In this document: piece by piece, positions 1 through 64,000 of the stretch
Layout: every line of letters starts with the position of its first letter
How positions within the stretch are numbered: position 1 is the stretch's first letter
Origin: a virus
Virus record (IMG/VR): IMGVR_UViG_3300044796_000657
Location: 124,001 to 188,000 of that record
Strand: one strand, 5' to 3'
Length of the DNA: 64,000 bases
The notes under the pieces: model-generated
Databases searched by the model: none
Told to the model about the DNA's origin: nothing
The model's input: only the letters and a program-made list of their open reading frames with translations
Position numbers and translations under genes: made by a program

Positions 1-535
1 TAGAAGCAAACTGATTGTCAGTATAAATTTCATCATTGTATTCAGGCGAAGGATATTGATCCAATGCAAACTGAATACCCAATTCTTCCGCTTCTTGTGA
101 ACTTTCGCACGCAACGTTTCGCACAAACACATCCATATCACCGTTTACCCATTTGTGAATTACGGCAATACGTGCTTTCCCCAATTTCCAACCCGCATCA
201 ACAAAGATCCCTGCCGAAATAATAGTCTGTTTATCAGTTAAGAGTGGTTCAACCTCAACCGACAGATTTTCAATGGCACGAATGATTTTTGCCGCACCTT
301 CATCGGTTTGTCTGTAGTTGTAACGAAGAAGTTCGTCAAGGAGAGTTCTTGTTGAAATTATCCTTGCTGACCGCCAGCCGGTGGGCATAAATTTGATTTC
401 GCCATCTTTGTTAACCCAAACGTTATGCTTGCCACCGGCGTGCGGAATCTGCATGTGATACGAAGTATGTACTTCAACGCTATAACCATGAGCGGTAAGA
501 AGGTCAACAACGTAATTGGCATTTATCCGGTTCAT
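1..535 (-). CDS. RNase H-like protein, C-terminus cut by window edge
   Basis: Reading the minus strand from the ATG at 535, an open frame of 178 codons runs off the window start. Its last third resembles an RNase H fold: a short strand with an aspartate (IFVDAGWKLGKARIAVIH, about residues 111-128), a helix carrying a glutamate (SSQEAEELGIQFAL), and a strand ending EIYTDNQFA, giving the D-E-D order of RNase HI active sites. The N-terminal 100 residues are not recognised. RNase H cleaves RNA in RNA/DNA hybrids; in a phage it could remove primers. There is no clear Shine-Dalgarno (SD) sequence; the start lies 10 nt after the intergenic element at 546-557. The rest of the catalytic domain is outside the window, so the assignment is tentative. 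Confidence 0.6.
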   Translation of the reverse strand, partial: MNRINANYVVDLLTAHGYSVEVHTSYHMQIPHAGGKHNVWVNKDGEIKFMPTGWRSARIISTRTLLDELLRYNYRQTDEGAAKIIRAIENLSVEVEPLLTDKQTIISAGIFVDAGWKLGKARIAVIHKWVNGDMDVFVRNVACESSQEAEELGIQFALDQYPSPEYNDEIYTDNQFAS

Positions 536-543
536 GTTATGTG

Positions 544-557
544 GGGTGTATGGTCAC
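544..557 (-). repeat. Intergenic element GTGACCATACACCC, copy 1
   Basis: Minus-strand sequence GTGACCATACACCC in the gap between the gene ending at 564 and the RNase H-like gene starting at 535. One of eight copies in the window, all in the same orientation and all within or beside leftward intergenic gaps. Function unknown. Confidence 0.75.
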
Positions 558-563
558 AGTTCC

Positions 564-812
564 CTACATTTCATCAGATTTGATAATCTTAATTTCATAC
601 TGTCCTAGCTTATCTTCGTCCATGTATGATAAGGCTAAGTAGCAATCAGCACGGGTTTTGAAACATGCCAAAGGCATATCTTCTGCCGCTTTGCCACTGA
701 CTATGTCATAACAGGGAATGACACCACTGCCCCAATTAATGTCCGTGTAGTAAGCACGATAGCCATCATCCTTTACAAGATCGGCATGACGAAGTTCAAT
801 GGCATAACGCAT
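564..812 (-). CDS. Hypothetical protein, 82 aa
   Basis: Small acidic protein beginning MRYAIELRHADL, not recognised. A good SD (GGAG, about 8 nt before the ATG) supports the start. It lies between two copies of the intergenic element, in a run of small leftward genes. Residues 18-75 look like a compact alpha/beta domain (YRAYYTDINWGSG, CYLALSYMDED), with no catalytic motif visible. Confidence 0.7.
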   Translation of the reverse strand: MRYAIELRHADLVKDDGYRAYYTDINWGSGVIPCYDIVSGKAAEDMPLACFKTRADCYLALSYMDEDKLGQYEIKIIKSDEM

Positions 813-837
813 AAGTTTGCTCCTTAATTAAACTTAT

Positions 838-851
838 GGGTGTATGGTCAC
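838..851 (-). repeat. Intergenic element GTGACCATACACCC, copy 2
   Basis: Exact copy on the minus strand, about 20 nt after the stop of the gene ending at 872 and upstream of the SD of the next gene (start 812). Confidence 0.75.
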
Positions 852-871
852 AGGTGAGGCTTCATGATATT

Positions 872-1201
872 CTATCCACAAGGATGTAAGATAATTGGAT
901 TAGCCAAACGATAGGCAAAACTTGTGTGAGGAAATCCCGTTTTTCGCATGAGTTTTGGCAATTGAACTTTATGACGAACCAAAGTACCAACTCTGAACAT
1001 TTCAAATAACGCAGCATTGGCTAAGTTCGAAATGACATCATTGGTTTTTGTTGTTCTCATCGTTCCCTTAAATTTCAAATGAAACTCATAATGAAAAACT
1101 TTTGATGAATTGGCAATTTCACCATTTTCATGTAACCATTTTACAATCCAATCATGCATTTCTTGCTTTTTAGCTTTTGCATATGCAGTTAACATTTTCA
1201 T
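872..1201 (-). CDS. Hypothetical protein, 109 aa
   Basis: Basic protein not recognised; it begins MKMLTAYAKAKKQEMHDW and holds an alpha-helical region rich in Lys and Arg. The start ATG overlaps the stop of a possible 12-codon upstream frame (ATGA arrangement at 1198-1201), suggesting translational coupling. Downstream is intergenic element copy 2. Confidence 0.65.
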   Translation of the reverse strand: MKMLTAYAKAKKQEMHDWIVKWLHENGEIANSSKVFHYEFHLKFKGTMRTTKTNDVISNLANAALFEMFRVGTLVRHKVQLPKLMRKTGFPHTSFAYRLANPIILHPCG

Positions 1202-1236
1202 TCCTGTAAAGGTGTGAGACGAATGGGATCATCCAT
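1198..1236 (-). CDS. Possible 12-codon upstream ORF
   Basis: A short frame MDDPIRLTPLQE follows a good SD (GAGG plus spacer) and ends in a TGA that overlaps the ATG of the 109-aa gene. It could be a leader peptide that couples translation, or simply a relic. No homology is claimed; the support is the SD and the ATGA overlap only. Confidence 0.3.
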   Translation of the reverse strand: MDDPIRLTPLQE

Positions 1237-1257
1237 GTTAACCTCTTGTTGAAGTGA

Positions 1258-1270
1258 GGGGTATGGTCAC
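1258..1270 (-). repeat. Intergenic element, variant copy 3
   Basis: Minus-strand GTGACCATACCCC, one base shorter than the consensus (GTGACCATACACCC lacks an A here). The TGA inside GTGACC is the stop codon of the gene ending at 1267. It is followed by a short inverted repeat (CCTC ... GAGG). Confidence 0.65.
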
Positions 1271-1488
1271 AAGTTCTTTATGATGTAGTCTTTGACGATC
1301 TGCGGGGTAACAGGATCACGAACTACTCCCCACGGCTCTAAGTTTTCGATACCAAGTTGTTGCATAGTGACGACGAAACTTTTGGTACAGGTTGGATTCC
1401 TGATTTTAACGTTGTCCTTTCCAACGAAGTAACTCCACTCTTTTTCATCAATATGAACTTTTCGGGAAAGGGGCTTGGAAGTTCGCAT
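1267..1488 (-). CDS. Hypothetical protein, 73 aa
   Basis: Small protein starting MRTSKPLSRKVHIDEKEW and ending DYIIKNL. Not recognised. The stop codon is provided by intergenic element copy 3. It sits in the same leftward transcription unit as its neighbours. Confidence 0.6.
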   Translation of the reverse strand: MRTSKPLSRKVHIDEKEWSYFVGKDNVKIRNPTCTKSFVVTMQQLGIENLEPWGVVRDPVTPQIVKDYIIKNL

Positions 1489-1523
1489 CTTAGTCTATCC
1501 TTAAGGTTGAGGTTCTGTAACTT

Positions 1524-1949
1524 TTACTCTTCCCTTGTCTTCAACCATCGCAAATATTCACGACCTATGCGAGTACTAACAAATTGTTTCCACAATCCTC
1601 GCCCATACGCATACATGAAAACATCGTAGCGAGAATACCCATGCCTACGACCAAAAATGCCAGTGAAGAAACAGAACGGATCGCTAGGAGGTGGGCAAGT
1701 AGGTTCACGATCAAGAAGAAAATCAGAACCATTCCATCGCCAATACTTCCAACCGGATATTCCACAATTAAAGTTTGGCGATATTGGCAATGGACATACA
1801 GATTTTCTGGGCTTATGCCAACCACTTAGAAACTTCCACCAAAAACACGCATACCAAGAAGGGTACAATTCAGTACCCCACTTGTTCCGCATTTTCCAAT
1901 AGTTAACAGGTGGCCAGCCAACTATGAATTTGTAGAGTTTCCAAAACAA
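1524..1949 (-). CDS. Aromatic- and proline-rich hypothetical protein
   Basis: 141 aa, unusually rich in Trp, Tyr, Phe, Pro and Cys (for example WPPVNYWKMRNKWGTELYPS near the N-terminus). No family recognised. A strong sigma-70-like promoter lies about 30 nt upstream (1976-2004), so this is probably the first gene of a leftward unit running to about 1267 and beyond. An extensive overlapping open frame on the plus strand is judged a shadow. Confidence 0.55.
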   Translation of the reverse strand: MFWKLYKFIVGWPPVNYWKMRNKWGTELYPSWYACFWWKFLSGWHKPRKSVCPLPISPNFNCGISGWKYWRWNGSDFLLDREPTCPPPSDPFCFFTGIFGRRHGYSRYDVFMYAYGRGLWKQFVSTRIGREYLRWLKTREE

Positions 1950-1975
1950 GACATAATCCTCATTGGTTGACTTTG

Positions 1976-2004
1976 ACTATATCATACGTCAAGACTCATG
2001 TCAA
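1976..2004 (-). promoter_or_regulatory. Sigma-70-type promoter
   Basis: Minus strand: perfect -35 TTGACA (1999-2004), 17-bp spacer, -10 TATAGT (1976-1981). It directly follows the terminator of the upstream gene and precedes the gene starting at 1949. Confidence 0.75.
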
Positions 2005-2005
2005 G

Positions 2006-2032
2006 AAAAAACCCTGCCTAAGCAGGGTTTTT
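2006..2032 (-). terminator. Rho-independent terminator overlapping a stop codon
   Basis: Minus strand stem AACCCTGC/GCAGGGTT with a 4-nt loop, followed by a T run. The stop codon of the gene ending at 2018 lies inside the hairpin, so termination and coding overlap. Confidence 0.75.
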
Positions 2033-2365
2033 AATCGCCTCATGAATACTCCAATACTTATCAGCATTGAAAAGAGCCTTCTCCATGTTCTTCCTACCCA
2101 CGGCATTCATTGAGTGGATTGTCCACGTTAACCTTGTAAGTGTGCCATGATATGCTTGTTCTTCAATCCACTTTGCTACATCCATTCCAGAACCGGCACC
2201 TGCCCCAAGATCATGATCCAACGAAATGAACGTACATCGTCCCTGCTTCAAATAATTGATAGCAACAGGCGCAGACTTAGCCCAAACCTCATCACCCTCA
2301 GAACCGAATTGGCTCTGAATGATGCGTTTTGTGGGATCACGTTCATCGTCTAACCAAATTTTCAT
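2018..2365 (-). CDS. Cyclic-phosphate processing receiver-like protein
   Basis: 115 aa from the ATG at 2365. The features match the small receiver-like family annotated as cyclic-phosphate processing receiver domain: N-terminal MKIWLDDERDP, a central ISLDHDLGAG, and a C-terminal WTIHSMNAVGRKNM followed by helix AL.NAD. Members are proposed to act on nucleotides or RNA ends with cyclic phosphates; this rests on family knowledge, not on sequence proof of activity. The start is chosen at ATGAAAATTTGG because it overlaps the stop of the upstream gene (ATGA); an earlier in-frame start would add six residues. Its terminator overlaps the 3' end. Confidence 0.8.
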   Translation of the reverse strand: MKIWLDDERDPTKRIIQSQFGSEGDEVWAKSAPVAINYLKQGRCTFISLDHDLGAGAGSGMDVAKWIEEQAYHGTLTRLTWTIHSMNAVGRKNMEKALFNADKYWSIHEAIKNPA

Positions 2366-2655
2366 TTCACCAACCACTCCCAAACATCATTGTCATTTGT
2401 GAATTCAACAGTTTCAATTTCGGTCGGCGTTTCCACGTTCCATTTATTCGCACTCAAAATATTATTTTTGAGCCTCAAAACACGAAATTCTCGCTTTTGA
2501 TTGGCGATAACTACCGTGCCTTTATGACTATCCGACGAGAAGAGAGACTTCAACTCTTCAAGTAAGTTGTCTTTGTCTTTTTCATCATATTCTATATGCG
2601 AAAGACGATTGCCCATTGTTTCATCTACTACACTTAACAAATTACCGTATTTCAT
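2362..2655 (-). CDS. Hypothetical protein, 97 aa
   Basis: Acidic protein of 97 residues (MKYGNLLSVVDETMGN...) with a predicted alpha/beta character. Its stop overlaps the start of the receiver-like gene and its start overlaps the end of the upstream 209-aa gene by 14 nt, which indicates tight co-translation. No family recognised. Confidence 0.65.
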   Translation of the reverse strand: MKYGNLLSVVDETMGNRLSHIEYDEKDKDNLLEELKSLFSSDSHKGTVVIANQKREFRVLRLKNNILSANKWNVETPTEIETVEFTNDNDVWEWLVK

Positions 2656-3271
2656 AATTAATCTCCACTGGAAAATCTTCGGGAATAGAAACCTTACTAT
2701 CCATTCTAAAGCTCGTAAACATACGATTTGTAATCACCTTCGTGATCTTCATATGCCTCGCATTCATTTTGCCGTACGGTGTTTGATACTCTCGTATACC
2801 CTTACGAAAATTGCCAACCCACACGATATAGGAAGCAGGAATGAGTGTCGGCCTTGCAGGAACTTGTTTGTAGGTAAAATACAACCTAAAAAACAAACCA
2901 CGGTACTTTAACGCCAAATTCATTCTATCAGTTGTTTCTTTGTCCGCTAAAACAAACTTACGTTCCCATCCACCTCCACGCCAATTCATGCTACCAATAT
3001 GACCACTTGGGGAAATGTAGCGCATCCAAGGATCTTCGCCATCACTCACAGCATCCAAACATAACGGCTCATCACTCTTGAAAGAGGAGTATGGTGGTGA
3101 AGTATACTTCAATTCCCAATTGAAAATATCACCAACCTTAATTGTATCACCGAAACCACTCAATGAAGATTTGATTTTAGGATCATTCAATCGGTGCATC
3201 TTTGTGCCGATTTGAATAGAACCAACACCCATTGCGCCAAAAGACGAAATTGCGGCAACCATACTTTTCAT
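2642..3271 (-). CDS. Hypothetical protein, 209 aa
   Basis: The N-terminal 20 residues (MVAAISSFGAMGVGSI) are hydrophobic and small-residue rich, possibly a membrane-associated segment. The remainder is a mixed, Tyr/Trp-containing domain without a recognised motif. It overlaps both neighbouring genes by a few nucleotides. Not identified. Confidence 0.65.
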   Translation of the reverse strand: MKSMVAAISSFGAMGVGSIQIGTKMHRLNDPKIKSSLSGFGDTIKVGDIFNWELKYTSPPYSSFKSDEPLCLDAVSDGEDPWMRYISPSGHIGSMNWRGGGWERKFVLADKETTDRMNLALKYRGLFFRLYFTYKQVPARPTLIPASYIVWVGNFRKGIREYQTPYGKMNARHMKITKVITNRMFTSFRMDSKVSIPEDFPVEINYEIR

Positions 3272-3480
3272 TTTTTCACCTTTTTATTAACTACCTTCTC
3301 TGCCTTTTGAATGTCTCGCATAACAAAGCCCCAATCTGACGCCAAAGCAATTGCATCTGCCTGATTTGGATCTTGTGGAAAGTTGTATTCTTGAAGTGTC
3401 CCACCAATATCAATGCTACGAGCTACACCCTCCAAAAAGGAGGGCCGAGCAAAAAATGGGTAGAAATCTAATGAGTTCAT
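3268..3480 (-). CDS. Hypothetical protein, 70 aa, apparently leaderless
   Basis: Short protein MNSLDFYPFFARPSFLEG... with a lysine-rich C-terminus. No SD precedes the ATG; instead a -10 box ends only 6 nt upstream, so the mRNA would start at or next to the ATG. Either this is a leaderless gene or the true start is internal. Confidence 0.6.
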   Translation of the reverse strand: MNSLDFYPFFARPSFLEGVARSIDIGGTLQEYNFPQDPNQADAIALASDWGFVMRDIQKAEKVVNKKVKK

Positions 3481-3486
3481 AAAGAC

Positions 3487-3514
3487 ATTATACGCTTTTT
3501 TTTGATTTTATCAA
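3487..3514 (-). promoter_or_regulatory. Sigma-70-type promoter next to a start codon
   Basis: Minus strand: -35 TTGATA (3509-3514), 16-bp spacer containing an A8 tract, perfect -10 TATAAT (3487-3492). The ATG of the 70-aa gene follows after 6 nt. Confidence 0.65.
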
Positions 3515-3515
3515 C

Positions 3516-3752
3516 TCAATCATTAACGATGAGAAGTTTGATTTGACCACCACCTTCATTCAAACCAACGTACCGCCAACCGTACGTATCTTCACCAGTG
3601 GAATCCTTATCGGTTTTAACATAACGAAACCGAATTTGCTCATTCCCCCTCTGAACATAAATAACTTGTTCAGTACGGAAGCCGGGAAGTTGAGATATTT
3701 CCACAGACCAACTGTTGCCTTCGCAAAAAAGACTTTCAAAGGGAATGGGCAT
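3516..3752 (-). CDS. Hypothetical protein, 78 aa
   Basis: Small beta-rich-looking protein (EQVIYVQRGNEQIRFRYV, YGWRYVGLNEGGGQIKLL). Not recognised. The SD is weak. It lies just upstream of the leaderless 70-aa gene, and the promoter for that gene sits in the gap. Confidence 0.6.
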   Translation of the reverse strand: MPIPFESLFCEGNSWSVEISQLPGFRTEQVIYVQRGNEQIRFRYVKTDKDSTGEDTYGWRYVGLNEGGGQIKLLIVND

Positions 3753-3769
3753 GTTAACTCTCCAAGGGG

Positions 3770-4132
3770 TTAGTACAATCTTGATTTATAGTTACCAGAA
3801 TTCACACGGCGTATGATCTTTTTGATGGTGAGTTTTTTTACTTTCTCAAATTTTGTGTAAGAACGTTCTTGTAACTTATTGAGCTCAAAACGGCCAAGCA
3901 ACCTCGTAATATCTGTTGTTTGTAAGTCTCGCCCAAGTCGCTTTCTTAAACATCCAAGACATAACTGCTGGATACAACGCCCCCGTGTCGCCTCTAGCCA
4001 GACATCACTTGGGGCATAATACAAAAACGAATTACAACAATGATACCTTTCCCCATAAAAGGAAGAATGGATGATGTGTTTCGGAGTCGGTTTTTTACAA
4101 TCGTGGCATCGAGTAACCTTTCTCTTGGCCAT
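3770..4132 (-). CDS. Zinc-finger-like hypothetical protein
   Basis: 120 aa. Paired cysteines are visible at the N-terminus (CHDCKKPTPKH, about residues 9-19) and again near residues 54-61 (CLGCLRKRLG), plus a CC at 32-33, which suggests one or two zinc-binding sites. The C-terminal third is very basic (KKLTIKKIIRRVNSGNYK), compatible with nucleic-acid binding. No named family is claimed. Confidence 0.65.
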   Translation of the reverse strand: MAKRKVTRCHDCKKPTPKHIIHSSFYGERYHCCNSFLYYAPSDVWLEATRGRCIQQLCLGCLRKRLGRDLQTTDITRLLGRFELNKLQERSYTKFEKVKKLTIKKIIRRVNSGNYKSRLY

Positions 4133-4143
4133 GACATTAACCC

Positions 4144-4455
4144 TTACACGTGAGGGGATTGGTAATAACTACGTTCGCCGAGTATGAACTTCGTGCCGTT
4201 GATAGATTCTCCCTTCAAGACCCAACGCCCATTCTTCCGCTTGGTGGCAACGTACGTCGCACCTTCAGGGTTCGGCGTGTATTCGTAGATTTGATTTTCC
4301 GTATAGGGGCCGTTGTCGTCAATTCGCTTGTATGAATCGGATTGGAGCGTAATCTCCCGGTCGCTCTTGATAGCAATGATTGTGAAAGGATAGCGGTCGG
4401 AGCCTGCCGGTTGAAAAGCACCCATACCTACTACGGGAACAATGGGGTCACTCAT
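4144..4455 (-). CDS. Hypothetical protein, 103 aa
   Basis: Starts at MSDPIVPVVGMGAF, preceded by a good SD (AGGAG). An upstream GTG start would read through the intergenic element at 4490-4503 and is rejected. Beta-rich, with a repetitive polar sequence. Not recognised. Confidence 0.65.
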   Translation of the reverse strand: MSDPIVPVVGMGAFQPAGSDRYPFTIIAIKSDREITLQSDSYKRIDDNGPYTENQIYEYTPNPEGATYVATKRKNGRWVLKGESINGTKFILGERSYYQSPHV

Positions 4456-4489
4456 AGCCAACTCCTGTTGAGGTTTATTACAACCAACA

Positions 4490-4503
4490 GGGTGTATGGT
4501 CAC
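4490..4503 (-). repeat. Intergenic element GTGACCATACACCC, copy 4
   Basis: Exact copy. Its internal TGA is the stop codon of the upstream gene (4500-4718). It is followed by an inverted repeat CCTGTTG ... CAACAGG that includes the SD region of the next gene. Confidence 0.75.
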
Positions 4504-4718
4504 TTACCCAACATCACGGCAATCGGCGCATATTGGGCATGATGGAATTGATCTTCGATAGCTTTCCGAATCACTTTATCCAATTCAACCCGCAAAGGGT
4601 CGCCAAGAGGATAACATGACATCACCCGAAAATCTTGAAGTGATTGCTCAATGACTTTCATTGCTGCATCAATCGCCGTCTTCGTCACATGGTCAAGACT
4701 GATAATCGCAATAGCCAT
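4500..4718 (-). CDS. Hypothetical protein, 72 aa
   Basis: Start chosen at MAIAIISLDHVTK because GGGAG lies 6-8 nt upstream; a start five codons earlier lacks an SD. Predicted helical. The stop codon overlaps intergenic element copy 4. Not recognised. Confidence 0.6.
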   Translation of the reverse strand: MAIAIISLDHVTKTAIDAAMKVIEQSLQDFRVMSCYPLGDPLRVELDKVIRKAIEDQFHHAQYAPIAVMLGK

Positions 4719-4772
4719 GACTATCTCCCACAATGAGAATTACCGAATGACATAAAGAATAGCATTTTATAG

Positions 4773-5582
4773 TCACTCGCCCGCTTCTGGTTGTGCTCCA
4801 AAAAACAAAACGTTAACCCGATTGGCAACCTTATTGAGAGGCGGCATATCCAAACGGACATACTCCGTTCGCTCAATTTCCAAATCCGGATTCAAGCGGG
4901 CATGATGTTTCGGAGGCAAGGATTCCAAATCAACAGCCCTTAACTTGCTGCTGAATCTTCGCCGTTGGATATAAGAACCCCGCTTGAAGAAATCGGGATA
5001 GTTGTTCCAATTAACACCCTTTTTGAAAAGCATTTCCTGTTTTTCAGAACCAGTTTTGTGCATAAGCTCGCCGTGACTGTAAAACTCTTGTGCAGCCATT
5101 GAAATTGAATTCTTCGTGGCATCAAACTCACGCCACAAAAATGCGTTCGCACCCTCTTCAAGTGTCGGCAATTGCCAAACCCGACAATCGAAAACCGGTT
5201 CCGCTGCCGTTTTTTCGGCGATGAAACTTGGAAGCAAGCGATTGAATTTGACCGAACACTTTGCCGCCAAAACACTCACCATCTTCTGGATTCGGCCATC
5301 AAAATAGATTTGACTTTCCGTAGTGCCAGAATACCATGCCAGCGTGATTTCGTCCGATTGCGTATAACCACAAACAGCATTGGTTTCCTCAACAAGATAC
5401 TTAACCGTCTCGATCATAAGATCGGACAATCGTTTGTCATAAGGCCGTTCAAGTCCGTTGGTGAACTTGGAAAACCCCTTGCCATCCAAACGGGCAACAA
5501 TTGGCAAAAGAGGCAGAAACCTTCGTCCTGCTTCCATGCCTTCCAAATACTTCATTCGGTCGCCGAAAACATCAGTTATCAC
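4773..5582 (-). CDS. Thg1-family 3'-5' polymerase (tRNA-His guanylyltransferase-like)
   Basis: 269 aa, typical length for the Thg1 superfamily. The two metal-binding blocks are present: RLDGKGFSKF (residues 31-40, Asp33) and GYTQSDEITL (72-81, Asp77-Glu78). Thg1 enzymes add nucleotides in the 3'-5' direction, either G(-1) on tRNA-His or, for Thg1-like proteins, templated repair of 5'-truncated tRNAs. A bacteriophage copy is more likely to be a Thg1-like repair enzyme, but substrate choice cannot be read from sequence. It sits alone between unknown small genes, in a window that also holds a tRNA, a tRNA-like RNA and a tmRNA. Confidence 0.88.
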   Translation of the reverse strand: MITDVFGDRMKYLEGMEAGRRFLPLLPIVARLDGKGFSKFTNGLERPYDKRLSDLMIETVKYLVEETNAVCGYTQSDEITLAWYSGTTESQIYFDGRIQKMVSVLAAKCSVKFNRLLPSFIAEKTAAEPVFDCRVWQLPTLEEGANAFLWREFDATKNSISMAAQEFYSHGELMHKTGSEKQEMLFKKGVNWNNYPDFFKRGSYIQRRRFSSKLRAVDLESLPPKHHARLNPDLEIERTEYVRLDMPPLNKVANRVNVLFFGAQPEAGE

Positions 5583-5605
5583 AAAAAATCCTCTATTTGC
5601 GAAAA

Positions 5606-5619
5606 GGGTGTATGGTCAC
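5606..5619 (-). repeat. Intergenic element GTGACCATACACCC, copy 5
   Basis: Exact copy; the TGA within it terminates the gene 5616-5855. It lies upstream of the Thg1-like gene. Confidence 0.75.
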
Positions 5620-5855
5620 TCAGGTTTGGGATCACCGAAAAGAATGGTATCAATGTAATTCTCTTGCAACCACGAAGACGGAAGATCGCCTTTTTCGCCC
5701 CTTGTAGAAACCAGTTCCAGTGTAGATTGAAAGCGTACCCCATCGGTTGCATTTTCAATGTAGTCATAGTCGCTCGCCAAAGCAGCACAAATTTGCACAA
5801 TAACGGCATCGGATGATTCCGCCAACTTCGCCTTGACTTCTTGTTTTGTTCTCAT
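5616..5855 (-). CDS. Hypothetical protein, 79 aa
   Basis: Acidic helical protein MRTKQEVKAKLAESSDAV... of unknown function. Its stop codon is supplied by intergenic element copy 5. The N-terminal 25 residues look like a short amphipathic helix pair. Confidence 0.6.
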   Translation of the reverse strand: MRTKQEVKAKLAESSDAVIVQICAALASDYDYIENATDGVRFQSTLELVSTRGEKGDLPSSWLQENYIDTILFGDPKPE

Positions 5856-5870
5856 TTTACTTCTCAGTGT

Positions 5871-6320
5871 TTACAGATAATCTAACTTAATTACAATGTG
5901 TTTGTCAACCATTAAAGACCAAGAATCCAATTGTTTCTGGATTTCCTTATCCAATGACGTTTGATCGTCTTTGGCAATATCCTTTGGAATTTTCTTGCGT
6001 AAATCTTGGCGTATTTGTCTCATGGCAACTTTGGCATCTTCACCAAGCTGCTTGACACGCTTCTTGTTTTTGTCACGAGTTTCCTCAGTGGCAACAGGAA
6101 TCGTGATACGAACAATCGTCTTCGCAGCATAAGCCGACAAGCCTTCGTGTTGAAGTTGTTTGACTATTACTGAAACGATGTCTGGATCGTAAACATGAAC
6201 GTTAATGCAGTCCCGGTCGGAAGACGAGGAACCGAGATGGGAGATGGGCGTTTTCTGTCCGTAGTATTCCACACGGATAGAGTCAACAAGGCCAACATTA
6301 ACCGTTGAACCATAAATCAT
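5871..6320 (-). CDS. Hypothetical protein, possibly frameshifted at its start
   Basis: 149 aa from the first in-frame ATG (6320). The frame stays open and coding-like for 26 further codons upstream (NDKLIQDLRSKLEKCYDHFC). That extension follows a strong SD (AAGGAG, 6401-6406) correctly spaced before an ATG at 6389-6391, but this ATG is one base out of frame. One missing G (ATGGAC instead of ATGAC) would give a single 173-174 aa protein. The visible part is basic with a coiled-coil-like stretch (VKQLGEDAKVAMRQIRQDL). Not recognised. Confidence 0.6.
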   Translation of the reverse strand: MIYGSTVNVGLVDSIRVEYYGQKTPISHLGSSSSDRDCINVHVYDPDIVSVIVKQLQHEGLSAYAAKTIVRITIPVATEETRDKNKKRVKQLGEDAKVAMRQIRQDLRKKIPKDIAKDDQTSLDKEIQKQLDSWSLMVDKHIVIKLDYL

Positions 6321-6421
6321 GCCGACCTGCGAACAGAAATGATCGTAGCATTTCTCTAATTTGGATCGCAGGTCTTGAATCAGTTTGTCATTGGAAGAAA
6401 CTCCTTATAGGGTGAACTTAT

Positions 6422-6449
6422 AGTATAGCAGAATTACAAATTATGTCAA
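6422..6449 (-). promoter_or_regulatory. Sigma-70-type promoter
   Basis: Minus strand: perfect -35 TTGACA (6444-6449), 16-bp spacer, -10 TATACT (6422-6427). The -35 box overlaps the stop region of the HNH gene; the promoter serves the gene at 5871-6320. Confidence 0.75.
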
Positions 6450-6977
6450 GTGATTTTTTGCTACTGCTTTACAAAAATCAATTAAGCTCTCTTCTGAAAA
6501 AATATTCTTCGCACAATTGGCCATATAAGAAACGATTTGAATATTATCGGGCGTATAGCCTTTGCTGGAATCACGACGATCCAAACTCGCACGATCCGAT
6601 CTTAATCCTTCGTTTGCTCTGGTTGGAAGATGGAATAATTCCCATCCTGTATACGGACATTTGCCACCTTGTTTATCCCATACATTTTTCAAATCTTGAA
6701 GTGTAATAGTAAAATCTCTATTTCTATCTTCGGCATGTCGTCTAGCCGTTTTATGCAATATTCTAAAAGGACTATATTCATCCAATCTGTTGTTCGATTT
6801 TAAATAAGGAAGACCGTAATTTATATCTCTTGGTAAATTCATAGAATTGGAAATACCACAACAATGACGAGAACAGAATTGTTTTCTTTCTAAACGAATT
6901 GAACGATTGAATTCTGCACGGCATCTTTGAAACTCTTTACCGCACTTGTCGCAAATCACATTAACTTTTGTAGTCAT
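6441..6977 (-). CDS. HNH endonuclease, homing-type
   Basis: 178 aa. The N-terminus has a zinc-finger-like pair of CxxC motifs (CDKCGKEF at 9-16; CSRHCCG at 35-41). The C-terminal half has the layout of phage HNH enzymes that cut DNA: GGKCPYTG, then ASLDRRDSSKGYTPDNIQIV, then a conserved N. Such free-standing HNH genes often spread as homing elements. It lies directly beside the tmRNA gene (3' end at 7045), which could be its insertion target; that is inference only. Confidence 0.8.
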   Translation of the reverse strand: MTTKVNVICDKCGKEFQRCRAEFNRSIRLERKQFCSRHCCGISNSMNLPRDINYGLPYLKSNNRLDEYSPFRILHKTARRHAEDRNRDFTITLQDLKNVWDKQGGKCPYTGWELFHLPTRANEGLRSDRASLDRRDSSKGYTPDNIQIVSYMANCAKNIFSEESLIDFCKAVAKNHLT

Positions 6978-7044
6978 TAAATTCTAACACCTCCATACTG
7001 ATGAAGTTATCATAGTATGGAGGTGCAGAGATTTCAAGTGGAAT

Positions 7045-7411
7045 TGGAGGTGTCGAGAATCGAACTCGATTCCTATCGTTCAGCACTAAATTCTTCATTC
7101 ACGTGTGTCTTCAGCATGTTTTTGTTCGCTCACATGGCACATTACTGCGAAGCCATGTTACGCTAATGATCTTACCATTTAGTTAGCCGCTCTTCCAGAC
7201 CATAAGGTGAGCAGCGATCCTGATTTAACAACGGAACTTTCTCCCCTTCAGGCTAGAAGATCAGTTCCGGGCCATTAACCGAAGTTAGGCGGCCATGCGG
7301 AGCTCAGGCTCAACATTTAAAGTTTTTTCATGGAATTTTTACGTGGCCAACCATGAATCCACGACACGCAGAAACTTAACACTCAAACGTAGTCGATACC
7401 AGTTCACCCCC
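7045..7411 (-). ncRNA. ssrA: Transfer-messenger RNA (tmRNA)
   Basis: Full one-piece tmRNA of about 367 nt. The 5' end GGGGGTG pairs with the 3' acceptor strand CACCTCC (one G-U), followed by discriminator A; CCA is not encoded. The 5' conserved block TGGTATCGACT matches the tmRNA D-like region. The T-arm is perfect: TCGAG, loop TTCGATT, CTCGA. The tag frame ends ...GCC GCC TAA (stop at 7285-7287) and would encode roughly VEPELRMAA, possibly with one more residue before the Val; the resume codon is not certain. GC-rich stem segments downstream fit the pseudoknots. tmRNA with SmpB rescues stalled ribosomes and tags the product for ClpXP; no smpB is seen in this window. Confidence 0.9.
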
Positions 7412-7474
7412 ATAGAGAAAGAAACAGTATGACAAAAAAATCGTAATAAACATAGACTCCCTTGCCACACCCTA

Positions 7475-7502
7475 TTTATACCACATATCAATCTATTGTC
7501 AA
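7475..7502 (-). promoter_or_regulatory. Sigma-70-type promoter of the tmRNA
   Basis: Minus strand: perfect -35 TTGACA (7497-7502), 16-bp spacer, -10 TATAAA (7475-7480). The expected transcript start is about 55-60 nt before the mature tmRNA 5' end, leaving a leader for processing. Confidence 0.75.
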
Positions 7503-7530
7503 GGACATTTTAGCAAAAAATCCAAAAAAA

Positions 7531-7953
7531 TCAAAATTTCAACTGATTCCACCAATGTAAGTCAACAGATGACCTTTTAACTTCCCCATCTTCAAACACA
7601 TAATTGAAGAAATCATCACCAAACTTTGCTTTGATAATTCCAACAAACATTTTGGCACCCATAACTGTCAAGTCGGTATCGCTCACTTCTGGATAACCAT
7701 AAGCAGGCTCCTTGTAATTAGTCGTAATATCCTCCAACACTTCCGGCGTCACTTCCTGAATAAACTTCTTTTGTAGCAAATTTACAATAGCCTCTTTACA
7801 TTCAGCTACCGTAACAGAACCATCCTTATCATCTTGCGAATCGGCACAAGCTTCATCGGCAAGATATTCGATAGGAATACATCCATAACCCAATGTTCCC
7901 AAAACATACCATTCAGCAAGGGAAATACCGTTTTGTTGTAGTAATTCTTTCAT
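7531..7953 (-). CDS. Hypothetical protein, 140 aa
   Basis: Start placed at MKELLQQNGISLAEWYV, with GAG and a TTAAC spacer before it; longer in-frame starts run back into the upstream gene. Acidic, with an EF-hand-like acidic stretch (DSQDDKDGSVTVAECKEAI, about residues 53-71) containing D-x-D-x-S-x-x-x-E spacing. A calcium-binding role is possible but not established. Located just upstream of the tmRNA promoter. Confidence 0.6.
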   Translation of the reverse strand: MKELLQQNGISLAEWYVLGTLGYGCIPIEYLADEACADSQDDKDGSVTVAECKEAIVNLLQKKFIQEVTPEVLEDITTNYKEPAYGYPEVSDTDLTVMGAKMFVGIIKAKFGDDFFNYVFEDGEVKRSSVDLHWWNQLKF

Positions 7954-7964
7954 AGTTAATCTCA

Positions 7965-9290
7965 TTAGCAGAATTTGCGGGAATCTTCGGACATACTCAA
8001 CCACTCAAATGAAAGATTTGCCCACTGGTTCAATAAATCATCCCACGTATTAGACTTAAGATCAATGTCAAATTTGTACTGAGGTAAATTATTGTTTCCC
8101 CTGAATAAAGATCGATCTAACTTATGTTCCGTCTCAACCTGTAATTCCCCATCCTTGAAAACAACAGTTGCATTCTTATCCTTGTATTCAACATCTTTGC
8201 CTTGTGATATTTGAGATTTCACCCACGCAGGCGCAACATCACGATGACATACTAGCGGTTTTGGTGCATCATTATTTGGGCCTCTGCAATTGCCTTCCGT
8301 ATTATACACACTCTCTGACTTCAAAGCAAACACACCTTTGTTGTATGACAAGATTAGCTTGACACCAAAGCATCTTGAAAACAATTCTTTGAGATTAAGT
8401 GTATCCCATAATTCATAATCCTGCTTGTCCAGCAATAACTTCTTGTCATCCTTATTCAAAAAGGCGTAATACTCTCTCCATGAATCTTTGAACAATAGAC
8501 AATATTTACCATTAACTTTGGTGTTGATTATTTCAACACTATAAGTTCTATCAGTATACGAATTGGCGTATTCGTGGATCTTGGCAAACCCGAAGAACTT
8601 TTTAAACTTGCCAGTTGTATCGATCTTGAAATCCTTAACCAATTCCAAATATCTCTCCAATCCTACCAAGTTAATCATTCGATGCGTTCTACTGTTGCCC
8701 TTATGAATGTCTTTAAGTGTCATGGACTTGGGGTTTACAATAAACCTTTTGTCAACTTCAAAACCTTCGTAGCAATAAACTTCGGTACCGTCATGGAACA
8801 CAACAGCCGGGCCGTTCTTATTATGGTATCCAGTATCATCAGTCATAACCGAAAGTGGCCGTTCAACAATATAACATGTTTTTTCAAATGTGACGCAAAA
8901 GAAACAAGAGTTCCAAACCGCTGTAACTAGTTTTGAAAATGGATATTCGTATCGATGCCCACCTTCTGAGTTATAAGTAGCATAATCCGGCATCAAATAA
9001 GGGCTAACTTTAAGACTTTCGCACTTATCACGGAATGTCGCATTGATAACATTTTGCATCCGCATATCTTTGGTTTGGGAACGTCGTCCTCCAAAGTGCG
9101 CAATATCATCAGCCCTATGAGCATCAAAACAATCATCACCCAAATCCATTGCGTCTGCTAGGTCTTGTGGCCCTTTAACATAAACATATTCTGGCTCTGG
9201 TTTTTTACAATATTCATACAATTCTTTCACGGCCTTTTTGGCGTCACTGAACCAAATGGGTTTTGTATTTTCAAACAAATCACTAAACAT
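7965..9290 (-). CDS. DUF6745-like protein, 441 aa
   Basis: Large soluble protein of unknown function. The centre (about residues 150-215) resembles the DUF6745 type seen in many bacterial genomes: HNKNGPAVVFHDGTEVYCYE, then an [E/D]xRFIV..P segment, then DIHKGNSRTHRMINLVG and an RYLE helix. The N-terminal 60 residues contain an acidic segment, and several cysteines are scattered through the C-terminal half. It ends just before the 140-aa gene. The biochemical role is not known. Confidence 0.65.
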   Translation of the reverse strand: MFSDLFENTKPIWFSDAKKAVKELYEYCKKPEPEYVYVKGPQDLADAMDLGDDCFDAHRADDIAHFGGRRSQTKDMRMQNVINATFRDKCESLKVSPYLMPDYATYNSEGGHRYEYPFSKLVTAVWNSCFFCVTFEKTCYIVERPLSVMTDDTGYHNKNGPAVVFHDGTEVYCYEGFEVDKRFIVNPKSMTLKDIHKGNSRTHRMINLVGLERYLELVKDFKIDTTGKFKKFFGFAKIHEYANSYTDRTYSVEIINTKVNGKYCLLFKDSWREYYAFLNKDDKKLLLDKQDYELWDTLNLKELFSRCFGVKLILSYNKGVFALKSESVYNTEGNCRGPNNDAPKPLVCHRDVAPAWVKSQISQGKDVEYKDKNATVVFKDGELQVETEHKLDRSLFRGNNNLPQYKFDIDLKSNTWDDLLNQWANLSFEWLSMSEDSRKFC

Positions 9291-9300
9291 AATTCCCTCG

Positions 9301-10347
9301 TTAATATTTTAAAACTTTGCCATCATAATAAGACTCAATAGCTTCTATGATTTGACTTGGCTTGATATTCCACATACAAGTTGCCACATCGCAACCGTCC
9401 TTATCCTTCATTGGCAATTCACAACAACGCTTGTCTTTTTGATCGCCGTCATTCAACGGTACAACCCTGCTTCTCCAGCAAGCCTTCTCTTTACAGCACG
9501 GCAGCGTCCCGATGTTGCTGAACGTTTTTTGTGTATTGTACTGAGTCCAATTGGTAGGTTCTCTTGCACCATGCGTTACCACATAAGGCTTTTTATACGA
9601 AGCGAACATATGCTGGATACAGGTAATCGTTCCCAATCCGCCTTGAGCATGGTAACAAGCCTTCATCAATTGGCGAATATTGGTTTTACCTCTTAGATCA
9701 ACAACATCCAAGAGTGCGGGATGATTATGGAATTTTTTGTCTAGCAATCCAATTTGAGCAAAGGCCACCTTACCTTTGAAGTGGTCAACGACTTCTTGGA
9801 AGTAATGCGTTGGCCACCTCTTAATAGTATAGTCATTCTTCCAACCCGCATTGACAATCCAGTATTTTTTGATGCCGGTTAATTGTTCCACCAAACTCTT
9901 TTCATTCTTCTCTGTTTCATTCAAATATATGAACGGCTTATTGACATCTAATACCAAATCAATGTCAAATTGTGTTCTGAACCAATCGACATAACCCTCT
10001 AAAAAGTGAATCGGTCGTCCGTTGGTTTTGTTAACCAATGGGTATGTTGTCCAAAAGTGAATTACTTCTGGATCTTTGGGATTCAGTTTAGTGATATGGG
10101 GGTTATTTGCATAAATATCAGGATGAAAACAATTAATGTCGGTGAGGAATCTACCGGGATATTGCTGGTGTAGTGCTTCCAATGCTCCAGTCATAATCAA
10201 CAGATCGCCCGGACAAAGATTATTGTACAGAAGAATCTTGATTGGCTTGGGGTCATTATAAAGAGATTTGATACGAGTGGATACAAGCCCATCCATTGTG
10301 CGTTTCTTAACCTTATCCCACTGCTCTGCTTTCGCTTGTCCCATCAT
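9301..10347 (-). CDS. Family-9-like glycosyltransferase
   Basis: 348 aa with a GT-B layout. The N-terminal block ILLYNNLCPGDLLIMTGAL (residues 38-56) corresponds to the start of ADP-heptose:LPS heptosyltransferase-like enzymes. The C-terminal domain has YWIVNAGWKNDYTIKRWP near 167-184 and AQGGLGTITCIQHMFASYKKP near 240-260, matching the GPxSGxxHlAaA-type acceptor/donor block. A Cys-rich tail (CCKEKACW, KRCCELP) is unusual. It may modify surface glycan; donor and acceptor are unknown. Confidence 0.75.
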   Translation of the reverse strand: MMGQAKAEQWDKVKKRTMDGLVSTRIKSLYNDPKPIKILLYNNLCPGDLLIMTGALEALHQQYPGRFLTDINCFHPDIYANNPHITKLNPKDPEVIHFWTTYPLVNKTNGRPIHFLEGYVDWFRTQFDIDLVLDVNKPFIYLNETEKNEKSLVEQLTGIKKYWIVNAGWKNDYTIKRWPTHYFQEVVDHFKGKVAFAQIGLLDKKFHNHPALLDVVDLRGKTNIRQLMKACYHAQGGLGTITCIQHMFASYKKPYVVTHGAREPTNWTQYNTQKTFSNIGTLPCCKEKACWRSRVVPLNDGDQKDKRCCELPMKDKDGCDVATCMWNIKPSQIIEAIESYYDGKVLKY

Positions 10348-10405
10348 GTGTTGTTTTTAACCTGTGTGTTGTGCTAAATAACCTAGTCCCTCAGCGAGAA
10401 ATATT

Positions 10406-10618
10406 ATGGAACGAATTTGCGGTTGGTGCAGTCGAAGAATGGAAGGCGACAATATTGCTGTCGGTGAACCTATTCCCATGCAAGTTCAACAAACATTAGG
10501 CAAAGTAACGCATGGCATTTGCAAAGAATGCATGGAAAAGATGATGGCCGAGGTTCCCGCATCCAAGAATGTTGGTGGGGGTTTCCAAGATTATGCTAAT
10601 CAACGGGATCGGGGATAA
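10406..10618 (+). CDS. Small zinc-finger protein, 70 aa
   Basis: Isolated plus-strand gene. It contains CGWCSRR (residues 5-11) and HGICKECMEKM (36-46), giving a C-x2-C ... H/C-x2-C pattern typical of small zinc-binding proteins. Its 3' end overlaps the tail of the leftward HNH gene by 23 nt. The 5' region shared with the GT9-like gene (10348-10405) has no clear promoter. Confidence 0.65.
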   Translation: MERICGWCSRRMEGDNIAVGEPIPMQVQQTLGKVTHGICKECMEKMMAEVPASKNVGGGFQDYANQRDRG

Positions 10619-11240
10619 TTCGTTTTGCTTTTTCATCTCTAATAATCGCCGCCAATTGTGGTGCTGTAACCCGATTAACATTAGCGTTGTAAATTTTCCG
10701 CAATTCCCCTACAGCCTCAACGCTTAATGTTGAATCGCTTTTCAGATTATTACAACAAGCGCACATCACCTGATAGTTCTTCTCTTGATCTTTTCCGCCT
10801 TTGGCGATTGGTTTGATGTGATCTTTCGTCATTAGCACTTCGGAGCCGCCATCTAATGCGTACAAATTGAAGTGGGGATAGTCGGCACCGGGAGCCAATT
10901 CCAGTGCCATAATCGATCCTACGACGTCACAAGAAACGCATTTGAGGTTTTTGGCGAAGAGATGGTATCGGTGGGAATTCATCTTAACTTGATAGGCTTT
11001 ATCGCCAACTCGAAATTCTTGACGATTACCGTTTTCAGTCACGAAAGGCAAAACCTCTTCAGGCCGAAAAATGCCCAATCGTTCTTGTTTTCTTGATATG
11101 ATTTCCGTAATGGAAACACCACGACGAATTGGTTTGTCGCCAAGAATGCTATCCAATTCGGCAATAGCGGCGGTTTTGCCAGCTTCGTAATCGGGTGCAA
11201 TGATGTCCCATATCAAATTTGCTGTAATTCTCAGTTTCAT
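10596..11240 (-). CDS. HNH endonuclease
   Basis: 214 aa. The C-terminal half carries a typical HNH nuclease: CVSC (about residues 101-104), then LMTKDHIKPIAKGGKD with the DH catalytic pair, then YQVMCACCNNLKSD with the second CxxC and the final N. Such enzymes nick or cut DNA. The ATG at 11240 is used; a TTG three codons upstream is less likely. The N-terminal 90 residues are not recognised. Confidence 0.8.
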   Translation of the reverse strand: MKLRITANLIWDIIAPDYEAGKTAAIAELDSILGDKPIRRGVSITEIISRKQERLGIFRPEEVLPFVTENGNRQEFRVGDKAYQVKMNSHRYHLFAKNLKCVSCDVVGSIMALELAPGADYPHFNLYALDGGSEVLMTKDHIKPIAKGGKDQEKNYQVMCACCNNLKSDSTLSVEAVGELRKIYNANVNRVTAPQLAAIIRDEKAKRIIPDPVD

Positions 11241-11252
11241 AAATTTCAATTA

Positions 11253-11891
11253 TTAAAGTGGGGGGCCATTGGGGAAACCAGCACCGGGAAGATCAAAAGG
11301 ATTTGGAACAAACTTGTGAGGCATTCCATCGTCAAAATATTTACAGGCTTCTTCGATGGTTTTTGGTGCGATTTCCAGATTGAGCGAATAGAAAGCGAGT
11401 GGCCCGATGACTTCTTTTAACTTTTCGGGTTTAAATACCGAACGTTCCGCAAGTTTGACAACGTAATTTGTCCATGCTGTGGGATTTAGATCATTGGCGT
11501 CAATGCGACTTTCGCTCACCACAGTTTGGTACGCTCTGAGAATAACCGTTCTGTGGGTTATGTCGCCGGTTGGAAGCTCGCTGAGAACCTCATGGAGCAT
11601 CCAACTGTACAGGCATTCCATAGCCCCATTGAACCATTGGGAGTTGGGATGAGGAGCGGCACCACGTTCTAAGGCACGATCCAAAGCGAGATGAAGTGCG
11701 ACAATTTTTCCCAAACTACTTAACTTGTGAAACACACCGTCCCCTTGGATGGTTGTTCCTTCATAGTGGAAATTGTTTCTCTCAGCGTGATCTTGGCTAC
11801 GAAGAACCTTAATTAAACGAGGAGCGAAATGCCGAAACATCCGCTCTTCGTTTCCCGAAACCGTAATTGCGCCAACTGGTGAACTAAACAT
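11253..11891 (-). CDS. Hypothetical protein, 212 aa
   Basis: Helical protein without a recognised family. The start is taken as MFSSPVGAITVSG at 11891: the promoter upstream would begin transcription near 11910, inside the longer frame, and GAGAAG lies at SD distance. An upstream ATG at 11918 is therefore unlikely. It ends PNGPPL, five nt from the HNH gene frame. Confidence 0.65.
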   Translation of the reverse strand: MFSSPVGAITVSGNEERMFRHFAPRLIKVLRSQDHAERNNFHYEGTTIQGDGVFHKLSSLGKIVALHLALDRALERGAAPHPNSQWFNGAMECLYSWMLHEVLSELPTGDITHRTVILRAYQTVVSESRIDANDLNPTAWTNYVVKLAERSVFKPEKLKEVIGPLAFYSLNLEIAPKTIEEACKYFDDGMPHKFVPNPFDLPGAGFPNGPPL

Positions 11892-11894
11892 AGG

Positions 11895-11922
11895 CTTCTC
11901 ACAAGTGTTGAGAAGCATTATA
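11895..11922 (-). promoter_or_regulatory. Promoter -10 and SD-sequestering hairpin
   Basis: Minus strand -10 TATAAT (11917-11922) with a poor -35. Just after it CTTCTCA (11909-11915) can pair with TGAGAAG (11895-11901), which carries the SD of the 212-aa gene. The transcript would begin close to this hairpin, hiding the ribosome site unless it is melted or bound. Confidence 0.5.
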
Positions 11923-11938
11923 TCTCATTCGCTAGAGC

Positions 11939-13012
11939 TTATCTACACGAATTTAGGAACTTTACCCCTTCTTGCGTAATCATTTGGCGATTGTTTACCG
12001 ACACGTAAGCCGGATGCCGTTCCGAACTTAACAAAGTCGGCAATACGTCATTTTCCCATTCTTCTACCGCAATACCAATTTGAGAACACAGGTTTTTCTT
12101 GGAATAGCCCTTATCTTTGGCTTCGTTCAAGATACGCAAAGCCTTCATGCCAATAGAAGAAACCCCCCCTTCTTGAATGCCTTCACGTTTTCGCACGATT
12201 TCCACTGCTTCATTCAAAGTTAACTTGCTTCGGCGATTACGGGTGAGGTTCACAGTTTCGGCAAACTGTATGGCTTCCCGTGGAACTGGCAACAAACCCG
12301 CAATTTTATCGCAAACTTCCTTCGGAAACACCCCGAAATTCAACTTAATAATTTGCGACACTTCCGCCAAAGTATGCCGTTCCAACTGGATAGCAAGGAA
12401 CCGAGTACGGAAAGCCGAGAGCAAATCTCCTCCGTTAGTAGTGCCAAGGATGAAGCAAATCTCCTTACAATTCACTTCTTTCCCTTCCAATATCAGAATG
12501 CCGTCTTTGGCTTCCGTGACTTTAAGTAAAGCGTCTTGTAAGGCGCCAGAAAGGCGGTGAGCCTCATCAATGAAAACGATGGTTGGCGGGGCTTCGTACA
12601 ATTCAATGTCGCCCCGTGTCCCTATCGGATCAAAAACCAAATCCTTGGCGGCATAGGTATTGGCCAGAAGCTCAAAGAGTTGTTCAGTGTTTTTGAGGCT
12701 AGGGCCGTCTGTGCCAACATACGGCAACCGCATCAGATTGGCAAACATTTTGGCGAGAGTAGTTTTGCCGCATGATGGCGGGCCTTGTAGGCGAATTCGT
12801 TTCTGGCAAGAACGGTTGGTGACCTCTTGACCGTTGAATTCGCCCGGATTAATATTGAGGGAATTCCACGCAATATCAATGATCGTTTCCAAGGCGTCGG
12901 AATTTCCTACATATCCGTAAAATGGGCACTCTGGGTCTTTGGGATCGCAAAGTTTCTTCATTTCTGGCTCGGAAAGAACCCGAAATAACAGATGTTCTTG
13001 TTCTGCCATCAT
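11939..13012 (-). CDS. RuvB-like AAA+ ATPase
   Basis: 357 aa, AAA+ with RuvB-like order: Walker A GPPSCGKT near residue 77, Walker B IVFIDEAHR near 145, sensor 1 LGTTNGGDLL near 190, an arginine pair FRTRF following, and a C-terminal winged-helix-like domain (LLSSERHPAYVSV...ITQEGVKFL). RuvB drives branch migration of Holliday junctions; a phage copy could act in recombination-dependent replication. Start at MMAEQE with SD GGAGG; the upstream seven codons are rejected. It follows promoter 13060-13088 and intergenic element copy 6. Confidence 0.82.
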   Translation of the reverse strand: MMAEQEHLLFRVLSEPEMKKLCDPKDPECPFYGYVGNSDALETIIDIAWNSLNINPGEFNGQEVTNRSCQKRIRLQGPPSCGKTTLAKMFANLMRLPYVGTDGPSLKNTEQLFELLANTYAAKDLVFDPIGTRGDIELYEAPPTIVFIDEAHRLSGALQDALLKVTEAKDGILILEGKEVNCKEICFILGTTNGGDLLSAFRTRFLAIQLERHTLAEVSQIIKLNFGVFPKEVCDKIAGLLPVPREAIQFAETVNLTRNRRSKLTLNEAVEIVRKREGIQEGGVSSIGMKALRILNEAKDKGYSKKNLCSQIGIAVEEWENDVLPTLLSSERHPAYVSVNNRQMITQEGVKFLNSCR

Positions 13013-13036
13013 AACGCCCTCCAGTTCTACCAAGGG

Positions 13037-13050
13037 GGGTGTATGGTCAC
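13037..13050 (-). repeat. Intergenic element GTGACCATACACCC, copy 6
   Basis: Exact copy located 9 nt downstream of a -10 box, therefore within the first transcribed nucleotides of the RuvB-like gene mRNA and about 25 nt upstream of its start codon. Confidence 0.75.
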
Positions 13051-13059
13051 TAACTCCGA

Positions 13060-13088
13060 ATTGTAGTGTATTCTGGCGGTTCTGTCAA
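13060..13088 (-). promoter_or_regulatory. Sigma-70-type promoter
   Basis: Minus strand: perfect -35 TTGACA (13083-13088), 17-bp spacer, -10 TACAAT (13060-13065). It drives the RuvB-like gene; intergenic element copy 6 overlaps the early transcript. Confidence 0.8.
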
Positions 13089-13092
13089 GACA

Positions 13093-13422
13093 TTATTTGT
13101 CGATATTTTCACCATTAACCTGAATGCCGCTATTTTGCAATTCTTTAATGAAGGCTATCAAATTTGGCACAAACTTAATTGTAAAGTGCTGACCAATCAA
13201 AGCAAGCGGATCTTCAACCCGTTGTTGCGATTGCGGTCGAGGTGGCGACGACGAAAAGAACTCCCCGCTCGGCAATTGCTGAAACCCCGACGAATCAAAA
13301 GCACTTAGATTCCTGCTGGATGGAAGAAAGAGCGAGGATTGTTTGCCGGGAAGTTGCAGTCGATTGTGCCTTATGCTACACCCAGAGGAACTGCATTTGT
13401 TAAATCGCCACTGTTCTCGCAT
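13093..13422 (-). CDS. Hypothetical protein, 109 aa
   Basis: Low-complexity Ser/Pro/Gln-rich first two thirds (FFSSSPPRPQSQQRVED) followed by a more regular C-terminal 40 residues (LIGQHFTIKFVPNLIAFIKE). No family recognised. It faces the large plus-strand gene at 13569 across a 146-nt gap. Real, but support is limited to frame and position. Confidence 0.5.
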   Translation of the reverse strand: MREQWRFNKCSSSGCSIRHNRLQLPGKQSSLFLPSSRNLSAFDSSGFQQLPSGEFFSSSPPRPQSQQRVEDPLALIGQHFTIKFVPNLIAFIKELQNSGIQVNGENIDK

Positions 13423-13527
13423 GGCCGTATTTAGCCAAAATTACATAAATATGCGAAGATGGTTTTTGGGCCGGAAACTATATTAGTGGTTGAGAGGCAG
13501 TATTCGGAAAATCAACCATTTCGGGAA

Positions 13528-13535
13528 TATATAAG
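13528..13535 (+). promoter_or_regulatory. Candidate late promoter box TATATAAG
   Basis: TATATAAG ends 33 nt before the ATG at 13569 with no recognisable -35. Similar boxes stand 22-25 nt before three other virion-like or small membrane genes (24681, 35914, 62600), suggesting a -10-only promoter class. Confidence 0.4.
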
Positions 13536-13568
13536 GCACCGGGCGCAGGTATAGAGGAAAGAAACGTA

Positions 13569-15569
13569 ATGTCACATGAAAAAGATGTCCGTGAATTGAA
13601 GTTAAATATTGTTGCAGGTGAAGGTCTAGCCGATTTGCGAACCAAAGATGTCGGGCAAGATGGCATGAAATTGCACAAGAAGAAACATCATCACCACAAC
13701 GACAGTTCGGGAAACTCTTCCGGATCTGGCGACTCGTCAAATTCGTCCGGCTCTGAAAACAATTCTTCGGAATCATCCGGTTCTGGTTCTGGGGATGCAA
13801 CTTCACAATCAAGCGGCTCTGCTGAAAGTGTTGCTTCAAGCGGAAACAGTCGATCAAATGACTCATCAGGTTCTTCTAATTCGGGTTCAGGTTCGGGGGA
13901 ATCTCATTCTGGTTCAGGGGACTCCAGCGGAAGCAACGCCTCTAAATCATCAGGTTCGGAATCCATCACATCTTCGCAATCGTCTGGGTCAAGTGGATCG
14001 TCCGGCGTATCTTTCTCCGAAGAAAGTTCAGCGGGTCGTGATAACCGCAACAAGGATACAGGGGAAGAGCATAAAGGAAGAATGATGAAAAACCGCAATG
14101 TCATCAACGAAGTTGTTGATGGAAAGGTTTTTCATGAATTCAAGGATTATGTGGCGGAAGTTAACAATCAAACTGCCGATGTAAAAAGTAACCCACATCA
14201 AAATGTAGGTGGAAATATCCCTACACCTAAAAAGTTCCACAAAGCAGCTATGAAAGCCAAAATGGGCAAAGTGGCGATGATGGGTGCCGCTATGATGGGC
14301 AACAATTGTGTTAAACAACAAGGGTTGATTGGTCGCTTATCTACTCACGTTCAAACCCGTGAAAAAGTTGGTGAAAAATCTCCTTCATTACAAGATGCAA
14401 AAGAATTGCTTTTGATCCTCCAAGTTCGTTATGCCAATAATTGTCAAGGCAATGGCATGATGATGAATAAAGGATCGTCATCGTCGTCAGATTCAGGCAT
14501 GAGCAACATGATGATGACGGGGAAAAAAGGCATGAATGGCATGATGATGATGGGTGGCGGCGGGCCGGGTGGTCCAGGGCCGGGGCCGGGCATGAGTGGA
14601 GGGCCGGGTATGGGTGGCGGGGGTCAAAGCAATCCTAATATGATGAAGATGAAGAAAAAAATGATGATGACGCCAATGATGAAAATGATGACGCCTGCGA
14701 TGATGACGAAAATGAAACAAACGATGATGATGATGACGAAAATGAAATCTAAGAAGATGAAATCTCAAAAGAAATCAAAATCAAAGAATTCAAAACCAAA
14801 ATCTCAAAAATCTAAATCACAATCGAAACCGAAATCAGGTGGTGGGCCGGGCGGGCCGGGCAGTCACGGTATGGGGCCAAAAATCACAGGAAGTAGCAGT
14901 AGCGACAACTCCTCATTTGTGCCGTTTTCTAGTTCAGCACAATCAAGTGCAAATGGCAGCTTGAGAGCAAGACTACAAAAGCGAAAAAACAACAGATACC
15001 ATGTATCAACCAGCAAAAGAGCAATTATCGCCGATGAGTTAAAACTTAACAAAGAAGAAGAATTGCCGATTTTTGATGTGGCAGGTGATAAGCCCAACAC
15101 ACCTAGCTTGAGCTGGTGGTGGCCAAGTCCTCCTGAAATCATTAACAGAATGTTCACAATGGCAAATCTCAAAGAAGGCGAAACCGTCTTTGACTTAGGC
15201 TGTGGTGATGGTCGTATTCCGGTTCAAGCAGCAACCAAATGGGGCTGCACAGGTGTTGGAGTTGACTTTGATGAAAACCTTTGCCGTCAAGCGAAAAAGC
15301 GGGCCATTAGATTGAAAGTTGAAGATAAGGTTGAAATCAGACACGGCGATGCATTAAAAGTTAATGATATTGAACGTGCTGATGTTGTGACGCTATATAT
15401 TCTTGATAGAGGCATGAGACTTATCAAACCTATTCTTCAATCCAAGTTGAAGAAGGGTGCGAGAATTGTTTCTCACAACTATAAATTCAAAAATTGGGAG
15501 CCAGTCAAAGAAGTGGTTGCCACTGATAAAGAAGGTCATAAGCACTGGATTTATCTCTACGTGGTTTAA
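13569..15569 (+). CDS. Lys/Met-rich tail protein fused to SAM methyltransferase
   Basis: 666 aa in five parts. A His/Lys patch and a long Ser/Gly-rich acidic linker (about 36-155); a conserved block with GGNIPTPKK and MKAKMGK (215-245); a Gly/Met and Lys/Ser/Met low-complexity region (300-430); NGSLRARLQKR (462-472); then a complete class I methyltransferase (505-666). The last has WWWPSPPEI, motif I DLGCGDGR (542-549), GVGVDFD, the acidic end of strand 3 (HGDAL), and a C-terminal IVSHNYKFKNW...HWIYLYVV. This domain matches DOT1-like/FAM173-type enzymes, a group with known protein-lysine methyltransferases. Acting on its own or its neighbour's lysines is inference. SD is AGGAAAG. Confidence 0.8.
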   Translation: MSHEKDVRELKLNIVAGEGLADLRTKDVGQDGMKLHKKKHHHHNDSSGNSSGSGDSSNSSGSENNSSESSGSGSGDATSQSSGSAESVASSGNSRSNDSSGSSNSGSGSGESHSGSGDSSGSNASKSSGSESITSSQSSGSSGSSGVSFSEESSAGRDNRNKDTGEEHKGRMMKNRNVINEVVDGKVFHEFKDYVAEVNNQTADVKSNPHQNVGGNIPTPKKFHKAAMKAKMGKVAMMGAAMMGNNCVKQQGLIGRLSTHVQTREKVGEKSPSLQDAKELLLILQVRYANNCQGNGMMMNKGSSSSSDSGMSNMMMTGKKGMNGMMMMGGGGPGGPGPGPGMSGGPGMGGGGQSNPNMMKMKKKMMMTPMMKMMTPAMMTKMKQTMMMMTKMKSKKMKSQKKSKSKNSKPKSQKSKSQSKPKSGGGPGGPGSHGMGPKITGSSSSDNSSFVPFSSSAQSSANGSLRARLQKRKNNRYHVSTSKRAIIADELKLNKEEELPIFDVAGDKPNTPSLSWWWPSPPEIINRMFTMANLKEGETVFDLGCGDGRIPVQAATKWGCTGVGVDFDENLCRQAKKRAIRLKVEDKVEIRHGDALKVNDIERADVVTLYILDRGMRLIKPILQSKLKKGARIVSHNYKFKNWEPVKEVVATDKEGHKHWIYLYVV

Positions 15570-15583
15570 CCCAAAGGAAACAT

Positions 15584-16507
15584 ATGTCAAATAACGAAAA
15601 TGATCTGATCCCGCAAAACGCTGAACATGTCGGCCAGAATATTCCTACGCCCAAAAAGGAGAAAATGACCACCAAAAAAGGCAAGATGAAGGCCAAGATG
15701 GGAAAGGGTAAAAAAGCTCACATGAAAGCCAAGATGGGAAAAGGAAAGAAAGCTCACATGATGAGCAAAGCCCATATGGCTAAGATGGCTAAGAAAAAGA
15801 TGAAGGCCAAAATGCAGAAGCCTCAAATGAAGGCTAAGATGAAGATGAAGGCCAAAATGAAAAAGGCCAAGATGATGATGACGGGTATGACGGGCGGCAT
15901 GTCGATGGCCCAAATGAAATCAAAAATGAAGTCTCAGATGAAGTCAAAGATGAAATCATCTAAGACTCCAAAAATGAAATCATCGAAACAACCAAAGTCA
16001 ATGGGCCAATCACAACAAAGTGGGCCGGGTCCAGGACCAGGTCCAGGGCCGGGGCCGGGTGGTGGCGGATCGGGTAACCAATCTAAGAAATCTAAATCGA
16101 AATCAAAGATGATGGGATCATCGGCTTCCGGTATGATGTCTAAGATGAAAAATTCGAAGTCAACGAAATCTAAGCCTAAATCACAATCACAATCACAATC
16201 TAAGCCACAATCTACAAAATCCCAACCGGACTTCTGTAAGAATACAAGATTGAAATTGGATACTTTACTTCAAAGAATTGATAGACTGCAAGTTTTAGGC
16301 GATACTGAAAACCTAACTTGGAGCAAACGACTATACAGAATCATGGAAGATCGTTATGCACAATTCTGCAAGTCCAGTAGTAGTGCTTCAACAGGTAGTT
16401 TAACTAGTAGTGTAATTAGCAGTGCGGTCAGTAGTGCGGCTGGCAGCAGTAGTCAAGCCAATGGTAGCTTGAGAGCTAGATTGAAAAAACGTTGGAAAAA
16501 TCGTTAA
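15584..16507 (+). CDS. Lys/Met-rich low-complexity protein
   Basis: 307 aa, mostly Lys, Met, Ala, Gly, Ser: repeated KAKMGKGKKAHM and MKAKM units (residues 20-110), Lys/Ser-rich blocks, and a Gly/Pro insert. It shares with the upstream fusion protein the N-terminal GQNIPTPKK, a central helical block ending in RYAQFC (RYANNC in the partner), and the C-terminal ANGSLRARLKKR. It lacks the methyltransferase. Composition resembles H1-like basic tails and would bind nucleic acid strongly. 14 nt after the upstream stop, SD AAGGAAA: co-transcribed. Possibly a virion or genome-condensing protein. Confidence 0.75.
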   Translation: MSNNENDLIPQNAEHVGQNIPTPKKEKMTTKKGKMKAKMGKGKKAHMKAKMGKGKKAHMMSKAHMAKMAKKKMKAKMQKPQMKAKMKMKAKMKKAKMMMTGMTGGMSMAQMKSKMKSQMKSKMKSSKTPKMKSSKQPKSMGQSQQSGPGPGPGPGPGPGGGGSGNQSKKSKSKSKMMGSSASGMMSKMKNSKSTKSKPKSQSQSQSKPQSTKSQPDFCKNTRLKLDTLLQRIDRLQVLGDTENLTWSKRLYRIMEDRYAQFCKSSSSASTGSLTSSVISSAVSSAAGSSSQANGSLRARLKKRWKNR

Positions 16508-16510
16508 ACT

Positions 16511-16539
16511 AAAAAGCCCGGCAATTGCCGGGCTTTTTT
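16511..16539. terminator. Bidirectional terminator
   Basis: Perfect 18-bp palindrome GCCCGGCAATTGCCGGGC flanked by A5 and T6, between the convergent genes ending at 16507 (plus) and 16539 (minus). Confidence 0.9.
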
Positions 16540-17384
16540 CATTTCAACAATTTGAGAGCATCAACATCATTTGTCGCAACATTATACAATGGCGTATATG
16601 TTGAGTTTAGACATTCTTCAACAGCCGTAATAGGGAAATTAACCTTTAACCCGATGGCATAACTGTGTACACCAGTATTGGCTGGTTCTACCTTTTGATG
16701 AGTTTCACAGATACTAGGATTGCCATTGTGTCTCTTAAACCACCACTTCAAAGCAATAGAATGGATTAAATCCAAATTCATACCGGAACCACTTCCGCCA
16801 TATGCGCCATGTAAACCCGTGGTACTCAAATAACTAACATTGTGATTCCAATTATAAACAAACTTGGACATGACATAGTGAAGTACTTGATAGAAATCCA
16901 CTTCTGGTAATGTTTCTATTAATCTCAAGGCGGTATAAACCAAAGGTGCATTAGACTGAACAAAACGATAACAACACAGACCCGAATAAACCCGATGACG
17001 GTTTTCACCTGTACCGGGGATATGAGCCATCGGCCCCTTCTTATCAATGTAATATCGTGATGATTCCGGCATCAAACCGTTAACTTTACACAAATCCATC
17101 CAGCGAATATAATCCTCATCGGAAATCAAAAACTGCACATTAGGATGACAGTTAAAGACCCCGCTGGTGATATATTTCATGCTCCCCATATAACAAGGTG
17201 CGTTAGTGACAAGTGCCGTTTCTTTAACTTCGTGACCTACAATATCCGATACGGTGTAAGTCACATAATCGTAATGATAACTAGATATGATATGAGGCGG
17301 CAAGTCAATCAATTCCTTGTCAGATATTTTTGGCCTCGAATGTACTGGTATAACTGGCGGCATCAAGAGTTGGTTGTGGTACAT
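16539..17384 (-). CDS. Hypothetical protein, 281 aa
   Basis: Soluble protein of unknown function with many Tyr, His and Trp residues and a Gly/Ser loop (GAYGGSGSGMN) in its second half. No family recognised. It overlaps the end of the uracil-DNA glycosylase gene by about 20 nt. Confidence 0.65.
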   Translation of the reverse strand: MYHNQLLMPPVIPVHSRPKISDKELIDLPPHIISSYHYDYVTYTVSDIVGHEVKETALVTNAPCYMGSMKYITSGVFNCHPNVQFLISDEDYIRWMDLCKVNGLMPESSRYYIDKKGPMAHIPGTGENRHRVYSGLCCYRFVQSNAPLVYTALRLIETLPEVDFYQVLHYVMSKFVYNWNHNVSYLSTTGLHGAYGGSGSGMNLDLIHSIALKWWFKRHNGNPSICETHQKVEPANTGVHSYAIGLKVNFPITAVEECLNSTYTPLYNVATNDVDALKLLK

Positions 17385-17929
17385 CGCAATTCCGTTATCA
17401 GTAATTGAAGATCGTTCGAAACTAATTCTTTAGCACTTTCATTTTTCATTAACTGAGCTGGATGATAAGTACAAAGAACTCGTTTGTCCATATAAAAATG
17501 CCAAAAACCTCTAGCATTATCCACATCCATACCAATCAAGGCAGTAGATGCGACACTTCCCAAACAAACAATGAATTGAGGGTTCACAATGGAAATTTGC
17601 TTTTCCAAATGACTCAAGCAACTATGAACTTCATTTAAATCCGGCAACCGATTGAGCGGAGGGCGACATTTGATGACATTGGTAATGTAAACAGATTCTC
17701 TTGTCAAGCCGCATTTGACAATCATGGCAGTTAATAAAGCATTTGTCTTTCCAATGAATGGCAAACCCTCTTTATCATCATCAATATTCGGTGCTTCGCC
17801 GACAAACATCACCTTGGCATTTGGACTGCCGGTACCAAATACTGGATATGTCCTAAATTGACATAGAGTACATTTGCGACATCGCTCAACTGTCTCTGAT
17901 AATTCCAGTAAGTCAATCACTTTCATCAT
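17363..17929 (-). CDS. Uracil-DNA glycosylase, family 4/5 type
   Basis: 188 aa from the ATG at 17929, overlapping the upstream stop (TGATG) with GGTGAG as SD. Family-4-type motifs are present: CRKCTLC near the N-terminus (Fe-S ligands), FVGEAPNIDDDKEGLPFIG with the catalytic-loop Asp/Glu region, YITNVIKCRPP, and C-terminal CTYHPAQLM. The enzyme removes uracil from DNA to start base-excision repair. A phage copy might protect its genome from deaminated cytosine. Distances between the cysteines fit one 4Fe-4S cluster but were not modelled. Confidence 0.85.
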   Translation of the reverse strand: MMKVIDLLELSETVERCRKCTLCQFRTYPVFGTGSPNAKVMFVGEAPNIDDDKEGLPFIGKTNALLTAMIVKCGLTRESVYITNVIKCRPPLNRLPDLNEVHSCLSHLEKQISIVNPQFIVCLGSVASTALIGMDVDNARGFWHFYMDKRVLCTYHPAQLMKNESAKELVSNDLQLLITELRCTTTNS

Positions 17930-18339
17930 CAACTCACCTTTGGCCAAATGATTGTTTCTCCGCCCGGACATAACACAATGCCCGCTGCCATAAGCTGTTT
18001 ATCAATCTTCATGACAGTCAAAGAGTCTTTTTTGCCTGATGCATCATATCGCAAATCCAACAATGTTGAAATCAACTTGTCAACGGTTGGATCGGTACTG
18101 AAACTCACTGGTCGTAAAATCTGCACACTTACAGACTTACCCGATCTTGCGGCGAGTTGTTCAATTTCTTGTGAGTTTCTTTCGGGAAAATCCACTTCGG
18201 CAAAACCTGATACGATCTTTGCTCGAAGAGTTCCCTGTGACAACGAACGAATAATACCCTCATTCGGAAGATTGACATCCTGTGTATAAGTATACCAAAT
18301 TTCACGGTTGGGGCTATTAACGTTGAGGCTGAGTTTCAT
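17929..18339 (-). CDS. Hypothetical protein, 136 aa
   Basis: Start at MKLSLNVNSPNREIW, 2 nt after the purE stop; a longer frame starting inside purE is not favoured. Beta-rich first half (VNLPNEGIIRSLSQGTLRAK). Unknown function. It is coupled to the glycosylase gene by a TGATG overlap. Confidence 0.6.
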   Translation of the reverse strand: MKLSLNVNSPNREIWYTYTQDVNLPNEGIIRSLSQGTLRAKIVSGFAEVDFPERNSQEIEQLAARSGKSVSVQILRPVSFSTDPTVDKLISTLLDLRYDASGKKDSLTVMKIDKQLMAAGIVLCPGGETIIWPKVS

Positions 18340-18341
18340 AG

Positions 18342-18836
18342 CTACACGATTTTTGGAAGCCATTTGGATAGATTGGCATCTTGCTCTCTGACAAGATTTG
18401 CCAAATCGGTTCGATACTCCTGTAGTTTAACAAGAATTTCTTTATTATCCAATGCCAAAATTTGTAAAGCCAATAGCGCCGCATTTTCGCCAGCATCCAC
18501 ACCAACCGTTGCGACAGGCACACCCTTGGGCATTTGACTTGTACTCAACAAACTGTCTAGTCCCATTAGCGATGTACTCAACGGTACACCGATCACAGGC
18601 TTGAGAGTGTGAGAAGCCACAACGCCCGCTAAGTGGGCTGCTTTGCCCGCTGCGCAAACGTACACACGGCATCCTTTGACTTCACAATGCTTGACATACT
18701 CCAAAAGATCAACAGGGCTGCGATGCGCACTCAATATGTGAGCATCGAATTCAACTCCAAATCTCTTGAAGATTTCGCAAATTTCTTTCACCGTAGCGAA
18801 ATCGGCATTACTTCCCGACAGGACTGTCACTAACAT
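18342..18836 (-). CDS. purE: PurE, N5-carboxyaminoimidazole ribonucleotide mutase
   Basis: 164 aa, the usual PurE length, from the ATG at 18836. Conserved blocks: VTVLSGSNADFATV (phosphate loop), ILSAHRSP with the essential His-Arg, AAGKAAHLAGVVASH, and MPKGVPVATVGVDAGENAALLA. It interconverts N5-CAIR and CAIR in purine synthesis. An 80-residue upstream extension in the same frame overlaps another real gene and is not part of the protein. The start overlaps the end of the upstream gene by 29 nt. With PRPP synthetase and FolD it would boost purine supply. Confidence 0.9.
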   Translation of the reverse strand: MLVTVLSGSNADFATVKEICEIFKRFGVEFDAHILSAHRSPVDLLEYVKHCEVKGCRVYVCAAGKAAHLAGVVASHTLKPVIGVPLSTSLMGLDSLLSTSQMPKGVPVATVGVDAGENAALLALQILALDNKEILVKLQEYRTDLANLVREQDANLSKWLPKIV

Positions 18837-19176
18837 TAATTTGCTCTTTTCTAAATGAACCAATGTATCGTTGCATATGATCTTGAACCGCTTTGGCGTC
18901 TTCTGGATCTTTCCAAGTCCACAAAATACGATGATCGGTAGCGCCGCCAAGGGGCTTTGCCGAAGTACTTGAATAAGTTCGGGCTTGCTGTATGAAATCC
19001 ACATTTTGTTGCGGATCATACCCAATGGTGATGATGAGCTTGCCATTAATTCTGTCAACTGTTTTTTGCTCGGCATCCTGTGTGAATGTCACAGGCAAAC
19101 CAACGCAAACTAACACGGTAAAAAGGATACCGAGTAGAAAGCCGATAAAAGCACAGTACATCTTACCAGTGTTCAT
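18808..19176 (-). CDS. Membrane-anchored hypothetical protein
   Basis: 122 aa from the ATG at 19176. One N-terminal membrane segment (CAFIGFLLGILFTVLVCVGL, residues 8-27) followed by a soluble domain that looks alpha/beta (LIITIGYDPQQNVDFIQQA, ILWTWKDPEDAKAVQDH). No signal peptidase site is evident, so a type II anchor is likely. Overlaps the previous stop (ATGA) and the purE start. Confidence 0.65.
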   Translation of the reverse strand: MNTGKMYCAFIGFLLGILFTVLVCVGLPVTFTQDAEQKTVDRINGKLIITIGYDPQQNVDFIQQARTYSSTSAKPLGGATDHRILWTWKDPEDAKAVQDHMQRYIGSFRKEQINVSDSPVGK

Positions 19177-19499
19177 GATTTTCTCCACCAATTGCCTCCG
19201 AGTCCAAATTCGCCATCTTCGTGATCCCATCCCATTGTGGGAAAGTTTCCTTCGATAGCGACATTGGCACCTTGCCAAACGGCTCGGATCTTAACAAGTG
19301 AGTCGGTTTCAAAATGGACAACCAAATCAGATTCGTGGTGTCTCTCAGTGACGGCATCATATTGTCCGTAGACGTAAACGGCGGTGTCTTCTTCGCCTTC
19401 AACGAACAGGATCGTTCGGGCCAATTTGCTCACTGCCTCTTTGGGTGTAGCCTCAATGATCAAATGTGATATAAAATTAATTAACCTTTTGCCAATCAT
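19173..19499 (-). CDS. Hypothetical protein, 108 aa
   Basis: Beta-rich protein (TAVYVYGQYDAVTERHHESD) ending in a Gly/Trp-rich tail (FGLGGNWWRKS). Unknown function. Good SD (GAGG) before ATG 19499 and an ATGA overlap with the next gene. A strong stem-loop sits 30 nt upstream. Confidence 0.65.
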   Translation of the reverse strand: MIGKRLINFISHLIIEATPKEAVSKLARTILFVEGEEDTAVYVYGQYDAVTERHHESDLVVHFETDSLVKIRAVWQGANVAIEGNFPTMGWDHEDGEFGLGGNWWRKS

Positions 19500-19529
19500 A
19501 AATTCCTCTTTTAATTCCGCATGTACGCA

Positions 19530-19555
19530 CCCACGTTGCCAGAGGGCAACGTGGG
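19530..19555. other. Strong stem-loop, 11 bp
   Basis: Perfect 11-bp inverted repeat CCCACGTTGCC / GGCAACGTGGG with loop AGAG. No T run follows on either strand, so it is not a classic terminator. It may protect or process the 3' end of the RNA carrying the adjacent T-arm-like sequence. Confidence 0.7.
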
Positions 19556-19570
19556 AAGAAGTACGATTCT

Positions 19571-19663
19571 GACTGAACCTGATTGAGATTCGAACTCAAT
19601 TCGCTCAATGATAGCTACCCGATGTGGTTTTATCCACCAGTTGCACGACGGGGCCATTCAGTC
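19571..19663 (-). ncRNA. Possible tRNA-like element or tRNA remnant
   Basis: Minus strand holds a perfect T-arm (TTGAG, loop TTCGAAT, CTCAA; 19583-19599). The ends GACTGAA (19657-19663) and TTCAGTC (19571-19577) are fully complementary, but five bases separate the T-arm from the 3' strand, and no standard D or anticodon arm is seen. The 5' part overlaps the end of the GGCT-like gene. Either a degraded tRNA, or an unconventional RNA; it could also be chance. Confidence 0.3.
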
Positions 19664-20004
19664 CCGCAGTCTTTGAATTTGGCCGTACTTCTATTGAAAA
19701 TATATCCTATCGCTTCGGTGTCGTCGGCGAGTTGGATTTTGTCTCGACGGTAAAGATCAGGCACAGCTTCCAACCAATCCAAATTCATGAGAATGTCGCT
19801 GGAAGACACCTCAAACAATTCCCCTTTAATGGCTCGCCCATCTTTTTCATCAAAGGTAATGCAGGGATAACTCCCGCAGTCATACAATTTGTACAACGGT
19901 TTGGTCGTTGCTTCACTGAGGAACTTACTATCACCCAAAATGCGGTGATTGTGGTATCCTCTTTTGAGCGTACCATAAACGAAAACCTTTACCGGCTCAA
20001 ACAT
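19630..20004 (-). CDS. Gamma-glutamylcyclotransferase-fold protein
   Basis: 124 aa with the family's opening VFVYGTLKRGYHNHR (residues 7-21), a central IKGELFEV strand, and DWLEAVPDLYRR. The expected catalytic acidic residue after IKGELFEV is not clear: it is followed by SSSDILMNLDWLEAV, where Asp or Glu could serve. GGCT enzymes release 5-oxoproline from glutamyl dipeptides or amines; some phage members act on other substrates. A second GGCT-like gene is at 37130. Confidence 0.75.
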   Translation of the reverse strand: MFEPVKVFVYGTLKRGYHNHRILGDSKFLSEATTKPLYKLYDCGSYPCITFDEKDGRAIKGELFEVSSSDILMNLDWLEAVPDLYRRDKIQLADDTEAIGYIFNRSTAKFKDCGTEWPRRATGG

Positions 20005-20774
20005 GGCATAACCTCTTGGATTTTATGAGCATTAAGACGCAATTCTTTCATGATCTCCGCTTGCCGACTTCGTTGAACACCATAAACTTCTGCCACTTGC
20101 TGTATCGTTAACTTGTCATCGAATCGCTTCAAGATGGCCTGTTGTTCTTTTTCTGTAATTTCCAAATCATCCATACACTTTCGCATTGCGGCGAAGTTTT
20201 TCGGAAATTCATATTCATCATCCCAACTAACCAACAAATCTTCCGGCATATCATCCGGATTTCTGAATTCTAATTGTTGTGTAGCATTGATTCGATTAGT
20301 TTGACCACACTTCCTGAAGTAGTCTTTATACTGACGAAACAAACAACTCATGGCAAAGGTGCTAAATTTGAATTTGTTGTTAATGTCAAATTTATCAATT
20401 GCCCTTATCAACGCCAATGCTCCGTGTTGAGCCAGATCATCAAAAAGTGAAAACGCATCAGGCTTCGCTTTTGCCCGGACTTTGGACATGTTGACCAAAA
20501 TCCGATAATTGCTCAAAAAGATAACATCACGGACAGCCAGTGCCACTCCGTACCGTTTGCTGTATTTCAAATAGTTGAATTTCCCAAACAGGAAAGTTTC
20601 TTGCTCTGGTGTTAACAATGGCGTTTTACAGAGGGAAGTGGTGCTGGTTCTCCGTGTTGAAACAATACGCTCTTGATCATAGTACCATTCAGGATACACT
20701 TCCCACTGACGACATAACTTGTCATCGTGAAAAGTTGCATGATCAATGTATTCTTCCCTCATGGCATGACCCAT
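19989..20774 (-). CDS. Sigma-70 family RNA polymerase sigma factor
   Basis: 261 aa. Region 2 is clear (about residues 95-180): ILVNMSKVRAKAKPDAFSLFDDLAQHGALALIRAIDKFD followed by FKFSTFAMSCLFRQYKDYFRK, the -10 recognition helix. A short region 4 follows (LEITEKEQQAILKRF...TIQQVAEVYGVQRSRQAEIM), a helix-turn-helix that would contact -35 DNA. Regions 1.1 and most of 3 are absent, so it resembles phage or group-3/4 sigmas. It may direct late transcription; candidate promoters with a TATATAA box and no -35 occur in this window. The start overlaps the upstream stop (TAATG). Confidence 0.82.
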   Translation of the reverse strand: MGHAMREEYIDHATFHDDKLCRQWEVYPEWYYDQERIVSTRRTSTTSLCKTPLLTPEQETFLFGKFNYLKYSKRYGVALAVRDVIFLSNYRILVNMSKVRAKAKPDAFSLFDDLAQHGALALIRAIDKFDINNKFKFSTFAMSCLFRQYKDYFRKCGQTNRINATQQLEFRNPDDMPEDLLVSWDDEYEFPKNFAAMRKCMDDLEITEKEQQAILKRFDDKLTIQQVAEVYGVQRSRQAEIMKELRLNAHKIQEVMPCLSR

Positions 20775-21223
20775 TAGGTTGTTATAGGTTTAACACTCGC
20801 CGCAATCTGCGCATCGACCAATTCCAGAGTGATGTTGGCCTTGCGAAGCATAATAGCCGCAGGATCAGTTGCACTCATCAAAATCGCACGCAGAAGGTGC
20901 TGACAGGCAATGAACTTGGCAGGAAGGCCAATATCAATTGCCATACAAATTAACCTTCCCACGCTTTGACTGTAAGGAACACCTACCGAATGCGTAGAGT
21001 ATTTGCCTTTGCCTAGCGTTTGGCGAATATCATCTTGCATGGTTTTCGTGTTAACGCCCAGCGCCTTGAGGACGGAGGCACCAACATTTTGATCTTCGGC
21101 CAAAATGCCATAAAGCACATGAAGCCGAGTCACCAAAGGATCGCCGTTCTCTTTAGCGAAATCGTTGGCCTTCGACAATGCTTTTCTCGCACGATCAGTC
21201 ACTTTGTCGTAAAACGCATGCAT
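20774..21223 (-). CDS. Stand-alone Clp N-domain protein
   Basis: 149 aa matching the double Clp-N repeat of ClpA/ClpC: FYDKVTDRARKALSKANDFAKEN and LVTRLHVLYGILAEDQNVGASVLKALGV in repeat 1, then a second repeat with SQSVGRLICMAIDIGLPAKF and CQHLLRAILMSATDPAAIMLR. There is no AAA+ module. Such domains bind adaptors and substrates of Clp proteases, or act as ClpS-type adaptors. It lies close to clpX, implying control of host or phage proteolysis (inference). Confidence 0.82.
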   Translation of the reverse strand: MHAFYDKVTDRARKALSKANDFAKENGDPLVTRLHVLYGILAEDQNVGASVLKALGVNTKTMQDDIRQTLGKGKYSTHSVGVPYSQSVGRLICMAIDIGLPAKFIACQHLLRAILMSATDPAAIMLRKANITLELVDAQIAASVKPITT

Positions 21224-21270
21224 CTCGTATTCCCTTTGATGAGTATAACATAATTGATTCCAAGAATCAA

Positions 21271-21621
21271 TTACAATTTGCCAATTTCACGGATTTTTTC
21301 CAACCACGGTTCATCATCTTCCAACAAGTGAAAAACACTGCCGTTTTCAAATGTCATATGCTTTAACTTTTCGGTTCCATCAATCCAGCACTTACCCAAA
21401 GATGTATGCTCAAACATAGTGCCGATGGGTCGTTGACTGATTTCTTTAACCGTGTAAACACGCCATTCGCCACTATTGGCTTTGCCTTTGTTGATTTCGA
21501 TCATTAAAGCCTGAATGAATTCATCAGCGTAATCTTCTCTCAAGTCGAGACAACCTCTATGTCCTGCCTCGTAAACCGTCAAGACAATATCACGCAATTG
21601 ATTTAATTTAAGTCCTGCCAT
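21271..21621 (-). CDS. Hypothetical protein, paralogue family A member 1
   Basis: 116 aa from MAGLKLNQLRDIV at 21621, 1 nt after the clpX stop. The C-terminal half has WRVYTVKEISQRPIGTMFEH, then GKCWID, then MTFENGSVFHLLEDDEPW. The same layout recurs in the genes at 30307 and 31503, which together form a local paralogous family of unknown role. A 64-residue upstream frame overlaps clpX and is rejected. Confidence 0.7.
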   Translation of the reverse strand: MAGLKLNQLRDIVLTVYEAGHRGCLDLREDYADEFIQALMIEINKGKANSGEWRVYTVKEISQRPIGTMFEHTSLGKCWIDGTEKLKHMTFENGSVFHLLEDDEPWLEKIREIGKL

Positions 21622-21622
21622 G

Positions 21623-22852
21623 TTAGGCTGCTTCCTTTCCAAACAGGGACTCTGTCCCTTGTACGATGTTTTGAGTGATAATGTACTTCGCCTGCGGTTG
21701 CTCCGGCAAGGTGAACATAATGTTAAGCATAACCCGTTCCAAAACCGCTCTAAGCCCACGGGCGCCTGTTTCTTGTTCAAGAGCCATCCGAACCATTTCC
21801 CGAAGTGCGTCATCGGTAAACTCCAATTCGCAACCCTCCATCTTGAAGAGTTTTTGATACTGCTTCACTAAGGAGTTATGTGGTTCCTGCAGGACTCTCA
21901 ATAATTCGTCTTCGCTCAACGTGAGCAATGGCGTAATAACTGGCAAACGGCCAATCAATTCGGGAATGAGGCCGTAGTGAACGAGGTCTTCGGCAACCAC
22001 CTTTTCAATCAATTCATTGCCAGTTAACTCTTTTTTGCCAGCGAAGCCAAATCCGATAGTCGTCTTGCCTGTCCGCTTAGCAATAATCTCTTTCAGACCG
22101 ACGAACGTTCCCCCAACAATAAAGAGGATGTTCGTGGTATCAATTTGAATGTATTTCTGTTCGGGGTGTTTGCGTCCCCCTTGCGCCGGGACATTACAAA
22201 TAGTCCCTTCCAACATTTTCAGCAATGATTGCTGCACACCTTCGCCTGATACGTCTCTGGTGATTGAGACATTGCCCGTTTTGCTGGCAACCTTGTCAAT
22301 TTCATCCACAAAAATAATGCCACGTTCGGCCAATGCCACATTCCAATTGGATGCCTGCAGCAATTTGAGAAGCAGATTTTCCACATCCTCACCGACATAA
22401 CCCGCTTCTGTTAACGTTGTAGCATCACCAATGGCGAAAGGCACCTTCAACATTCTGGCAAGTGTACGGGCCAACAGAGTCTTGCCGGAACCCGTTGAAC
22501 CGATCATGAGAATGTTGCTTTTCTCGATTTCGGTAGGGTCTTGCTCATCAAACATACCAGATTGAAGTCGCTTGTAGTGATTGTAAACGCCAACCGCCAA
22601 AACCTTTTTCGCCATCGATTGACCGATAACGAACTTTTCCAAAAACTCAACCATCTTGCGGGGGGCTGGCAATTGGACTTGTTCAGGATATTTGTTAGCT
22701 ACCGCAGCAGCTTTAGCATCTTCGCTGAGATAATTAGCTAGTTTGAAAGCACAACCCTTACAAATTACTCCCGCCATGCCGTTAAGCATCTCACCGCATT
22801 CGGGAGCCGGTGTACCACAAAAGCAACACTTGATGATTTTTTTGCGAGGCAT
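21623..22852 (-). CDS. clpX: ATP-dependent unfoldase ClpX
   Basis: 409 aa, complete ClpX. N-terminal zinc domain with Cys9/Cys12 and Cys31/Cys34; Walker A GSTGSGKT near 118-125; Walker [11 protein letters not shown] near 177-186; sensor and arginine-finger region [12 protein letters not shown]; and the C-terminal AAA small domain. The ClpP-docking loop TIGFGF is retained, so it could pair with host ClpP. ClpX recognises ssrA-tagged proteins, and this phage also encodes a tmRNA, suggesting a matched tagging and degradation pair. No clpP is seen here. Confidence 0.93.
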
Positions 22853-22904
22853 AATAACCCTTCATTGCGGACGAGTACCGAGTTTAACAAAATTCACTAA
22901 ATTA

Positions 22905-23654
22905 TCAAGACCATGTCAATTTACGACCGGTCAATTTAGATAATTTAACAATTTGCGGCGTGTAAAAATGTGCCACACGCTTGCGATCTTCTGGATCTAG
23001 TTTCATATCATCATAAGCCTTGTTGTATTTCTTGAGGACTTTTTCATCGTAGTCTGGCGGTACAAAAGAATCGTCCACACCAACCCACTTAAAAACTTCC
23101 CGCAAGAAACCCAATGGATCAGACACCATATCATCGTAGAACAGTACTTTTATCCGATCTGGTTCAAAGTATCGATACCAATTTTCTAAAAGATCACCGT
23201 ACATCCCCTTGGACTTTATAGAATAAGGTGAGAGTTCACCCTTGGGGTGATTGCCATCAAAAGCATCCATAAAACTCACCTCTGGTTCAATTTTCTTGTA
23301 CCATAAGTGATCCTTATAATGGCTGAATGCCCTATCAATAGGGTTTCGCAACAGTACAAACAACTTGACGTTCGGGAAATAGGTCTTTATGAGCGGTGGA
23401 GCATATGGGCAAGAAAAATAGTTTGGCGTGAATTCGCCTACGCATTCGTGTTTAAGTCTTCCGAAACACTTCAAATATCTTTTGAGGGGAATGTTAAGTC
23501 TGTCGAAGAAGTGAAATTCCTTAATTCTTTTGCCACGTGGATTCTTGGGTGTGCCGATACTTGGATGCTTCCGCATTTGTTTCCAAGTCCAAGTTGTACC
23601 GCCCTTCATTACGCCAATGCCATAAAAGTCGGGGGAACGATACTTTTTCTTCAT
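22905..23654 (-). CDS. PAPS-dependent sulfotransferase
   Basis: 249 aa. The 5'-phosphosulfate binding loop is seen as GVMKGGTTWTWKQM (residues 14-27), and the 3'-phosphate binding block as LFVLLRNPIDRAFSHYKDH (98-116). These are the signature regions of heparan-sulfate-type and bacterial sulfotransferases. It would move sulfate from PAPS to a hydroxyl or amine, possibly on a surface glycan or virion sugar; the acceptor is unknown. Phage sulfotransferases are uncommon. It sits between clpX and a lysine-rich virion-like gene. Confidence 0.85.
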   Translation of the reverse strand: MKKKYRSPDFYGIGVMKGGTTWTWKQMRKHPSIGTPKNPRGKRIKEFHFFDRLNIPLKRYLKCFGRLKHECVGEFTPNYFSCPYAPPLIKTYFPNVKLFVLLRNPIDRAFSHYKDHLWYKKIEPEVSFMDAFDGNHPKGELSPYSIKSKGMYGDLLENWYRYFEPDRIKVLFYDDMVSDPLGFLREVFKWVGVDDSFVPPDYDEKVLKKYNKAYDDMKLDPEDRKRVAHFYTPQIVKLSKLTGRKLTWS

Positions 23655-23667
23655 GATATTAAACAGT

Positions 23668-23746
23668 AATAGGAACGATTTTATTCGTTCCTATTGTATA
23701 GCACCTGTCCATGATGCCCATTGTTCTTTGAACAAGGGCGACAGGT
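23668..23746. other. Two adjacent inverted repeats in the 3' region
   Basis: First hairpin: AATAGGAACGA / TCGTTCCTATT with a 6-nt loop (23668-23695). Second: ACCTGTC ... GACAGGT enclosing GCCC..GTTC TTT GAAC..GGGC (about 23702-23745). They lie between the 302-aa gene and the sulfotransferase gene on the minus strand; likely a terminator or RNA-stabilising region, with only weak T runs. Confidence 0.6.
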
Positions 23747-23747
23747 A

Positions 23748-24656
23748 TTAGTCTTTGCTGATGTCGCTTGCCCCACCCTGAGCCTTGAACGTTTGGGTAA
23801 TCGATCCCCACAAACGAGCAACACCCAAAGTGCCGCTGACTTCATAAGTACCATCAGTACCAGTCAAGCGGAAAAGTGAAACCAACCGAATATCGTTTGA
23901 ATCGCCAGCATTCGTGCCACGGTCATGTAAGATCGTCCAATTTTGAGGACGTTTGAAGCTGTCAGTTGAAGGCCCGTTGACACCAATTACACCGTAAAGC
24001 AATTCTTTGTCTTGACTTGTCGTGGCAGTCATACCAGAAGTTGCGAATACAGCAGCTACCGAATTATAAGCAGCGGCAGTCTTATCGGCAGGGGTATCTT
24101 TTTCAACGTTCTTGAATTCATCGCCCATAATCACACGGCGAGCAGAAGCCGCATGGGTCACAGTCACAATGGCGTTTTTAGCAAGGGCGTTAACACCGGA
24201 CGTAGCAAACAAAGTCAATACATAGCCGCTATTGAAGGGGACTTCCGATAATTTGACGTAAGTATTACCCAAAGAGTCAGCACAACTCGTTGTACCGCTA
24301 TTTGAGGACTTGTAAGCCAAGAAAGCAATGACGATTAAAAAGTCAGTTGAATTATCGTTATGTGGGGAAGTCGCAACAGTCAAAGTTGTGGTCGTTTGCT
24401 CAGTCAAACTTGTGACGATATTATGTCCAACACTTCGCATGTATTTAACAGGGTTTTTATGAACGTGCTTACCACGAACGCCTTCTTGCAGGTCATTCAT
24501 GCGGCCTTTCATCATACGGCCTTTCATTTTACCCTTTTTCATACCCATGTGAGCTTTCTTGCCCTTGGCTTTCATTTTGCCCTTTTTGGCTTTTTTCATA
24601 TTTTGACCGTGATCTTTGTTTTGACCAGCTACATCCTGATTAGTTTCAATGCTCAT
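23748..24656 (-). CDS. Lys/Met-rich N-tail with beta-sandwich virion-like domain
   Basis: 302 aa. Residues 1-60 are lysine-rich (KKGKMKAKGKKAHMGMKKGK), closely resembling the tails of the two proteins at 13569-16507. Residues 80-302 look like a beta-sandwich domain: TTTTLTVATSP, SLGNTYVKLSEVPFNSGY, LFATSGVNALAKNAIVTVTH. This arrangement occurs in phage and bacterial surface or decoration proteins. A capsid-binding or DNA-contacting role is inferred. A TATATAAG box stands 25 nt upstream. Confidence 0.65.
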   Translation of the reverse strand: MSIETNQDVAGQNKDHGQNMKKAKKGKMKAKGKKAHMGMKKGKMKGRMMKGRMNDLQEGVRGKHVHKNPVKYMRSVGHNIVTSLTEQTTTTLTVATSPHNDNSTDFLIVIAFLAYKSSNSGTTSCADSLGNTYVKLSEVPFNSGYVLTLFATSGVNALAKNAIVTVTHAASARRVIMGDEFKNVEKDTPADKTAAAYNSVAAVFATSGMTATTSQDKELLYGVIGVNGPSTDSFKRPQNWTILHDRGTNAGDSNDIRLVSLFRLTGTDGTYEVSGTLGVARLWGSITQTFKAQGGASDISKD

Positions 24657-24680
24657 AGATTATCCCCAATCGATCTTTAA

Positions 24681-24688
24681 CTTATATA
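24681..24688 (-). promoter_or_regulatory. Candidate late promoter box TATATAAG
   Basis: Minus-strand TATATAAG 25 nt before the start codon at 24656, without a clear -35; same octamer as at 13528. Confidence 0.4.
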
Positions 24689-24734
24689 TGCACCCTTATT
24701 TCAATTATAGTGTTGTAACAAAAAAACAGTGGAC

Positions 24735-25055
24735 TCAATCCACTGTGTTTGCCAATCCTACGGCATTTAACATTCTTTTTCTGAGATGGACTGCTTCTTT
24801 ATCAGATTGATCATTCGCATAAAGCGATTTCATGATCGTTCTAAAAAGTGGTGGTTTAAGACAAATCAATGCTGGTATTACCTCGGATTGGTGCCTTGGT
24901 ACAATTTCGCCCTTTATAATCAAAGCACAAGCCGTGAGTGGATCGTACAGCATATCTTTTCTGAAAGCACAGATATGCTTGGACATGATGTGCCAAGTAA
25001 AATTGTCGGCAATTGAAGCAAGAATTTCAATGAAGCGGTCTTCGTGGTGTATCAT
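24735..25055 (-). CDS. Hypothetical protein, 106 aa
   Basis: Start at MIHHEDRFIEILASI, overlapping the upstream stop (ATGA). Mainly helical, with no motif recognised. An upstream extension of 19 residues is less likely since it lies within the preceding gene. Confidence 0.6.
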   Translation of the reverse strand: MIHHEDRFIEILASIADNFTWHIMSKHICAFRKDMLYDPLTACALIIKGEIVPRHQSEVIPALICLKPPLFRTIMKSLYANDQSDKEAVHLRKRMLNAVGLANTVD

Positions 25056-25399
25056 TTTTTTACAACCGGTACGACAACAGTGCGACCCGGCCCTTTCGTA
25101 ATTGTAATGCATTCATCTGTCAATCGCATCGGAAGAACATAATCCAAATTGCTATACCCTTTTTTCAAGGCCCGATACAAATCCTTCAAATCTTTGAGCT
25201 TAAAAGTTAATTGGGACGGCAAATGATCAGTTGTGATGGACCTACCCAATTGGACTCTACTACTCCAAGAACTGGCGTAAACGGACACCTCTTTTGAGGT
25301 GCCGTCTTTATCTTCGTGAAAAAACAAAGTTACGGTACTGTCGTGGTTAGTATCCCACGCTGTATTCATAATTGCGTTCAGTTCTCTAAATGTTATCAC
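25052..25399 (-). CDS. Hypothetical protein, 115 aa
   Basis: Beta-rich small protein (TVTLFFHEDKDGTSKEVSVYASSW) with a lysine-rich C-terminus (VVVPVVKK). Not recognised. It sits between two other small unknown genes in the same unit. Confidence 0.6.
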   Translation of the reverse strand: MITFRELNAIMNTAWDTNHDSTVTLFFHEDKDGTSKEVSVYASSWSSRVQLGRSITTDHLPSQLTFKLKDLKDLYRALKKGYSNLDYVLPMRLTDECITITKGPGRTVVVPVVKK

Positions 25400-25411
25400 T
25401 GTGAAATCCGA

Positions 25412-25618
25412 TCACTTGATAGAACGGATCAATTGAACTTGCTTATTGCAAATTTCGCAAGAAACGTTCATTTCAGTTAATGGCAACGAAACGAGCTGTA
25501 ATTCCGAACAGTCCGCCCCACAAAAGCCGGTATGACTGGTAATCATTCCAGCGTCTTCACGTTTTTTGATGTGAATGACTTTCACACCAGCAACATAAAC
25601 GTTAATGGTTTTGAACAT
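25412..25618 (-). CDS. Small Cys-rich hypothetical protein, 68 aa
   Basis: Start at MFKTINVYVAGVKVIHIKK, preceded by SD GAGG; the longer frame overlaps the PRPP synthetase gene. Two cysteine pairs (CGADC about residues 33-37; CEICNKQ about 54-60) suggest one bound zinc. Unknown function. Confidence 0.6.
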   Translation of the reverse strand: MFKTINVYVAGVKVIHIKKREDAGMITSHTGFCGADCSELQLVSLPLTEMNVSCEICNKQVQLIRSIK

Positions 25619-25625
25619 TAGAACC

Positions 25626-26651
25626 TCAGTTTCCATTGACAATAAGATCACTGATTGATTCATTTTGGTGAATACGGGTAATGGCTTCGGCAAATAAACG
25701 AGTCGTACTAATAACTCGCAATTTGTTTTGAAGCAATGGCTCCGTCACACGAAAAGGCTCAATACAGTCCGATACGATCACTCGTTCGATTCGTTTATCG
25801 GACATTTTTTCGTTAGCTTTACCAACGAAAAGTCCGTGAGTAGCAATAGTGGCATAAATAGACTTGGCTTGTCTTGATTTCTCTTTTGGAAAACACGCTT
25901 CCGTTGCTTCCAAATTCGTACTGCCGCCGGAAATCATGTCGTCATAAATGAGGACATTACGACCGACAACATCGCCCATAATGCCATGACCAGTAATGGA
26001 TCGTCCAACGTGAACTTTATCCATACAAGCCAAGCCGATTTCCGTTTGGAAAGCATCACTGACCATCTTCCGAAATTTTCTGGCTCGATTTAGACCGGAC
26101 GCATCGGGCGACAAAACCGTTAAACTTGAAGGGTCAACCTTGTTTCTTCGTACGGATTCAATGATATAATTGGCGAATAAATGGTTCGCCTCAAGAAGAT
26201 CGCACGGAAATGGGAATGCGTTCTGAATGGCAGTAGGACTATGAACGTCAATTGTCAAAATACGGTTAACCCAAAGGCTTTCAAATGCCCTTGCTAGGTA
26301 TTTGGTAGTGATTGGTGCCCGGCTACTCGTCTTGCGATCTTGACGAGCGTACGGATAATACGGTGCCACGATAGTAATTCTTGCAGCAGAGGCATCCCGC
26401 AAAGCACCGCACAAAATCATAGTTTTCATGATTTTGTCGTTAATGCTTTCTTTTTGATCCGAGTACATGGATGAAATGATAAAAACATCGCACCCACGGA
26501 CATTCTCTTTGATGCCCGCTTGTGGCGCAGCATAACACTCGCCGTCTTCAAAACGATTTTCATCGAGTTCACTCAATGTCGTTTTCAAATAACCGGCTAC
26601 TTCTGCGCCGAATTTTCTCGAACTTGATGGTGCGAATATTTTCAATTTCAT
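25626..26651 (-). CDS. prs: Ribose-phosphate pyrophosphokinase
   Basis: 341 aa. The core order is conserved: FEDGECYA, CDVFIISSMY, YYPYARQDRKTSSRAPIT (ATP-binding region), then VHSPTAIQNAF, LSPDASGLNRARKF, and the PRPP loop LIYDDMISGGSTNLEA. It makes PRPP from ribose-5-phosphate and ATP for purine, pyrimidine and NAD synthesis. A TKxxSRAP variant replaces the usual KxRPREPI pattern, a common divergence in phage enzymes. The start at MKLKIFAPSSSRKF follows SD GAGGA; two codons upstream is an ATG overlapping the previous stop. It pairs with the OPRT fusion at 60356 for pyrimidines. Confidence 0.88.
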   Translation of the reverse strand: MKLKIFAPSSSRKFGAEVAGYLKTTLSELDENRFEDGECYAAPQAGIKENVRGCDVFIISSMYSDQKESINDKIMKTMILCGALRDASAARITIVAPYYPYARQDRKTSSRAPITTKYLARAFESLWVNRILTIDVHSPTAIQNAFPFPCDLLEANHLFANYIIESVRRNKVDPSSLTVLSPDASGLNRARKFRKMVSDAFQTEIGLACMDKVHVGRSITGHGIMGDVVGRNVLIYDDMISGGSTNLEATEACFPKEKSRQAKSIYATIATHGLFVGKANEKMSDKRIERVIVSDCIEPFRVTEPLLQNKLRVISTTRLFAEAITRIHQNESISDLIVNGN

Positions 26652-26653
26652 GA

Positions 26654-26968
26654 TCATTCCTCGATAAGAATTAACGTTTCATGGGTCTTGGTCTTTTGTT
26701 TCTTGGCTTGCTCTTTCGCAGTGAAAGACTTAATGACTTCGGACATAGGATACATTTTGACTATTTCGCCTTTAGATACGTAATAGCCACGATTGGTAGG
26801 AGAATGACCACTCATATCATGCAACCCCGGAAATACATCAGCAAACTCAATACCGATATTTTCTATATCGGATTTACTGGAGCGAATATCTTTGATGTTG
26901 CCACACTTGCCGTAGCAAATATGACCGGCACGAATAACACAAACTAAATCACCACGTTCAAATGACAT
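26654..26968 (-). CDS. SH3-like/KOW-like small protein
   Basis: 104 aa, with an N-terminal beta-barrel-like motif FERGDLVCVIRAGHICYGKCGNI similar to KOW-type or SH3-like domains that bind RNA or protein; another such gene is 41845-42135. The C-terminus is lysine-rich and charged. The start follows a good SD (AGGAGAG). Function unknown. Confidence 0.55.
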   Translation of the reverse strand: MSFERGDLVCVIRAGHICYGKCGNIKDIRSSKSDIENIGIEFADVFPGLHDMSGHSPTNRGYYVSKGEIVKMYPMSEVIKSFTAKEQAKKQKTKTHETLILIEE

Positions 26969-26978
26969 GCCTCTCTCC

Positions 26979-27809
26979 TTAATTTTGCTGGTTATTGAAC
27001 GCTGCCAATGTATTACTAATCAACATCGAGATAGTTGTCGGCCCAACACCACCGGGCACAGGAGTATAACTACATGGATGTTTAACATCGGGTTTGAAAT
27101 CACCCACAATTTTGCCCTCAACTCTGCGAATTCCAACATCAATTACAGCAGCATTGTGTCGAATATAAGAAGCGGGCAACTCAAAGGACGATCTTCCAAC
27201 CGCCGTTACTACAATATCCGATATTTTGCACTGTCTTTCCAGATCAATCGTATGCTCATGACAAATTGTCACAGTGGCATTGTACGGATCTCTTGCCAAC
27301 ACAATAGCCAGAGGAATGCCCACAACATTGCTACGATTGATAATAACGACGTTTTTACCTTTGGTGGGTATTTCGTAATACTTGATTATTTCAAGCACAC
27401 CAGCAACCGTACAGGGTAAAAAGCGAATTTCACCAGTTGCTAACAAACCCAAATTTTCCGGGTGAAATCCATCCACATCTTTTTGTGGCGAAACAGAAGA
27501 AAGAACTTTATTCTTGTCAACATTGGCCGGTAATGGCAATTGTACCAAAATACCATGAATGTCTGGATTATCATTCCAAGCGTTAATTTGCTGTATGACT
27601 TCCTCGGTTGATGGCCGAATCATATTAACTGTTAAGGATTTGATACCAACTTTTTCACACATACGGTGTTTGTTGCGAACATAAATTTGACTAGCTGGAT
27701 CTTCACCGGCAAGTAAAACTGCTAAACAAGGCGTGCCTTTAATGTTTTTGACAATCTGAGCAACGTTCGCCAGTATGTTATTTGATACATCGTTTCCGTT
27801 AAGATTCAT
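26979..27809 (-). CDS. folD: FolD, methylene-THF dehydrogenase/cyclohydrolase
   Basis: 276 aa, full FolD. Recognisable: ASQIYVRNKHRMCEKVGI (Tyr and Lys of the active site), HGILVQLPLPANVDKNKV, SPQKDVDGFHPENLG, VVIINRSNVVGIPLA (dinucleotide-binding), and the C-terminal YTPVPGGVGPTTISMLI. It interconverts methylene-, methenyl- and formyl-tetrahydrofolate, supplying one-carbon units for purine and thymidylate synthesis. It lies just downstream of the ParB-like gene terminator. Confidence 0.92.
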   Translation of the reverse strand: MNLNGNDVSNNILANVAQIVKNIKGTPCLAVLLAGEDPASQIYVRNKHRMCEKVGIKSLTVNMIRPSTEEVIQQINAWNDNPDIHGILVQLPLPANVDKNKVLSSVSPQKDVDGFHPENLGLLATGEIRFLPCTVAGVLEIIKYYEIPTKGKNVVIINRSNVVGIPLAIVLARDPYNATVTICHEHTIDLERQCKISDIVVTAVGRSSFELPASYIRHNAAVIDVGIRRVEGKIVGDFKPDVKHPCSYTPVPGGVGPTTISMLISNTLAAFNNQQN

Positions 27810-27810
27810 T

Positions 27811-27837
27811 AAAAAAAGGCCGGATTTTACTCCGGCC
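27811..27837 (-). terminator. Rho-independent terminator
   Basis: Minus strand stem GGCCGGA/TCCGGCC with a 6-nt loop followed by T7, located 19 nt after the ParB-like stop codon and before folD. Confidence 0.85.
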
Positions 27838-27856
27838 CCCTTGGATGGTTGTGGAT

Positions 27857-29038
27857 TTACTTGGCTGCGACTGCCAACGGTTCTTCGACTTCGTCAACAA
27901 CGAAAAGGGCTTCGATGGGCGACTTCAGCTTGTTGCGAGCGAGAATGCAGTCGCAAACATCACGGATGAGACGAACCTCCTTGCGGCTGATCGGTTCATC
28001 AGTGTTGGGATTGAAAAGCTCCGCTTCCTTGTCTTCCAACATGGTCGTGAGCTTGTCCGCATACTGCCGTAGCGTCTTCATCGGCATGTGTCGTTGTGCC
28101 GTACCTTCCGCATCAAGCTCCATCGCCGCCTGTTGGATTTGCTCCATGCTCGGCTTCGGCTTGGTGCCCTTCTTCCCCTTAACCTTTTTGATGTTCTTGT
28201 CAGCAGCAGCGAGGTTCTCTTCGGCTTCGTTCAACTTGGCCGCAGCTTCCGCTTGCGCTTCCGCATTGCCACTTTCGATGGCCAATTGCAGCTTGCCGTC
28301 GTAGTCGTCCCAATCCTTGAGCAACTTTGCCTGCTCTTCGATCACGGCTTGTTCTTTGGCCGTTTCTTGTTTCTTCCAACGATCTACGGCGAGCTTGAGA
28401 ATGTCCTCCACCTTCTCGGCGGGATAATTCAAGAGTTGGAGTGCTTGCGTACGGCCCAACACGCCATCCGCCATCGATTCCAGTACCTTCGGGTGGCACT
28501 TTTCGGGATTGAGCAGAGAGAACGTCTGGCTGATCCACGCTTCCGACATTCCGAGACTTTCCGCTTGTTGCTGGCGGCTCATTCCAGCGTCGTCAAGAAG
28601 TTGGCAGTTAAGCAACACTTCAAAATCGTTGAGAGGAACGTGAAGCGTATTCTCCACCACTGCCGCAATTGCCGCTGCGTTTTCGCTTTCGCAATCCGTT
28701 TCAATACAGCAGACTTTGCTGTACAATTGGGAAGCGTGCTCCATCTTGCGGGTGATGCGGTTGAAGCAAAGATCGTTTTCTTGGATCAATGCCAAGATGG
28801 AACGCAGACGACGCTCCCCGGCAATCAGCGTCGGCTTACCTTCGAGGATGCGGATTTCCAAAGGCAACTTATGCCCTTGTGTCTTAATGTTGTTACGAAG
28901 CCTTTCCATCTCGGCAGGGGTGAAGCCGGTGTTCGAGCGGCGACGAGGATTCTTGACGATATGAATCGTCTGAGGATCGATCCACAAGAAAGCTTCTCTG
29001 TGGTTCGAGTTTTCGCCTTCGGTGGCAGTAGCGTTCAT
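27857..29038 (-). CDS. ParB/Srx-fold DNA-binding protein
   Basis: 393 aa. N-terminal ParB/Sulfiredoxin domain: RRRSNTGFTP, then KTQGHKLPLEIR, then LIAGERRLRSIL with the CTP-binding GERRxR motif (about residues 74-83). A central helix-turn-helix QQQAESLGMSEAWISQTFSLL (about 170-190) follows; then a long charged helical region (Glu/Ala/Lys-rich) typical of a dimerising tail. Such phage proteins act in partition, packaging or transcription control. No parA is in the window. ATG 29038 follows AAGGGG; a TTG two codons upstream is rejected. Confidence 0.8.
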   Translation of the reverse strand: MNATATEGENSNHREAFLWIDPQTIHIVKNPRRRSNTGFTPAEMERLRNNIKTQGHKLPLEIRILEGKPTLIAGERRLRSILALIQENDLCFNRITRKMEHASQLYSKVCCIETDCESENAAAIAAVVENTLHVPLNDFEVLLNCQLLDDAGMSRQQQAESLGMSEAWISQTFSLLNPEKCHPKVLESMADGVLGRTQALQLLNYPAEKVEDILKLAVDRWKKQETAKEQAVIEEQAKLLKDWDDYDGKLQLAIESGNAEAQAEAAAKLNEAEENLAAADKNIKKVKGKKGTKPKPSMEQIQQAAMELDAEGTAQRHMPMKTLRQYADKLTTMLEDKEAELFNPNTDEPISRKEVRLIRDVCDCILARNKLKSPIEALFVVDEVEEPLAVAAK

Positions 29039-29067
29039 AATCAACCCCTTTACGATAGATGGGTAAG

Positions 29068-29328
29068 TTAACCGATGAAGGTTTCAGACAATTTACATCC
29101 CGGCGTTGTCCCGGCGCCAATTTTGATCGGCAGAAGCTCTCGCTTCAAATTCCAGTTTACAGCTAGTGCCTGCAATTCCGTGCGGCTTTTGTCTTCAAGG
29201 GGCTTGGTCGTTGGAAACACAACCCCGTTACAGTTACAGCACTTCATTGTTGAATCACTTTCGTGATAAAACCCAACAGTCAGCACTGATTTTTTACACT
29301 TCGGGCAAACGATGTCTTTCATTGCCAC
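29068..29328 (-). CDS. Zinc-ribbon protein, 86 aa
   Basis: Two CxxC pairs: CPKCKKS (residues 8-14) and CCNCNGV (about 30-36), a rubredoxin-like knuckle arrangement. GTG start with SD GGAG at proper spacing, directly after the NYN gene stop. Probably structural or nucleic-acid associated; unidentified. Confidence 0.65.
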   Translation of the reverse strand: MAMKDIVCPKCKKSVLTVGFYHESDSTMKCCNCNGVVFPTTKPLEDKSRTELQALAVNWNLKRELLPIKIGAGTTPGCKLSETFIG

Positions 29329-29946
29329 TTATGATCTCCGCAAAGATTCTTTGGATTCACTCAAATTAACAAATTTGCTCGCAGCCAAAATCAAATTACG
29401 AGAAGCAAACTCCGGAAAGAAAGCAACTTCGACCGGCGTGAAGTGGTGGCTTTGAGCCTCCAAAATCACTTCACGATAATCTTGATCGCCAGCTACCAAA
29501 ACCACGGTGTCATTCGTTCGTGAATTAAGTAACCTTTCCATATCTTTGATAATGGCAGCATCCAAGCCCTTTTCCTTCATCGTACCATCGGCTCTGGATG
29601 TTTGAGTCAGTTCCTTGAGCCAAAAACCTTGCTGTCTAAGCCAGTTGTAAAACCCGTCACGACTATACCGCTTAGCCGCTTCTTCGTGAGTCATATTGCC
29701 CCTCGGATCAATATCCGAATAGTAAATACGACATTGGCGAATTTGACGACCATTCGCCAAGTGCTTCGCCAGCTTGTTGTAACAGATTTGGTAGTTCGGG
29801 TCAATTTTCCGAATCGTTAACCCCAAATTGGTGTTATCGATGAAAATCGTTACCTTTTGTGATTCCGACGCAACTGTCTCCAAGCGACTAGCCACTTGGG
29901 CTAATTGTTGAGATATTTGCTCGGTGGATAGCATGTTTTGATCCAT
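29329..29946 (-). CDS. NYN domain nuclease, LabA-like
   Basis: 205 aa. PIN-like NYN fold residues: VTIFIDNTNLGL (residues 32-43), KGLDAAIIKDM (about 126-136), and DTVVLVAGDQDYREVI (147-162), giving the D..D..D metal site. LabA-type proteins include RNases. N-terminal 28 residues form a coiled coil. It could process RNA, perhaps tRNA or mRNA, in concert with CsrA and the tRNA-related enzymes. Function in this phage is inferred only. Confidence 0.82.
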   Translation of the reverse strand: MDQNMLSTEQISQQLAQVASRLETVASESQKVTIFIDNTNLGLTIRKIDPNYQICYNKLAKHLANGRQIRQCRIYYSDIDPRGNMTHEEAAKRYSRDGFYNWLRQQGFWLKELTQTSRADGTMKEKGLDAAIIKDMERLLNSRTNDTVVLVAGDQDYREVILEAQSHHFTPVEVAFFPEFASRNLILAASKFVNLSESKESLRRS

Positions 29947-30017
29947 TAATTAGCTTCCTCAGTCATGTTCCCTATATTACCAAGATCGCAGTACTAGAAT
30001 CAATCCCATTTTTACGA

Positions 30018-30045
30018 ACAAACCCGCCAAATTTGGCGGGTTTGT
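30018..30045. terminator. Terminator-like palindrome
   Basis: ACAAACCCGCCAAATTTGGCGGGTTTGT is a perfect 28-bp palindrome just after the csrA stop on the minus strand, with a moderate T content. Likely intrinsic terminator for csrA and its neighbours. Confidence 0.75.
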
Positions 30046-30050
30046 ATTTA

Positions 30051-30278
30051 CTAAATTGCTAGTTCCAAAGGTAAAGCAGACTCATCATTGTGTACAACTT
30101 CCCCAACTTTCTCTAGCAATTCCTCTCGGAAGATGGGATACTTTTTCGGTGCCTCAATACCCAATCGTACAAGTTTACCTGTACCAACCACTTGAATCTT
30201 GATAGTCTCTTCCGTTCCATCATCATTTTTGACTTTAATAAAAATGGATTCTTTATTCTTGCGTGTTAAAACCAACAT
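30051..30278 (-). CDS. csrA: CsrA-family translational regulator
   Basis: 75 aa. Begins MLVLTRKNKESIFIKV, the standard CsrA start; continues IKIQVVGTGKLVRLGIEAPKKYPIFREEL, the beta-core that binds GGA motifs in mRNA. CsrA dimers block ribosome access to carbon-storage, motility and other mRNAs; a phage copy could re-target host translation. Relative to E. coli CsrA (61 aa) it has a loop insert after strand 1 (KNDDGTEETI) and an acidic tail. The 30278 ATG follows AAGGATTTGCTT. Confidence 0.88.
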   Translation of the reverse strand: MLVLTRKNKESIFIKVKNDDGTEETIKIQVVGTGKLVRLGIEAPKKYPIFREELLEKVGEVVHNDESALPLELAI

Positions 30279-30306
30279 AAGCAAATCCTTTATGTAGATG
30301 GGATTG

Positions 30307-30645
30307 TTATCCCTTTTCAGAGTAAATCATTCGCATTGGCTGATCCCAAGGATCATCGTTACGAACGAGCTTTAAGACACCCCCGGATTGAAACGCAACA
30401 CATTTAACACCATCAGCCTTAGAAGTGATCCAGCATCGCCCTCGCTTGCTGTGTTCAAAAATAACGCCTTCTGATAATGTGCGGAGCTCTTCCACAGTGT
30501 AAATGCGGAATTCTTGAGTTTCTTTAGACATGAAACCACCAAGAGCTTCCTTGATGACTTCTTGTTTTTCTTCATCTGACCCAAAGTAGGCAATGTCGTA
30601 CACCGAAGTCATCAATTGCCGAATTTTCGGAATGGACAAATCCAT
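30307..30645 (-). CDS. Hypothetical protein, paralogue family A member 2
   Basis: 112 aa. Shares FRIYTVEELRTLSEGVIFEH, then GRCWI, then a basic strand and DDPW with the proteins at 21271 and 31503. N-terminus MDLSIPKIRQLMTSVYDIAYFG is helical. Good SD (AAGGGG). Unknown function; directly upstream of csrA. Confidence 0.65.
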   Translation of the reverse strand: MDLSIPKIRQLMTSVYDIAYFGSDEEKQEVIKEALGGFMSKETQEFRIYTVEELRTLSEGVIFEHSKRGRCWITSKADGVKCVAFQSGGVLKLVRNDDPWDQPMRMIYSEKG

Positions 30646-30688
30646 ATCATAACCCCTTTGAGACAGTCACCATTATGTCAAATTATTT

Positions 30689-31216
30689 CTACGGTTTCCA
30701 GATCGTTTCTTTTCCACCATAAGCAAACAGCTCATGACGGGCCAAAACGAAAAAGAAATCCGACAAACGATTTAGATAAGTAACGAGCAGTGGGTTGCTA
30801 ATGGCACCAGCACTTAGGGACGCCACAACATACCGCTCAGCTCGCCTACAAACAGCACGGCAAAAATGTATCCATGCTGCAGCCGCTGAACCGCCCGGCA
30901 AAACAAAGTTAGTTAACGGCGGCAAATCATTCGTCAGCGTATCAATTTGTTTTTCTATCGCCTCAATGTCTTGATTGATAGATTCGTATCTGGATTTTGA
31001 CAAGCACAACTCGGCACCCAAAGCCAACAGTTGACCTTGTACAACTTCCAAGAAACGCTTATCAACTTTGTGCTGAGCAACAGCATAGCCAATCGCAGCA
31101 TTCAATTCATCTACTGTACCCAAAGCGTCAATCAAAACATGATCTTTGGGTAGTTGAGCACCATTACCTAATTTGGTTGCGCCCTTATCGCCTTGTTTGG
31201 TGTATATCTTACTCAT
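30689..31216 (-). CDS. Cob(I)alamin adenosyltransferase, PduO type
   Basis: 175 aa, the usual size. Signature pieces: KIYTKQGDKGATKLGNGAQLPKD (residues 3-25), IDALGTVDELNAAIGYA, and the C-terminal CRRAERYVVASL ... YLNRLSDFFFVLARHE. The enzyme adenosylates reduced cobalamin to make coenzyme B12. It has no other cobalamin gene beside it in this window. Its presence in a phage suggests a bid to extend host B12-dependent metabolism, perhaps ribonucleotide reductase, but this is inference. Confidence 0.9.
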   Translation of the reverse strand: MSKIYTKQGDKGATKLGNGAQLPKDHVLIDALGTVDELNAAIGYAVAQHKVDKRFLEVVQGQLLALGAELCLSKSRYESINQDIEAIEKQIDTLTNDLPPLTNFVLPGGSAAAAWIHFCRAVCRRAERYVVASLSAGAISNPLLVTYLNRLSDFFFVLARHELFAYGGKETIWKP

Positions 31217-31493
31217 AAATTGAAGCCGCCGTAACCACTTGTGTAGCTGTTATAAAAAGACTGCCGTTTTGAGTAGGCGGAAAATGTAAGAGCAAAGCCC
31301 AAACATTCACCAATCCATTAACGGCAACAATGTCCGTTTCAAGAATGGCATCAACCAAAGGTCTGTTCGGTACCATCGAAGCTGGTAATGCTAGTTCCGC
31401 CCACTTCAACAAAGCTTCTGGAACAGAAACGGCATTGACTTGTCGTGCAACCGATGAGCTATTGAACGTAAAGACGATAGTATAAACGGTCAT
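31209..31493 (-). CDS. Hypothetical protein, 94 aa
   Basis: Hydrophobic-rich (YTIVFTFNSSSVARQVNAVS; LVNVWALLLHFPP) but no certain membrane segment. Start at MTVYTIVF with AGGGG upstream. Its stop overlaps the adenosyltransferase start by a few bases. Unknown function. Confidence 0.6.
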   Translation of the reverse strand: MTVYTIVFTFNSSSVARQVNAVSVPEALLKWAELALPASMVPNRPLVDAILETDIVAVNGLVNVWALLLHFPPTQNGSLFITATQVVTAASIYE

Positions 31494-31502
31494 CAATTCC
31501 CC

Positions 31503-31820
31503 TTAAAGTAATTGGACCGTTTGATCCCAAGGCCAACCGCTCTCAATAAATTCCATCTTGAACCCACGAAAAGCAACATGCTTTTCACCATTCTTGGAAC
31601 CCACAACGCCAGCGCCGAAAAGCGAGTGGAAAATACGAGTACCACCACTTAACTTTGACCACTCTTCTGCTTTCAAAATCACCCAAGGTTTTTCTTGTTT
31701 TTTCTGAAAGCTAATCAGAAGTTCTTCAATGGTCTGATCTTTCAAGGCATACGGACTCTCTTGAGCGGCCTTCCAAGTCGCCATCAACAAATCCGTTAGT
31801 TCTTGTTCGGAAACAGTCAT
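31503..31820 (-). CDS. Hypothetical protein, paralogue family A member 3
   Basis: 105 aa, start MTVSEQELTDLLMATWK with GGGG at SD distance. Resembles 21271 and 30307 by its helical N-domain followed by WVILKAEEWSKLSGGTRIFHSL, AGVVGSKNGEKHVAFRGFK, and WPWDQTVQLL. More diverged than the other two. Unknown function. Confidence 0.6.
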   Translation of the reverse strand: MTVSEQELTDLLMATWKAAQESPYALKDQTIEELLISFQKKQEKPWVILKAEEWSKLSGGTRIFHSLFGAGVVGSKNGEKHVAFRGFKMEFIESGWPWDQTVQLL

Positions 31821-31834
31821 ATGCATCCCCAAGA

Positions 31835-31859
31835 CGAGAGGGTAAATTGCCCTCTCGTA
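31835..31859. terminator. Stem-loop between serpin gene and upstream gene
   Basis: ACGAGAGGG / CCCTCTCGT with a 7-nt loop, 8 nt after the serpin stop on the minus strand. No T run, so a weak or factor-dependent terminator or RNA-stability element. Confidence 0.55.
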
Positions 31860-31867
31860 TGTTAAGG

Positions 31868-33025
31868 TTAGTATCCAGCGGGTTTGTCATGGCGACCAAC
31901 GAACAGAACGGCACCGGTTGGGCGATGCGTAATCACGTACATGAACGGACGATCTGCGATGAACCGGCGTGGGACTTCGGGCCGCATCATTGCCGAACAC
32001 TTCATCATCACCACTGCCGTAGCCGCCGCTGCTTCGGTACCCTTTTCCGTGGTATCGATGACTGCCTTGTGAACAGCCTTACTGACTTTGATGGACGGAG
32101 CCATCGAATTTTCCGGATACGCACCACGGAAATTGGCTTCATCCGTGAATACGATCTCCATACCCAAAGCCGAAAGGGATTCTTTCAAGTCCAAATCGGA
32201 TTCGATCTTGAACTTTGGAAGCATCAAAACAGTATCACCAGAGCGGGTAGAAGCAGTTAACTTCTGCAGTAATTCACTACTCATGTTCGCTTCGATATCG
32301 GCCAGACCATCTTGTTTTGTCGGCAGAATGACGTTAAGAACCGTATCCCCCGCATAGGGAATTTCGATCATCTGAAGATCGTCGGTCTTTGCCAACATGT
32401 AATCGCCTTGGCGTACCATCATCTGACATTCGGATTGTTGGCCGTCAGAGAGATTGAACGGTTGCTTGCGAGTTAGCCCTTCGTTGAACTTTTCTTTGAA
32501 AGTGGCGAAGAAATAGATCGCCGACACCAAAGCCATCACGGTGTCTTTGTTAAACATTTCCGGCTTGACCAAATCCTTGATCAGCGGCTCACCCTTTTCA
32601 GAAAGAGTTTGCTTGCCAACCCATTCATTGATTTCATCAGAAACTTCTTTGGACTTCGTGAAATCCGCCGAAGCCAAATTGGCACCGCTGCCTTCTTTGA
32701 GCGTCTTTTCAAACGCTTCACTGAAAGGGTAACCGTCCGATTTCCATACGGCATTGGCAGTCTTGATCGTAGCGCCGGTATCTTTGGCGAGCAAGGCGTT
32801 AATTTTTTGGATGCTCGCCAAAGTCGTAGAACACGAATTCGGAAAATTCATCGTGCTTCGCATCGATGCGGCTGTGTCCGATCTTGCCGCTGCATAAAGC
32901 ATAGCGAAACAGTCGGAGATGTTTTTGGGGGAACAAATCAAATTCCCCTTCTCCTTAACCGACAATCCCCGATAGAGATTGAAAGTGAAATCATTGATGC
33001 CAGTAATAAACTCGGTGATCTTCAT
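31868..33025 (-). CDS. Serpin (serine protease inhibitor family)
   Basis: 385 aa, full serpin length. Helix-A to C region NDFTFNLYRGLS, CSPKNISDCFAMLYAAAR; breach and shutter residues INEWVGKQT and IYFFATFKEKFNEG; gate/sheet-A AVHKAVIDTTEKGTEAAAATAVVMM. The hinge from Glu327 (EKGTEAAAATA) is of the inhibitory type, and alignment by hinge spacing to alpha-1-antitrypsin places P1-P1' at Cys343-Ser344, followed by FIADRPFMYVITHRPTGAVLFVGR. No signal peptide is seen, so it acts in the cell or on virions. It could trap a host protease; a Cys P1 is unusual. Phage serpins are rare. Confidence 0.9.
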   Translation of the reverse strand: MKITEFITGINDFTFNLYRGLSVKEKGNLICSPKNISDCFAMLYAAARSDTAASMRSTMNFPNSCSTTLASIQKINALLAKDTGATIKTANAVWKSDGYPFSEAFEKTLKEGSGANLASADFTKSKEVSDEINEWVGKQTLSEKGEPLIKDLVKPEMFNKDTVMALVSAIYFFATFKEKFNEGLTRKQPFNLSDGQQSECQMMVRQGDYMLAKTDDLQMIEIPYAGDTVLNVILPTKQDGLADIEANMSSELLQKLTASTRSGDTVLMLPKFKIESDLDLKESLSALGMEIVFTDEANFRGAYPENSMAPSIKVSKAVHKAVIDTTEKGTEAAAATAVVMMKCSAMMRPEVPRRFIADRPFMYVITHRPTGAVLFVGRHDKPAGY

Positions 33026-33069
33026 ACAAATCCTTGTGTGAGTTATCGTTTGAGACGCTTGAGGGTTGA

Positions 33070-33948
33070 TTATTCCTTAACCATTTTGGCAGCGGCGGCA
33101 GCGGCAGCATCCTTCGCCTTAGTAGCAGCCTCAGACGCTTCGGCGGCTTTCGCAGCGGCAACAGTAGCCTTTTCAGCAGCTTCGGAAGCGAGCTTTGCTT
33201 CGGCTTCAGCTTTCTTCGCAGCCAAAGCAGCGGCCTTAGCGGTTTGTTCCGCTTCCAACTCTTCCGGCGTTCTCGGTTTGACCTTAACCAAAGTTTGCAG
33301 AACGTCTTTCTCGGACTTCCCGCTGAATTGGTTATACCAACCCGAAAAATTGGTTCGCTTCTTTAACTTGCTGCCGGTTCTGCCTTTCAAGAATTGCTCG
33401 ATGGCAGGCTTGGTAGCAGAGGTGTAGTATTGGCTGTAGAGAGCTTTGTCAAACCCGGCAGCAGTGCGGTCGGTGTACATCTGGCCGCAACGAAGCAATG
33501 CGCTCAACAGAGAACGACGCAGACGATATGCCCACCAGTCACTCATCTTAACATAGAGGCAGTTCGCATCGTTGGTCTTGTGGAATTCCACTTGATCTTT
33601 TGGTTCCAACTTAACGACCTTCTCCACCGTGCGGACGAAGTCGATCACATGGTCGACTGTACCGTTGTTGAAGAAAAACAAAAAGTCCCTGATCCCATTA
33701 CCTTCGGTTTGGGATTGGAACCGGTCACGGCATCCTTCCCACGTCACCGAGGAAATTTTCGTCCGGTTTTTGTCGGCATCCAAAGTACCTTGGATGATAC
33801 CGAAAGAACCAAACATGTTCCGATAGGCAAAAGCCGGAACGGTCATCACAGGCAAAGCCGGTGGTGCCTCAACGCTCATGACCTTATCATCGGTCACGAC
33901 CTTAACTTCCTTGGCTTTCTTTTCTTTTTTGGGCTTCGTCGTTGACAT
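33070..33948 (-). CDS. Hypothetical protein with Ala/Lys-rich coiled-coil tail
   Basis: 292 aa from MSTTKPKKEKKAKE, with GGAG upstream; the longer frame into the tRNA-Leu gene is a translated tRNA artefact. The central part carries YVKMSDWWAYRLRRSLLSALLRC, also found in the protein at 47954 (SLTEWWADPLRFNLLTILLR). The last 90 residues are Ala/Lys/Glu repeats predicted to form a coiled coil. Function unknown; possibly virion or scaffold. Confidence 0.65.
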   Translation of the reverse strand: MSTTKPKKEKKAKEVKVVTDDKVMSVEAPPALPVMTVPAFAYRNMFGSFGIIQGTLDADKNRTKISSVTWEGCRDRFQSQTEGNGIRDFLFFFNNGTVDHVIDFVRTVEKVVKLEPKDQVEFHKTNDANCLYVKMSDWWAYRLRRSLLSALLRCGQMYTDRTAAGFDKALYSQYYTSATKPAIEQFLKGRTGSKLKKRTNFSGWYNQFSGKSEKDVLQTLVKVKPRTPEELEAEQTAKAAALAAKKAEAEAKLASEAAEKATVAAAKAAEASEAATKAKDAAAAAAAKMVKE

Positions 33949-33972
33949 GATCAGTTCTCCGTTAATGATTAG

Positions 33973-34056
33973 TAGCCGAGACGGGGGTCGAACCCGTATG
34001 CTTTTTAGGGCGAGGGATTTTAAGTCCCTTGTGTCTGCCAATTCCACCACCCGGCC
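33973..34056 (-). tRNA. tRNA-Leu (anticodon UAA)
   Basis: 84 nt. Acceptor GGCCGGG/CTCGGCT (with G-U pairs), D-arm ATTGGCAGAC, anticodon stem-loop AGGGA-CTTAAAA-TCCCT giving TAA, long type-II variable arm, T-arm ACGGG-TTCGACC-CCCGT, discriminator A. CCA is not encoded. Confidence 0.93.
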
Positions 34057-34071
34057 ATTAAAAAATCAAGA

Positions 34072-34605
34072 TCATCCGCCCCATCCATATCCGTATCCAT
34101 AATACTCTTCATCGTAAACTCTGGTCAGTCCAGCTTGGGCCGCACCATCGGCCAAATTCCGAAACCGAAGTTCTTCAATTTTTACAGGATGACGATGGGG
34201 GAACACTAATTCATAACATAAAGACAAGAAGTATTCAAAGTCATCTTGCTTCTTAGTCGTCAAGATCGGGCCAACTGGTGGTACGATTGTATAAGCATGA
34301 AAGTACCAATCATTGCCGCCTTGATATTCACGATAGCAAACACTTAAAGGCAAAAGGTTTGGAATTTGAATGACGAAATCGTGAGACTTAATTTGGTAAA
34401 GTTTGCCTGCCTCATACCAAATTGGCGGAACCGACCAATCAGTATATCGCCATAAGGCTTCCGGAATATCGTACTTGGCTTCACCTAATAGATTTCTCCA
34501 TTTGCGGTGAAATAGCCTGTTGCGATAACTGTCGGAGTCATATGTCACTATTTTGCGAGCGTAGCCCTTAGTAATAAGTGCTTCCACTTCTGACGGCAAT
34601 TTCAT
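34072..34605 (-). CDS. Hypothetical protein, 177 aa
   Basis: Soluble protein with many aromatic residues (GNDWYFHAYTIVPP, PIWYEAGKLYQI) and a C-terminal Tyr/Gly run (EEYYGYGYGWGG). No family recognised. Upstream of tRNA-Leu. Confidence 0.65.
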   Translation of the reverse strand: MKLPSEVEALITKGYARKIVTYDSDSYRNRLFHRKWRNLLGEAKYDIPEALWRYTDWSVPPIWYEAGKLYQIKSHDFVIQIPNLLPLSVCYREYQGGNDWYFHAYTIVPPVGPILTTKKQDDFEYFLSLCYELVFPHRHPVKIEELRFRNLADGAAQAGLTRVYDEEYYGYGYGWGG

Positions 34606-34608
34606 GAT

Positions 34609-35241
34609 TTACAAACTCCATTTGCCTAAATAGAAGTAGGTGCTTTGTCCAATGTCTTCGTAAAACACTTTACCACTGAAGCCAATATCGAAATTACCAA
34701 ACTTGATCTTGGGCGACAATTCCCAAACTGTCCCCAACAAAACAATCTTCTTGTTCTTTTCGTCCAATAGAACCGTATAGGTATTAAACAACAAATGCTC
34801 TTTGGTTTCCAGTACTCTTAGCATCAATTCAGGATGCGGGGGAAGTATGTCACCTAGAAAAAGATGCTTAATTTCCCAAACTATCGTGTGTTCCAATGGT
34901 GGCCACGCAATTAACTTTCGCTTGCGTAAACGATAAGTTGAATTAGTTTGCTCCCAAGCAACAAACATTTTAGTGTGATGGTTGTAAATCGCTTCAGGGC
35001 GAGTTGCTTTTTCTGAAAGACAGAAATTGTGTTCGCTTTCACACATCTGCCTCAAGGCATCAGTAATCTTAATTTCAAACAACCCCATTTCCAATAACTG
35101 TCTTCGACGATAATCGAAAAGTACAGCAGCACGTTCCTTTACTTCTTGAACCAAGACTTCCGAACAAGGGGGTACGTAAAGAGGCTCAGAGAAAACGTGA
35201 GCCAACAACCGATCCATTTCGGCGAACTTGACCACGACCAT
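34609..35241 (-). CDS. Hypothetical protein, 210 aa
   Basis: Mixed alpha/beta protein, unknown. ATG 35241 is next to a GGAG; a GTG two codons downstream would have better spacing, so the start is uncertain. It ends near the start of the 177-aa gene. Confidence 0.6.
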   Translation of the reverse strand: MVVVKFAEMDRLLAHVFSEPLYVPPCSEVLVQEVKERAAVLFDYRRRQLLEMGLFEIKITDALRQMCESEHNFCLSEKATRPEAIYNHHTKMFVAWEQTNSTYRLRKRKLIAWPPLEHTIVWEIKHLFLGDILPPHPELMLRVLETKEHLLFNTYTVLLDEKNKKIVLLGTVWELSPKIKFGNFDIGFSGKVFYEDIGQSTYFYLGKWSL

Positions 35242-35253
35242 CTCCAAAATGGA

Positions 35254-35883
35254 TCACTTGATGGATATTGGCCATGAGATTTCGCCCATTGCCTGAAAGA
35301 CGAAATAAAACGGTAACGCTTTGGCAGAAACCTTCTTGCCTGAATATAAGAACAAATGTCTCAATTCATCCAAACTAACCAACAGCGTATGAATTTCTTC
35401 GGTTTCTTCATTCCCCTCATCGCTCGGCGTACCAACACATTCGCAAACAACGTATTGTACCGACTCATCTGATAGACCTGCCGATGAAATAACAGGTGGA
35501 CTAACAAATAAGATTTTAATCAAATCCAGACCGGCCTCTTCCTTTAATTCCCGTTTCGCCGCTTCTGCTGCAGACTCACTACTATCAAACAAACCAGCCG
35601 GGACTCCAACTTCGTAATCACCCAACGGATAACGAAACTCTTTCGTCACAACCAATTTGTTAACTGTTTGATTGAGAATAACTTCGCCATTCTCATCTTT
35701 CACTTCACCTTTGTGAATAGCAATGATAACAACAGCATCGGCAACAAGAGGATGTTCGCCAACCTTGGGGTTTTTTTTGCGACTTGCGAAAGTCCAGCTA
35801 CCGGCCCTACCTTCGGGCGTAACATATTCGGCTTCAAAAAGATTAAGCCACTTGGAATTGCTTGTTTGGCGAACGCCGGTCAT
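35254..35883 (-). CDS. Nudix hydrolase
   Basis: About 209 aa with the start taken at ATG 35883; TTG 35910 and GTG 35892 are alternatives. The Nudix box is complete, spanning roughly residues 97-119 of the 209-aa form: GLFDSS, then E, then REL.EEAGL (G-x5-E-x7-REUxEEx-G-U). Residues around it (FRYPLGDYEVGVPAG; SAGLSDESVQYVVCE) look like ADP-ribose or NDP-sugar pyrophosphatases. It may hydrolyse nucleoside diphosphate derivatives; possible links to RNA end clearing or NAD metabolism are inference. Confidence 0.85.
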   Translation of the reverse strand: MTGVRQTSNSKWLNLFEAEYVTPEGRAGSWTFASRKKNPKVGEHPLVADAVVIIAIHKGEVKDENGEVILNQTVNKLVVTKEFRYPLGDYEVGVPAGLFDSSESAAEAAKRELKEEAGLDLIKILFVSPPVISSAGLSDESVQYVVCECVGTPSDEGNEETEEIHTLLVSLDELRHLFLYSGKKVSAKALPFYFVFQAMGEISWPISIK

Positions 35884-35913
35884 TTTATTCACGGTAATGG
35901 CTCTCAGCAAGGA

Positions 35914-35921
35914 TATATAAT
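35914..35921 (+). promoter_or_regulatory. Candidate late promoter box TATATAAT
   Basis: TATATAAT 22 nt upstream of ATG 35944, no clear -35; part of the same box family as 13528, 24681 and 62600. Confidence 0.4.
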
Positions 35922-35943
35922 ACTGGCTCTAGCAGGAGGACTT

Positions 35944-36198
35944 ATGCCAGACATTCCAAATATTAAGTGCGAAATCGTAAACGAAGACGTTCGCTATTTG
36001 CGGGATCATTGTCCGCCAACAGCCACTTCGGTAAGTGGCACCGGGCCGGGCAGCGTATGTCGTTGCGACTGCCCGCCACCAACACCACCCGAACCACCGA
36101 AACCACCACCACCGAAACACTGTGTCAAACGTGTAGTAGTTAACAATCTTACTAGATACACGGCACGCACCAACAACACTCATATTAGAGTTTGTTGA
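35944..36198 (+). CDS. Small Cys/Pro-rich protein, 84 aa
   Basis: MPDIPNIKCEIVNED... with CRCDCPPP and a poly-proline linker before KHC. SD GGAGG. Its role is unknown; an unusual composition for a virion accessory protein. The 3' end overlaps the leftward 37-aa gene by 14 nt. Confidence 0.65.
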   Translation: MPDIPNIKCEIVNEDVRYLRDHCPPTATSVSGTGPGSVCRCDCPPPTPPEPPKPPPPKHCVKRVVVNNLTRYTARTNNTHIRVC

Positions 36199-36298
36199 AA
36201 AGGGCTGCAGCAAAAATACCGATGGCAAAGAAACACAATGCCACAACTATCAAACCCTTCAGGATATACCATCCCGAAGGGTAATTAGGTTCCATCAT
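36185..36298 (-). CDS. Small membrane protein, 37 aa
   Basis: Not long enough for typical gene calling. MMEPNYPSGWYILKG followed by a strong membrane segment (LIVVALCFFAIGIFAAALF) and NKL. SD GGAGAG 5 nt before the ATG. Convergent overlap with the plus-strand gene at 35944, and its start region abuts the next plus-strand gene. Possibly a holin-like or regulatory membrane peptide. Confidence 0.6.
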   Translation of the reverse strand: MMEPNYPSGWYILKGLIVVALCFFAIGIFAAALFNKL

Positions 36299-36797
36299 GA
36301 CACTCTCCGAAAGCTCACTAGGTCATCTTTTTCAATCTGCCGTTAATGCTTTTCCGCATACAACGATGAGACAACATGCCACCGGGCCAATCCAAATCGA
36401 TGAAATCAGAAATACACCTTTTTTGGGAATGCGTACTCTGCTTTTTCGATGCCGGGCAACAAACGAAAACAGAGTATACCATCCCGTGATACTGTTCCGC
36501 AATGTCAATTTTAACGGCAATGGCACAAGTATAGTTGCTTCAGATAATCATCAAACCTACAACTTCGATCCACTCTCAGAACAGCACACAGATGCCAGAG
36601 TACGATGCCAATGCGGCGATCATTTTTGGCGTGCCCAATATGCCAATTGGCTAGACATTTCATTGTACGGAACGAATAGGAAGCCGTACGAAAGTCTAGG
36701 AGTCGGGCCACCCGCCAATCCCACCGATGCCCCAATGCTCTGTAAACACCTGATGAAATTCATGGAAGAACTCAGAAATAGTGGCATTATTAACTAA
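36297..36797 (+). CDS. SWIM/zinc-finger-like structural protein
   Basis: 166 aa. Basic beta-rich N-half, then a compact Cys-rich unit RCQCGDHFWRAQYAN (about residues 101-115) and MLCKHLMKFM (about 146-155), compatible with a CxC...CxH zinc site as in SWIM domains. It resembles small phage structural or assembly proteins, but no exact family is claimed. It is followed by a bidirectional terminator. Confidence 0.6.
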   Translation: MTLSESSLGHLFQSAVNAFPHTTMRQHATGPIQIDEIRNTPFLGMRTLLFRCRATNENRVYHPVILFRNVNFNGNGTSIVASDNHQTYNFDPLSEQHTDARVRCQCGDHFWRAQYANWLDISLYGTNRKPYESLGVGPPANPTDAPMLCKHLMKFMEELRNSGIIN

Positions 36798-36823
36798 AAA
36801 AGCCCGGCTTGGCCGGGCTTTTT
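36796..36823. terminator. Bidirectional terminator
   Basis: A6 GCCCGGC TTG GCCGGGC T5, between the convergent genes ending at 36797 and 36828. Confidence 0.9.
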
Positions 36824-36827
36824 CGTT

Positions 36828-37127
36828 TTAGCAACCAATACAATCTTTTCGCCGAAGACGTTTGATATGACCAATCGGCGTGGTAATTGACGGAGTCGTC
36901 GGTTCAAGGGCACCTAAACCGTACTTGACCGGTTTGTATTCCAACATTTGTTGGACTCGCTCTTTGGACATTCCCATCGCACATTCGGCGACAATTCTTA
37001 CCACTGATGCTGTGCCCAAACTTTTCTGAACAGCATCCGGCGCTGCTAAAATCATTCCCAAAACACCGGGAAGGTTATTGCTTTGAACACCAGCATCTTC
37101 AAACAGTTTTTTCGCAGTCGCATCCAT
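36828..37127 (-). CDS. Hypothetical protein, 99 aa
   Basis: Helical N-terminus (MDATAKKLFEDAGVQSNNLPG) and a Cys-containing C-end (RRKDCIGC). Unknown. Directly downstream of the GGCT-like gene. Confidence 0.55.
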   Translation of the reverse strand: MDATAKKLFEDAGVQSNNLPGVLGMILAAPDAVQKSLGTASVVRIVAECAMGMSKERVQQMLEYKPVKYGLGALEPTTPSITTPIGHIKRLRRKDCIGC

Positions 37128-37129
37128 AG

Positions 37130-37780
37130 TTAACCTTCATCGTAAAAGCGACCCAAAGCAACCTTTTCTCTCTCTTTGGCCACAGTCGGTTCTGGCCAAA
37201 TCAAGGGATTGGAGTTGAACTTACTCTTTGCTTCCTTTGGCTCACAAATGGTTTCATTGAGTCGCCGATTGGTTGTCATGTTGCTGTAAACCCAACACGG
37301 AACGGCTTCATGATCATCCCATGCCTTTGGATCAATGGCCATATCTCGCCGTTCGTACAAATCAGCACGACCTTCGGGGAACCACTTATTGACAGTTCCC
37401 TTCGGAAGCAAGTTAACCCAAACCAAAGTTCGGTAATAACCCCAATCATGCTCTCTTGCACTTTCAGGCGAAAAGCCTTCCAAACGATCCACACCGGGAA
37501 TCATCTTCTTCCATTCGGCGGGATCGTAATAGAACACCTCGAAAGGTGCGCAAGAGTTTCTATCAAAACCAACCGATAAACCGCTTGCGTAAAAGTGCCG
37601 CAAGAACCCAACCCGATGCTCGCTAATTTTGCCAGCACGCATACGACCATTGTTTCCTTGGTGTTCACGAAGAGTGCCGAAGACTCCCATCGGAAATGGC
37701 CAAGAGTACTTCTCTGCCATCGTTTCCTTTGACTTCAAAAATTCTTCGACTCGTTCTGGCCAAGTTTCTTTCGTCCACAT
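37130..37780 (-). CDS. Gamma-glutamylcyclotransferase-like protein
   Basis: 216 aa. The GGCT signature FPMGVFGTLREHQGNNGRM (about residues 29-47) parallels the Y/F-G-T-L-R motif, and DRLEGFSPESAREHDWGYYRTLVWV parallels the region with the acidic catalytic residue. Longer than the 124-aa member at 19630. The family's substrate here is unknown. Confidence 0.7.
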   Translation of the reverse strand: MWTKETWPERVEEFLKSKETMAEKYSWPFPMGVFGTLREHQGNNGRMRAGKISEHRVGFLRHFYASGLSVGFDRNSCAPFEVFYYDPAEWKKMIPGVDRLEGFSPESAREHDWGYYRTLVWVNLLPKGTVNKWFPEGRADLYERRDMAIDPKAWDDHEAVPCWVYSNMTTNRRLNETICEPKEAKSKFNSNPLIWPEPTVAKEREKVALGRFYDEG

Positions 37781-37810
37781 GATCGTTTTTCTTTCTTCTT
37801 AAGGGTTAAG

Positions 37811-38608
37811 TTACTTCTTGTCTACTTCATCTTTGGGTAGGACAAAGTTTTTTGGTGCAAGTCCCGGTATATCCACACAACCAATCAATTTCTTGCCGGG
37901 AGTGGACCGGTTGCTCAACGATGTAATATTCGCTGATGTTTCAACCGCTTGACCTTCGCTCAAATCGGCAATCTTGTCACCGCCACCGAAGTAGTTCTTC
38001 GTCTGCATTTGGCCTGCACCACGCTGAGAGATATAGGACTTCATGCCGTCGGCGGAAGCAGCAAAGGCTGATTCAGTACCACCCTTACTCTTTTTGAACA
38101 TGCCGATATTGCCCATCGGAATGTTAAGGTGAGTATGAACCGCTGTCAAATCCTGATCACAACCGACGAAAATGAGCGACCACGTACCAGAATCCTGCTT
38201 TTCCTTGATCCGTTGACCTGTTGCCGCACGCAGATGCTTGGCAACTTGTTCATCACCATCACTGAAAATGAACATTTGGTAGCTGTTGTTAGGATTGGCT
38301 TCCTCAGCAACATTACTCAAACTGTCGATCATGTCATTGATACAACCGTACAAGGCAGTGGTGCCCTTCGGCGTATAGTCTTCTTCGGCAACTTCGGTCA
38401 AGAAGTTAACTGATTGAGCATCGTAGACCTTATGGGTTTCCTTGTCGAAGACATAGAAAGACACATAGGTATCAACTTTGGAATCAGTTGCACCTTCTTG
38501 AATTGCTAAAATTTGCTTATTGAGGCCCGCAATCGTTTCTGGCCAAATACTCGCCATTGAACCGGACTTGTCCAAGCAAATTCCAATAAATAAACGCTTT
38601 GTTTCCAT
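37811..38608 (-). CDS. VWA-domain protein
   Basis: 265 aa. MIDAS motif DKSGSM (about residues 13-18), the conserved Thr in PKGTTALYG and the Asp in IFSDGDEQ. It is a complete VWA fold that binds a metal ion and protein partners; roles include chaperone-like or defence complexes. Start METKRLFIGICL at 38608 with GGGG upstream. No AAA+ partner sits next to it. Function in the phage is unknown. Confidence 0.85.
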   Translation of the reverse strand: METKRLFIGICLDKSGSMASIWPETIAGLNKQILAIQEGATDSKVDTYVSFYVFDKETHKVYDAQSVNFLTEVAEEDYTPKGTTALYGCINDMIDSLSNVAEEANPNNSYQMFIFSDGDEQVAKHLRAATGQRIKEKQDSGTWSLIFVGCDQDLTAVHTHLNIPMGNIGMFKKSKGGTESAFAASADGMKSYISQRGAGQMQTKNYFGGGDKIADLSEGQAVETSANITSLSNRSTPGKKLIGCVDIPGLAPKNFVLPKDEVDKK

Positions 38609-38618
38609 CTGTGATCCC

Positions 38619-38837
38619 CTATTGTTGTACAAGGAAAAGTTCTTCGGAATCCTTGACTTCCGGTTCGTTGTCCCAATTGTTCACTTCGGCAGTAAAGGCG
38701 ACATTACCAACTTCAAGTTTAACGTCAGTTGGTTCGCAATGAATATTGAACTTGGATTGTTTGAGATACGCAGCAATCGCTTTGCGAATGTCGTCAGTCG
38801 TTAATTCGACGGCATTGGTACGGGGATTGATAGTCAT
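38619..38837 (-). CDS. Hypothetical protein, 72 aa
   Basis: MTINPRTNAVELTTDDIRKA..., acidic and helical. Start supported by GGGAGG, which lies inside a hairpin. Has its own promoter. Unknown function. Confidence 0.6.
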   Translation of the reverse strand: MTINPRTNAVELTTDDIRKAIAAYLKQSKFNIHCEPTDVKLEVGNVAFTAEVNNWDNEPEVKDSEELFLVQQ

Positions 38838-38844
38838 CGTAAAC

Positions 38845-38872
38845 CTCCCTTGAACAAATTGGACTAAGGGAG
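38845..38872 (-). promoter_or_regulatory. SD-sequestering hairpin
   Basis: In the mRNA CTCCCTT (38866-38872) can pair with AAGGGAG (38845-38851), covering the SD GGGAGG of the gene starting at 38837. Spacer 14 nt. Suggests translational control by an RNA switch or protein. Confidence 0.55.
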
Positions 38873-38901
38873 ATTGTAGCACGGCGAGTTAATAAAATCA
38901 A
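38873..38901 (-). promoter_or_regulatory. Sigma-70-type promoter
   Basis: Minus strand: -35 TTGATT (38896-38901), 17-bp spacer, -10 TACAAT (38873-38878), directly before the hairpin and gene at 38837. Confidence 0.65.
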
Positions 38902-38912
38902 GTACATTGGTT

Positions 38913-39320
38913 TTACTTCTTCGTAGATTTGATTGTAGACGTTTGATCGTTTTTGGCGTCGTTGATACCATGCATCCAACCACGTGATATGCCACGTACA
39001 AAATGCTCTGATACGCCTTCTTCATCAGAACGAGGTATCAATGTCTTTGCCACAATGTCGTCTTGAGTATAAGGCAATTTATCGGGGCCGAATGATCGAA
39101 CATAAAGACCGTAATTCCACGGGCCTTTATCCATTGACCATACCATTTCCGATCCCCAAGCGTCAAATTCCCCGGTCTGTCCACCGTTTTTGAAATTGGT
39201 GTCGTTGAACTCTTTGCGAGCAACAACGTTAACTCTAGATTTTGTGATGTCTTCATTTGACGGGCCGCAACCCGCAATGAACAACAAACCCAACACGGCA
39301 AACAGCACGAAGTTTTTCAT
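38913..39320 (-). CDS. Lipoprotein, 135 aa
   Basis: Start at MKNFVLFAVLGLLFIAGCGPSNED; hydrophobic signal segment with lipobox FIAGC (cleavage before the Cys, about residue 18) predicts lipid attachment. The mature part has an acidic linker and GEFDAWGSEMVWSMDKGPW. It may sit in the inner or outer membrane. With 40068 it is one of two lipoproteins near a TM/coiled-coil protein; an outer spanin role is conceivable but unproven. Confidence 0.7.
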   Translation of the reverse strand: MKNFVLFAVLGLLFIAGCGPSNEDITKSRVNVVARKEFNDTNFKNGGQTGEFDAWGSEMVWSMDKGPWNYGLYVRSFGPDKLPYTQDDIVAKTLIPRSDEEGVSEHFVRGISRGWMHGINDAKNDQTSTIKSTKK

Positions 39321-39354
39321 CGGTTTCCCTGAAAGAGTTTCACTACACCCATAA

Positions 39355-39368
39355 GGGTGTATGGTCAC
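39355..39368 (-). repeat. Intergenic element GTGACCATACACCC, copy 7
   Basis: Exact copy; its TGA terminates the gene at 39365. ACACCC at its end pairs with a nearby GGGTGT (39346-39360), forming a small hairpin with 4-nt loop. Confidence 0.75.
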
Positions 39369-39763
39369 TTCCTGTTTCCCAAGGTAGTGTGGAAACATTT
39401 AACGAAGCCTTCTGGTGGTCTAGTATACACACTATCCACTGGCAAGTCAAGCTCTAATCTGATTTCTTCCAACCTTTTACAAAAGCAATTTAACCAACAA
39501 TAAACAGTGCCATAATGAACAATGTTGGAATAAGCGAAATCAACCAATTGACCTTCGTATTTGCCCCACGCTTCCAAGTTGCCGGGAACTTCCTTGCGGA
39601 CAACCGAAATGTGTGGCGCATACATTTGAGGGTTTGTTTTGGGGTACCATTTCGGCATTAACGAACGGTAGTAACGAGTGATGTCGGGATCAACCTCAAC
39701 AATGAGTTTGTATCCCGAATCCTCTGCTTTGAAATATCGGAGTGCACCCTGCGACCAATACAT
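39365..39763 (-). CDS. 2H phosphoesterase-like protein
   Basis: 132 aa. Two HxS/T motifs spaced as in 2H phosphoesterases: APHISVVR (about residues 49-56) and CFHTTLGN (about 123-130), where the two histidines cleave 2',3'-cyclic phosphates or related bonds. Starts at ATG 39763, overlapping the previous stop. It may process RNA ends or signalling nucleotides; substrate unknown. Confidence 0.72.
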   Translation of the reverse strand: MYWSQGALRYFKAEDSGYKLIVEVDPDITRYYRSLMPKWYPKTNPQMYAPHISVVRKEVPGNLEAWGKYEGQLVDFAYSNIVHYGTVYCWLNCFCKRLEEIRLELDLPVDSVYTRPPEGFVKCFHTTLGNRK

Positions 39764-39954
39764 CACACACCTTTTTTAAACAATCGATGATAACACATTG
39801 GACACAAACAGCCAACATTGTCAGAAGATTTAATTTTTGTGTTATCAATACGAAACAAATACAATCTAAGTGGCTTGTCACACCAAACTAGAGGTTCAGT
39901 GTGAAATCGGCATGTCGGATTGCCACACTGTCCCGGTAAATGTTCATAATTCAT
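39763..39954 (-). CDS. Small zinc-finger protein, 63 aa
   Basis: MNYEHLPGQCGNPTCRF has C-x4-C, followed by CLCPMCYHR (C-x-C-x2-C), giving a probable zinc site. Unknown function. Starts by overlapping the stop of the 30-aa gene (TAATG). Confidence 0.6.
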   Translation of the reverse strand: MNYEHLPGQCGNPTCRFHTEPLVWCDKPLRLYLFRIDNTKIKSSDNVGCLCPMCYHRLFKKGV

Positions 39955-40046
39955 TATTTTTTCTCGTTCTGTTTAGGCTTTTCCTTGACCTTAACCTTCT
40001 TCTTCTTTTTCTTATCGTCTCTTGTTGAGTTGTTGCCTTTTCCCAT
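39954..40046 (-). CDS. Small Lys-rich protein, 30 aa
   Basis: MGKGNNSTRDDKKKKKKVKV... with AAGG SD, 11 of its 30 residues Lys. Stop overlaps the next ATG. Could be nucleic-acid binding; too short to classify. Confidence 0.5.
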   Translation of the reverse strand: MGKGNNSTRDDKKKKKKVKVKEKPKQNEKK

Positions 40047-40067
40047 GTTAATCCTTATTTAAAAGTT

Positions 40068-40301
40068 TTACTGATATGGAACTAATACCCATGAATGGCC
40101 AGCGCCGTATGAATATTTCCATTGTGCCAAATACCTCTTGTCGCCCACTTCAATCACCCACCAAGTACTAGATTGTTTTTCAATAACCTTGGTACGTGGT
40201 GGTAATTTGCTCTGTTGCTCTTCCAAAAGTCCTGCATCTGATTGACACCCGCACAAACTGGCTACCAAAATAATTATGATAACCCAAAAAATCGTTCTCA
40301 T
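40068..40301 (-). CDS. Lipoprotein, 77 aa
   Basis: N-terminal MRTIFWVIIIILVASLCGC has a hydrophobic signal and lipobox SLCGC (Cys about residue 19). The mature part is short and Trp/Tyr-rich (WWVIEVGDKRYLAQWKYS). It overlaps the ALDH gene stop (TAATG). A lipoprotein of this size, near a TM/coiled-coil gene at 42804, invites comparison with Rz1-like outer spanins. Confidence 0.7.
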   Translation of the reverse strand: MRTIFWVIIIILVASLCGCQSDAGLLEEQQSKLPPRTKVIEKQSSTWWVIEVGDKRYLAQWKYSYGAGHSWVLVPYQ

Positions 40302-41851
40302 TACTTCAATCCTTGTGCCATTTGGAAGCCTTCTTGGTCATAATTTGCCGTCCATGAAACTTCATGAGTTACAGCCTTGAAAGATCCTGCTGCAGAAGAA
40401 CCACCATAACCAGATCCTCGAATTCCGCCAAACGGGATGTGACTTTCCGCACCTATAGAGGGTAAATTCAAATACCCCAATCCAAATTCACAATTATCAC
40501 GCATGTATCTTGCGATATGCATGTTGTTTGTAATAGTTGCCATACTCAGACCGTACTGGGTGTCATTGTAAATATTAACGGCATCTTCGGGCGTATCAAA
40601 AGGAATGATAGCTACGTGAGGGCCAAACACCTCTTCCCGCAAGTAGACATTCGATGGCTTTTCATCGTGCCATTCGCCCTTTGGCGTCCACTCTGCCATA
40701 TAAACATGCGGAGTGAGACAGCGGTCACTTACTTGCTTACCTTCCAACAAAATTTTCGTATTGATTTTAACTGCACCGCTATAACAATTCGCCTTTTCAT
40801 CTGCGGCTGCATTCTTTATAGTCAATTGATTGTAATGAAGCACCTTCTTTGTTTGTGCTTCATTGATAAGTGGCCCGTAATCAGGTGTTTCTGCCGCAAA
40901 CGGATCACCAACAGTTAACTTCTTAGCAGCATCTACGAACAACTCGGTGAATTTATCAAGGATCGTTCTTTGAACAAGAATACGACCAGCACTCACACAC
41001 CGTTGTCCCGATAACTTGAAGGCACTTGTAATACACGCCTTAACTGCCAAGTCCATATTCGCATCATCAAAAACAATGACAGCACTCTTACTGCCTGTTT
41101 CGCATGAACAAGACTTATGCCAAGACTGATTACAAATATCACGAATGATATGGCTTACTTCGGCAGAACCGGTAAAGCAGACATGATCGATTTCAGCTTC
41201 TACGAGAGCTCGCCCGGCAACCTGTCCACAGCCTTGTACTAAATTGAATACTCCGGGTGGGAATCCGGCCTCATGATACAATTCGGCAATGATCTGGCCT
41301 ACGTACGGCGTTTCCTCGCTCGGCTTGAATACAACCGTATTACCCTCAAGGAGAGCAGGAGCTGAAGTCCAGAACCCGCCAATGGCAAAGGGGAAGTTCC
41401 ACGGGGAAATAACACCTACAACGCCCTTTGGCTTACGGAAGATAAAAACATCTTTAGCCGCAATTTCCGAAGCAACGATCTTGCCGATTTGCTCTCTACC
41501 TTGAGCAAAAGTATATTGCGTCATGTGAAGGGCTTCGTTAACTTCAGCAATGCTTTCATTGAGATTTTTGCCGGTCTCCAATGAAATTGCTTTAACGATT
41601 TCATCAAATCTTTTAGCCATTACATCTGCGAGCTTGAGAAAATATTCAGCTCTGGCAATACGGCTGAGTGAACGCCAAGCCTTTTGCTTTGAGCGGGCAA
41701 CGGCAACAGCATGAAACACAGTCGCAGCATCCGTTTCGGGAAAGTGTCCTACGACTTCGCCAGTAGCTGGATTGGTAGAAGCAAAGAGTTTGTCGGGATG
41801 TGAAATGTTTTTATGCCACTTACCGTCAATATAATTTTTTCCAATTAACAT
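40301..41851 (-). CDS. Aldehyde dehydrogenase
   Basis: 516 aa, full ALDH fold. Nucleotide-binding SPWNFPFA and FTGSAEVS; the general-base Glu region CETGSKSAVIVF (about residues 253-264) and catalytic Cys in SGQRCVSAGR (about 284-293), with EEVFGPHVAIIPF later. Closest by motif to NAD-dependent semialdehyde dehydrogenases. Which aldehyde is oxidised is not determined. Unusual cargo for a phage, perhaps boosting host catabolism. SD GAGG; it starts inside the end of the upstream gene. Confidence 0.9.
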   Translation of the reverse strand: MLIGKNYIDGKWHKNISHPDKLFASTNPATGEVVGHFPETDAATVFHAVAVARSKQKAWRSLSRIARAEYFLKLADVMAKRFDEIVKAISLETGKNLNESIAEVNEALHMTQYTFAQGREQIGKIVASEIAAKDVFIFRKPKGVVGVISPWNFPFAIGGFWTSAPALLEGNTVVFKPSEETPYVGQIIAELYHEAGFPPGVFNLVQGCGQVAGRALVEAEIDHVCFTGSAEVSHIIRDICNQSWHKSCSCETGSKSAVIVFDDANMDLAVKACITSAFKLSGQRCVSAGRILVQRTILDKFTELFVDAAKKLTVGDPFAAETPDYGPLINEAQTKKVLHYNQLTIKNAAADEKANCYSGAVKINTKILLEGKQVSDRCLTPHVYMAEWTPKGEWHDEKPSNVYLREEVFGPHVAIIPFDTPEDAVNIYNDTQYGLSMATITNNMHIARYMRDNCEFGLGYLNLPSIGAESHIPFGGIRGSGYGGSSAAGSFKAVTHEVSWTANYDQEGFQMAQGLK

Positions 41852-42135
41852 ACATTCCTCGAATCGTGATGAAGGATTGCCATTGCCTCATCGAGGGTGG
41901 CTAGATTTTTTTTGTATTGTTCTTTGATTGCTTGATAAGACTCAGGCGATAATACCGTCAAAGCGTTGCTAACAAATTCACTCACTTTGCCTACTTTAAA
42001 ACATATACTTCCCACAACTATCTCAGCCTTAATTAAGTAGCCATGATTAGTATGGATGTTTTCTAATACACGACCGACACCCATTGATGGTGATTCGGTA
42101 AAAAATACAAGATCGCCAACCTTAAATTTACTCAT
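41845..42135 (-). CDS. SH3-like small protein, 96 aa
   Basis: KVGDLVFFTESPSMGVGRVLEN resembles SH3-like or KOW-type barrels, as in the gene at 26654. Start overlaps the phosphoesterase stop. C-terminus helical and charged. Unknown function. Confidence 0.55.
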   Translation of the reverse strand: MSKFKVGDLVFFTESPSMGVGRVLENIHTNHGYLIKAEIVVGSICFKVGKVSEFVSNALTVLSPESYQAIKEQYKKNLATLDEAMAILHHDSRNVC

Positions 42136-42802
42136 CGAAAGTCCTCAATTCAACATGGCCATTTTCAACAGCCAAATAAGTACAAGGGGTTTCTGTCCAA
42201 CAGCCACTATTGAAATAGCCTAAATGCGGTTTAGAAACAGCAAAATGAGTGTGACCGGTACAAACTATATCACAACCCAACTTTGCGGCATATGCTCTTG
42301 ATTGTGTCTCAATCCGTTCAGAATTTCGCATGAATGTTTTGCTGGCTCTTTTGATTGATCTGGCCAATGAAAATGATTTATCCAATTTCATTAACATCCG
42401 ATAGCCCATATCTGCCAAATGTGTTAGTCTCGGATGTCGATCAATCAATGTATCAAAAATATGGCCATGCAAACAAAGTATTTCTTGATCGCCTGAAGTG
42501 AATCGATATTCTTCCGCAACGTCCACACCAATCAAATGAGAAATTACTTCTGCGGGGCCGTCATGATTTCCGTTGATCCAAGTAACGTGTACGTGATCTG
42601 ATAATTTTCTGATTTCTGACAACACATTCCAATGGTGTTTGTTTAGCCTTCGGAAGTCCCAAGAGTCAAAAACGTCACCATTAATAATTAATTGTTGCGT
42701 TGGCAAATTGCCGTGATGTATTTCACTCAAAAAATTACTTAATTGTTTTGCTTGACACACTGAACTGCCAAGATGCAAATCACTAATTATCAAACTGTCC
42801 AT
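42128..42802 (-). CDS. LpxH-like metallophosphoesterase
   Basis: 224 aa. Metal ligands in order: SDLHLG (7-12), GDVFDSWDFR (42-51), GNHD (about 77), LHGH (about 110) and CTGHTHFA (about 180). This pattern fits UDP-2,3-diacylglucosamine diphosphatase (LpxH)-like enzymes, which cleave a lipid-A precursor, though many phage relatives hydrolyse other phosphates. A lipopolysaccharide target would fit a Gram-negative host, tentatively. Confidence 0.8.
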   Translation of the reverse strand: MDSLIISDLHLGSSVCQAKQLSNFLSEIHHGNLPTQQLIINGDVFDSWDFRRLNKHHWNVLSEIRKLSDHVHVTWINGNHDGPAEVISHLIGVDVAEEYRFTSGDQEILCLHGHIFDTLIDRHPRLTHLADMGYRMLMKLDKSFSLARSIKRASKTFMRNSERIETQSRAYAAKLGCDIVCTGHTHFAVSKPHLGYFNSGCWTETPCTYLAVENGHVELRTFDE

Positions 42803-42803
42803 T

Positions 42804-43169
42804 TTACCTCGATACAGGTTCTCTCAATTCACCGGTTTCACGAACACGATCCACTAAGGCTTCATATTCAAATAATCGCTGTTCTGCTAACACCAAATCA
42901 GCTTTTGCTTTGTTTAAGTTGTATTCAACTTCACGAATTGTTCGGGCTGATACAACACATGATTCCGTTACACTAACCCATGTTTTTTGATAATACTTAA
43001 CATCAACTCTAATGCGTTCAATTTCGGCCTTCATCACGTTAACTCTAGCTTCAGCAACATGAATGGCGGCTTCTTTTTTTGGCGAAGTTTGTGGCTGTGG
43101 TGGATGATACACTTCCATGAAAACCACAAAAGCACTCAAAATCAAAAGGATAATTAAGATGTAACGCAT
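42804..43169 (-). CDS. Single-TM coiled-coil protein (spanin-like layout)
   Basis: 121 aa. N-terminal membrane segment YILIILLILSAFVVFMEVY, then a periplasm-type coiled coil (AAIHVAEARVNVMKAEIERI ... NLNKAKADLVLAEQRLFEYE). This topology is that of inner-membrane spanins. The start overlaps the stop of the 41-aa gene (TAATG). Partner outer lipoproteins exist nearby (38913, 40068) but pairing is only inferred. Confidence 0.6.
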   Translation of the reverse strand: MRYILIILLILSAFVVFMEVYHPPQPQTSPKKEAAIHVAEARVNVMKAEIERIRVDVKYYQKTWVSVTESCVVSARTIREVEYNLNKAKADLVLAEQRLFEYEALVDRVRETGELREPVSR

Positions 43170-43294
43170 TAGATGGCCACAAGAATAACCACCAATGCGA
43201 CAAGAAACGCAATGGCTGATGCTACTATTGCCCGTGGTATTTCAACACTGAAATACTCTGAGCCGGGAATGATTTCGTAATTCTGATTGTTCAT
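43169..43294 (-). CDS. Small membrane protein, 41 aa
   Basis: MNNQNYEIIPGSEYFSVEIP followed by a single membrane span (AIVASAIAFLVALVVILVAI). Preceded by GAGGTTAAT. Shares a TAATG junction with the coiled-coil gene, so the two are coexpressed. It could be a holin-like or spanin-accessory peptide. Confidence 0.65.
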   Translation of the reverse strand: MNNQNYEIIPGSEYFSVEIPRAIVASAIAFLVALVVILVAI

Positions 43295-43306
43295 ATTAAC
43301 CTCTAA

Positions 43307-43454
43307 AAAGCGGTATGAGATTCGAACTCATATAAACTTGACCATCTTTCCCAATTTGGATCGCCACCACACCATCTAACTAATTAATTTTTGATGGCGC
43401 CAACAAGTTAGGGAACATAGCCAAGTCGCCCTTGCCAGTTAGAGCTAACCGCTT
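43307..43454 (-). tRNA. tRNA-like RNA with an 81-nt anticodon loop
   Basis: All tRNA arms are present on the minus strand: acceptor AAGCGGT/ACCGCTT (7/7 pairs), D-arm GCTC-loop TAACTGGCAA-GGGC, anticodon stem ACTTG/CAAGT (5/5), variable TTAT, T-arm ATGAG-TTCGAAT-CTCAT, discriminator T. In place of a 7-nt anticodon loop are 81 nt (43341-43421) that can fold further (TTCCC/GGGAA, TTGG/CCAA, CGCCATC/GATGGTG). Either an intron-like insertion or a tRNA-derived structured RNA; too small for a standard group I intron, and no anticodon can be assigned. Confidence 0.6.
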
Positions 43455-43488
43455 CCCTCTACAACTATAACCTAACGTCTTTAATAAA

Positions 43489-44046
43489 TCAAGAGAAAGG
43501 ATTGCCGACATACATTCTCAATATGTCGCTCAAATCTTCTTGACCTTGATCAAATGTACGAATTAAATGCTCGGTAGCGTGATGAGCCGCCAGAATTGAT
43601 GCTATATCACTTTCCTTGAAAAGCCAACCGATAGAAAAGGAGGCAGCGTAAATGATCGCTCGTCCCGCCGCTGTTTCTTCTTGTGAGTTTTGTAACATCG
43701 GACGAACTTCTTTGTTCATCAAATAATTAGCATCAGCAAATTGAGCGGCCCCTACTAATTTTCCGTCGATAAATTGATTGAGAGTACGAATGGTATTTGA
43801 CAGAGTAAAAATGTATTCATCATTACAAAGTGGGGCATAAAGCAGAAGTGCGTCACGCAAGTACTCGTTCAGGGCTGTGTCGTAATTCGGATTTAACAAA
43901 CACTTCAAGACTTCAATCAAAAAAAGAGGATCGTTGGTATTTTCCCAAATATCTGACAGTGTTTCATCTTGAAGTGCAGTCAACCAATCTAAGCTTTTTT
44001 CACTTAGGGTAGAAGCGTATTTGGATATAAAATCAGTCGTTTTCAT
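43489..44046 (-). CDS. Hypothetical protein, 185 aa
   Basis: All-helical, acidic; DALLLYAPLCNDEYIFTL and an alanine-rich helix (AGRAIIYAASFSIGWLFKESD) stand out. Not recognised. Weak SD. In the same unit as the zinc-ribbon gene upstream. Confidence 0.6.
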   Translation of the reverse strand: MKTTDFISKYASTLSEKSLDWLTALQDETLSDIWENTNDPLFLIEVLKCLLNPNYDTALNEYLRDALLLYAPLCNDEYIFTLSNTIRTLNQFIDGKLVGAAQFADANYLMNKEVRPMLQNSQEETAAGRAIIYAASFSIGWLFKESDIASILAAHHATEHLIRTFDQGQEDLSDILRMYVGNPFS

Positions 44047-44047
44047 A

Positions 44048-44434
44048 TTAACCCAAGAAGTTTAAATATTGACGAAGCCATCGGGGGTCAGTGACCGATG
44101 CCGTAGCCCAATACATCAAATCTTCCAGCTTGCTTGTACTGACTACTTTGTGTGCGGGCCACCAATCACGATAAACCGCCCAAGACGCTCTGCCTTTGAC
44201 AAAATGCCAGTCGGCACTACCGCTCATGCGAGGAACTATATTAACCATAGTTTGAACTTTGGCAATTTCTTCATCATCCCAATCACCAACAAATAAGCCA
44301 ATGCCCTTAACGGCAACTTCAGCGGGTTCGGAACGCCAAACATTACCGCAATTTTGACACATCAATTCGGGTTTGTGCGGACTGCAAAATTTCCAAATTG
44401 CTTGATTTTTGCATTGAGGACAAGGTCGCATCAT
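44048..44434 (-). CDS. Zinc-ribbon protein, 128 aa
   Basis: Zn knuckles CPQCKNQ (residues 5-11) and CQNCGNVW (about 26-33), then an alpha/beta domain with many Trp residues. The start overlaps the previous stop (ATGATG). It may be an RNA- or DNA-binding accessory factor; unidentified. Confidence 0.65.
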   Translation of the reverse strand: MMRPCPQCKNQAIWKFCSPHKPELMCQNCGNVWRSEPAEVAVKGIGLFVGDWDDEEIAKVQTMVNIVPRMSGSADWHFVKGRASWAVYRDWWPAHKVVSTSKLEDLMYWATASVTDPRWLRQYLNFLG

Positions 44435-45021
44435 TCACCTATTAGATAAAGAGAATCTTCTTTGGGGCCGCTGTTTTCTTGATAACCAACCCATGCCCAC
44501 GGTTTAGGTTTCTGTGGTGTTGGGGCTGGAGCCAGCCAAGGCTTCGTCGGAGCGTCATTGTAGTTGCTTGGCACCCAAGAACGGTTGTTATTATTAACGG
44601 GAACAGGAGTTTTGTAAGAAGAGAGCGGCCCGTAAAATTGGTCTCCGGCAGCATACCCAAACTCGAAAAGCAAAGCCAACATGAAGGCAAGACAACCAGA
44701 AGCAAAGCCACTTGTCCAATCGCCCGACACAAATCGTACTAACAAGATGGTTATCAAACACCAGCACGATACGTGGACGATACAATCGTACCAGTAATTT
44801 TCGCTTTCGCAATCACCACCCTTAAAAAACATTTGATAGCGATTATATGCACCTCTTACAACGCTTTCGCCGATGTAATAACAGAGCAGCACAATAATTA
44901 ACGGTGAACAAACAGCCAACGAAAACAACAAAAATGTTGCTAATACTGGCATAAGAACACCGTAACCAAGAATGGTCGGCCAATTATAAGATGTTGGCAA
45001 CCAACAGCGAAGCCATCGCAT
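44431..45021 (-). CDS. Polytopic membrane protein with Pro-rich tail
   Basis: 196 aa from MRWLRCWLPTSYNW at 45021; a longer form starting eight codons earlier is unlikely because the promoter's start point would be close. Three or so membrane spans: VLMPVLATFLLFSLAVC, LIIVLLCYYIG, CWCLITILLVRFV; then a hydrophobic stretch LAFMLALLFEFGYA. The tail is rich in Asn, Pro and Ala (PKPWAWVGYQ). Function unknown. Confidence 0.65.
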   Translation of the reverse strand: MRWLRCWLPTSYNWPTILGYGVLMPVLATFLLFSLAVCSPLIIVLLCYYIGESVVRGAYNRYQMFFKGGDCESENYWYDCIVHVSCWCLITILLVRFVSGDWTSGFASGCLAFMLALLFEFGYAAGDQFYGPLSSYKTPVPVNNNNRSWVPSNYNDAPTKPWLAPAPTPQKPKPWAWVGYQENSGPKEDSLYLIGE

Positions 45022-45045
45022 CACCAACCCTCCGTAGATACCCAT

Positions 45046-45074
45046 AGTCTAACAGATTGACAATGGGTTATCAA
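45046..45074 (-). promoter_or_regulatory. Sigma-70-type promoter
   Basis: Minus strand: -35 TTGATA (45069-45074), 17-bp spacer, -10 TAGACT (45046-45051), about 25 nt before the membrane protein start. Confidence 0.6.
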
Positions 45075-45086
45075 CCTTAGAAAATG

Positions 45087-45117
45087 AAATAAGCGGCCCA
45101 TAGGGGGCCGCTTATTT
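45087..45117. terminator. Terminator after the gene at 45134
   Basis: AAATAAGCGGCCC ATAG GGGCCGCTTATTT-like stem (45087-45117), 13 bp, with T run on the minus strand; ends the 165-aa gene transcript. Confidence 0.8.
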
Positions 45118-45133
45118 AAATGTACAGTTTAGA

Positions 45134-45631
45134 TTATTCTTCGGTCGGGGCTTTGTCGGCTTTGCCTTCGGCCTTGGCAATCGCCTTCGTCAGCGATTCG
45201 TACTCGGCTTTGTTGAAGGCAGTATTCAACGCCGACTCCAACCGTTCCACGTGTTCTCGGAAGTTCTTCAATTCTTCGGATTGCTTTTTCGTGTAGGATT
45301 CATTGACGACTTTGCCATCAGCAGCGTACCCACGGTTTTCCGGTTTGGTAATGTTGATCTTGTGCTTGAATTCACGGATCAGGACGACCCCACGCAAACA
45401 CTGACGCTTGCGTTCTTCGAGTTTTTCATCCACCAACTGTTTGACGACCGATTCCCGAACGGACGCATTGCTGGTGATGAGGAGTTCGGAAACTTCTTTG
45501 TTAACCGAAGTGAAGTTGTCCGATGGACACTTGACATCAGTCTTCGGGCCGTTTGGGCAGCTTTGTTTTTCCGGCGGGCAAGCGGACGTTGTGGCGCCTA
45601 CGATGCCAGTGGCAGTTTCGGGAGCAGACAT
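45134..45631 (-). CDS. Charged helical hypothetical protein, 165 aa
   Basis: Start at MSAPETATGIVGATT, preceded by SD AGAGG; its first 95 nt lie within the upstream gene's 3' end in another frame. It has CPPEKQSCPNG in the N-region and a long helical C-half (EERKRQCLRGVVLIREFKHKI ... EGKADKAPTEE), likely coiled coil. Unknown. Confidence 0.65.
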   Translation of the reverse strand: MSAPETATGIVGATTSACPPEKQSCPNGPKTDVKCPSDNFTSVNKEVSELLITSNASVRESVVKQLVDEKLEERKRQCLRGVVLIREFKHKINITKPENRGYAADGKVVNESYTKKQSEELKNFREHVERLESALNTAFNKAEYESLTKAIAKAEGKADKAPTEE

Positions 45632-45989
45632 GGGCAACCTCTGGTAAGTAAAATTGAACACATTGTCGGCAGAAACTCGTTGGCTTATAGCAACACTTAC
45701 AAACACCGCAAGGAAGACAAAGACTTAACTTTTGCTCCACTTCCAACAAGGCGGTTTTGATAATGTCGAGTTCTGCCTCTAATTCACAGCGATGAATATA
45801 ACGTAACCGTAAATTTTTGTCAAGACAAATCTTAATTTTTTTATAGGATTTAGCAAGTGAAATGTGCCTAGCTTGTACAGAAGAATATTCACATACAGGC
45901 ATTACGTGACCAAACATCAGCGAACCGACGATTTCGCCGTTTCGCTGATTGACCCCTTTCAAAATTTCTTCATTCAATTCGTCAAACAT
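45537..45989 (-). CDS. Cys-rich hypothetical protein, 150 aa
   Basis: The first 100 residues are helical, then CLPCGVCKCCYKPTSFCRQC (about residues 92-111) and CSRNCHWHRRRH form a dense Cys/His zinc-like cluster. The 3' end overlaps the next gene by 95 nt in a different frame, which is long for this genome. A possible regulatory or nucleic-acid binding factor; unidentified. Confidence 0.55.
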   Translation of the reverse strand: MFDELNEEILKGVNQRNGEIVGSLMFGHVMPVCEYSSVQARHISLAKSYKKIKICLDKNLRLRYIHRCELEAELDIIKTALLEVEQKLSLCLPCGVCKCCYKPTSFCRQCVQFYLPEVAHVCSRNCHWHRRRHNVRLPAGKTKLPKRPED

Positions 45990-45992
45990 CAA

Positions 45993-46682
45993 TCACCACT
46001 GATATGTCTTTGTTTTTTCTTTCCTGACACGCATCATCCAATTAACATCATACGCCTTATTGCCAATATCCAAACGAGAACCCATCACTCGTTTCAACAC
46101 AAGCCCTTCAATTTCAGGATACAGATCCAACCCTTGCTCATCGAAATCGTACAATTCATACCAGCGATACTCGAAATCACTTTCAAAGACTTCTGCCAGC
46201 CACAATTTGGACTCATCCACTAGGCCGACTTCAATCGCCCGCTTTTTCGGCTCCAACACAGTAGGGGAACCGCACAATTCGGTAAGCATTGTGTATCGTT
46301 GAGGAAACGTTTCCATCAATAAAGAACGACCTGCATACAACAAATCGAACAACACAATCGTGTTTGCTGCAGCTTGTTCGTTGGTGATTTTGCTCTTGGC
46401 TTTTGTGTGGAGTAGCTCACCGTTGAAAACGTATTCAGTGTTCGGATCAACCTTCAAGTCGGCGAAACACTCGCTCATTGAGGGTGTTAACTTGTAAGTT
46501 GAGAATGGCTGGCCTTGACGATTCCAGCAAGTGAGGGTTCCGAGATGGATGTGTCCTACAAAGTGAGCGCCGTTAAACTTTCTCTGCGCAACCCATCCAC
46601 CCATTGCCTCATATTTAGCAACATCCCCGTGAGGGATTTTCATACTTTTATGCGGGTGTGGCGGGAATAAGAAGAATGACAT
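45993..46682 (-). CDS. ATP-dependent ligase, minimal adenylation domain
   Basis: 229 aa. Nucleotidyltransferase motifs in order: K-x-N-G in QRKFNGAHF (about residue 34), YVFNGELLH (motif III, about 85-93), TIVLFDLLYA (IIIa, about 108-117), EGLVLKR (motif IV, about 192-198) and the C-terminal VRKEKTK (motif V). An OB domain is not apparent, so a small RNA- or DNA-ligase type. Phages use such enzymes to join nicks or repair cleaved tRNAs. Start with SD AAGG. Confidence 0.8.
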   Translation of the reverse strand: MSFFLFPPHPHKSMKIPHGDVAKYEAMGGWVAQRKFNGAHFVGHIHLGTLTCWNRQGQPFSTYKLTPSMSECFADLKVDPNTEYVFNGELLHTKAKSKITNEQAAANTIVLFDLLYAGRSLLMETFPQRYTMLTELCGSPTVLEPKKRAIEVGLVDESKLWLAEVFESDFEYRWYELYDFDEQGLDLYPEIEGLVLKRVMGSRLDIGNKAYDVNWMMRVRKEKTKTYQW

Positions 46683-46702
46683 GAAGAAATCCTTGAAATG
46701 AA

Positions 46703-46728
46703 AGAGCCGGGGAAATTTCCCCGGCTCT
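46703..46728. terminator. Stem-loop terminator between two genes
   Basis: AGAGCCGGGGAAATTTCCCCGGCTCT, a 26-nt palindrome after the stop at 46742 (minus strand), followed by TTTCATTTC. It separates the 355-aa gene from the ligase. Confidence 0.7.
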
Positions 46729-46741
46729 CGTCAACGGGAAC

Positions 46742-47809
46742 CTACTTCTTGGCAGCGGCGATGAATTCCGTAATCGCTTCGGGCTGACGCCACAGCTTCT
46801 TGACGGTGTTGAGGGCGTGAGAAGCGTCCGTACACTTCTTCGTTCCGAGGAAGTCCTCCACACCATCGGGCTTGACGACATACAGAGACACTTCGTTGCC
46901 GGTGGTTTTCGTTTTGTACTTGTTGTCCGGGGAAGTGGACTCAACAACCGAAACCGGTTGCGGCTTCTGCATCTGCGTGAAGGCTTCAGGCAACGAACCG
47001 GTGAAGTTCATTTGGCTGATGACGAACTGCGGTGGGATCACCTTGAACAACGCCTCCAGCCGGTCGGTGGCTTTGTCAACGAAGGCGGGATCGGCCTTGT
47101 TAACACTTTCAATGGCGATTTGAACAGCACGATCTTGCCAGTTGTCGTTCACTTCGTAGGTAACCCCGGCTTCCAGCACCAAAGCTTGCTCTTGATCGGT
47201 CAGCGACAACACGAACCCCATCAACTTCTCGGCGACAGCCTTTTGTTCAGGCGTGGCATCGTCGGCGGTCAGATCGGTGAATTTCTTCAAACCGAGGCTT
47301 TCCTTTGACTTGATGATCTTCTCGGTGACCTCCTTGACAACGTGGTCACCGAAACCCAAACCCGTCAAGGCGGTACCCACATCAAGGGGTGTTCCATCGC
47401 TGGCTGACCGCTTGAACTTGCTCATGTGTTTCACCACCAAGTTCGCCCGGCTGTGTTCGGATTGAAGCAGGGGGTTGTCGAGCATATAGCCCGCTCCGAC
47501 CACACGCTTCAGGAACTTGCGAATGAAAATTGTCTGCGCCAGCAACTTGGCGGTCGTTTGATTGGCGATAGCCACTTTCATCACGGTGTCGGATGAAGTT
47601 AACCCGTCCAACGCAGCACTTTCTTCATCGTTTTCGCAAGGCAAGGTCTGTTTTGCCTTCTTGCCCGCTGCCGGTGCTGCGACGGGAGGAGCAGCCTTGG
47701 CCCTGAGTCGTTCCATCGCACTCATTGGCTTCTCTGCCGGAGCCGGAGCAGCGGGAGGGGTTGCGGTCGTTGTGGCGCCTTCGACTTTCGATGCGGCTTT
47801 GCGAGCCAT
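46742..47809 (-). CDS. Hypothetical protein, 355 aa, Ala/Pro-rich head
   Basis: N-terminal 50 residues are Ala/Pro/Thr/Lys-rich (unstructured); the rest is mixed helical with long conserved-looking segments (LAQTIFIRKFLKRVVGAGY, ANLVVKHMSKFKRSASDG, QEQALVLEAGVTYEVNDNW). The C-end (AITEFIAAAKK) is basic. It could be DNA-associated or a large assembly protein. No family recognised. Transcribed from the promoter at 47920 with a roughly 100-nt leader. Confidence 0.6.
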   Translation of the reverse strand: MARKAASKVEGATTTATPPAAPAPAEKPMSAMERLRAKAAPPVAAPAAGKKAKQTLPCENDEESAALDGLTSSDTVMKVAIANQTTAKLLAQTIFIRKFLKRVVGAGYMLDNPLLQSEHSRANLVVKHMSKFKRSASDGTPLDVGTALTGLGFGDHVVKEVTEKIIKSKESLGLKKFTDLTADDATPEQKAVAEKLMGFVLSLTDQEQALVLEAGVTYEVNDNWQDRAVQIAIESVNKADPAFVDKATDRLEALFKVIPPQFVISQMNFTGSLPEAFTQMQKPQPVSVVESTSPDNKYKTKTTGNEVSLYVVKPDGVEDFLGTKKCTDASHALNTVKKLWRQPEAITEFIAAAKK

Positions 47810-47903
47810 AGAAACACTCCTAAGAGGGCTATCGGGGGTTGGTTGGCGAAGCGAAATACCCCGCCCAATACCACACCTACCCTTGCTTCATTCACACCAC
47901 GCA

Positions 47904-47917
47904 GGGTGTATGGTCAC
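47904..47917 (-). repeat. Intergenic element GTGACCATACACCC, copy 8
   Basis: Exact copy 2 nt downstream of the -10 box at 47920, hence at the very 5' end of the mRNA; ACACC can pair with a nearby GGTGT. Confidence 0.75.
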
Positions 47918-47919
47918 TC

Positions 47920-47948
47920 ATCGTATCTTATTGGCAAGTTAATGTCAA
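47920..47948 (-). promoter_or_regulatory. Sigma-70-type promoter
   Basis: Minus strand: perfect -35 TTGACA (47943-47948), 17-bp spacer, -10 TACGAT (47920-47925); intergenic element copy 8 follows after 2 nt. Drives the 355-aa gene. Confidence 0.75.
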
Positions 47949-47953
47949 CCAAA

Positions 47954-48574
47954 TTATCGCAATTTTATCTCACGGGTGGAGTAGGCGGCATTATGTTGAA
48001 CAAGAATGCGTTCGTGTGCCGGTGGCTTTTTTCCCAAAGTAGTGTGAAGATGTTCTTCGCTGATAGCTTGGAACGCTTTCAGCCATCCATCAAAAGAGGG
48101 TTTTTGGTAATAGACATTGCCCGCCAAGAAGTATTCGAAGGCAGGCATTGTGTGAGCCAAATATGAACCGGGGGCTTTCAAAACATCCGCAAGTTTCGGG
48201 CCTGTTTCACGAAGTAGGATGGTAAGAAGATTGAATCGAAGTGGATCTGCCCACCATTCCGTGAGCGAAACACACACATCGGTAACACTTGTAGGATGGA
48301 ATGTAAGCCTATCATCCATCGGCAAGTTCAACTTAACTTCAATTTCTGTCATGAAATCGACGAGAGATTGTAATGTTTGTACGTTTACGCTTACCCTTGG
48401 GTAATACAAAAACGGCTTCACTTCATCGTTGTAACCATATACTTTGTCATACCTGTCGTGGAATTCTTCACGACAGGAATACCAAGCAGTGATCCCCCAC
48501 ACTCTCAAATACCCGGATATACCGGAATACTGAGCGAAGCCGTCGTTTTTGACTTCATTAGACAAAGTCGCCAT
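47954..48574 (-). CDS. Hypothetical protein, paralogue of 33070
   Basis: 206 aa with a segment SLTEWWADPLRFNLLTILLRET (about residues 108-129) resembling KMSDWWAYRLRRSLLSALLRC in the protein at 33070, and GWLKAF after it. A late EEHLHTTLGKK resembles 2H-type HTTLG but a second HxS/T is not evident. Start with SD AGGTG. Function unknown. Confidence 0.6.
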   Translation of the reverse strand: MATLSNEVKNDGFAQYSGISGYLRVWGITAWYSCREEFHDRYDKVYGYNDEVKPFLYYPRVSVNVQTLQSLVDFMTEIEVKLNLPMDDRLTFHPTSVTDVCVSLTEWWADPLRFNLLTILLRETGPKLADVLKAPGSYLAHTMPAFEYFLAGNVYYQKPSFDGWLKAFQAISEEHLHTTLGKKPPAHERILVQHNAAYSTREIKLR

Positions 48575-48586
48575 ACATCACCTAAG

Positions 48587-49801
48587 TTAAACTTTTGGTA
48601 AAGTGAACATGGTAAGTTGAGTCATTACATTGCCCAAAGTAATCACTGCTCGTTCAACGGCATATTGAAAAGCAGGACGACCTCCGACAATTTTTTCACG
48701 ATGATAAGCCAAATTTAACTTTTTGGCCAAATTGTGAGCATAATTTGCCAATTGTGCTGGATCAATATTCACAATCGCACGCTGATGATAATACTTCCAA
48801 TAAGAAGCATATCCCAAAAGCTCAATGTCTTCCTTCACAAATTCGTGCGAACCCATACCAATAGGGATACCGTTCAAGGATAAATCCCTCGCCGACAAAG
48901 CAGACATAATGCGAGCATAGGTATAAGTAATGTACATGCCCGGCGCATCGGGATCTGTCCACCCTTCGGCATCATACTTAACGTTTTGCTCTCGGCTTGT
49001 GTGCAGGAAGTTCCACGCCAACACATTCCAAGCAACTTTAAGCGGGTGTTCCGTCTCCTTCAATCGCTCCTGCACACTTGCCAATATTTCATCGGCAGCT
49101 ACGCTATCACCGTTACGAGAAGCCATCTTTTTGCCGTCTTTGCCCAACACCAAGCCCATACCCAAATGGCCACTACATCCCAGTGACTCAAAGTGTCCCT
49201 TTTGTTCGGCACCGGTCAAGTAATGAGTGGGCTTAGCATTTTGGGCGAATGCGATGTCCCAAAAGGAGTAATTGGGCCGACCGTCACTACGGATTACGAT
49301 TATCGGGCCTTTTGGCCCATCCCACATTTGACAACCTTCAGGGGATTTGCCTTCTTCAAAATACTTATCGTCGTCTTTGGTCGCAGGACGATACTTAACG
49401 TAATCCCACGGTTGAAGAACATCATAGTAAAGTTCTGGTTTGTAGTCCAAGAAATTGAACCACTTGTGAAGTTTGGGCATAGCCGTTGATATAACGCCTT
49501 GTGAAGCCCCCAAAAGGGCAACAGGCTTACAATCGGGCATAAAGCGGAATATGGAAACGGCGAGGGCTAAATTGCGAAGATGGCCAGCATGAAGAACTTT
49601 ATTGAGGTTCGGAGCAAACCCGTCGATGATCATGGGTTGATGCTTAACTGCTTCTTCTTGAGGCCACTTCCAATTTTGAGCGTTGAAATGGTAATTGAAA
49701 TAACGCCCAACTTGTACTTCGGTGTACTTGTTGGCGTATTGGGGCATCTGTGTCATGGTCGCAAAGCCGACCCCGTGACTATCTGGAATAGGGCGAATCA
49801 C
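48587..49801 (-). CDS. Arginyl-tRNA synthetase-like, short form
   Basis: 404 aa, class I. HIGH equivalent FAPNLNKVLHAGHLRNLALA (about residues 63-82) and KMSKS equivalent GKKMASRNGDSVAADEIL (about 229-246), then TYTYARIMSALS and an anticodon-domain-like LANYAHNLAKKLNLAYHREK. The N-terminal additional domain of usual ArgRS (550-580 aa) is largely lacking. Could charge tRNA-Arg or serve another role. The GTG start overlaps the previous stop; ATG 15 codons later is an alternative. Confidence 0.78.
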   Translation of the reverse strand: MIRPIPDSHGVGFATMTQMPQYANKYTEVQVGRYFNYHFNAQNWKWPQEEAVKHQPMIIDGFAPNLNKVLHAGHLRNLALAVSIFRFMPDCKPVALLGASQGVISTAMPKLHKWFNFLDYKPELYYDVLQPWDYVKYRPATKDDDKYFEEGKSPEGCQMWDGPKGPIIVIRSDGRPNYSFWDIAFAQNAKPTHYLTGAEQKGHFESLGCSGHLGMGLVLGKDGKKMASRNGDSVAADEILASVQERLKETEHPLKVAWNVLAWNFLHTSREQNVKYDAEGWTDPDAPGMYITYTYARIMSALSARDLSLNGIPIGMGSHEFVKEDIELLGYASYWKYYHQRAIVNIDPAQLANYAHNLAKKLNLAYHREKIVGGRPAFQYAVERAVITLGNVMTQLTMFTLPKV

Positions 49802-50097
49802 GAATAACTCTTTCTGAGTGCGGCGTAAAGCTCGCTAATCATTATGGTGTTCATCCACAATAACTCATTCGGCGATGAAAGTAAAGCCCAATCTTTCATA
49901 ATGCCCGAAAATTCCGTTCTTTGTTGGCCTGCATCAAGTCGCAATGCCATGAAAGTTTCACCGGAATAATCAAATGTTGATTGTACACCCCAAGAGGATT
50001 TTCTCATGTTCATAATCAAATAATCTTCATTTGATCTTGTCTGTCGAACACGAAATTTAGAAACCTCTAACTTTCGATACCATTCAGAGAGACACAT
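49798..50097 (-). CDS. Hypothetical protein, 99 aa
   Basis: Starts tentatively at MCLSEWYRKLEV; a longer start at 50148 would overlap the upstream gene by 65 nt, and neither has a good SD. Mixed alpha/beta. Stop coincides with the GTG start of the synthetase gene. Unknown function. Confidence 0.55.
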   Translation of the reverse strand: MCLSEWYRKLEVSKFRVRQTRSNEDYLIMNMRKSSWGVQSTFDYSGETFMALRLDAGQQRTEFSGIMKDWALLSSPNELLWMNTIMISELYAALRKSYS

Positions 50098-50620
50098 TGC
50101 AAACGTTAACGGCTGTTTCGGATTTGATGAATTCGGCGTAGTATTCATTCAAAGCTCCGAAGCTACTCTCCACTTGGAGAAGTTTCTTTTGAAGTTCTTG
50201 GATTTTTACCTTGAGTTGTTTCGATTCATCACTAACAACGGTAAGCATTCCAGCCGAAATCATTTCAGCATCAATGCCAGCTTCGGCTTTGGTTCGCCGT
50301 TTTGCTGTCCACTTAATCATGCACATCAAATCATATGCTTGGGGTCGAGCTTGGGCGATTTTCTCAGTATTGCGATTTTGCCAAACTTCGGCAAGATACG
50401 TTTCCAATACAACACCCATTGCCGAACCACTGGATCGTCGCATCTTAACGATATTACCCGGCTTAACCATTACCGGCAAACCCCTCATATCGTTGGGGTT
50501 AATGTCAATGTAGCGACGAGCATCCATACGACCAGCAAACATATCGTCCAAGAATTTTCTGGAGAGAATGTCTGGGTGCCAAGGCTCAACAATCGTCGGA
50601 CGTTTCATTTCGTAAATCAT
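50084..50620 (-). CDS. Hypothetical protein, 178 aa
   Basis: Start MIYEMKRPTIVEPW with SD GGAGGTAAAG. Basic and helical, with a coiled-coil-like C-half (SKQLKVKIQELQKKLLQVE). It overlaps the upstream phosphoesterase gene's 3' end. No recognised family. Confidence 0.6.
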   Translation of the reverse strand: MIYEMKRPTIVEPWHPDILSRKFLDDMFAGRMDARRYIDINPNDMRGLPVMVKPGNIVKMRRSSGSAMGVVLETYLAEVWQNRNTEKIAQARPQAYDLMCMIKWTAKRRTKAEAGIDAEMISAGMLTVVSDESKQLKVKIQELQKKLLQVESSFGALNEYYAEFIKSETAVNVCNVSL

Positions 50621-51287
50621 CTTTACCTCCAATAGTGATACTAACACAACGAGGCACTATTTCCAATACCGTAGGTGGATGTACACAACCCTGTCCAACG
50701 ATAGCGGCATTTACAAACTTTATCCCATCCACATCGTACTGCCCTCGCCCTTCATGAATGTGGCCGAAAACATGTAATATCGGCTTGACCTCAAGAATGC
50801 GAGCCATTAATGATGACGAACCAGCATTTTCAAATATTCCAAGCGACCTCAAGGCACCGTCACCAATGCCAAAAGGAGGACTATGTGAAACGACAATATC
50901 CGTATCGTCTGGTATCTTGGCAAATATCTCACGCAATTGATCTTCTTTGGCATTAAAAGCCCAATCATGGAACGGACGTTGCCACGGGGTTCCATAAATC
51001 TTAAATCCTGCTACTTCAATTGAAGAATCCTGCAAATAATGCCACGGCAAATCTGGAACCGATGATGGCCTTTCTTGAAAAAGGAAATCATGATTACCAG
51101 CAATGCCAACGATATTTTTAGCAGGCAACGATCTTAACCAATAACGGAAAGTCGTATCAAACCAACTAAGCTGTTTATCTAAATTCAAACTTTTTGGAAC
51201 AAGATCGCCTGCAATTAACAACAAATCACATGGCGGAATATCCACGAGATTGCCGTGGATGTCCGAAATCAAAACTATACGAGCCAT
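50586..51287 (-). CDS. Calcineurin-like metallophosphoesterase
   Basis: 233 aa. Metal ligands: SDIHGN (8-13), LIAGDLV (about 25-31), AGNHD (about 65), SHSPPFGIGD (about 136-145), FGHIHEGRGQ (about 174-183). Closest in pattern to MPPED-type phosphoesterases. Start coupled to the upstream stop (TGATG). Different from the LpxH-like enzyme at 42128; substrate not known. Confidence 0.82.
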   Translation of the reverse strand: MARIVLISDIHGNLVDIPPCDLLLIAGDLVPKSLNLDKQLSWFDTTFRYWLRSLPAKNIVGIAGNHDFLFQERPSSVPDLPWHYLQDSSIEVAGFKIYGTPWQRPFHDWAFNAKEDQLREIFAKIPDDTDIVVSHSPPFGIGDGALRSLGIFENAGSSSLMARILEVKPILHVFGHIHEGRGQYDVDGIKFVNAAIVGQGCVHPPTVLEIVPRCVSITIGGKDDLRNETSDDC

Positions 51288-52096
51288 CACTTAACTTTCA
51301 ATTTTTGCTTTGCTGATAATCGCTTCCAAGTAATGTTGGGGATCATCGCTTCTTTTGGAACGTTCATCAAAGTTGGCCTATCAGCATAAGCAAACCGCAA
51401 TCCATCACGGATATTATACGATATAAACTTCAGCAAATAAACACCAACATTGTCATTCCACACAACATTAACTTGTTTGCCAACCGTGATCAAGGTGTTA
51501 GATTGAGTAGTTGCTATTGCCGTAGCGGGACTTGCCGTATTCCAAAAAGTTGTAGCAGATATTCCAAAATGACTAACATTCCAATTGGTCTGCACACTTG
51601 TACCAATAACCTGCCGATCAGAATAACCTGCACACTTGGAAATACCAACAAGAGATGCCACATCAAAAATGACACCCATTTGACGAAACATCAAAATGTG
51701 ATTATCATAAACAATCAATAACCATTTCGCTATTGGGCGATTAATATTCCAAGTGGTTTCTGCTGATACTGCAACATTGTGGTGATTGCCAAAAACAACC
51801 TTGCGGTACCTTTTTCTGGTAAAACAAATTGACCAATTAGTATCACTGATAATGCGAACAACTGCTGCAGTCGTCCAATTAGCCTGCACACTTGCCGTTG
51901 TCAATTTCAATACATTGGCAAATGACTCACAAACAATGGAAACTCGATTATCTAATTTCCATTGCGTCGAAACGGAAATACCAACAAGTTGTTTTTGCGA
52001 CCACGTTGTTTCCACCGAATGAGCAGTGACTTTAACGACCGTGTTCCAACGACAACTTTTCTGTCTTCCAGCAACAATATAATCGAGGTCATACAT
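51287..52096 (-). CDS. W-N repeat fibre-like protein
   Basis: 269 aa from the ATG at 52096, coupled by TGATG to the upstream gene. Around ten copies of a short module ending in TTW/TxW-x (for example VETTWSQ, AETTWNIN, VQTNWNVS, ATTFWNT), the same family as the giant protein at 53142. Likely a beta-solenoid or fibre arm; no enzymatic motif. Directly upstream, at 52096-53121, is another fibre-like gene. Confidence 0.65.
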   Translation of the reverse strand: MYDLDYIVAGRQKSCRWNTVVKVTAHSVETTWSQKQLVGISVSTQWKLDNRVSIVCESFANVLKLTTASVQANWTTAAVVRIISDTNWSICFTRKRYRKVVFGNHHNVAVSAETTWNINRPIAKWLLIVYDNHILMFRQMGVIFDVASLVGISKCAGYSDRQVIGTSVQTNWNVSHFGISATTFWNTASPATAIATTQSNTLITVGKQVNVVWNDNVGVYLLKFISYNIRDGLRFAYADRPTLMNVPKEAMIPNITWKRLSAKQKLKVK

Positions 52097-53121
52097 CAAG
52101 TCACCGTTTTGACGCCAAACTGAGCACTATTAATATCGGTATCAGTCCAAGCACTGCTAGTATCGGGATTAAGCTCAATTACCTGCTTATAGTAGGTGTA
52201 AGTATCCAACAGCGTTGCCGTAGAAGCGGTGTAAACGGTACCACCTACTTTTTGAACCTGTTGAAAATGTCTTGTTCCTGCAGCATCCTTACGAGCATAA
52301 GAACATTGTTCAATGCCAAAAACGGTAGTGGCGGTCAAACTGTCAAATGTATATAAATCTACAAGGTTGATCGATGAAGCCTTGACATAATCCGTATCAC
52401 CATTAGGCGTTGCATCATCCACATAAGTATAATTATTTGTGCTATTCCCAATACTGTTTGTCCATTGGCTAGAGTCACCGTTACCATTCGGATACAAAGG
52501 AATGACACGACTATCACCCAAGAAGTCGTTATTCACAGCACCACTTTGATCACAAATATAAACATCGTCTAAATAAGAAATCGGGCCATTGGATGAAAAT
52601 CCCACTCTGTTGTAATAAGCATGGCCAGTGTTTTGAATAGAAGAGCTAGTTGGCACTGTTGCAACGACATTTTCATTAACTCTTAACTGACAAGAATTGG
52701 CCGCAACAGAAGTACTTATAGTGCCTTTGAATTCAATATAATAATAATTATTGGCTACAATGGTACTAACAGGTGAACTTGCTAATAACGTAAGATTACC
52801 ATTGAGAATTTCCAACTCGCCTAATAACGTCAACCTAATAATAACCTGCTTACCATTACCAACATCATCAAGAAAAATGATATTATTATTAGTATCTGTT
52901 CCAGTAACGGAATTGAAATAAAAGCCAGCGCCAACCACAAAGGTTGTAAACGAGGCATAGTTCATATTAACGGATTGAGCATTATCCCCAATTGCCAATG
53001 CTTGTCCCGTACCAAACCTTGTAGGCGTTGATACGATAGAACATCCAACTACAGCATCCCACATTTGGCCAAGGTCGCCCGTACTATAGTGATCAAAACC
53101 ATCCATAAAAAGCATTGTCAT
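52096..53121 (-). CDS. Tail appendage protein, LamG-like
   Basis: 341 aa. Starts MTMLFMDGFDHYSTGD, a phage-type opener; the body is a beta-rich lectin-like domain (GAGFYFNSVTGTDTNNNIIF; YYYIEFKGTIS) with repeated polar linkers. Such proteins often bind cell-surface glycans or form fibre tips. Enc. between the two W-N repeat genes, supporting a virion role; receptor unknown. Confidence 0.65.
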   Translation of the reverse strand: MTMLFMDGFDHYSTGDLGQMWDAVVGCSIVSTPTRFGTGQALAIGDNAQSVNMNYASFTTFVVGAGFYFNSVTGTDTNNNIIFLDDVGNGKQVIIRLTLLGELEILNGNLTLLASSPVSTIVANNYYYIEFKGTISTSVAANSCQLRVNENVVATVPTSSSIQNTGHAYYNRVGFSSNGPISYLDDVYICDQSGAVNNDFLGDSRVIPLYPNGNGDSSQWTNSIGNSTNNYTYVDDATPNGDTDYVKASSINLVDLYTFDSLTATTVFGIEQCSYARKDAAGTRHFQQVQKVGGTVYTASTATLLDTYTYYKQVIELNPDTSSAWTDTDINSAQFGVKTVT

Positions 53122-53141
53122 ATCTTATATACCATTCTTCA

Positions 53142-56100
53142 TTACAAGTATTTCTTCACATATTTACTCTTATATTTCTTCGTTTTACTATCTTGCGTTA
53201 ATTCACAGACCGTAATTCTCGGCAACAAAGCCGTACTGCCACAGTTGCTTTGATTATTAACTTGGCAAGGATCAGACAATACAAAAGCTGCTGAACAAGG
53301 AGGATGCACATTCCATAATGTACCACCACGATCTTCATTAGCAATCACATGCTTAACATTCCAAGGCGTAGTATTAGACTTATTCACAACTGAATAATCC
53401 CAAGATGTCGCTGCTGTCTTATTGGAAACTTTGCGTGACTTCCAATCCGCAATTGAAGTCTGGTCCACCTTGAGCTTAGTAGTAAACGTCGTTCCAACCG
53501 AAACCCCTACTACCTTTTTCGTATCCCAATCAGCAACACGTTGCAATTTCAACGCAATAGCCCAAACTGTTGAAGTCGAAACATTAACATTTGTCAAAAC
53601 TTGCCATGTAACTTCTTCTACGCCAAAACTGCCATCAAAGGAATTGCTAAATGGATTTCCGGGTACACCATCAGGGATACTAACAAGTTGCCTCGTATTC
53701 CATGAAGTGTCAGAAACAGCGGCTTCTGAACTGATTTTTGTATTCCAAATAGCAGCACGCAAAAGTCTTACAGAAACATTCCAAATTGCTTGTCGCAACG
53801 GATTGTCCGAAAGCTTTCTTACATTCCATGACGTATCACCGCCATTTGGACCGGTTGGACCAATACGAACATTCCAATCAGTAGCACTAACTCTTTGTAG
53901 CTTCTTGAATACATTCCAAGTCGTAGCTAAATTAACGCTTATCGTAAACGCCCCAACAACCCATTGATCTTCAACATTGGTTCCAACCAATTGCCTTACA
54001 CGCCATGAAGGAGTACGAGCAGCACCAACAGGCTTTCTCACCTTCCAAAGTGTATTACCAAAAATGCGTGGTGATATTGATCCGATGACTTTCCATCGGA
54101 CATGCTTAGCTACGAAAATTGGCTCAGTTGGTGGTGGCGAAACACAATAAACGACGCCATAAATGACTTCCCAATAAGTTGCTGCCAATTTGCGGCGAAC
54201 CCTACGTGCTTCCCAAGTCGTATCGATACCAACTTTAACTCGTCCACCAATATCCCAAGTTGTCGTATTGGTAATATGAATTGGCGGCGGACGAACACCC
54301 CAAGATGTATCAGCATTTGTTCCAACCAAGAACCGAATATTCCAAGAAGTATCGGCCACATTGTTATTGTAACTGATTGTGACCCACTTGGCTACGCTCG
54401 TTTTCTTTGCCAGAACCAAAACGTTCCACAATGGGAATCCGTATTTCGCATTAGGGAATACACTCCACGCTGTATTCGCAACGATACGTGCCGACTTATG
54501 CGTATTCCAAGTAGTCGCACGATTTCTTGTTACAAGAACCTTTGTGTACCACGTCACAACGGCTGATTTGGCAATATTCGCTTCTGTATTCCATATACCT
54601 TGACGATTAGAAGCAACATTAACGTCAGAATTCCACTCGCTGTAAATCTGTTGGTTTACAGCAGTATCAGAATCACGATATACATTCCATCTGGTTCGGT
54701 TTGCAGGTTGTGGGTTCATCAACCGTCCAGCAACGCTATAAACATCCCATGTCGTATCGCAAGTCTTAGCAACAGGTGCAACAACATTCCATGAAGCGTC
54801 CGGCGACGACGGTGCGATAACAACTCTATCATTGAAATAAACCGTTCGGAACTTACTTCTAACGTGTTTAATATTCCATCTTGTGCTTATACCACTAACT
54901 ACTACACGATGACGTACATTCCACGTAGTATCGCCACCATCGGGACCAACGTGACCTCTTTCCGCAACATTCCACGTAGTATCGCCACCATCGGGACCAA
55001 CGTGCAGCCTTTCTGCTACATCCCACGTAGTACTAACGGGATCTTTTGTAACGTGGGCATTCACATTCCAAATAACCGACCTAGAACGATTAACTTGCGT
55101 AGGCTCATCTTGATAAACATTCCACAACGTAGGAACATTCAAGAACGGACTGTGTAAGCTATTCCAAGTAGTATCTGCCGTCTTAGAAACGAAAGGCAAA
55201 TGCTCAACATTCCAAGTCGTATCAGATGACGTTCCAACGCTGACTAAGCCAAACCATTTCAGTTTCAAATAATCTTCAACTTGCGTTTTTTCGGCCAAAT
55301 TCAACGTATTGTTAATAGTTCGCCCGAAAATATCCAAATCAGACGTATCACCATAAACGATAATTTCGGCAATATCACCCAACCAATAACCTTCATCCAA
55401 ATCACCATGTCGACCTACATAAAATTCCTGTGTCCAATCAAATCCACCTAATGTATTGGTACTTGCCCCTTGATCTGTTTGGTTAACATAAACAGTTGGA
55501 AACTGTGTATTATTAACTGTCAACTCGGCAGTAGCTAAAATATAATTACCAACTTGCGGATCGCCACGACCCGTATTGTGATAAGTCGTATCTTGATTAC
55601 CACCATAATAAGCGGTATACAAAAATCCAGTAGGTGCATTATTAGTCGTACCAAAGAACCACGACGTATCGATAGATGTAACAACGGAGTTGGCGATAAT
55701 AAATCGATCAAATCCATCACCACTACGAGCATCCTTCATAACAACGAAAATGTCTGCGCCCCATCGGCCATCATCAATCAAACCGACACTGTTGTTGATC
55801 GATAAGAAATTACGAATACCATCAAAAGTCGCTACTGGCAAACCATTTAGAGCACCGCTAGTTAACGCTGGACGAGCAAAGGTGCTCGTTTGAACAGCAT
55901 CATGATTACCAGCAGTAACCCATTTCGAATAACGAGGACTAGCGTAGTTAACCCAATCGGTAATATGATCTAATCCATCAAGTGTGACGCCTTGATCTGC
56001 TTTGAGCCACAGACTGAGCGAATCGTATCTTGGCAATGTCGTTTTAGTATTCCAAGTTGTCGAAGCCCCCTTGACGCTATGACCAACAACCTCCCACGTT

Positions 56101-57227
56101 GTATCTCTCGTATCTCCTCTAGTAATTCGCACATTCCACGTAGTATCGCCACCACTAGGACCAACATGTGCTAAACTGGCTTTTATTAGCGCCAAAACAA
56201 CCGATTGTGTGTTACGAACAGCCGGACTTTCGTTATACAAAACATTAACAAGATTTTGCGTAACTCTACCATTTGGATTTTCATTGAGCAAAATACTAAT
56301 AATATCTTGCGATGACCTTACACCCAACGACGGGGCTGCTACATTCCAAGTCGTATCACCACCACTAGGCCCAACCGGTCCAATGTACACATTCCAAGTC
56401 GTATCACCACCACTAGGCCCAACTTGTGTTAATGCCGGAGGTGCTTCACTAATAGCCGCCAAATAAGCTGCGAGTTCATCGGAAGTGGTGGTATCATGTG
56501 TTGAGTTGCAAAAAATAGCGCCAAGCCAACGACCATTATAAAATCCATTACCGCCTTGGTTAACTGTTCCAATACACGGTGTTACCCAAGCGGCATCTGA
56601 GGTACCACTACCTGCGGTTTCACTGACAAACGCACCGTCTTTACGATGATGCACAGTGCGATTTGTCAAAGCGGTGGAATGCAAAAAAGCTATCGTCGCA
56701 TCCGTACCCGAAGGTAATGTCATACTAACATCAGGATTATGAGGATGCCATTCCCAATTAGGCGTTCCTCCGAATGCATCCGGAAAGTTTCTAATTACAT
56801 TACCGTTGCCCGGTGCCGAGTCAAACAAAGCAACCATGTTACTATCGTTAGGAATAACTCGGAAATAAATTGAACAATTGGAACCGCAACTAAAAGTCGT
56901 AGCTTGATAATAATCGCTAGTATGCTCCAAAGACCATTTTCCACTGCCTTCGTCGGTCAAAATAGCGCAAGAGCCACTATTTGGGGCAGTCCACTCAATG
57001 CCGCTGAAAGTACATTGGAATACATAAACAGGATCACCATCAGCAGTAGCCAACGTCGTTTTAGCAGCATCTTGCCACATCAAATTCGCATTCTTCATCA
57101 ACACGACAATAGGAGCGCAAACCAAATCCGTTAAATTGTCTGGTGTCGCTGGCTGATTGTTTTCACCGGGCGAAAATCTACCAAAAATGGCATGGTTTTC
57201 ACCGAGAAGGCTGGTAAGAATGGACAT
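53142..57227 (-). CDS. Giant W-N repeat fibre protein, 1361 aa
   Basis: Largest gene of the window. N-terminal LamG-like domain (to about residue 260), a second LamG-like block near residues 405-650, and about 45 short modules of about 16-19 residues ending in TTWNV or similar (W near fixed spacing). Some carry a GPSGGDTTWNV linker. It is likely a long tail fibre or surface fibril. Internal 48-51 bp direct repeats exist. It is presumably followed by its neighbours as a fibre operon (51287-57227). Confidence 0.7.
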   Translation of the reverse strand: MSILTSLLGENHAIFGRFSPGENNQPATPDNLTDLVCAPIVVLMKNANLMWQDAAKTTLATADGDPVYVFQCTFSGIEWTAPNSGSCAILTDEGSGKWSLEHTSDYYQATTFSCGSNCSIYFRVIPNDSNMVALFDSAPGNGNVIRNFPDAFGGTPNWEWHPHNPDVSMTLPSGTDATIAFLHSTALTNRTVHHRKDGAFVSETAGSGTSDAAWVTPCIGTVNQGGNGFYNGRWLGAIFCNSTHDTTTSDELAAYLAAISEAPPALTQVGPSGGDTTWNVYIGPVGPSGGDTTWNVAAPSLGVRSSQDIISILLNENPNGRVTQNLVNVLYNESPAVRNTQSVVLALIKASLAHVGPSGGDTTWNVRITRGDTRDTTWEVVGHSVKGASTTWNTKTTLPRYDSLSLWLKADQGVTLDGLDHITDWVNYASPRYSKWVTAGNHDAVQTSTFARPALTSGALNGLPVATFDGIRNFLSINNSVGLIDDGRWGADIFVVMKDARSGDGFDRFIIANSVVTSIDTSWFFGTTNNAPTGFLYTAYYGGNQDTTYHNTGRGDPQVGNYILATAELTVNNTQFPTVYVNQTDQGASTNTLGGFDWTQEFYVGRHGDLDEGYWLGDIAEIIVYGDTSDLDIFGRTINNTLNLAEKTQVEDYLKLKWFGLVSVGTSSDTTWNVEHLPFVSKTADTTWNSLHSPFLNVPTLWNVYQDEPTQVNRSRSVIWNVNAHVTKDPVSTTWDVAERLHVGPDGGDTTWNVAERGHVGPDGGDTTWNVRHRVVVSGISTRWNIKHVRSKFRTVYFNDRVVIAPSSPDASWNVVAPVAKTCDTTWDVYSVAGRLMNPQPANRTRWNVYRDSDTAVNQQIYSEWNSDVNVASNRQGIWNTEANIAKSAVVTWYTKVLVTRNRATTWNTHKSARIVANTAWSVFPNAKYGFPLWNVLVLAKKTSVAKWVTISYNNNVADTSWNIRFLVGTNADTSWGVRPPPIHITNTTTWDIGGRVKVGIDTTWEARRVRRKLAATYWEVIYGVVYCVSPPPTEPIFVAKHVRWKVIGSISPRIFGNTLWKVRKPVGAARTPSWRVRQLVGTNVEDQWVVGAFTISVNLATTWNVFKKLQRVSATDWNVRIGPTGPNGGDTSWNVRKLSDNPLRQAIWNVSVRLLRAAIWNTKISSEAAVSDTSWNTRQLVSIPDGVPGNPFSNSFDGSFGVEEVTWQVLTNVNVSTSTVWAIALKLQRVADWDTKKVVGVSVGTTFTTKLKVDQTSIADWKSRKVSNKTAATSWDYSVVNKSNTTPWNVKHVIANEDRGGTLWNVHPPCSAAFVLSDPCQVNNQSNCGSTALLPRITVCELTQDSKTKKYKSKYVKKYL
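54916..55004 (-). repeat. 51-bp tandem repeat inside the fibre gene
   Basis: Two exact 38-nt copies (54916-54953 and 54967-55004) with a 51-nt period, i.e. one 17-residue fibre module. A similar 48-nt period occurs near 56341-56423. Shows recent unit duplication and a slippage-prone region. Confidence 0.85.
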
Positions 57228-57262
57228 ACCTAATATAAATGCGATAAACCTCTGTTAAAGTA

Positions 57263-57287
57263 TAACGCCCGAACAAGTCGGGCGTTA
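57263..57287 (-). terminator. Stem-loop after the 60-aa gene
   Basis: TAACGCCCGA / TCGGGCGTTA with a 5-nt loop, between the small gene at 57291 and the giant fibre gene. T-rich trailing on the minus strand; moderate terminator. Confidence 0.65.
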
Positions 57288-57290
57288 ACT

Positions 57291-57473
57291 TCAAGAATCT
57301 TTTACGACAAATGTGACTAAAGGCGTTATAGCCCAAACTTCTTCAATAGTTTCTTGACCTGTATAGCCGAAATGCAAAATACCAATCTTCGGATGCCAAC
57401 CTCTAAGATACCTTCTCACCAAACGAAATGTTCCCTGTTGGCGAATAACCTGTTCGCTTAAAATTTCTGGCAT
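57291..57473 (-). CDS. Hypothetical protein, 60 aa
   Basis: Start MPEILSEQVIRQQG, preceded by SD GGAGGTACTT; an 11-residue longer form is rejected. Single compact domain (WHPKIGILHFGYTGQETIEEV). Unknown function; upstream of the giant fibre gene. Confidence 0.6.
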   Translation of the reverse strand: MPEILSEQVIRQQGTFRLVRRYLRGWHPKIGILHFGYTGQETIEEVWAITPLVTFVVKDS

Positions 57474-57552
57474 AAGTACCTCCATTTGATATTTACCTGC
57501 CAACATAGAAGGTTTTCAATAGGGTATTGCCTTCGGCTAACTAAATATTAAT

Positions 57553-58455
57553 ATGAAACTATTGTTTACGCCTATGAGCGAAAAATACGTTTTGGGAGTT
57601 TGTGACACCAAAACAAAGAAAATTGATCTAATTCCAACGCCAAGAGTCGTTGAAGACCACAGACCCTTCGGCATTACTTGGCATAGAGGTCAAGGGAGCA
57701 TCTTTATCACCCAACCAACAAGCGTATGGGAATTTGATTTTGATTTGAATTTCAAAAAAGTCATTGCGGAAAATCTTTGGTATGGGCTTCACCAAATGGT
57801 TTCATATGGCGGCAATTTATGGGCAGTCAGTCCAAGAATTAACGGCATTCAAAAAATGGATTTCTTCGGAAGGCATAAAGGTTTCTTTTATCCTGCTACC
57901 GCTCAAAGCTCTTATGAGCTTCCAGAGTCATTTAAAGACAAAGATCGATTGAGCTATCATGAGGATGTCTCACATTATAATTCAATTCTTTTCCACAAAA
58001 ACAATTTGTACTTAACAGCACATAATCATGGCACGAGTTTCATTGATGTTTTTGATCAAAATCTCAACAAAAAGAGAACTATTCATGGTATTGGTGTTCA
58101 AGCACACAATGTTTTGGTTGATGATGTTGTTTGGTGGGTAGACTCTATGGGCAGAAAAGCCATTGTAAGTGAAGATGGCAAAGTTATCAAAATTGGTGAG
58201 GAAGGGGAATTCATTAGAGGCTTGGCAGGCACAAAAGATTACTTCTTTACTTCTAAGTTCATGTATTCCAAAAAACGAGAAGGACGAAAAGTAGGTGATG
58301 CCGAAATTACAATTGTGCAAAGAAGTTCTATGAGAATAATAGATAAGATTACAATTAAGAATTCGGGAAACATTAACGACTTGCGGATTATGGATGTTCC
58401 TGATTTGGGACACAATGTTCCGCCTATTTCTACACAAAAAGTAGCGATATTTTGA
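57553..58455 (+). CDS. Beta-propeller-like protein, 300 aa
   Basis: Repeated strand groups of the NHL/SMP-30 type: ITWHRGQGSIFITQPTSVWEF, WAVSPRINGIQKMD, GKVIKIGEEGEFIRGL, with hallmark short W/V-containing edges. Probably a six-bladed propeller acting as a receptor- or glycan-binding unit or an enzyme-like virion component. Followed 10 nt later by fibre-like genes. The start has a weak SD and TAAATATTAAT upstream. Confidence 0.6.
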   Translation: MKLLFTPMSEKYVLGVCDTKTKKIDLIPTPRVVEDHRPFGITWHRGQGSIFITQPTSVWEFDFDLNFKKVIAENLWYGLHQMVSYGGNLWAVSPRINGIQKMDFFGRHKGFFYPATAQSSYELPESFKDKDRLSYHEDVSHYNSILFHKNNLYLTAHNHGTSFIDVFDQNLNKKRTIHGIGVQAHNVLVDDVVWWVDSMGRKAIVSEDGKVIKIGEEGEFIRGLAGTKDYFFTSKFMYSKKREGRKVGDAEITIVQRSSMRIIDKITIKNSGNINDLRIMDVPDLGHNVPPISTQKVAIF

Positions 58456-58465
58456 AAGTTAGTAT

Positions 58466-59422
58466 ATGACAGAGCAGTATGCCAATTTGGCGAGAACGAT
58501 ATTGAATGGAGCGATCAATAGCTCCGTTACGAGTATAACTGTCGAAAGTGCTTCAAGCTTTCCATCCGCATCACCGTACCGAATCAATATTGATGCCGAG
58601 ATTATGGTCGTTACGGGCGGTGCGGGCACAACAACATGGACAGTTTCTCGTGGACAAGAAGGAACGGGCGCCGTATCTCACGCTGACGGGACATCAGTAT
58701 CACAAACATTAACTGTCCAGAGTTTGCAAAATATATTACTTGATGCCGCAAGTTCGGGTACTTATGCCTCACGGCCCTCTACCGGAAATTTATACTTTCA
58801 TACCGATGGACCAGTTGTCAGTCAGTACAATGGTAGCGTTTGGAAAAATTACGGGCCAATATTTGAATTCACCGATCCTAATCAATATTCATGGTCAACT
58901 TATGCCGGTAGCTCCGATTTTAGTATTCCACAAATTTATGATACCACGCCATATCAACATTATATTCAACAAACTGGAGCCGGGAGCAGTGTAAGTATTG
59001 CCATTAAAAACGTACCTGCTACTCCTTATGTCGCAACTGCATGCTTATTATCGAATAATATACTCAAAAGTACAAATAATGGCGTAGTTATGGGCGTGTT
59101 AAATTCAACTGGTGCTAAGTTAACGTTCATAAGAACTTGGCTTGGTGCCGGTAATGGCACTTCCCGATTATTTGTTTCCGGCAGCAGTAATTATATTGAC
59201 ATTTATATTACGGATTCGGAATTGATGTGGTTTAGAATTGCTGATGATGGAACCAATCTTACATACTTTATCAGTATGGATGGAACAAATTTTTGGCAAA
59301 TATATACTGAGTCCAATACAGCATGGCATGGAGCTATTGATAAAATCGGTTGGGGAGTATCATACTTCGGTGGTTCTCTTCAACCAGCAGCAGCAAATCT
59401 TCTTAGCTGGAAAGAAACGTAA
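58466..59422 (+). CDS. Tail fibre-like protein, tandem copy 1
   Basis: 318 aa. The N-half (first about 150 residues) has SITVESASSFPS, YRINIDAEIMVVTGGAGTTTWTVSRGQEG and a TGNLYFHTDG segment, a standard module of phage fibre proteins; the C-half is a beta-rich binding domain. The next gene has a near-identical N-half. Possibly alternative receptor-binding tips. Confidence 0.7.
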   Translation: MTEQYANLARTILNGAINSSVTSITVESASSFPSASPYRINIDAEIMVVTGGAGTTTWTVSRGQEGTGAVSHADGTSVSQTLTVQSLQNILLDAASSGTYASRPSTGNLYFHTDGPVVSQYNGSVWKNYGPIFEFTDPNQYSWSTYAGSSDFSIPQIYDTTPYQHYIQQTGAGSSVSIAIKNVPATPYVATACLLSNNILKSTNNGVVMGVLNSTGAKLTFIRTWLGAGNGTSRLFVSGSSNYIDIYITDSELMWFRIADDGTNLTYFISMDGTNFWQIYTESNTAWHGAIDKIGWGVSYFGGSLQPAAANLLSWKET

Positions 59423-59430
59423 GGAATATT

Positions 59431-60375
59431 ATGACAGAACAAATTGCCAATTCAGCACGAACAGCACTAAACGGCGGCATCAATAGCTCAGTCACAAGCA
59501 TTACTGTCGTTAGTGCTTCAAATTTTCCATCAAGTTCACCTTATAGGATCACTGTCGAATCTGAGATTATGGTTGTTACAGGTGGTGCTGGTACAACGAC
59601 ATGGACAGTTTCCCGTGGACAAGAAGGAACAACCGCTGCGTCTCATGCCGGTGGGGTTTCAGTAGCACAAACATTAACTGTTCAAGGTCTCAAAAATATA
59701 TTACTTGATGCAGCAAGTTCAGGTACTTATGCCTCACGACCTTCTACAGGAAACTTATACTTTAATACGGATGGACCAATTGTAAATCAGTACAACGGCA
59801 CCGATTGGCGACCTTTAGGGCCAATGTTTGAATTTACCGATCCAAACCAGTATTCATGGACAACATTTAGTTCGCCCGATGTCTATACCACCGGTCCATT
59901 TCAACAATACATGCAAATATCTGGCGGCAGCAATGCCAGACCCGGTGCATATAAAACTATTCCTGCGGCACCATATACCGTTACGGCCTGTTTCTTGCAC
60001 AATAACATACTTAAGAATACGAATAATGGCACTGATATGGGAATAATGGGGCCAAGCAGCATTAATGACGTAACATTTATTAGAACATGGTACGGTAGCG
60101 TCACCGGTGCAACTCGCTTATTCGTCACTAACTCCGTTAACGTTATCGATATTTATATTACTGACTCAAGAATGTACTGGTATCGAATTAACGACGATGG
60201 AACTAATGTCAACTACTTGATTAGCATTGATGGTTACCATTTTTGGCAGCTTTACAGTGAAAGCAATACTGCCAGTCCACATGGAACCGCTGATAGAATT
60301 TGGTGGGGTCTTGATTACTTCGGCGGTTCTGGCCAACCATCAGCTACTACGTTGCTTAGCTGGAAGGAAGAGTAA
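59431..60375 (+). CDS. Tail fibre-like protein, tandem copy 2
   Basis: 314 aa, about 8 nt after copy 1, SD AAGGAATATT. First 150 residues nearly match copy 1 (SITVVSASNFPS, YRITVESEIMVVTGGAG); the C-half is diverged, keeping FIRTW, LFVT and WWGLDYFGGSGQP. The 3' end overlaps the leftward OPRT fusion by 20 nt. Confidence 0.7.
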   Translation: MTEQIANSARTALNGGINSSVTSITVVSASNFPSSSPYRITVESEIMVVTGGAGTTTWTVSRGQEGTTAASHAGGVSVAQTLTVQGLKNILLDAASSGTYASRPSTGNLYFNTDGPIVNQYNGTDWRPLGPMFEFTDPNQYSWTTFSSPDVYTTGPFQQYMQISGGSNARPGAYKTIPAAPYTVTACFLHNNILKNTNNGTDMGIMGPSSINDVTFIRTWYGSVTGATRLFVTNSVNVIDIYITDSRMYWYRINDDGTNVNYLISIDGYHFWQLYSESNTASPHGTADRIWWGLDYFGGSGQPSATTLLSWKEE

Positions 60376-61234
60376 ACTCGCTAAGATCATACAAAAATGT
60401 GAAAGGAACATCGAATGGATTTTTTGTTCCTCTGAAGAAAATTGTTCCCACGCCTTTAACATTCAACCCGAAATCTTTTGCTGCTTGAATTGCCTTAAGT
60501 GCGCTACCACCCGTTGTAACCGTATCCTCAACAATAATGACATTCATTCCCGGTTTGACAGGGCCATCAATTAATTGATTTGTTCCATGACCTTTAGGTT
60601 CTTTCCTAACCATAAAACCGATAAGATTGTCGGGAATAATCATACCTGCGACAAGAGGATCAGCACCAGCACTAGGGCCACCAATAGCTTGAAACTTAAC
60701 GTGCTTCTTCATTTCGGCGAGCAATAATTCGCTTGCTGCCTGCAAAGCCTTGCCTTGCAAAGTGACTTTTTTAGCATCAATGTAAATATCGGACTCTTGT
60801 CCACTTGCCAATTTGAATTTGCCATGCTGTATGACATCGTTCGTTTTGATGAATTCTAACAATTTCGCTTTGTCATGCTGCATTACTAATGGCCTTTGGT
60901 CATATTGTAGACGAAGGCGATTTGAAAAAGTCGCCGAATCGATTGGTGTCTGATCATTCATAAATAGCCTTTGGTAAAGTAATTCAATGCCTCTTAGATC
61001 AGGATGTTCATGAATCCAACATCCCGTACAAGGGTGAAAGCACGTTTTGAAGAAATGATCTAATGGAGGATTGCCCGTATCAACAGAAGGGTCAATTTCA
61101 TGACATGTTTGATCGAATACGACATCCGAAACGATTGAATGCCCTTTTTCTTCGTAAGCATAAGCCCACAATGAAACCCTGATTCTTTTTGCTCTTTCAA
61201 TCTCTAGCGAGGTTGGCTGATATTTAACTTGCAT
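60356..61234 (-). CDS. pyrE: Orotate phosphoribosyltransferase with extra N-domain
   Basis: 292 aa. C-terminal 170 residues are an OPRT: LASGQESDIYIDAKKVTL, AIGGPSAGADPLVAGM, MVRKEPKGHGTNQLIDG, and the PRPP loop NVIIVEDTVTTGGSALKA. OPRT links orotate to PRPP in pyrimidine synthesis. The first 110 residues are an extra domain with SLWAYAYEEKGHSIVSDVVFD and CFHPCTGCWIHEHPDLRGIEL; the first piece weakly resembles the N-terminal region of NAD-dependent ligases, without a claimed function. The fusion is unusual. Confidence 0.8.
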   Translation of the reverse strand: MQVKYQPTSLEIERAKRIRVSLWAYAYEEKGHSIVSDVVFDQTCHEIDPSVDTGNPPLDHFFKTCFHPCTGCWIHEHPDLRGIELLYQRLFMNDQTPIDSATFSNRLRLQYDQRPLVMQHDKAKLLEFIKTNDVIQHGKFKLASGQESDIYIDAKKVTLQGKALQAASELLLAEMKKHVKFQAIGGPSAGADPLVAGMIIPDNLIGFMVRKEPKGHGTNQLIDGPVKPGMNVIIVEDTVTTGGSALKAIQAAKDFGLNVKGVGTIFFRGTKNPFDVPFTFLYDLSEFTLPSS

Positions 61235-61257
61235 ATTACTTTATAGTTAGGTATACT
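61229..61257 (+). promoter_or_regulatory. Sigma-70-type promoter
   Basis: TTGCAT (61229-61234), 17-bp spacer, TATACT (61252-61257), 20 nt before ATG 61277. The -35 overlaps the first codons of the divergent pyrE fusion gene. Confidence 0.55.
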
Positions 61258-61276
61258 TTATCTTTTTTGGTGCCTC

Positions 61277-61741
61277 ATGACCCCGCAAGAATTCTTATCA
61301 AATCCAACCAAAACCATAGTAACGTACCCCAATGAGATACTAACAACGGTTGCTCAGTCGGTTGAAGACATTAACGAGTGGTCAGAAATCAGCAAACTGA
61401 TGGGCGAAATCATGATCGAAAACAATGGTATCGGTTTAGCAGCCCCACAAATCGGCCTATCTTACAGAGCATTTATTATTCGTTTTAGTAATCAAAACAT
61501 CTTATACCTTAACCCCGAAATTATTTCAAGTGGAAATCACTTCAGTGAAGTGGAAGAAGGATGCTTGAGTTTGCCGGGAGTGCACATTAATGTGAAGCGT
61601 CCACAAAAAATCAAAGTGCGATGGATGAAACCAAACGGAAAGAAACAAATTGCCACTTACGAAGGATTAACTTCCAGAGTTTTTCAACATGAACTAGATC
61701 ATCTTAATGGCAAATTGATTAATTTAAATCAGCAAGAATGA
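61277..61741 (+). CDS. def: Peptide deformylase
   Basis: 154 aa. All three motifs: GIGLAAPQIG (51-60), EEGCLSLPG (93-101, metal Cys96) and FQHELDHLNG (137-146, HELDH in place of HExxH). It removes the formyl group from new N-terminal Met, coupling to high-rate translation. Many large phages carry a copy. It has its own promoter and may help translation alongside the phage tmRNA and tRNA. Confidence 0.93.
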   Translation: MTPQEFLSNPTKTIVTYPNEILTTVAQSVEDINEWSEISKLMGEIMIENNGIGLAAPQIGLSYRAFIIRFSNQNILYLNPEIISSGNHFSEVEEGCLSLPGVHINVKRPQKIKVRWMKPNGKKQIATYEGLTSRVFQHELDHLNGKLINLNQQE

Positions 61742-61754
61742 ACATAAATATGAC

Positions 61755-62147
61755 ATGATGAAATTATGGCAAGTCCTAAATGAGTCTGACGACGGTATCA
61801 TTGTTGTAGACAATGATAAGGGCGACATCTTATACAGCAATCCACAAATCATTGACATGTTTGGCTATGAGGATAAAGAACTACAAAACTTAACAATTTA
61901 TGATCTATTCCCAGAACAAGGAATTAGATTTTGGCGAAAAAACAAAAAGGTCATGTTTGGCATGACTCAAAAATGTGACAAATTTTGTGTTCACCTTTCA
62001 GCGACTAAAATTAACACCGGCAAAAGATCAATTTTTCTAATCATTATTAGACATACCAAAAATTCAATTGAACAACTTAGCGATGCTCTTGATGGACTAC
62101 ATCAACAACTTGAAGAAGTATCCAGCTTAATGAACCTACCGATATAA
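61755..62147 (+). CDS. PAS-domain protein
   Basis: 130 aa. Single PAS core: LNESDDGIIVVDNDKGDILYSNPQIIDMFGYEDKEL, then a central strand IFLIIIRH, and a short C-terminal coiled coil (LSDALDGLHQQLEEV). No output domain, so it may sense a ligand or redox state and act by partner binding. Good position after the deformylase but SD is weak. Terminator follows. Confidence 0.75.
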   Translation: MMKLWQVLNESDDGIIVVDNDKGDILYSNPQIIDMFGYEDKELQNLTIYDLFPEQGIRFWRKNKKVMFGMTQKCDKFCVHLSATKINTGKRSIFLIIIRHTKNSIEQLSDALDGLHQQLEEVSSLMNLPI

Positions 62148-62175
62148 AAAAAGCCCGGCTTAGCCGGGCTTTTTG
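62146..62175. terminator. Bidirectional terminator
   Basis: A7 GCCCGGC TTA GCCGGGC T5, between the PAS gene and the leftward 47-aa gene. Confidence 0.9.
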
Positions 62176-62177
62176 CT

Positions 62178-62321
62178 TTACAGTGATTGTAAACAAACAG
62201 TAACCGCTGCCAAATAAGCACCGGCACCTGCTGTACAAAATGCTACACGACGACGACAATCAGGAAAAAAGATTTTCCAAATCGGTGTGTAGGTCGTATT
62301 ATTAGTTCTCTTACAAATCAT
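62178..62321 (-). CDS. Small protein, 47 aa, hydrophobic C-end
   Basis: MICKRTNNTTYTPIWKIFFPDCRRRVAF... with a hydrophobic C-terminal half (CTAGAGAYLAAVTVCLQSL), preceded by a strong SD GGAGG. Not in any recognised family. It may be a membrane-associated peptide; pairs with 62349-62576. Confidence 0.55.
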   Translation of the reverse strand: MICKRTNNTTYTPIWKIFFPDCRRRVAFCTAGAGAYLAAVTVCLQSL

Positions 62322-62348
62322 AAAACCTCCTTGATGACAAGAAGAACC

Positions 62349-62576
62349 TTACTTCTTGTGTTCCATAGCAAGAATCTTTTCGTTTTGCAACGCAATGGTT
62401 TGATTCTGCACTTGTACCAATCCATAAGTCCGTTCAAAGCCTACTTTGACACCGAATGCAGCAAGAGCAGCAAATACGCTTTGTACGCCGCCAGAATAAT
62501 CGCCACTAACAAACTGATAAACGCTCAATCCAAGCAAACCAACTGCTGGAAGAACAACTTTCCAATCAATAGTCAT
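62349..62576 (-). CDS. Holin-like small membrane protein, 75 aa
   Basis: Two hydrophobic stretches: VVLPAVGLLGLSVYQF and SVFAALAAFGVKVGF, a short turn between, then a charged C-terminal helix (QNQTIALQNEKILAMEHKK). This is like phage holins but not diagnostic. Start follows GGGGGG, with a TATATAGT box 24 nt upstream. Confidence 0.5.
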   Translation of the reverse strand: MTIDWKVVLPAVGLLGLSVYQFVSGDYSGGVQSVFAALAAFGVKVGFERTYGLVQVQNQTIALQNEKILAMEHKK

Positions 62577-62599
62577 AAAAACCCCCCAAAAATGGACAC

Positions 62600-62607
62600 A
62601 CTATATA
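62600..62607 (-). promoter_or_regulatory. Candidate late promoter box TATATAGT
   Basis: Minus-strand TATATAGT, 24 nt before the 75-aa gene start; a variant of the TATATAA boxes upstream of virion-like genes. Confidence 0.3.
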
Positions 62608-62696
62608 TTAGTCTAGTTAACAAGTTCCTTTTTTACTGCTCACACCTTTGGAAATTATACAATTGTAGACTCTCTTAATATTTAAAGGAAAAAGAC

Positions 62697-63467
62697 ATGG
62701 AATATTCGGTAACTTATAAAAAGCTTCAACCTCCCGTGGACATCATTATTCCATTCCACGGACAATATGACCTATTGGGCCAATGCGTAGAATCAATAAT
62801 CAAACAAACCTTTGGTCAAATTTATAGCTTAACTCTCGTGGACGACTACTCCGACAATAAAGACTTCTTTACAGACCTTAAAGAACGAAAACTCAAAAAT
62901 ACACCCATTCAATTCCTACGACACGATGAACAAAAAGGATTTGGTGCCGCACTCAAAACAGGATTTGACAACACACAAAACGCTTGGGTTTGCTTCCTGC
63001 ACGCCGACTGCAAAATCGTTCGCTCAGATTGGCTCAGCGAACTTATGATAACAATGCAAAGTACCAAAAAAGATGGCGTCAAATTAGTTTCAGCCAAATT
63101 GTCCAATGGCGGTACCGGTGCTTTTGATGCCAATGTCATAGGTAATGTGGACAATAGGCCAGATGTCATTGTTGAAAGTCCTCTTCCAATAGTCTGCACA
63201 CTTGTTAATAGAGAACTTTTCAGTCGCATTGGTGGATTCATCAAGCCGTATCCATATTTCGGATATGAAGACGAGGAATTATTTTGGCGAATGAAGATCA
63301 AAAAATTCAAACAAGCAGTGAGTGGAAAATCTTTTGTAGAACATGCAGGCGGCATTACTGCTCAACAACTCATGAAAGATCACAAAATAGCTGAGACAGT
63401 TAATCTCAATAAAGAAAAATTCAAGACGGACATTGTTAAGTTTGCCAAAGAAAACAATTATAAATGA
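62697..63467 (+). CDS. GT2 family glycosyltransferase
   Basis: 256 aa. GT-A start VDIIIPFHGQYDLLGQCVESI (residues 14-34), TLVDDYSD (D-D), and FLHADCKI (DxD-like HAD, about 96-103), with a late GYEDEELFWR acid pair. Transfers sugar from a nucleotide donor; probably to a surface glycan or DNA/virion. Its stop overlaps the next gene's ATG. Confidence 0.82.
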   Translation: MEYSVTYKKLQPPVDIIIPFHGQYDLLGQCVESIIKQTFGQIYSLTLVDDYSDNKDFFTDLKERKLKNTPIQFLRHDEQKGFGAALKTGFDNTQNAWVCFLHADCKIVRSDWLSELMITMQSTKKDGVKLVSAKLSNGGTGAFDANVIGNVDNRPDVIVESPLPIVCTLVNRELFSRIGGFIKPYPYFGYEDEELFWRMKIKKFKQAVSGKSFVEHAGGITAQQLMKDHKIAETVNLNKEKFKTDIVKFAKENNYK

Positions 63468-64000
63468 AAAAAATAGGCTTCATTGTCAGTGTTTACAACA
63501 AGATTGATGACTTGGCTGCACACTTGGAAATTTTCAAGTACTGCCCATTTGATCATGAAGTCATTGTTGTGTATATGATGGACTTGCCATCGGAATATCA
63601 AAAATTAGTAGATCAATTTCATGCTGTCAGAATTGAAGGTGTTGGGCATTATATAGGGCCATTATTAAGTGCCGTAGCCGGTGTCAGAAAAGCCAACGAA
63701 CTCGGATTGGATTATGTCGTTTACCGAAATGCGGATGACTGGCTGTTTAACTACGGATGGGAAAAACAAAACTTTGATACGATGGCCAAGAAACCTTATA
63801 TTTGTGGTGGATACAACTGGATGAATGTCGGTAGCAATCAAGACGTCACCTTAAATCAAGTGTATTTTGATGTACCAAAATTCATGACCACTGCCGATGA
63901 TGCCGAGAAATACTTCTTGAGATCAAGTCGTGGTTTCTTGTGCGAATTCAAAATGGCTAGATGGGTCAGAAAAACATGTCAAGATATGAATGTGGATTTT
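63464..64000 (+). CDS. Glycosyltransferase-like protein, partial
   Basis: At least 179 aa; runs off the window end. MKKIGFIVSVYNKIDDLAAHLEIF ... VVYRNADDWLFNYGW resembles a nucleotide-sugar transferase (Rossmann-like start, N-A-D-D acid cluster), but not securely GT2. Overlaps the previous gene by ATGA, implying one operon. Confidence 0.55.
   Translation, partial: MKKIGFIVSVYNKIDDLAAHLEIFKYCPFDHEVIVVYMMDLPSEYQKLVDQFHAVRIEGVGHYIGPLLSAVAGVRKANELGLDYVVYRNADDWLFNYGWEKQNFDTMAKKPYICGGYNWMNVGSNQDVTLNQVYFDVPKFMTTADDAEKYFLRSSRGFLCEFKMARWVRKTCQDMNVDF

Follow-up and report, generated by a model that had tools for sequence, protein, structure and literature searches.

Two adjacent genes of a phage genome, one joining a methyltransferase to low-complexity lysine-rich tails and the other carrying such tails with no enzyme, raise the question of what the methyltransferase modifies. 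Both lie in a 64,000-nucleotide stretch (the window) that spans bases 124001-188000 of a virus record of 430,229 bases. Matches to a terminase (E 4e-11) and to a Gp23-type capsid protein (E 5e-27) identify the virus as a T4-related jumbo phage. The capsid gene sits at 312 kb and the terminase gene at 333 kb of the record, both distant from the two genes considered here. Among phage records, LR756511.1, from an uncultured phage of 595 kb without annotation, is nearest by terminase (41.6% identity); it has matches to 139 ORFs of our phage and no counterpart of genes 1 and 2 or of the other tail genes described below. The two reading frames and the 14-nt gap between them, as given in a preliminary description of this DNA, are real in both the ORFs and the junction sequence. 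They form an isolated plus-strand operon amid minus-strand genes. In the upstream region (13520..13568, plus strand) we identified a ATATATAA element, beginning 42 nt 5′ of the ATG, and a GAGGAAAG ribosome-binding site, and the operon ends in a strong intrinsic terminator (16511..16538, plus strand) with a 12-bp stem and a T run (-20.7 kcal/mol, z -6.2).

Gene 1 (13569..15569, plus strand, as are all features of the operon) encodes a protein of 666 residues that opens with a short basic and His-containing segment (residues 1-42), followed by an acidic Ser-rich stretch (residues 43-158, 13695..14042) with 55 serines and a net charge of -10. A lysine- and methionine-rich (K/M) segment containing NIPTPKK and MKAKMGK occupies residues 216-243 (14214..14297) and leads into a Cys-flanked stretch (residues 244-293, 14298..14447) that resembles one in gene 2. 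This is followed by a K/M/S/GPG-rich stretch (residues 294-455, 14448..14933) with 26 lysines, 34 methionines and a net charge of +24, by the ANGSLRARLQKR motif (residues 461-472, 14949..14984), and by the methyltransferase core (residues 516-666, 15114..15566) with motif I, VFDLGCGDGR. The preliminary description had reported Ser-rich, Lys/Met-rich and NGSLRARL parts joined to a methyltransferase with DLGCGDGR, and this layout holds. Gene 2 (15584..16507) encodes a lysine-rich protein of 307 residues with no enzyme domain (63 lysines, 34 methionines, net charge +62). Its K/M/S/GPG tail (residues 19-214, 15638..16225) begins with NIPTPKK at residue 19, and is followed by the Cys-flanked stretch (residues 215-264, 16226..16375) and, after a Ser run, by the ANGSLRARLKKR motif near the C-terminus (16457..16492).

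What kind of methyltransferase is it? In Pfam, gene 1 matched generic methyltransferases and DOT1 (PF08123) over the SAM-binding part. The DOT1 match was above the curated cut-off; it covers profile positions 28-90 of 205 and does not continue into the rest of the domain, so that the likeness to DOT1 (KMT4, the histone H3K79 methyltransferase) is confined to SAM binding. The best matches in a sequence search of the PDB were 5bxy (2e-27) and the crenarchaeal enzyme aKMT, 5fa8 (4e-26), the latter aligned across positions 12-161 of 161 and thus over the whole catalytic core. The NCBIfam model for protein-lysine N-methyltransferase, NF041081, matched at E 2e-30 over positions 1-138 of 142, with a score of 105.6 bits against a curated equivalog cut-off of 200. 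The domain therefore falls outside the archaeal aKMT equivalog, and the substrate known for the archaeal enzyme cannot be carried over to it. Motif I is intact, with D48, G50, G52, D53 and R55 invariant among 53 homologous sequences. The motif I aspartate is required in human FAM173B (PMC5828452) and the G38R substitution abolishes aKMT activity (PMC4639711).

An AlphaFold model built with the 53 aligned sequences gave a pLDDT of at least 90 for 148 of the 172 residues of the methyltransferase domain. In Foldseek the first match was Sulfolobus aKMT (5fa8; E 5e-18, TM 0.92 on target length, rmsd 1.1 Å), and ranks 1-5 were all occupied by aKMT or a homologue of it from Salinibacter, with TM values of 0.83-0.92 on target length. 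The next enzyme class appeared at 7e-11, seven orders of magnitude weaker. Predicted viral protein structures gave no close match (best TM ~0.6). Sequence and model together support well an assignment of the gene 1 domain as an aKMT/FAM173-type protein-lysine methyltransferase. The preliminary call of a DOT1-like/FAM173-like enzyme was right, structure prediction agreed, and the call can be made more precise: the domain is of aKMT/FAM173 type and not a true DOT1.

Compared with aKMT (aKMT4; PDB 5fa8, 5fad, 5jwj), the phage domain has the same fold, an equal core length and 34-36% identity, and conserves motif I and the VVT...VSH region. However, aKMT is a stand-alone cellular enzyme of ~160 residues, whereas the phage domain is the C-terminal part of a 666-residue low-complexity protein. 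FAM173A and FAM173B (ANT-KMT and ATPSc-KMT) are distant aKMT homologues that also combine an N-terminal targeting region with a catalytic domain (PMC9006661, PMC5828452). Unlike the phage protein they are mitochondrial and membrane-anchored, act on single-site substrates and have no Lys-rich tail. The known aKMT/FAM173 enzymes are therefore either stand-alone or membrane-anchored, and fusion to a lysine-rich tail sets the phage protein apart.

The closer relatives of the domain are bacterial. Homologues from Acidobacteriota, Planctomycetota and others share 36-45% identity with it; they are mostly stand-alone, carry no K/M tail, and many seem by eye, without a signal-peptide program, to be exported. 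In a tree the phage domain sits on a long branch beside two sequences from Planctomycetota (97/96), which makes an origin in bacteria likely without fixing the exact donor. Stand-alone aKMT-like copies with 30-38% identity to the phage domain also occur in IMG/VR contigs (L114-L123), one of which, L118, has by eye terminase-like and portal-like ORFs beside the gene. The enzyme type is therefore not unique to this phage; the unusual part is the fusion. In the flanks of 90 bacterial and viral-contig homologue loci there was neither a K/M tail nor a lysine-rich ORF (15 K in 40 residues). In contigs L116-L123 several of the stand-alone genes carry a CNxxCxMCNR-like motif and, judged by eye, an export signal.

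How are the two operon genes related? The preliminary description had gene 2 repeating the tails of gene 1. The two share motifs (NIPTPKK, MKAKMGK and ANGSLRARLxKR), and gene 2 indeed lacks the enzyme; the tails themselves are not copies of one another, having only these short motifs and their composition in common. Over the 26 codons of the three motifs, 12 are identical between the genes, 13 differ synonymously and one differs by a replacement; between ANGSLRARLQKR and ANGSLRARLKKR there are six synonymous changes and one replacement. This pattern argues that the protein sequence is under purifying selection, and that the motifs are old paralogous parts maintained by it. All six Ser codons are used in the Ser-rich stretch of gene 1, which is therefore not a DNA microsatellite, and the K/M-rich stretches are likewise of mixed codon usage. 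Gene 2 does contain a recently duplicated 36-nt unit (15686-15761). The Cys-flanked stretches are 50 residues long in both genes, with Cys at the flanks and RYAxxC at the end. Aligned to each other they score 36; shuffled sequences average 19.3 (sd 3.7), and 3 of 2000 shuffles reach the observed score, giving modest support for homology of the two stretches. The K/M stretches showed no excess of helical amphipathicity at 100 degrees over shuffles; a two-residue alternation is present in the K/M stretch of gene 2 (z 3.6) and absent in gene 1. The ANGSLRARLKKR motif is C-terminal in gene 2, and ANGSLRARLQKR forms the hinge ahead of the enzyme in gene 1. This order of parts gives gene 1 the appearance of a gene-2-type protein that gained a methyltransferase at its C-terminus.

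A stepwise scan of the phage record for further tail genes revealed that the tail extends beyond the operon, in a family of at least five genes with the operon pair included, which the preliminary description had overlooked. The five proteins align over the KGKMKAKMGKKAHM core, with K18, M21, K22, A23, K27 and A29 invariant, and are fused to different ends. Of the three members outside the operon one lies 8 kb away on the other strand and two at 399 and 422 kb. The third tail gene (window 23748-24656, record 147748-148656, minus strand; 302 residues) has an N-terminal K/M tail with a KGKMKAK-GKKAHM core, followed by a presumed globular domain that is beta-rich by eye. This gene matched no family in PHROG or NCBIfam, its domain found no relatives in viral contigs or phages, and a single-sequence fold was unusable (pLDDT 31) and was discarded. 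T4 gp21-type cleavage (LxE|G) releasing its tail was considered, a site NDLQE|G being visible by eye, and set aside as such sites are common by chance. The fourth (record 399410-399829, plus strand) and fifth (record 421831-422148, minus strand) genes combine the K/M tail with a small Cys-rich end sharing CxC...(S/T)TQxEC...C. A sixth, looser relative (record 427698-428777, plus strand; L023:7699-8778) has a Met/Gly/Pro-rich N-terminus and a second domain carrying ASHELLELLGDP, a metallopeptidase-like motif by eye; this domain has two homologues, in viral contigs L204 and L205. The gene at 369599-370615 was rejected as a member, its product being acidic and scaffold-like.

The family may also share an upstream signal. 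Of five tail-family transcription units, four have the pattern TATA(A/T)A(A/T) within 60 nt upstream, as do 16 of the remaining 561 genes (Fisher 6e-6, with the pattern chosen after some of the sites had been seen). Having been picked post hoc, it is a lead and not proof. It is present at the operon, 147748, 421831 and 427698 and absent at 399410; upstream of the third tail gene the ATATATAA element lies at 33 nt. At 427698 the element falls at -10 to the ORF start used, and that start may therefore be wrong. The shared motif and this post hoc element are the reasons for regarding the three distant tail proteins as possible partners of the operon. The T4 late promoter, TATAAATA, was rejected as the family element, since its single upstream match is outside the tail family. 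Elsewhere in the phage record a different motif, GTGACCATACA, is enriched upstream of phage genes (~19 regions, compared with 4 for the opposite strand) and is probably a phage regulatory element.

Beyond this phage genome we found no homologue of the K/M tails in the collections searched. Searched as DNA patterns in IMG/VR, NIPTPKK gave 42 matches and MKAKMGK 22, none with such a tail. A search with KGKMKAK gave 36 matches, including some phages with small K/M/G-rich proteins (L222, L221 and L229); we rejected these as relatives, their composition being similar and the rest of the motif absent. In L222 (2263-3970), L221 and L229, genes for small basic proteins, K-rich as well as K/M/G-rich, follow one another in a structural-looking cluster. 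A tail search of 95 genomes from one planctomycete family was empty, with a query that is composition-biased and also misses known paralogues in its own genome, so that this negative carries no weight.

We consider the best explanation to be a writer tethered in cis whose targets are its own tail and the tails of its relatives, and we give this an even chance of being correct. Gene 1 would encode a SAM-dependent aKMT/FAM173-type methyltransferase for which the flexible polycationic tail of the same protein acts as a tether. Through the common tail, the Cys-flanked stretch and ANGSLRARLxKR the enzyme would meet the gene 2 protein and perhaps other tail proteins, so that many tail lysines could be methylated in cis and in trans, probably as mono-methyl-lysine, as in aKMT. 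Methylation of lysine keeps the charge and changes hydrophobicity and protease sensitivity. For these tails it might thus alter the hydrophobicity, protease resistance and polyanion binding of a polycation that retains its charge. aKMT has no substrate-recognition domain; it automethylates and acts broadly on many lysines, in the chromatin proteins Sul7d and Cren7 and in other proteins (PMC4639711). Human FAM173B methylates poly-L-lysine and not poly-L-arginine (PMC5828452). By analogy with these two activities the tail-tied enzyme probably modifies the tail of gene 1. The tails of the operon pair are plausible substrates: the gene 2 protein, with its 63 lysines, could be modified through the shared tail and motif, and perhaps the other three tail proteins are as well. 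We think it unlikely that a full tail code operates, in which the shared K/M tail would mark phage proteins and the tail-tethered writer would methylate the family, switching tail binding. If the writer reading is correct, enzyme and putative substrate of protein-lysine methylation would be found within one bacteriophage operon, and protein-lysine methylation in phage infection would become directly testable with two genes. The open literature that we searched contained no paper bringing together bacteriophage, phage-encoded and protein lysine methyltransferase.

An alternative that we find tentative, and on balance rather doubtful, is that the tail serves for targeting or anchoring and is itself not the substrate. 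It would bring its different cargo domains (the methyltransferase, the presumed globular domain and the Cys-rich domains) to one site such as the virion, the cell surface or the phage DNA, where the methyltransferase would act on another, perhaps host, protein. The same tail core on unrelated domains suits an address better than a substrate, enzymes of the aKMT type are broad in their substrates, and ANGSLRARLxKR is poor in lysine yet among the best conserved parts. However, some automethylation would be hard to avoid for a broad lysine methyltransferase tied to dozens of flexible lysines, and gene 2, directly after gene 1, has no other recognisable domain; Pfam and PHROG gave nothing for it at E up to 1, and NCBIfam gave two weak matches to unrelated models (best E 0.027).

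The preliminary description had suggested a phage chromatin-like system, perhaps to tune genome packing or virion assembly. That tails bind and condense phage DNA in such a system, with methylation tuning packing or unpacking, now appears improbable. The tails are strongly basic, and with a net charge of +62 DNA binding by the gene 2 protein is possible; aKMT methylates archaeal chromatin proteins (PMC4639711), and small basic K/M/G-rich proteins of other phages lie in structural-looking clusters (L222:3677-3970). However, Pfam, PHROG and NCBIfam revealed no histone, H1, HU, HMG or related nucleoid-protein domain in gene 2, the capsid and terminase genes are far away, and one family member has a separate, apparently globular domain and two have Cys-rich ends. 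Since the tail is fused to such different domains, a general anchor or surface tail fits at least as well. We favour general anchoring or coating over genome packing specifically, with phage DNA, the cell or virion surface and a condensate as candidate targets. Packing has a small chance of being right, and no result here ranks it above surface display or general anchoring.

We see a similarly slim prospect for a surface or adhesive polycation, in which the tails would be displayed at the surface of the virion or cell and would be protected, or made more adhesive, by methylation. The precedent is mycobacterial HBHA, whose lysine-rich low-complexity tail carries methyl-lysines (PMC8467707). The Ser-rich, GPG-rich and K/M-rich low complexity resembles adhesive proteins in composition, and the third member has an extra domain of globular appearance, with a sulfotransferase gene 94 nt downstream (PF00685, E 1e-13; window 22905-23654, minus strand). 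HBHA is, however, not homologous, has no fused methyltransferase and differs in repeat composition, and its heparin binding is unchanged by methylation (PMC8467707). Genes 1 and 2 have no visible signal peptide, and the third member matched no virion-protein family. Finally, a non-protein substrate (tRNA, rRNA or a small molecule), with the tail merely adding nucleic-acid affinity, is very unlikely: a polycationic tail would bind RNA, 5bxy is labelled an RNA methyltransferase and the best PHROG match a tRNA methyltransferase (E 2e-4), but the 5bxy label is annotation only, and the domain is closest to aKMT by sequence and fold, with true tRNA enzymes reaching a TM of 0.4-0.5 on target length.

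The window contains several other genes of note. On the minus strand these include a Thg1-type tRNA-His guanylyltransferase (4773-5582, E 4e-30), a phage-encoded tmRNA (7042-7411; tag VEPELRMAA, Rfam 104 bits), an AIR carboxylase, PurE (18342-19076), a cobalamin adenosyltransferase (30689-31216) and an aldehyde dehydrogenase (40301-41851), and on the plus strand a peptide deformylase (61277-61741). The window also encodes a full-length serpin (31868-33025, minus strand; PF00079, E 6e-96, 322 bits), which is unusual in a phage genome.

Follow-up and report, generated by a model that had tools for sequence, protein, structure and literature searches.

Free-standing homing endonucleases are copied into the gene they cut when the cut is repaired. 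One of them, F-CphI, is encoded beside cyanophage psbA and targets an intron site. The carriage of tmRNA genes by phages has so far been proposed to serve host control or recycling. The tmRNA gene is known to harbor group I introns in its TpsiC loop, and LAGLIDADG genes lie inside about 4% of them (PMC11915505); the word HNH is absent from that paper. A tmRNA is reported for 2.3% of phages generally (PMC9004378). Phage tmRNA is already known, as is SmpB in huge phages (PMC7162821).

The DNA studied here, referred to as the window, is a stretch of 64,000 nucleotides (G000:C1:124001-188000) within a 430,229-bp huge-phage record. No terminal repeat was found at the ends of this record, and the absence of smpB and clpP described below is therefore absence from the 430,229-bp record only. 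The source is a huge virus of bacteria that encodes a ribosome-rescue RNA as well as the protein-unfolding motor ClpX. The reading that we consider the more probable is that the window holds two separate things: a homing-type HNH endonuclease gene on a working tmRNA, and a genuine ClpX that would act with host ClpP, accompanied by an orphan Clp_N domain protein. The surrounding sequence encodes metabolic genes for an AIR carboxylase of the PurE type (window positions 18342-19076), a sulfotransferase (22905-23654), and a PRPP synthetase (25626-26657). Long repeats rich in Met/Lys and in Ser/Gly, such as MKAKMGKGKKAHMK, characterize the proteins encoded at 13569-16507 and 23748-24656, and an AAA+ protein weakly resembling RuvB and clamp loaders is encoded at 11939-13033.

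The tmRNA (ssrA) gene is of the one-piece type and lies at 7045-7411 on the minus strand, as identified by ARAGORN, Rfam, and direct reading. Its match to RF00023 (104.1 bits; gathering score, 47) spans model positions 1 to 374, that is, the full model. Direct reading revealed an acceptor stem GGGGGUG/CACCUCC with G3.U70, the alanine identity pair, and a continuous, intact TpsiC arm that is not interrupted by a group I intron; CCA is absent from the gene. The tag reading frame (7285-7314, minus strand; ARAGORN coding part 98-127) is open, reads VEPELRMAA followed by a stop, and gives the tag (A)VEPELRMAA. Charged with alanine and acting with SmpB, which is probably supplied by the host, this RNA would free stalled ribosomes and append (A)VEPELRMAA to the unfinished protein. 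The MAA ending at first seemed to be lineage specific, since it was met in G000, G001, W01, and L135. ARAGORN then confirmed MAA tags native to bacteria, among them AEYPMAMAA and GNTQYAMAA, in 13 of 20 bacterial loci, so no special phage tag is evident, and the idea of a "phage" tag was dropped. Assignment of a host from the tag was also tried and was not possible.

Immediately downstream, 67 nt after the tmRNA 3' end, starts a gene for a 178-amino-acid free-standing, homing-type HNH (beta-beta-alpha-metal) endonuclease (6441-6977, minus strand), assigned by PHROG and an AlphaFold model. It matched PHROG 3322 (endonuclease; 4e-26) and PHROG 1035 (2e-19), and no Pfam family. The AlphaFold model (pLDDT 88) gave the HNH nuclease PacI as its best structural match (Z 7.2), followed by further HNH domains with some unrelated entries in between; these matches involve the C-terminal part (residues 64 to 178) only. 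The spacer between the two genes (6978-7044, minus strand) folds into a strong hairpin (-29.9 kcal/mol, z -6.8), and GGAGGUG in the 3' arm of the predicted hairpin is likely the ribosome-binding site of the HNH gene.

Homologs of this HNH gene directly follow the tmRNA in G001 and G028 as well. A wider search yielded 80 loci from viruses and 26 from bacteria or archaea; in most of these, ARAGORN and Rfam located a tmRNA next to the HNH gene. For four near-identical copies (L213, L221, L231, and L233) the Rfam tmRNA call of a sister locus was reused, which left the cluster counts unchanged. Collapsing at 90% identity and removal of loci cut by contig ends left 66 nonredundant loci. The HNH gene adjoins the tmRNA 3' end in 45 of these, which include unrelated phages and cyanobacterial chromosomes; this linkage of 68% may be overstated because the search was seeded with tmRNA-adjacent members. 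The tmRNA lies upstream on the same strand in 30 loci (with a gap of 44 to 94 nt in 27), the HNH gene is convergent at the tmRNA 3' end in 8, a tmRNA with a group I intron is present in 6, and 1 locus has a permuted tmRNA. The remaining relatives adjoin a group I intron only (9 loci), a tRNA (4 loci), or nothing recognized (8 loci, a few of which were scanned by ARAGORN only). The same tmRNA-HNH pair was present in four cyanobacterial genome contigs and one Neomarinimicrobiota metagenome-assembled genome. HNH genes are numerous in phages, and the relatives beside tRNAs, introns, or nothing recognized would suit an ordinary HNH gene that came to lie next to the tmRNA by chance. Such a chance placement is nevertheless very improbable given the recurrence of the arrangement at the tmRNA 3' end, across a narrow spacer, in unrelated phage contigs and in bacterial chromosomes.

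The phylogeny of the HNH proteins likewise connects the lineage with tmRNA. The tmRNA-linked state was clustered on the tree and required 8 changes, compared to a mean of 16.6 after shuffling, with none of 500 shuffles as low. The entries nearest to the window HNH were L157 and L158, both with tmRNA introns. Base-by-base inspection of L168 showed that its intron splits the TpsiC loop between GGGGTTC and GACTCCCC; the end of the tmRNA, a terminator, and then the HNH gene follow. The tags of HNH-linked tmRNAs vary widely, and the HNH gene therefore follows the tmRNA gene rather than one allele of it. The tmRNAs of W01 and G004 have no such HNH gene, which shows that a tmRNA can be present without it. 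No clean empty-site pair for the HNH gene was found among the loci gathered.

Several loci from this collection had unusual features. An RNA of 137 nt in L089 (1501-1637; LR756511.1, 2250-2386) is tmRNA-like (RF00023, 50.4 bits) and comprises barely more than the tRNA-like domain; the phage also has a full tmRNA, and the short RNA is similar in this respect to the tag-less form of phage DS6A (PMC4131195). In L124 (4709-5236; G034) the tmRNA match is unusually long (528 nt, 78.8 bits), and an insertion is possible. The HNH-adjoining tmRNA of L159 (1592-1947) has, by eye, a noncanonical T-loop, GTGGG AGCATAG CCCAC, possibly an altered target site. Of three HNH relatives from crAss-like phages that were read, two directly adjoin a group I intron (L151, 3009-3278; L152, 3024-3283), and no tmRNA was found in the crAss-like relatives.

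The window gene thus lies beside its presumed target, in a linkage that recurs across unrelated genomes, as is the case for free-standing homing endonucleases. From this linkage we infer a lineage of such enzymes specialized on tmRNA genes. The most likely target of the endonuclease is a tmRNA gene that has no HNH gene, cut close to its conserved 3' tRNA-like part, and repair would then copy the HNH gene, and perhaps adjoining tmRNA sequence, into the cut gene; the phage is proposed to keep the tmRNA because it works. We are evenly divided on a broader proposal, namely, that a lineage specialized on the tmRNA 3' end is passed between phages as well as into bacterial chromosomes, works together with the TpsiC-loop group I introns, and is one reason why phages carry and exchange tmRNAs with differing tags. 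No published account of an HNH gene beside tmRNA was found in searches of open-access literature on tmRNA/ssrA and endonucleases. If a tmRNA-specific homing endonuclease family exists, it would provide a direct, testable answer to the question of why phages carry tmRNA: the tmRNA gene would offer a favorable site for homing, and by selfish spread tmRNA genes, whatever their tag, could reach many phages, to be put to use later. The tmRNA-HNH linkage also offers a handle for annotating phage tmRNAs.

The ClpX gene lies 14 kb from the tmRNA gene, at 21623-22852 on the minus strand, and encodes a protein of 409 amino acids. The protein passed both ClpX equivalog cutoffs, with 560.8 bits against the NCBIfam ClpX model (cutoff, 359) and 540.7 bits against TIGR00382 (cutoff, 370.75). 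Alignment with one Acinetobacter ClpX and six phage ClpX proteins revealed that the C4 zinc finger, Walker A and B, GYVG, pore-2, RKH, IGF, and sensor-2 motifs are all kept. One reference contig, CAKLQH020000005, stems from a phage collection and resembles a piece of a bacterial chromosome. The IGF loop of ClpX is known for docking to ClpP; in the window it consists of I266, G267, and F268, encoded at 22049-22057 (minus strand). The corresponding position reads IGF in G001 and W01, MGF in G004, and LGF in G028 and phage G, and the G028 protein is without the RKH loop. With regard to gene neighborhoods, the window has a PRPP synthetase gene near clpX in common with W01 and G001, FolD additionally with W01, and a gene for a 124-amino-acid protein adjoining clpX with W01 and G004. 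None of W01, G001, and G004 has a tmRNA near clpX.

The window was previously reported to lack smpB and clpP, and this holds for the entire 430,229-bp record. Neither SmpB (PF01668) nor ClpP (PF00574) was found when the record was searched with profiles that detected the positive controls, and blastp and phmmer searches with phage ClpP and SmpB proteins gave nothing convincing. Phage ClpP, which would make up a phage-encoded ClpXP protease, and phage SmpB, which would make up a phage-encoded trans-translation system, are thus both absent from the record; host SmpB would therefore be required for tagging, and host ClpP for degradation. Weak ClpP-like proteins of G001 and G028 were considered as parts of a phage ClpXP and rejected, as their best PHROG scores were to head-maturation families. 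Use of host ClpP by the phage ClpX is plausible because the IGF docking loop and the canonical loops that read the ssrA tag are kept; the phage protein would then dock on host ClpP and degrade tagged or other substrates. Alternatively, the main function of the phage ClpX might be that of an unfoldase or assembly chaperone during replication or virion assembly, independently of both ClpP and tmRNA. The lack of a phage clpP would fit such a function, and roles in virion assembly or replication have been proposed by jumbo-phage authors (PMC7824862, PMC6102473). Retention of the ClpP-docking IGF loop in the window, G001, and W01 argues against this alternative, which we regard as quite improbable. 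A phage that encodes a ClpX with a canonical docking loop but no ClpP offers a clear opportunity to test the use of host ClpP.

The free-standing Clp_N protein (149 amino acids; 20774-21223, minus strand) matched Pfam Clp_N (PF02861) with 4e-13 and 49.7 bits (cutoff, 20.7). It consists of a double repeat of the ClpC/ClpB type without an AAA+ module, and its closest solved relatives are ClpC N-domains. Judged by sequence, it is a ClpC/ClpB-type domain rather than a part of ClpX. Standalone relatives are also present in G001 and W01, but the window protein is only 24% identical even to such phage proteins; a viral-contig search with the window protein alone returned no relatives. Two glutamates of ClpC, which we take to be its phospho-arginine binders, correspond to L34 and Q108 in the window protein, whereas glutamate is kept in W01 and G001; the ClpC reference came from the structure-match alignment, with a few linker residues filled in. 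With both glutamates replaced, the window protein lacks this ClpC-type residue pair and is predicted to be a poor binder of phospho-arginine. It might act as a decoy or adaptor for host ClpC, ClpA, or ClpB. Its gene overlaps by 1 nt a gene for a sigma-70 family factor (19989-20774, minus strand; Pfam Sigma70_r2, PHROG 351, and TIGR02937 above cutoff). Between clpX and the Clp_N gene lies a small open reading frame (21271-21813, minus strand) whose real start is likely internal, giving about 116 amino acids, and which belongs to no family, with no match in Pfam or PHROG.

An earlier note on this DNA had described a matched proteolysis set at 20774-22852. The presence of a tag RNA, a ClpX with an IGF loop, and a Clp_N protein in the window was borne out by ARAGORN and Rfam, NCBIfam, the alignment, and Pfam. 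Within that interval lie only ClpX and the Clp_N protein, and the tmRNA is 14 kb away. In a matched module, the phage tmRNA would tag proteins and the phage ClpX would read the tag and feed host ClpP with the help of the Clp_N protein, so that the phage redirects ClpP. Each of the three parts is there and looks intact and functional, the tag-reading loops of ClpX are canonical, and standalone Clp_N proteins recur in G001 and W01. Moreover, of 15 records of at least 190 kb that bear ClpX, 10 gave a tmRNA call, a count that takes in two permuted forms from ARAGORN and a G035 hit of low score matching G034; this exceeds the 2.3% reported for phages in general (PMC9004378), with genome size as a confounder. 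Such genes are, however, abundant in huge genomes anyway. The parts are not clustered, the conserved neighbor of the tmRNA is the HNH gene, the Clp_N domain is not of the ClpX type, and MAA tags are native to bacteria as well. Among 21 records searched, ClpX exceeded the cutoff in G000 only, and the 20 others, selected through HNH, are mostly fragments; many phage records, many of them fragmentary, have tmRNA with HNH and no detected ClpX. A matched module is therefore unlikely, and a co-evolved set is not supported; the tmRNA and the Clp genes may act in a common pathway without having been brought together as a unit. DnaE was tried as a clade marker and added little. Permuted two-piece tmRNAs are present in two huge-phage records that also have ClpX, with the tags ANDEVYALAA (L096, 1509-1922) and ANDELYALAA (L100, 1529-1856).

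Among described systems, chloroplast ClpT is a free-standing Clp_N protein, and mycobacterial ClpC2, of which one chain was among the solved-structure matches, likewise has a Clp_N domain without an AAA+ module; the window protein differs from both in being a phage protein. SPO1 Gp53 is likewise a phage protein that acts on a host Clp protease, but it is an adaptor-like protein of ClpCP that binds ClpC (PMC6873191), whereas the window phage encodes its own version of the N-domain. The combination of tmRNA and ClpX has been reported for Sinorhizobium phage AP-J-162 (PMC11242549) and is also present in Bacillus phage G and Prevotella Lak phage Lak-B2. By profile search, phage G and Lak-B2 have ClpP and Lak-B2 also has SmpB, whereas the record of the window has neither.

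For the HNH gene, the closest parallels are mobile elements of conserved genes. In the tmRNA genes with TpsiC introns (PMC11915505), as in the window, a mobile element is found at the 3' tRNA-like part, and relatives of the window HNH gene adjoin such introns in six nonredundant loci; the window tmRNA, in contrast, is without an intron and is followed by a free-standing HNH gene. The arrangement is also like that of F-CphI, in which an endonuclease gene lies by an intron-less copy of a conserved gene that is interrupted by a group I intron in relatives. It differs from the F-CphI type in that the putative target is tmRNA and in that unrelated phages as well as cyanobacterial chromosomes are among the hosts.

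Follow-up and report, generated by a model that had tools for sequence, protein, structure and literature searches.

A huge phage of the IMG/VR collection encodes a serpin. By its sequence and its predicted fold the protein belongs to this family, and it is unusual in its carrier, its compartment and its reactive loop. Members of the family have been described in animals, plants, bacteria and archaea as well as in viruses of eukaryotes. Phages go unmentioned in the main text of a 2021 study that covered 6,000 serpins (PMC8233489), and our literature search found no report of a phage serpin. Judging from the sequence, we tentatively propose that the protein acts inside the cell as a suicide inhibitor, directed at a serine or caspase-like protease of the host that plausibly belongs to an anti-phage defence system; our confidence in this reading falls a little short of even.

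The phage record and the serpin gene

The window, i.e. the whole stretch of 64,000 nucleotides that was analysed, comprises positions 124001-188000 of the 430,229-bp record IMGVR_UViG_3300044796_000657. This record is a true huge phage. It encodes a terminase large subunit (phrog_2, E 9.2e-46), a DNA polymerase (E 5e-129), UvsX, a DnaB helicase, an RNA ligase, about 37 tRNAs and one tmRNA, and the nearest terminase in the phage collection is that of the 595-kb uncultured phage LR756511 (42% identity). The preliminary description of a full-length serpin encoded by a phage was thus correct on both counts, since the serpin profile PF00079 is matched from end to end.

Several other genes of the window, all on the minus strand, deserve mention in their own right. 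Together, the intervals 7045-7411, 20774-21223 and 21623-22852 contain the tmRNA, whose tag reads VEPELRMAA, and two protein genes, one for a ClpX-like unfoldase (phrog_4339) and one for a Clp_N domain that stands alone; a sigma-70-like protein with regions 2 and 4 (19989-20774) adjoins the Clp_N and ClpX-like genes. With no ClpP match in the record, the former three may form a tagging and unfolding module that steers the ClpP of the host. Metabolic genes at 18342-19076, 25626-26657, 26979-27809, 30689-31216 and 40301-41851 comprise functions of AIR carboxylase, PRPP synthetase, a FolD-type folate enzyme, cobalamin adenosyltransferase and aldehyde dehydrogenase. In a 404-aa protein (48587-49801), pieces of a catalytic domain resembling that of arginyl-tRNA synthetase occur together with a DALR anticodon-binding domain, and a 1361-aa protein (53142-57227) is without Pfam or PHROG match.

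The serpin gene and its immediate surroundings are organized as follows (window coordinates):

31503..31832, minus strand: downstream neighbour, 109 aa, 35 bases past the serpin stop
31868..33025, minus strand: serpin coding sequence, 385 aa plus stop
31994..31999, minus strand: putative P1-P1' Cys343-Ser344, alternatively Lys342-Cys343, placed by hinge spacing alone
32018..32047, minus strand: hinge of the reactive centre loop (RCL), P17-P8, EKGTEAAAAT, residues 327-336, matching the inhibitory consensus
33031..33035, minus strand: Shine-Dalgarno-like AAGGA, 5 bases upstream of the serpin ATG
33070..33948, minus strand: upstream neighbour, about 292 aa from its ATG, with an Ala/Lys-rich C-terminus, 44 bases from the serpin
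33972..34056, minus strand: tRNA-Leu(TAA), immediately upstream of the gene run of the serpin

The serpin reading frame starts with ATG and is unbroken on the minus strand, while the plus strand of the same interval is interrupted by stops. Its GC3 of 0.56 versus about 0.39 in many neighbours could point to a bacterial gene in a misassembled contig, but this scenario is highly improbable. The gene is placed 44 and 35 bases from co-directional genes within a phage gene run, the ParB-like gene of the same record also has a high GC3 (0.64), the export signal that typifies bacterial serpins is missing, and two further phage-like contigs contain similar genes. Among the genes beside the serpin, none was recognised as serving defence or anti-defence.

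Family membership and fold

The phage protein aligns with the PF00079 Serpin profile (E 6.4e-96, 322 bits at a cut-off of 27) from position 3 to the last of its 370 positions, and it has matches to 197 distinct PDB sequences; a chance resemblance to serpins is excluded. The AlphaFold2 model (pLDDT 90.7, pTM 0.86) draws the reactive loop as an inserted strand (329-342), a predicted conformation that is compatible with an inhibitory serpin and no proof of activity. The Foldseek matches listed are serpin-family structures, several of them cleaved serpins at 1.4-2.1 A, among which are cleaved miropin at 1.4 A and MENT at 2.0 A.

The sequence is nevertheless divergent. Among the 71 columns that are kept in at least 85% of the relatives, the phage serpin retains 59 and has changed 12; in bacterial relatives the median is 3 changes and the highest count 13, so that the phage serpin is still inside the bacterial range. 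The changes include W176F, N168S and S35N, positions that we equate with the breach and shutter residues W194, N186 and S56. Together with a long branch of 1.17 in the phylogenetic tree, these replacements would suit a captured serpin that is non-inhibitory or decaying, its function lost or turned to a binding role. We consider such a fate very unlikely, because the reading frame is intact and well started, the hinge is perfect from P17 to P8, the fold is predicted with high confidence with the loop modelled as inserted, and comparable genes of two other phage-like contigs show only 6 and 5 changes of this kind.

The reactive loop

The reactive loop reads E327-KGTEAAAATAVVMMKC343-S344AMMRPEV. 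Its P17-P9 segment is an exact fit to the published inhibitory consensus ExGTEAAAA (PMC8233489), so that the hinge, as had been proposed from the DNA, appears to be of the inhibitory type. The usual 17-residue count starting at the hinge agrees with the proposed P1-P1' pair Cys343-Ser344. Since this cleavage register is deduced from spacing only, Lys342-Cys343 is also possible and would apply to a productive loop with one residue less. The poxvirus serpin CrmA, a viral caspase inhibitor, has Asp at P1, unlike the phage serpin, whose P1 would be Cys343 or Lys342.

A cysteine at P1 is indeed as unusual as the preliminary description had suggested. It is found in two of the three serpins from phage or phage-like contigs and in none of 108 prokaryotic relatives (Fisher p 4.9e-4), whose P1 residue is mostly Thr, Lys, Gly, Ser or Arg, and a cysteine anywhere within P2-P2' occurs in 3/3 versus 1/108 cellular serpins (Fisher p 1.8e-5); both p-values are post hoc and refer to three phage sequences of possibly shared ancestry. 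The excess of loop cysteines may in part just reflect the tolerance of cytosolic proteins for cysteine.

The same description took the P1 cysteine as a hint to a cysteine or atypical protease, which is not borne out by the human leukocyte elastase inhibitor SERPINB1: its P1 Cys344 acts on elastase-like serine proteases and Phe343 on chymotrypsin-like ones, and oxidation abolishes the elastase-like inhibition via Cys344 (PMC11327461). A P1 cysteine is no sign of a cysteine-protease target because P1 fills the S1 pocket and is silent on the nucleophile. SERPINB1 resembles the phage serpin in being intracellular and in combining a P1 cysteine with an adjacent alternative P1. It differs in its membership of the vertebrate clade B, in having Phe rather than Lys beside the cysteine, and in its neutrophil serine protease targets.

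Compartment

Most prokaryotic serpins carry an export signal and act outside the cytoplasm (PMC8233489). The phage serpin begins directly at helix A without N-terminal extension or signal peptide, confirming the initial observation, and the absence of a secretion signal is a trait of intracellular, clade B-like serpins. A simple rule for hydrophobicity, Tat motif or lipobox detected export signals in 97 of the 103 scorable bacterial and archaeal serpins versus none of the three phage serpins, all of which lack an N-terminal extension and have Shine-Dalgarno-like starts. The prokaryotic serpins of MEROPS family I4 (miropin, Pnserpin, Tkserpin and the 108 GTDB relatives) share fold and hinge with the phage protein at roughly 29-40% identity, but nearly all of those sampled are equipped for export and none has a P1 cysteine.

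Phage structural proteins do not need a signal peptide, and the extracytoplasmic role of most prokaryotic serpins (PMC8233489) would fit a phage serpin that is packaged or released after lysis, blocking extracellular or predator proteases and thereby protecting the phage or virion. However, none of the genes directly adjoining the serpin is a recognised virion gene: a search for relatives of the upstream neighbour (33070..33948) found none, and its match to tail-fibre profiles is weak and coiled (E 0.003). Moreover, a released suicide inhibitor, once dilute, would be a weak shield. We therefore hold such a protective role outside the cell to be quite unlikely.

Relatives and phylogeny

Serpins are very rare in phages. 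Pattern-based scans of 2.9 million IMG/VR contigs retrieved three in phage-like contigs, including the present one. The first of the others, IMGVR_UViG_3300036045_000065 (L034), is a 22-kb contig with phage helicase, RNA ligase and AAA families (E to 5e-131), whose RNA ligase is 46% identical to that of our phage. The second, IMGVR_UViG_3300033149_001352 (L031), is a 136-kb contig with RNA ligase and primase/helicase. Both are probable, not proven phages because a search for terminase gave no match in either contig. Their serpins resemble ours in the phage-like context, the missing export signal and the loop cysteine, and they differ in overall sequence (29 and 33% identity) and in their neighbour genes.

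As far as the conservation of the RCL among relatives, proposed as a check in the preliminary description, could be assessed, the loop is retained: the serpin of L034 keeps MMRC-T for MMKC-S here, a common MM[K/R]C[S/T] motif at an overall identity of only 29%. In the serpin of L031, P1 is Leu and the cysteine is at P2'. Apart from the RNA ligase resemblance of L034, the genes neighbouring the serpin are not shared with the two contigs, and thus the genomic context gives no target.

Scans with the serpin alone and with its two upstream neighbours found no close relatives, additional scans with the serpins of L034 and L031 as queries found no further members, and PHROGs contains no family that matches the phage serpin. 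The only two serpin matches in the annotated-phage collection, MT835510 and MT835777, are GenBank entries named 'Bacteriophage sp.' (MT835510.1 and MT835777.1) whose gene content identifies them as bacterial chromosome; one is Bacteroides-like, and the other contains glycolysis and pentose genes as well as two lipoprotein-type serpins.

Further IMG/VR candidates were set aside. The contig IMGVR_UViG_3300047994_000617 (8453-18310), classed as viral and with a GC of 0.71, harbors a serpin inside a 3,323-aa frame that is nearest to a myxobacterial serpin and is probably bacterial. Two others (L120 and L033) have signal peptides and bacterial neighbours. In IMGVR_UViG_3300041955_001447 (8063-8813) a serpin with a likely signal is cut by the contig end and oriented divergently from phage head genes (terminase, portal and capsid-like genes); it is possibly prophage cargo or a flanking host gene.

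The phylogenetic tree was calculated from prokaryotic, plasmid and viral-contig serpins only. In the free tree, the phage serpin is located on its long branch beside a Salinivirgaceae serpin (SH-aLRT 93), a weak placement; despite this nearest cellular sequence, the Bacteroidota in general are no closer. A tree joining the three phage serpins was not rejected (p-AU 0.78) and scored 25 log-likelihood units above the quick free search. From these sequences it is possible that the three form one clade, a grouping that long-branch attraction could mimic.

Candidate targets and mechanism

Under the explanation that we favour, an intracellular suicide inhibitor of a host protease, the serpin would be made inside the infected cell and stay cytosolic, and its loop, with Cys343 or else Lys342 at P1, would be the bait for a host protease that has an exposed active site. 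Cleavage would be followed by insertion of the loop into sheet A, and the protease would be trapped as a covalent, distorted complex. No match to Trypsin_2, S78 prohead protease or ClpP, the families searched, was obtained in the phage record, which weakly argues for a host target.

The most likely targets would be soluble proteases of trypsin-like, elastase-like or caspase-like type that take part in anti-phage systems, candidates being gasdermin activators, Canu, the trypsin-like proteases of AVAST or Hachiman, and CHAT proteases; a subtilisin-type serine protease with a general role inside the cell would come next. In bacterial gasdermins, the cut made by caspase-like and other proteases falls behind a Leu or Arg residue (PMC9612521). 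Hachiman has a trypsin-like domain that cleaves after Ile, and the protease of Canu is a caspase (PMC12799240). A P1 of Cys or Lys is an exact fit to none of these defence proteases, and the claim concerns the class and not a particular member.

Control of general intracellular proteolysis is a different conceivable role, in which the serpin would inhibit an intracellular subtilisin of the host or a similar enzyme and stabilize phage proteins, as PinA of T4 does versus Lon by another fold. Phage inhibitors of host proteases are known, namely PinA versus Lon and CIII of lambda versus FtsH (PMC1838920); they are likewise phage-encoded and directed against intracellular proteases of the host, but they are unrelated to serpins and are not suicide substrates. 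Besides its tmRNA, the phage possesses a ClpX-like unfoldase and a Clp_N domain on its own, with no ClpP match in the record, and therefore probably manipulates proteolysis. On the other hand, its Clp genes are about 10 kb away from the serpin, and a serpin must dock with and translocate a protease whose active site is exposed. The active sites of ClpP and Lon are enclosed in chambers, so that these enzymes, which had been proposed as candidate targets, are poor ones, and chambered ATP-dependent proteases in general are out of the reach of a serpin. We rate a role in general proteolysis as unlikely.

The favoured trapping of a defence protease would parallel, in a phage and with another specificity, the strategy that poxviruses pursue with CrmA. 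CrmA inhibits host cell-death proteases (PMC7863939). The serpins of eukaryotic large DNA viruses (poxvirus CrmA/SPI, mimiviruses, baculovirus) are also virus-encoded representatives of the fold, but the domain of their hosts is different; the named serpin matches of our structure search among viral proteins stem from pox-, mimi-type and other eukaryotic viruses and are about 14-24% identical. The retention of the phage serpin inside the cell suggests that phages may, like poxviruses, disarm protease-based host defences with serpins. A more far-reaching proposal, which we judge rather unlikely, is that a separate lineage of cytosolic serpins with loop cysteines exists in large phages and traps a caspase-like or trypsin-like protease of cell-death defence, i.e. 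an anti-gasdermin or anti-caspase counterpart of CrmA in bacteria. If phages use cytosolic serpins, anti-defence by suicide inhibition would be common to phages and poxviruses.
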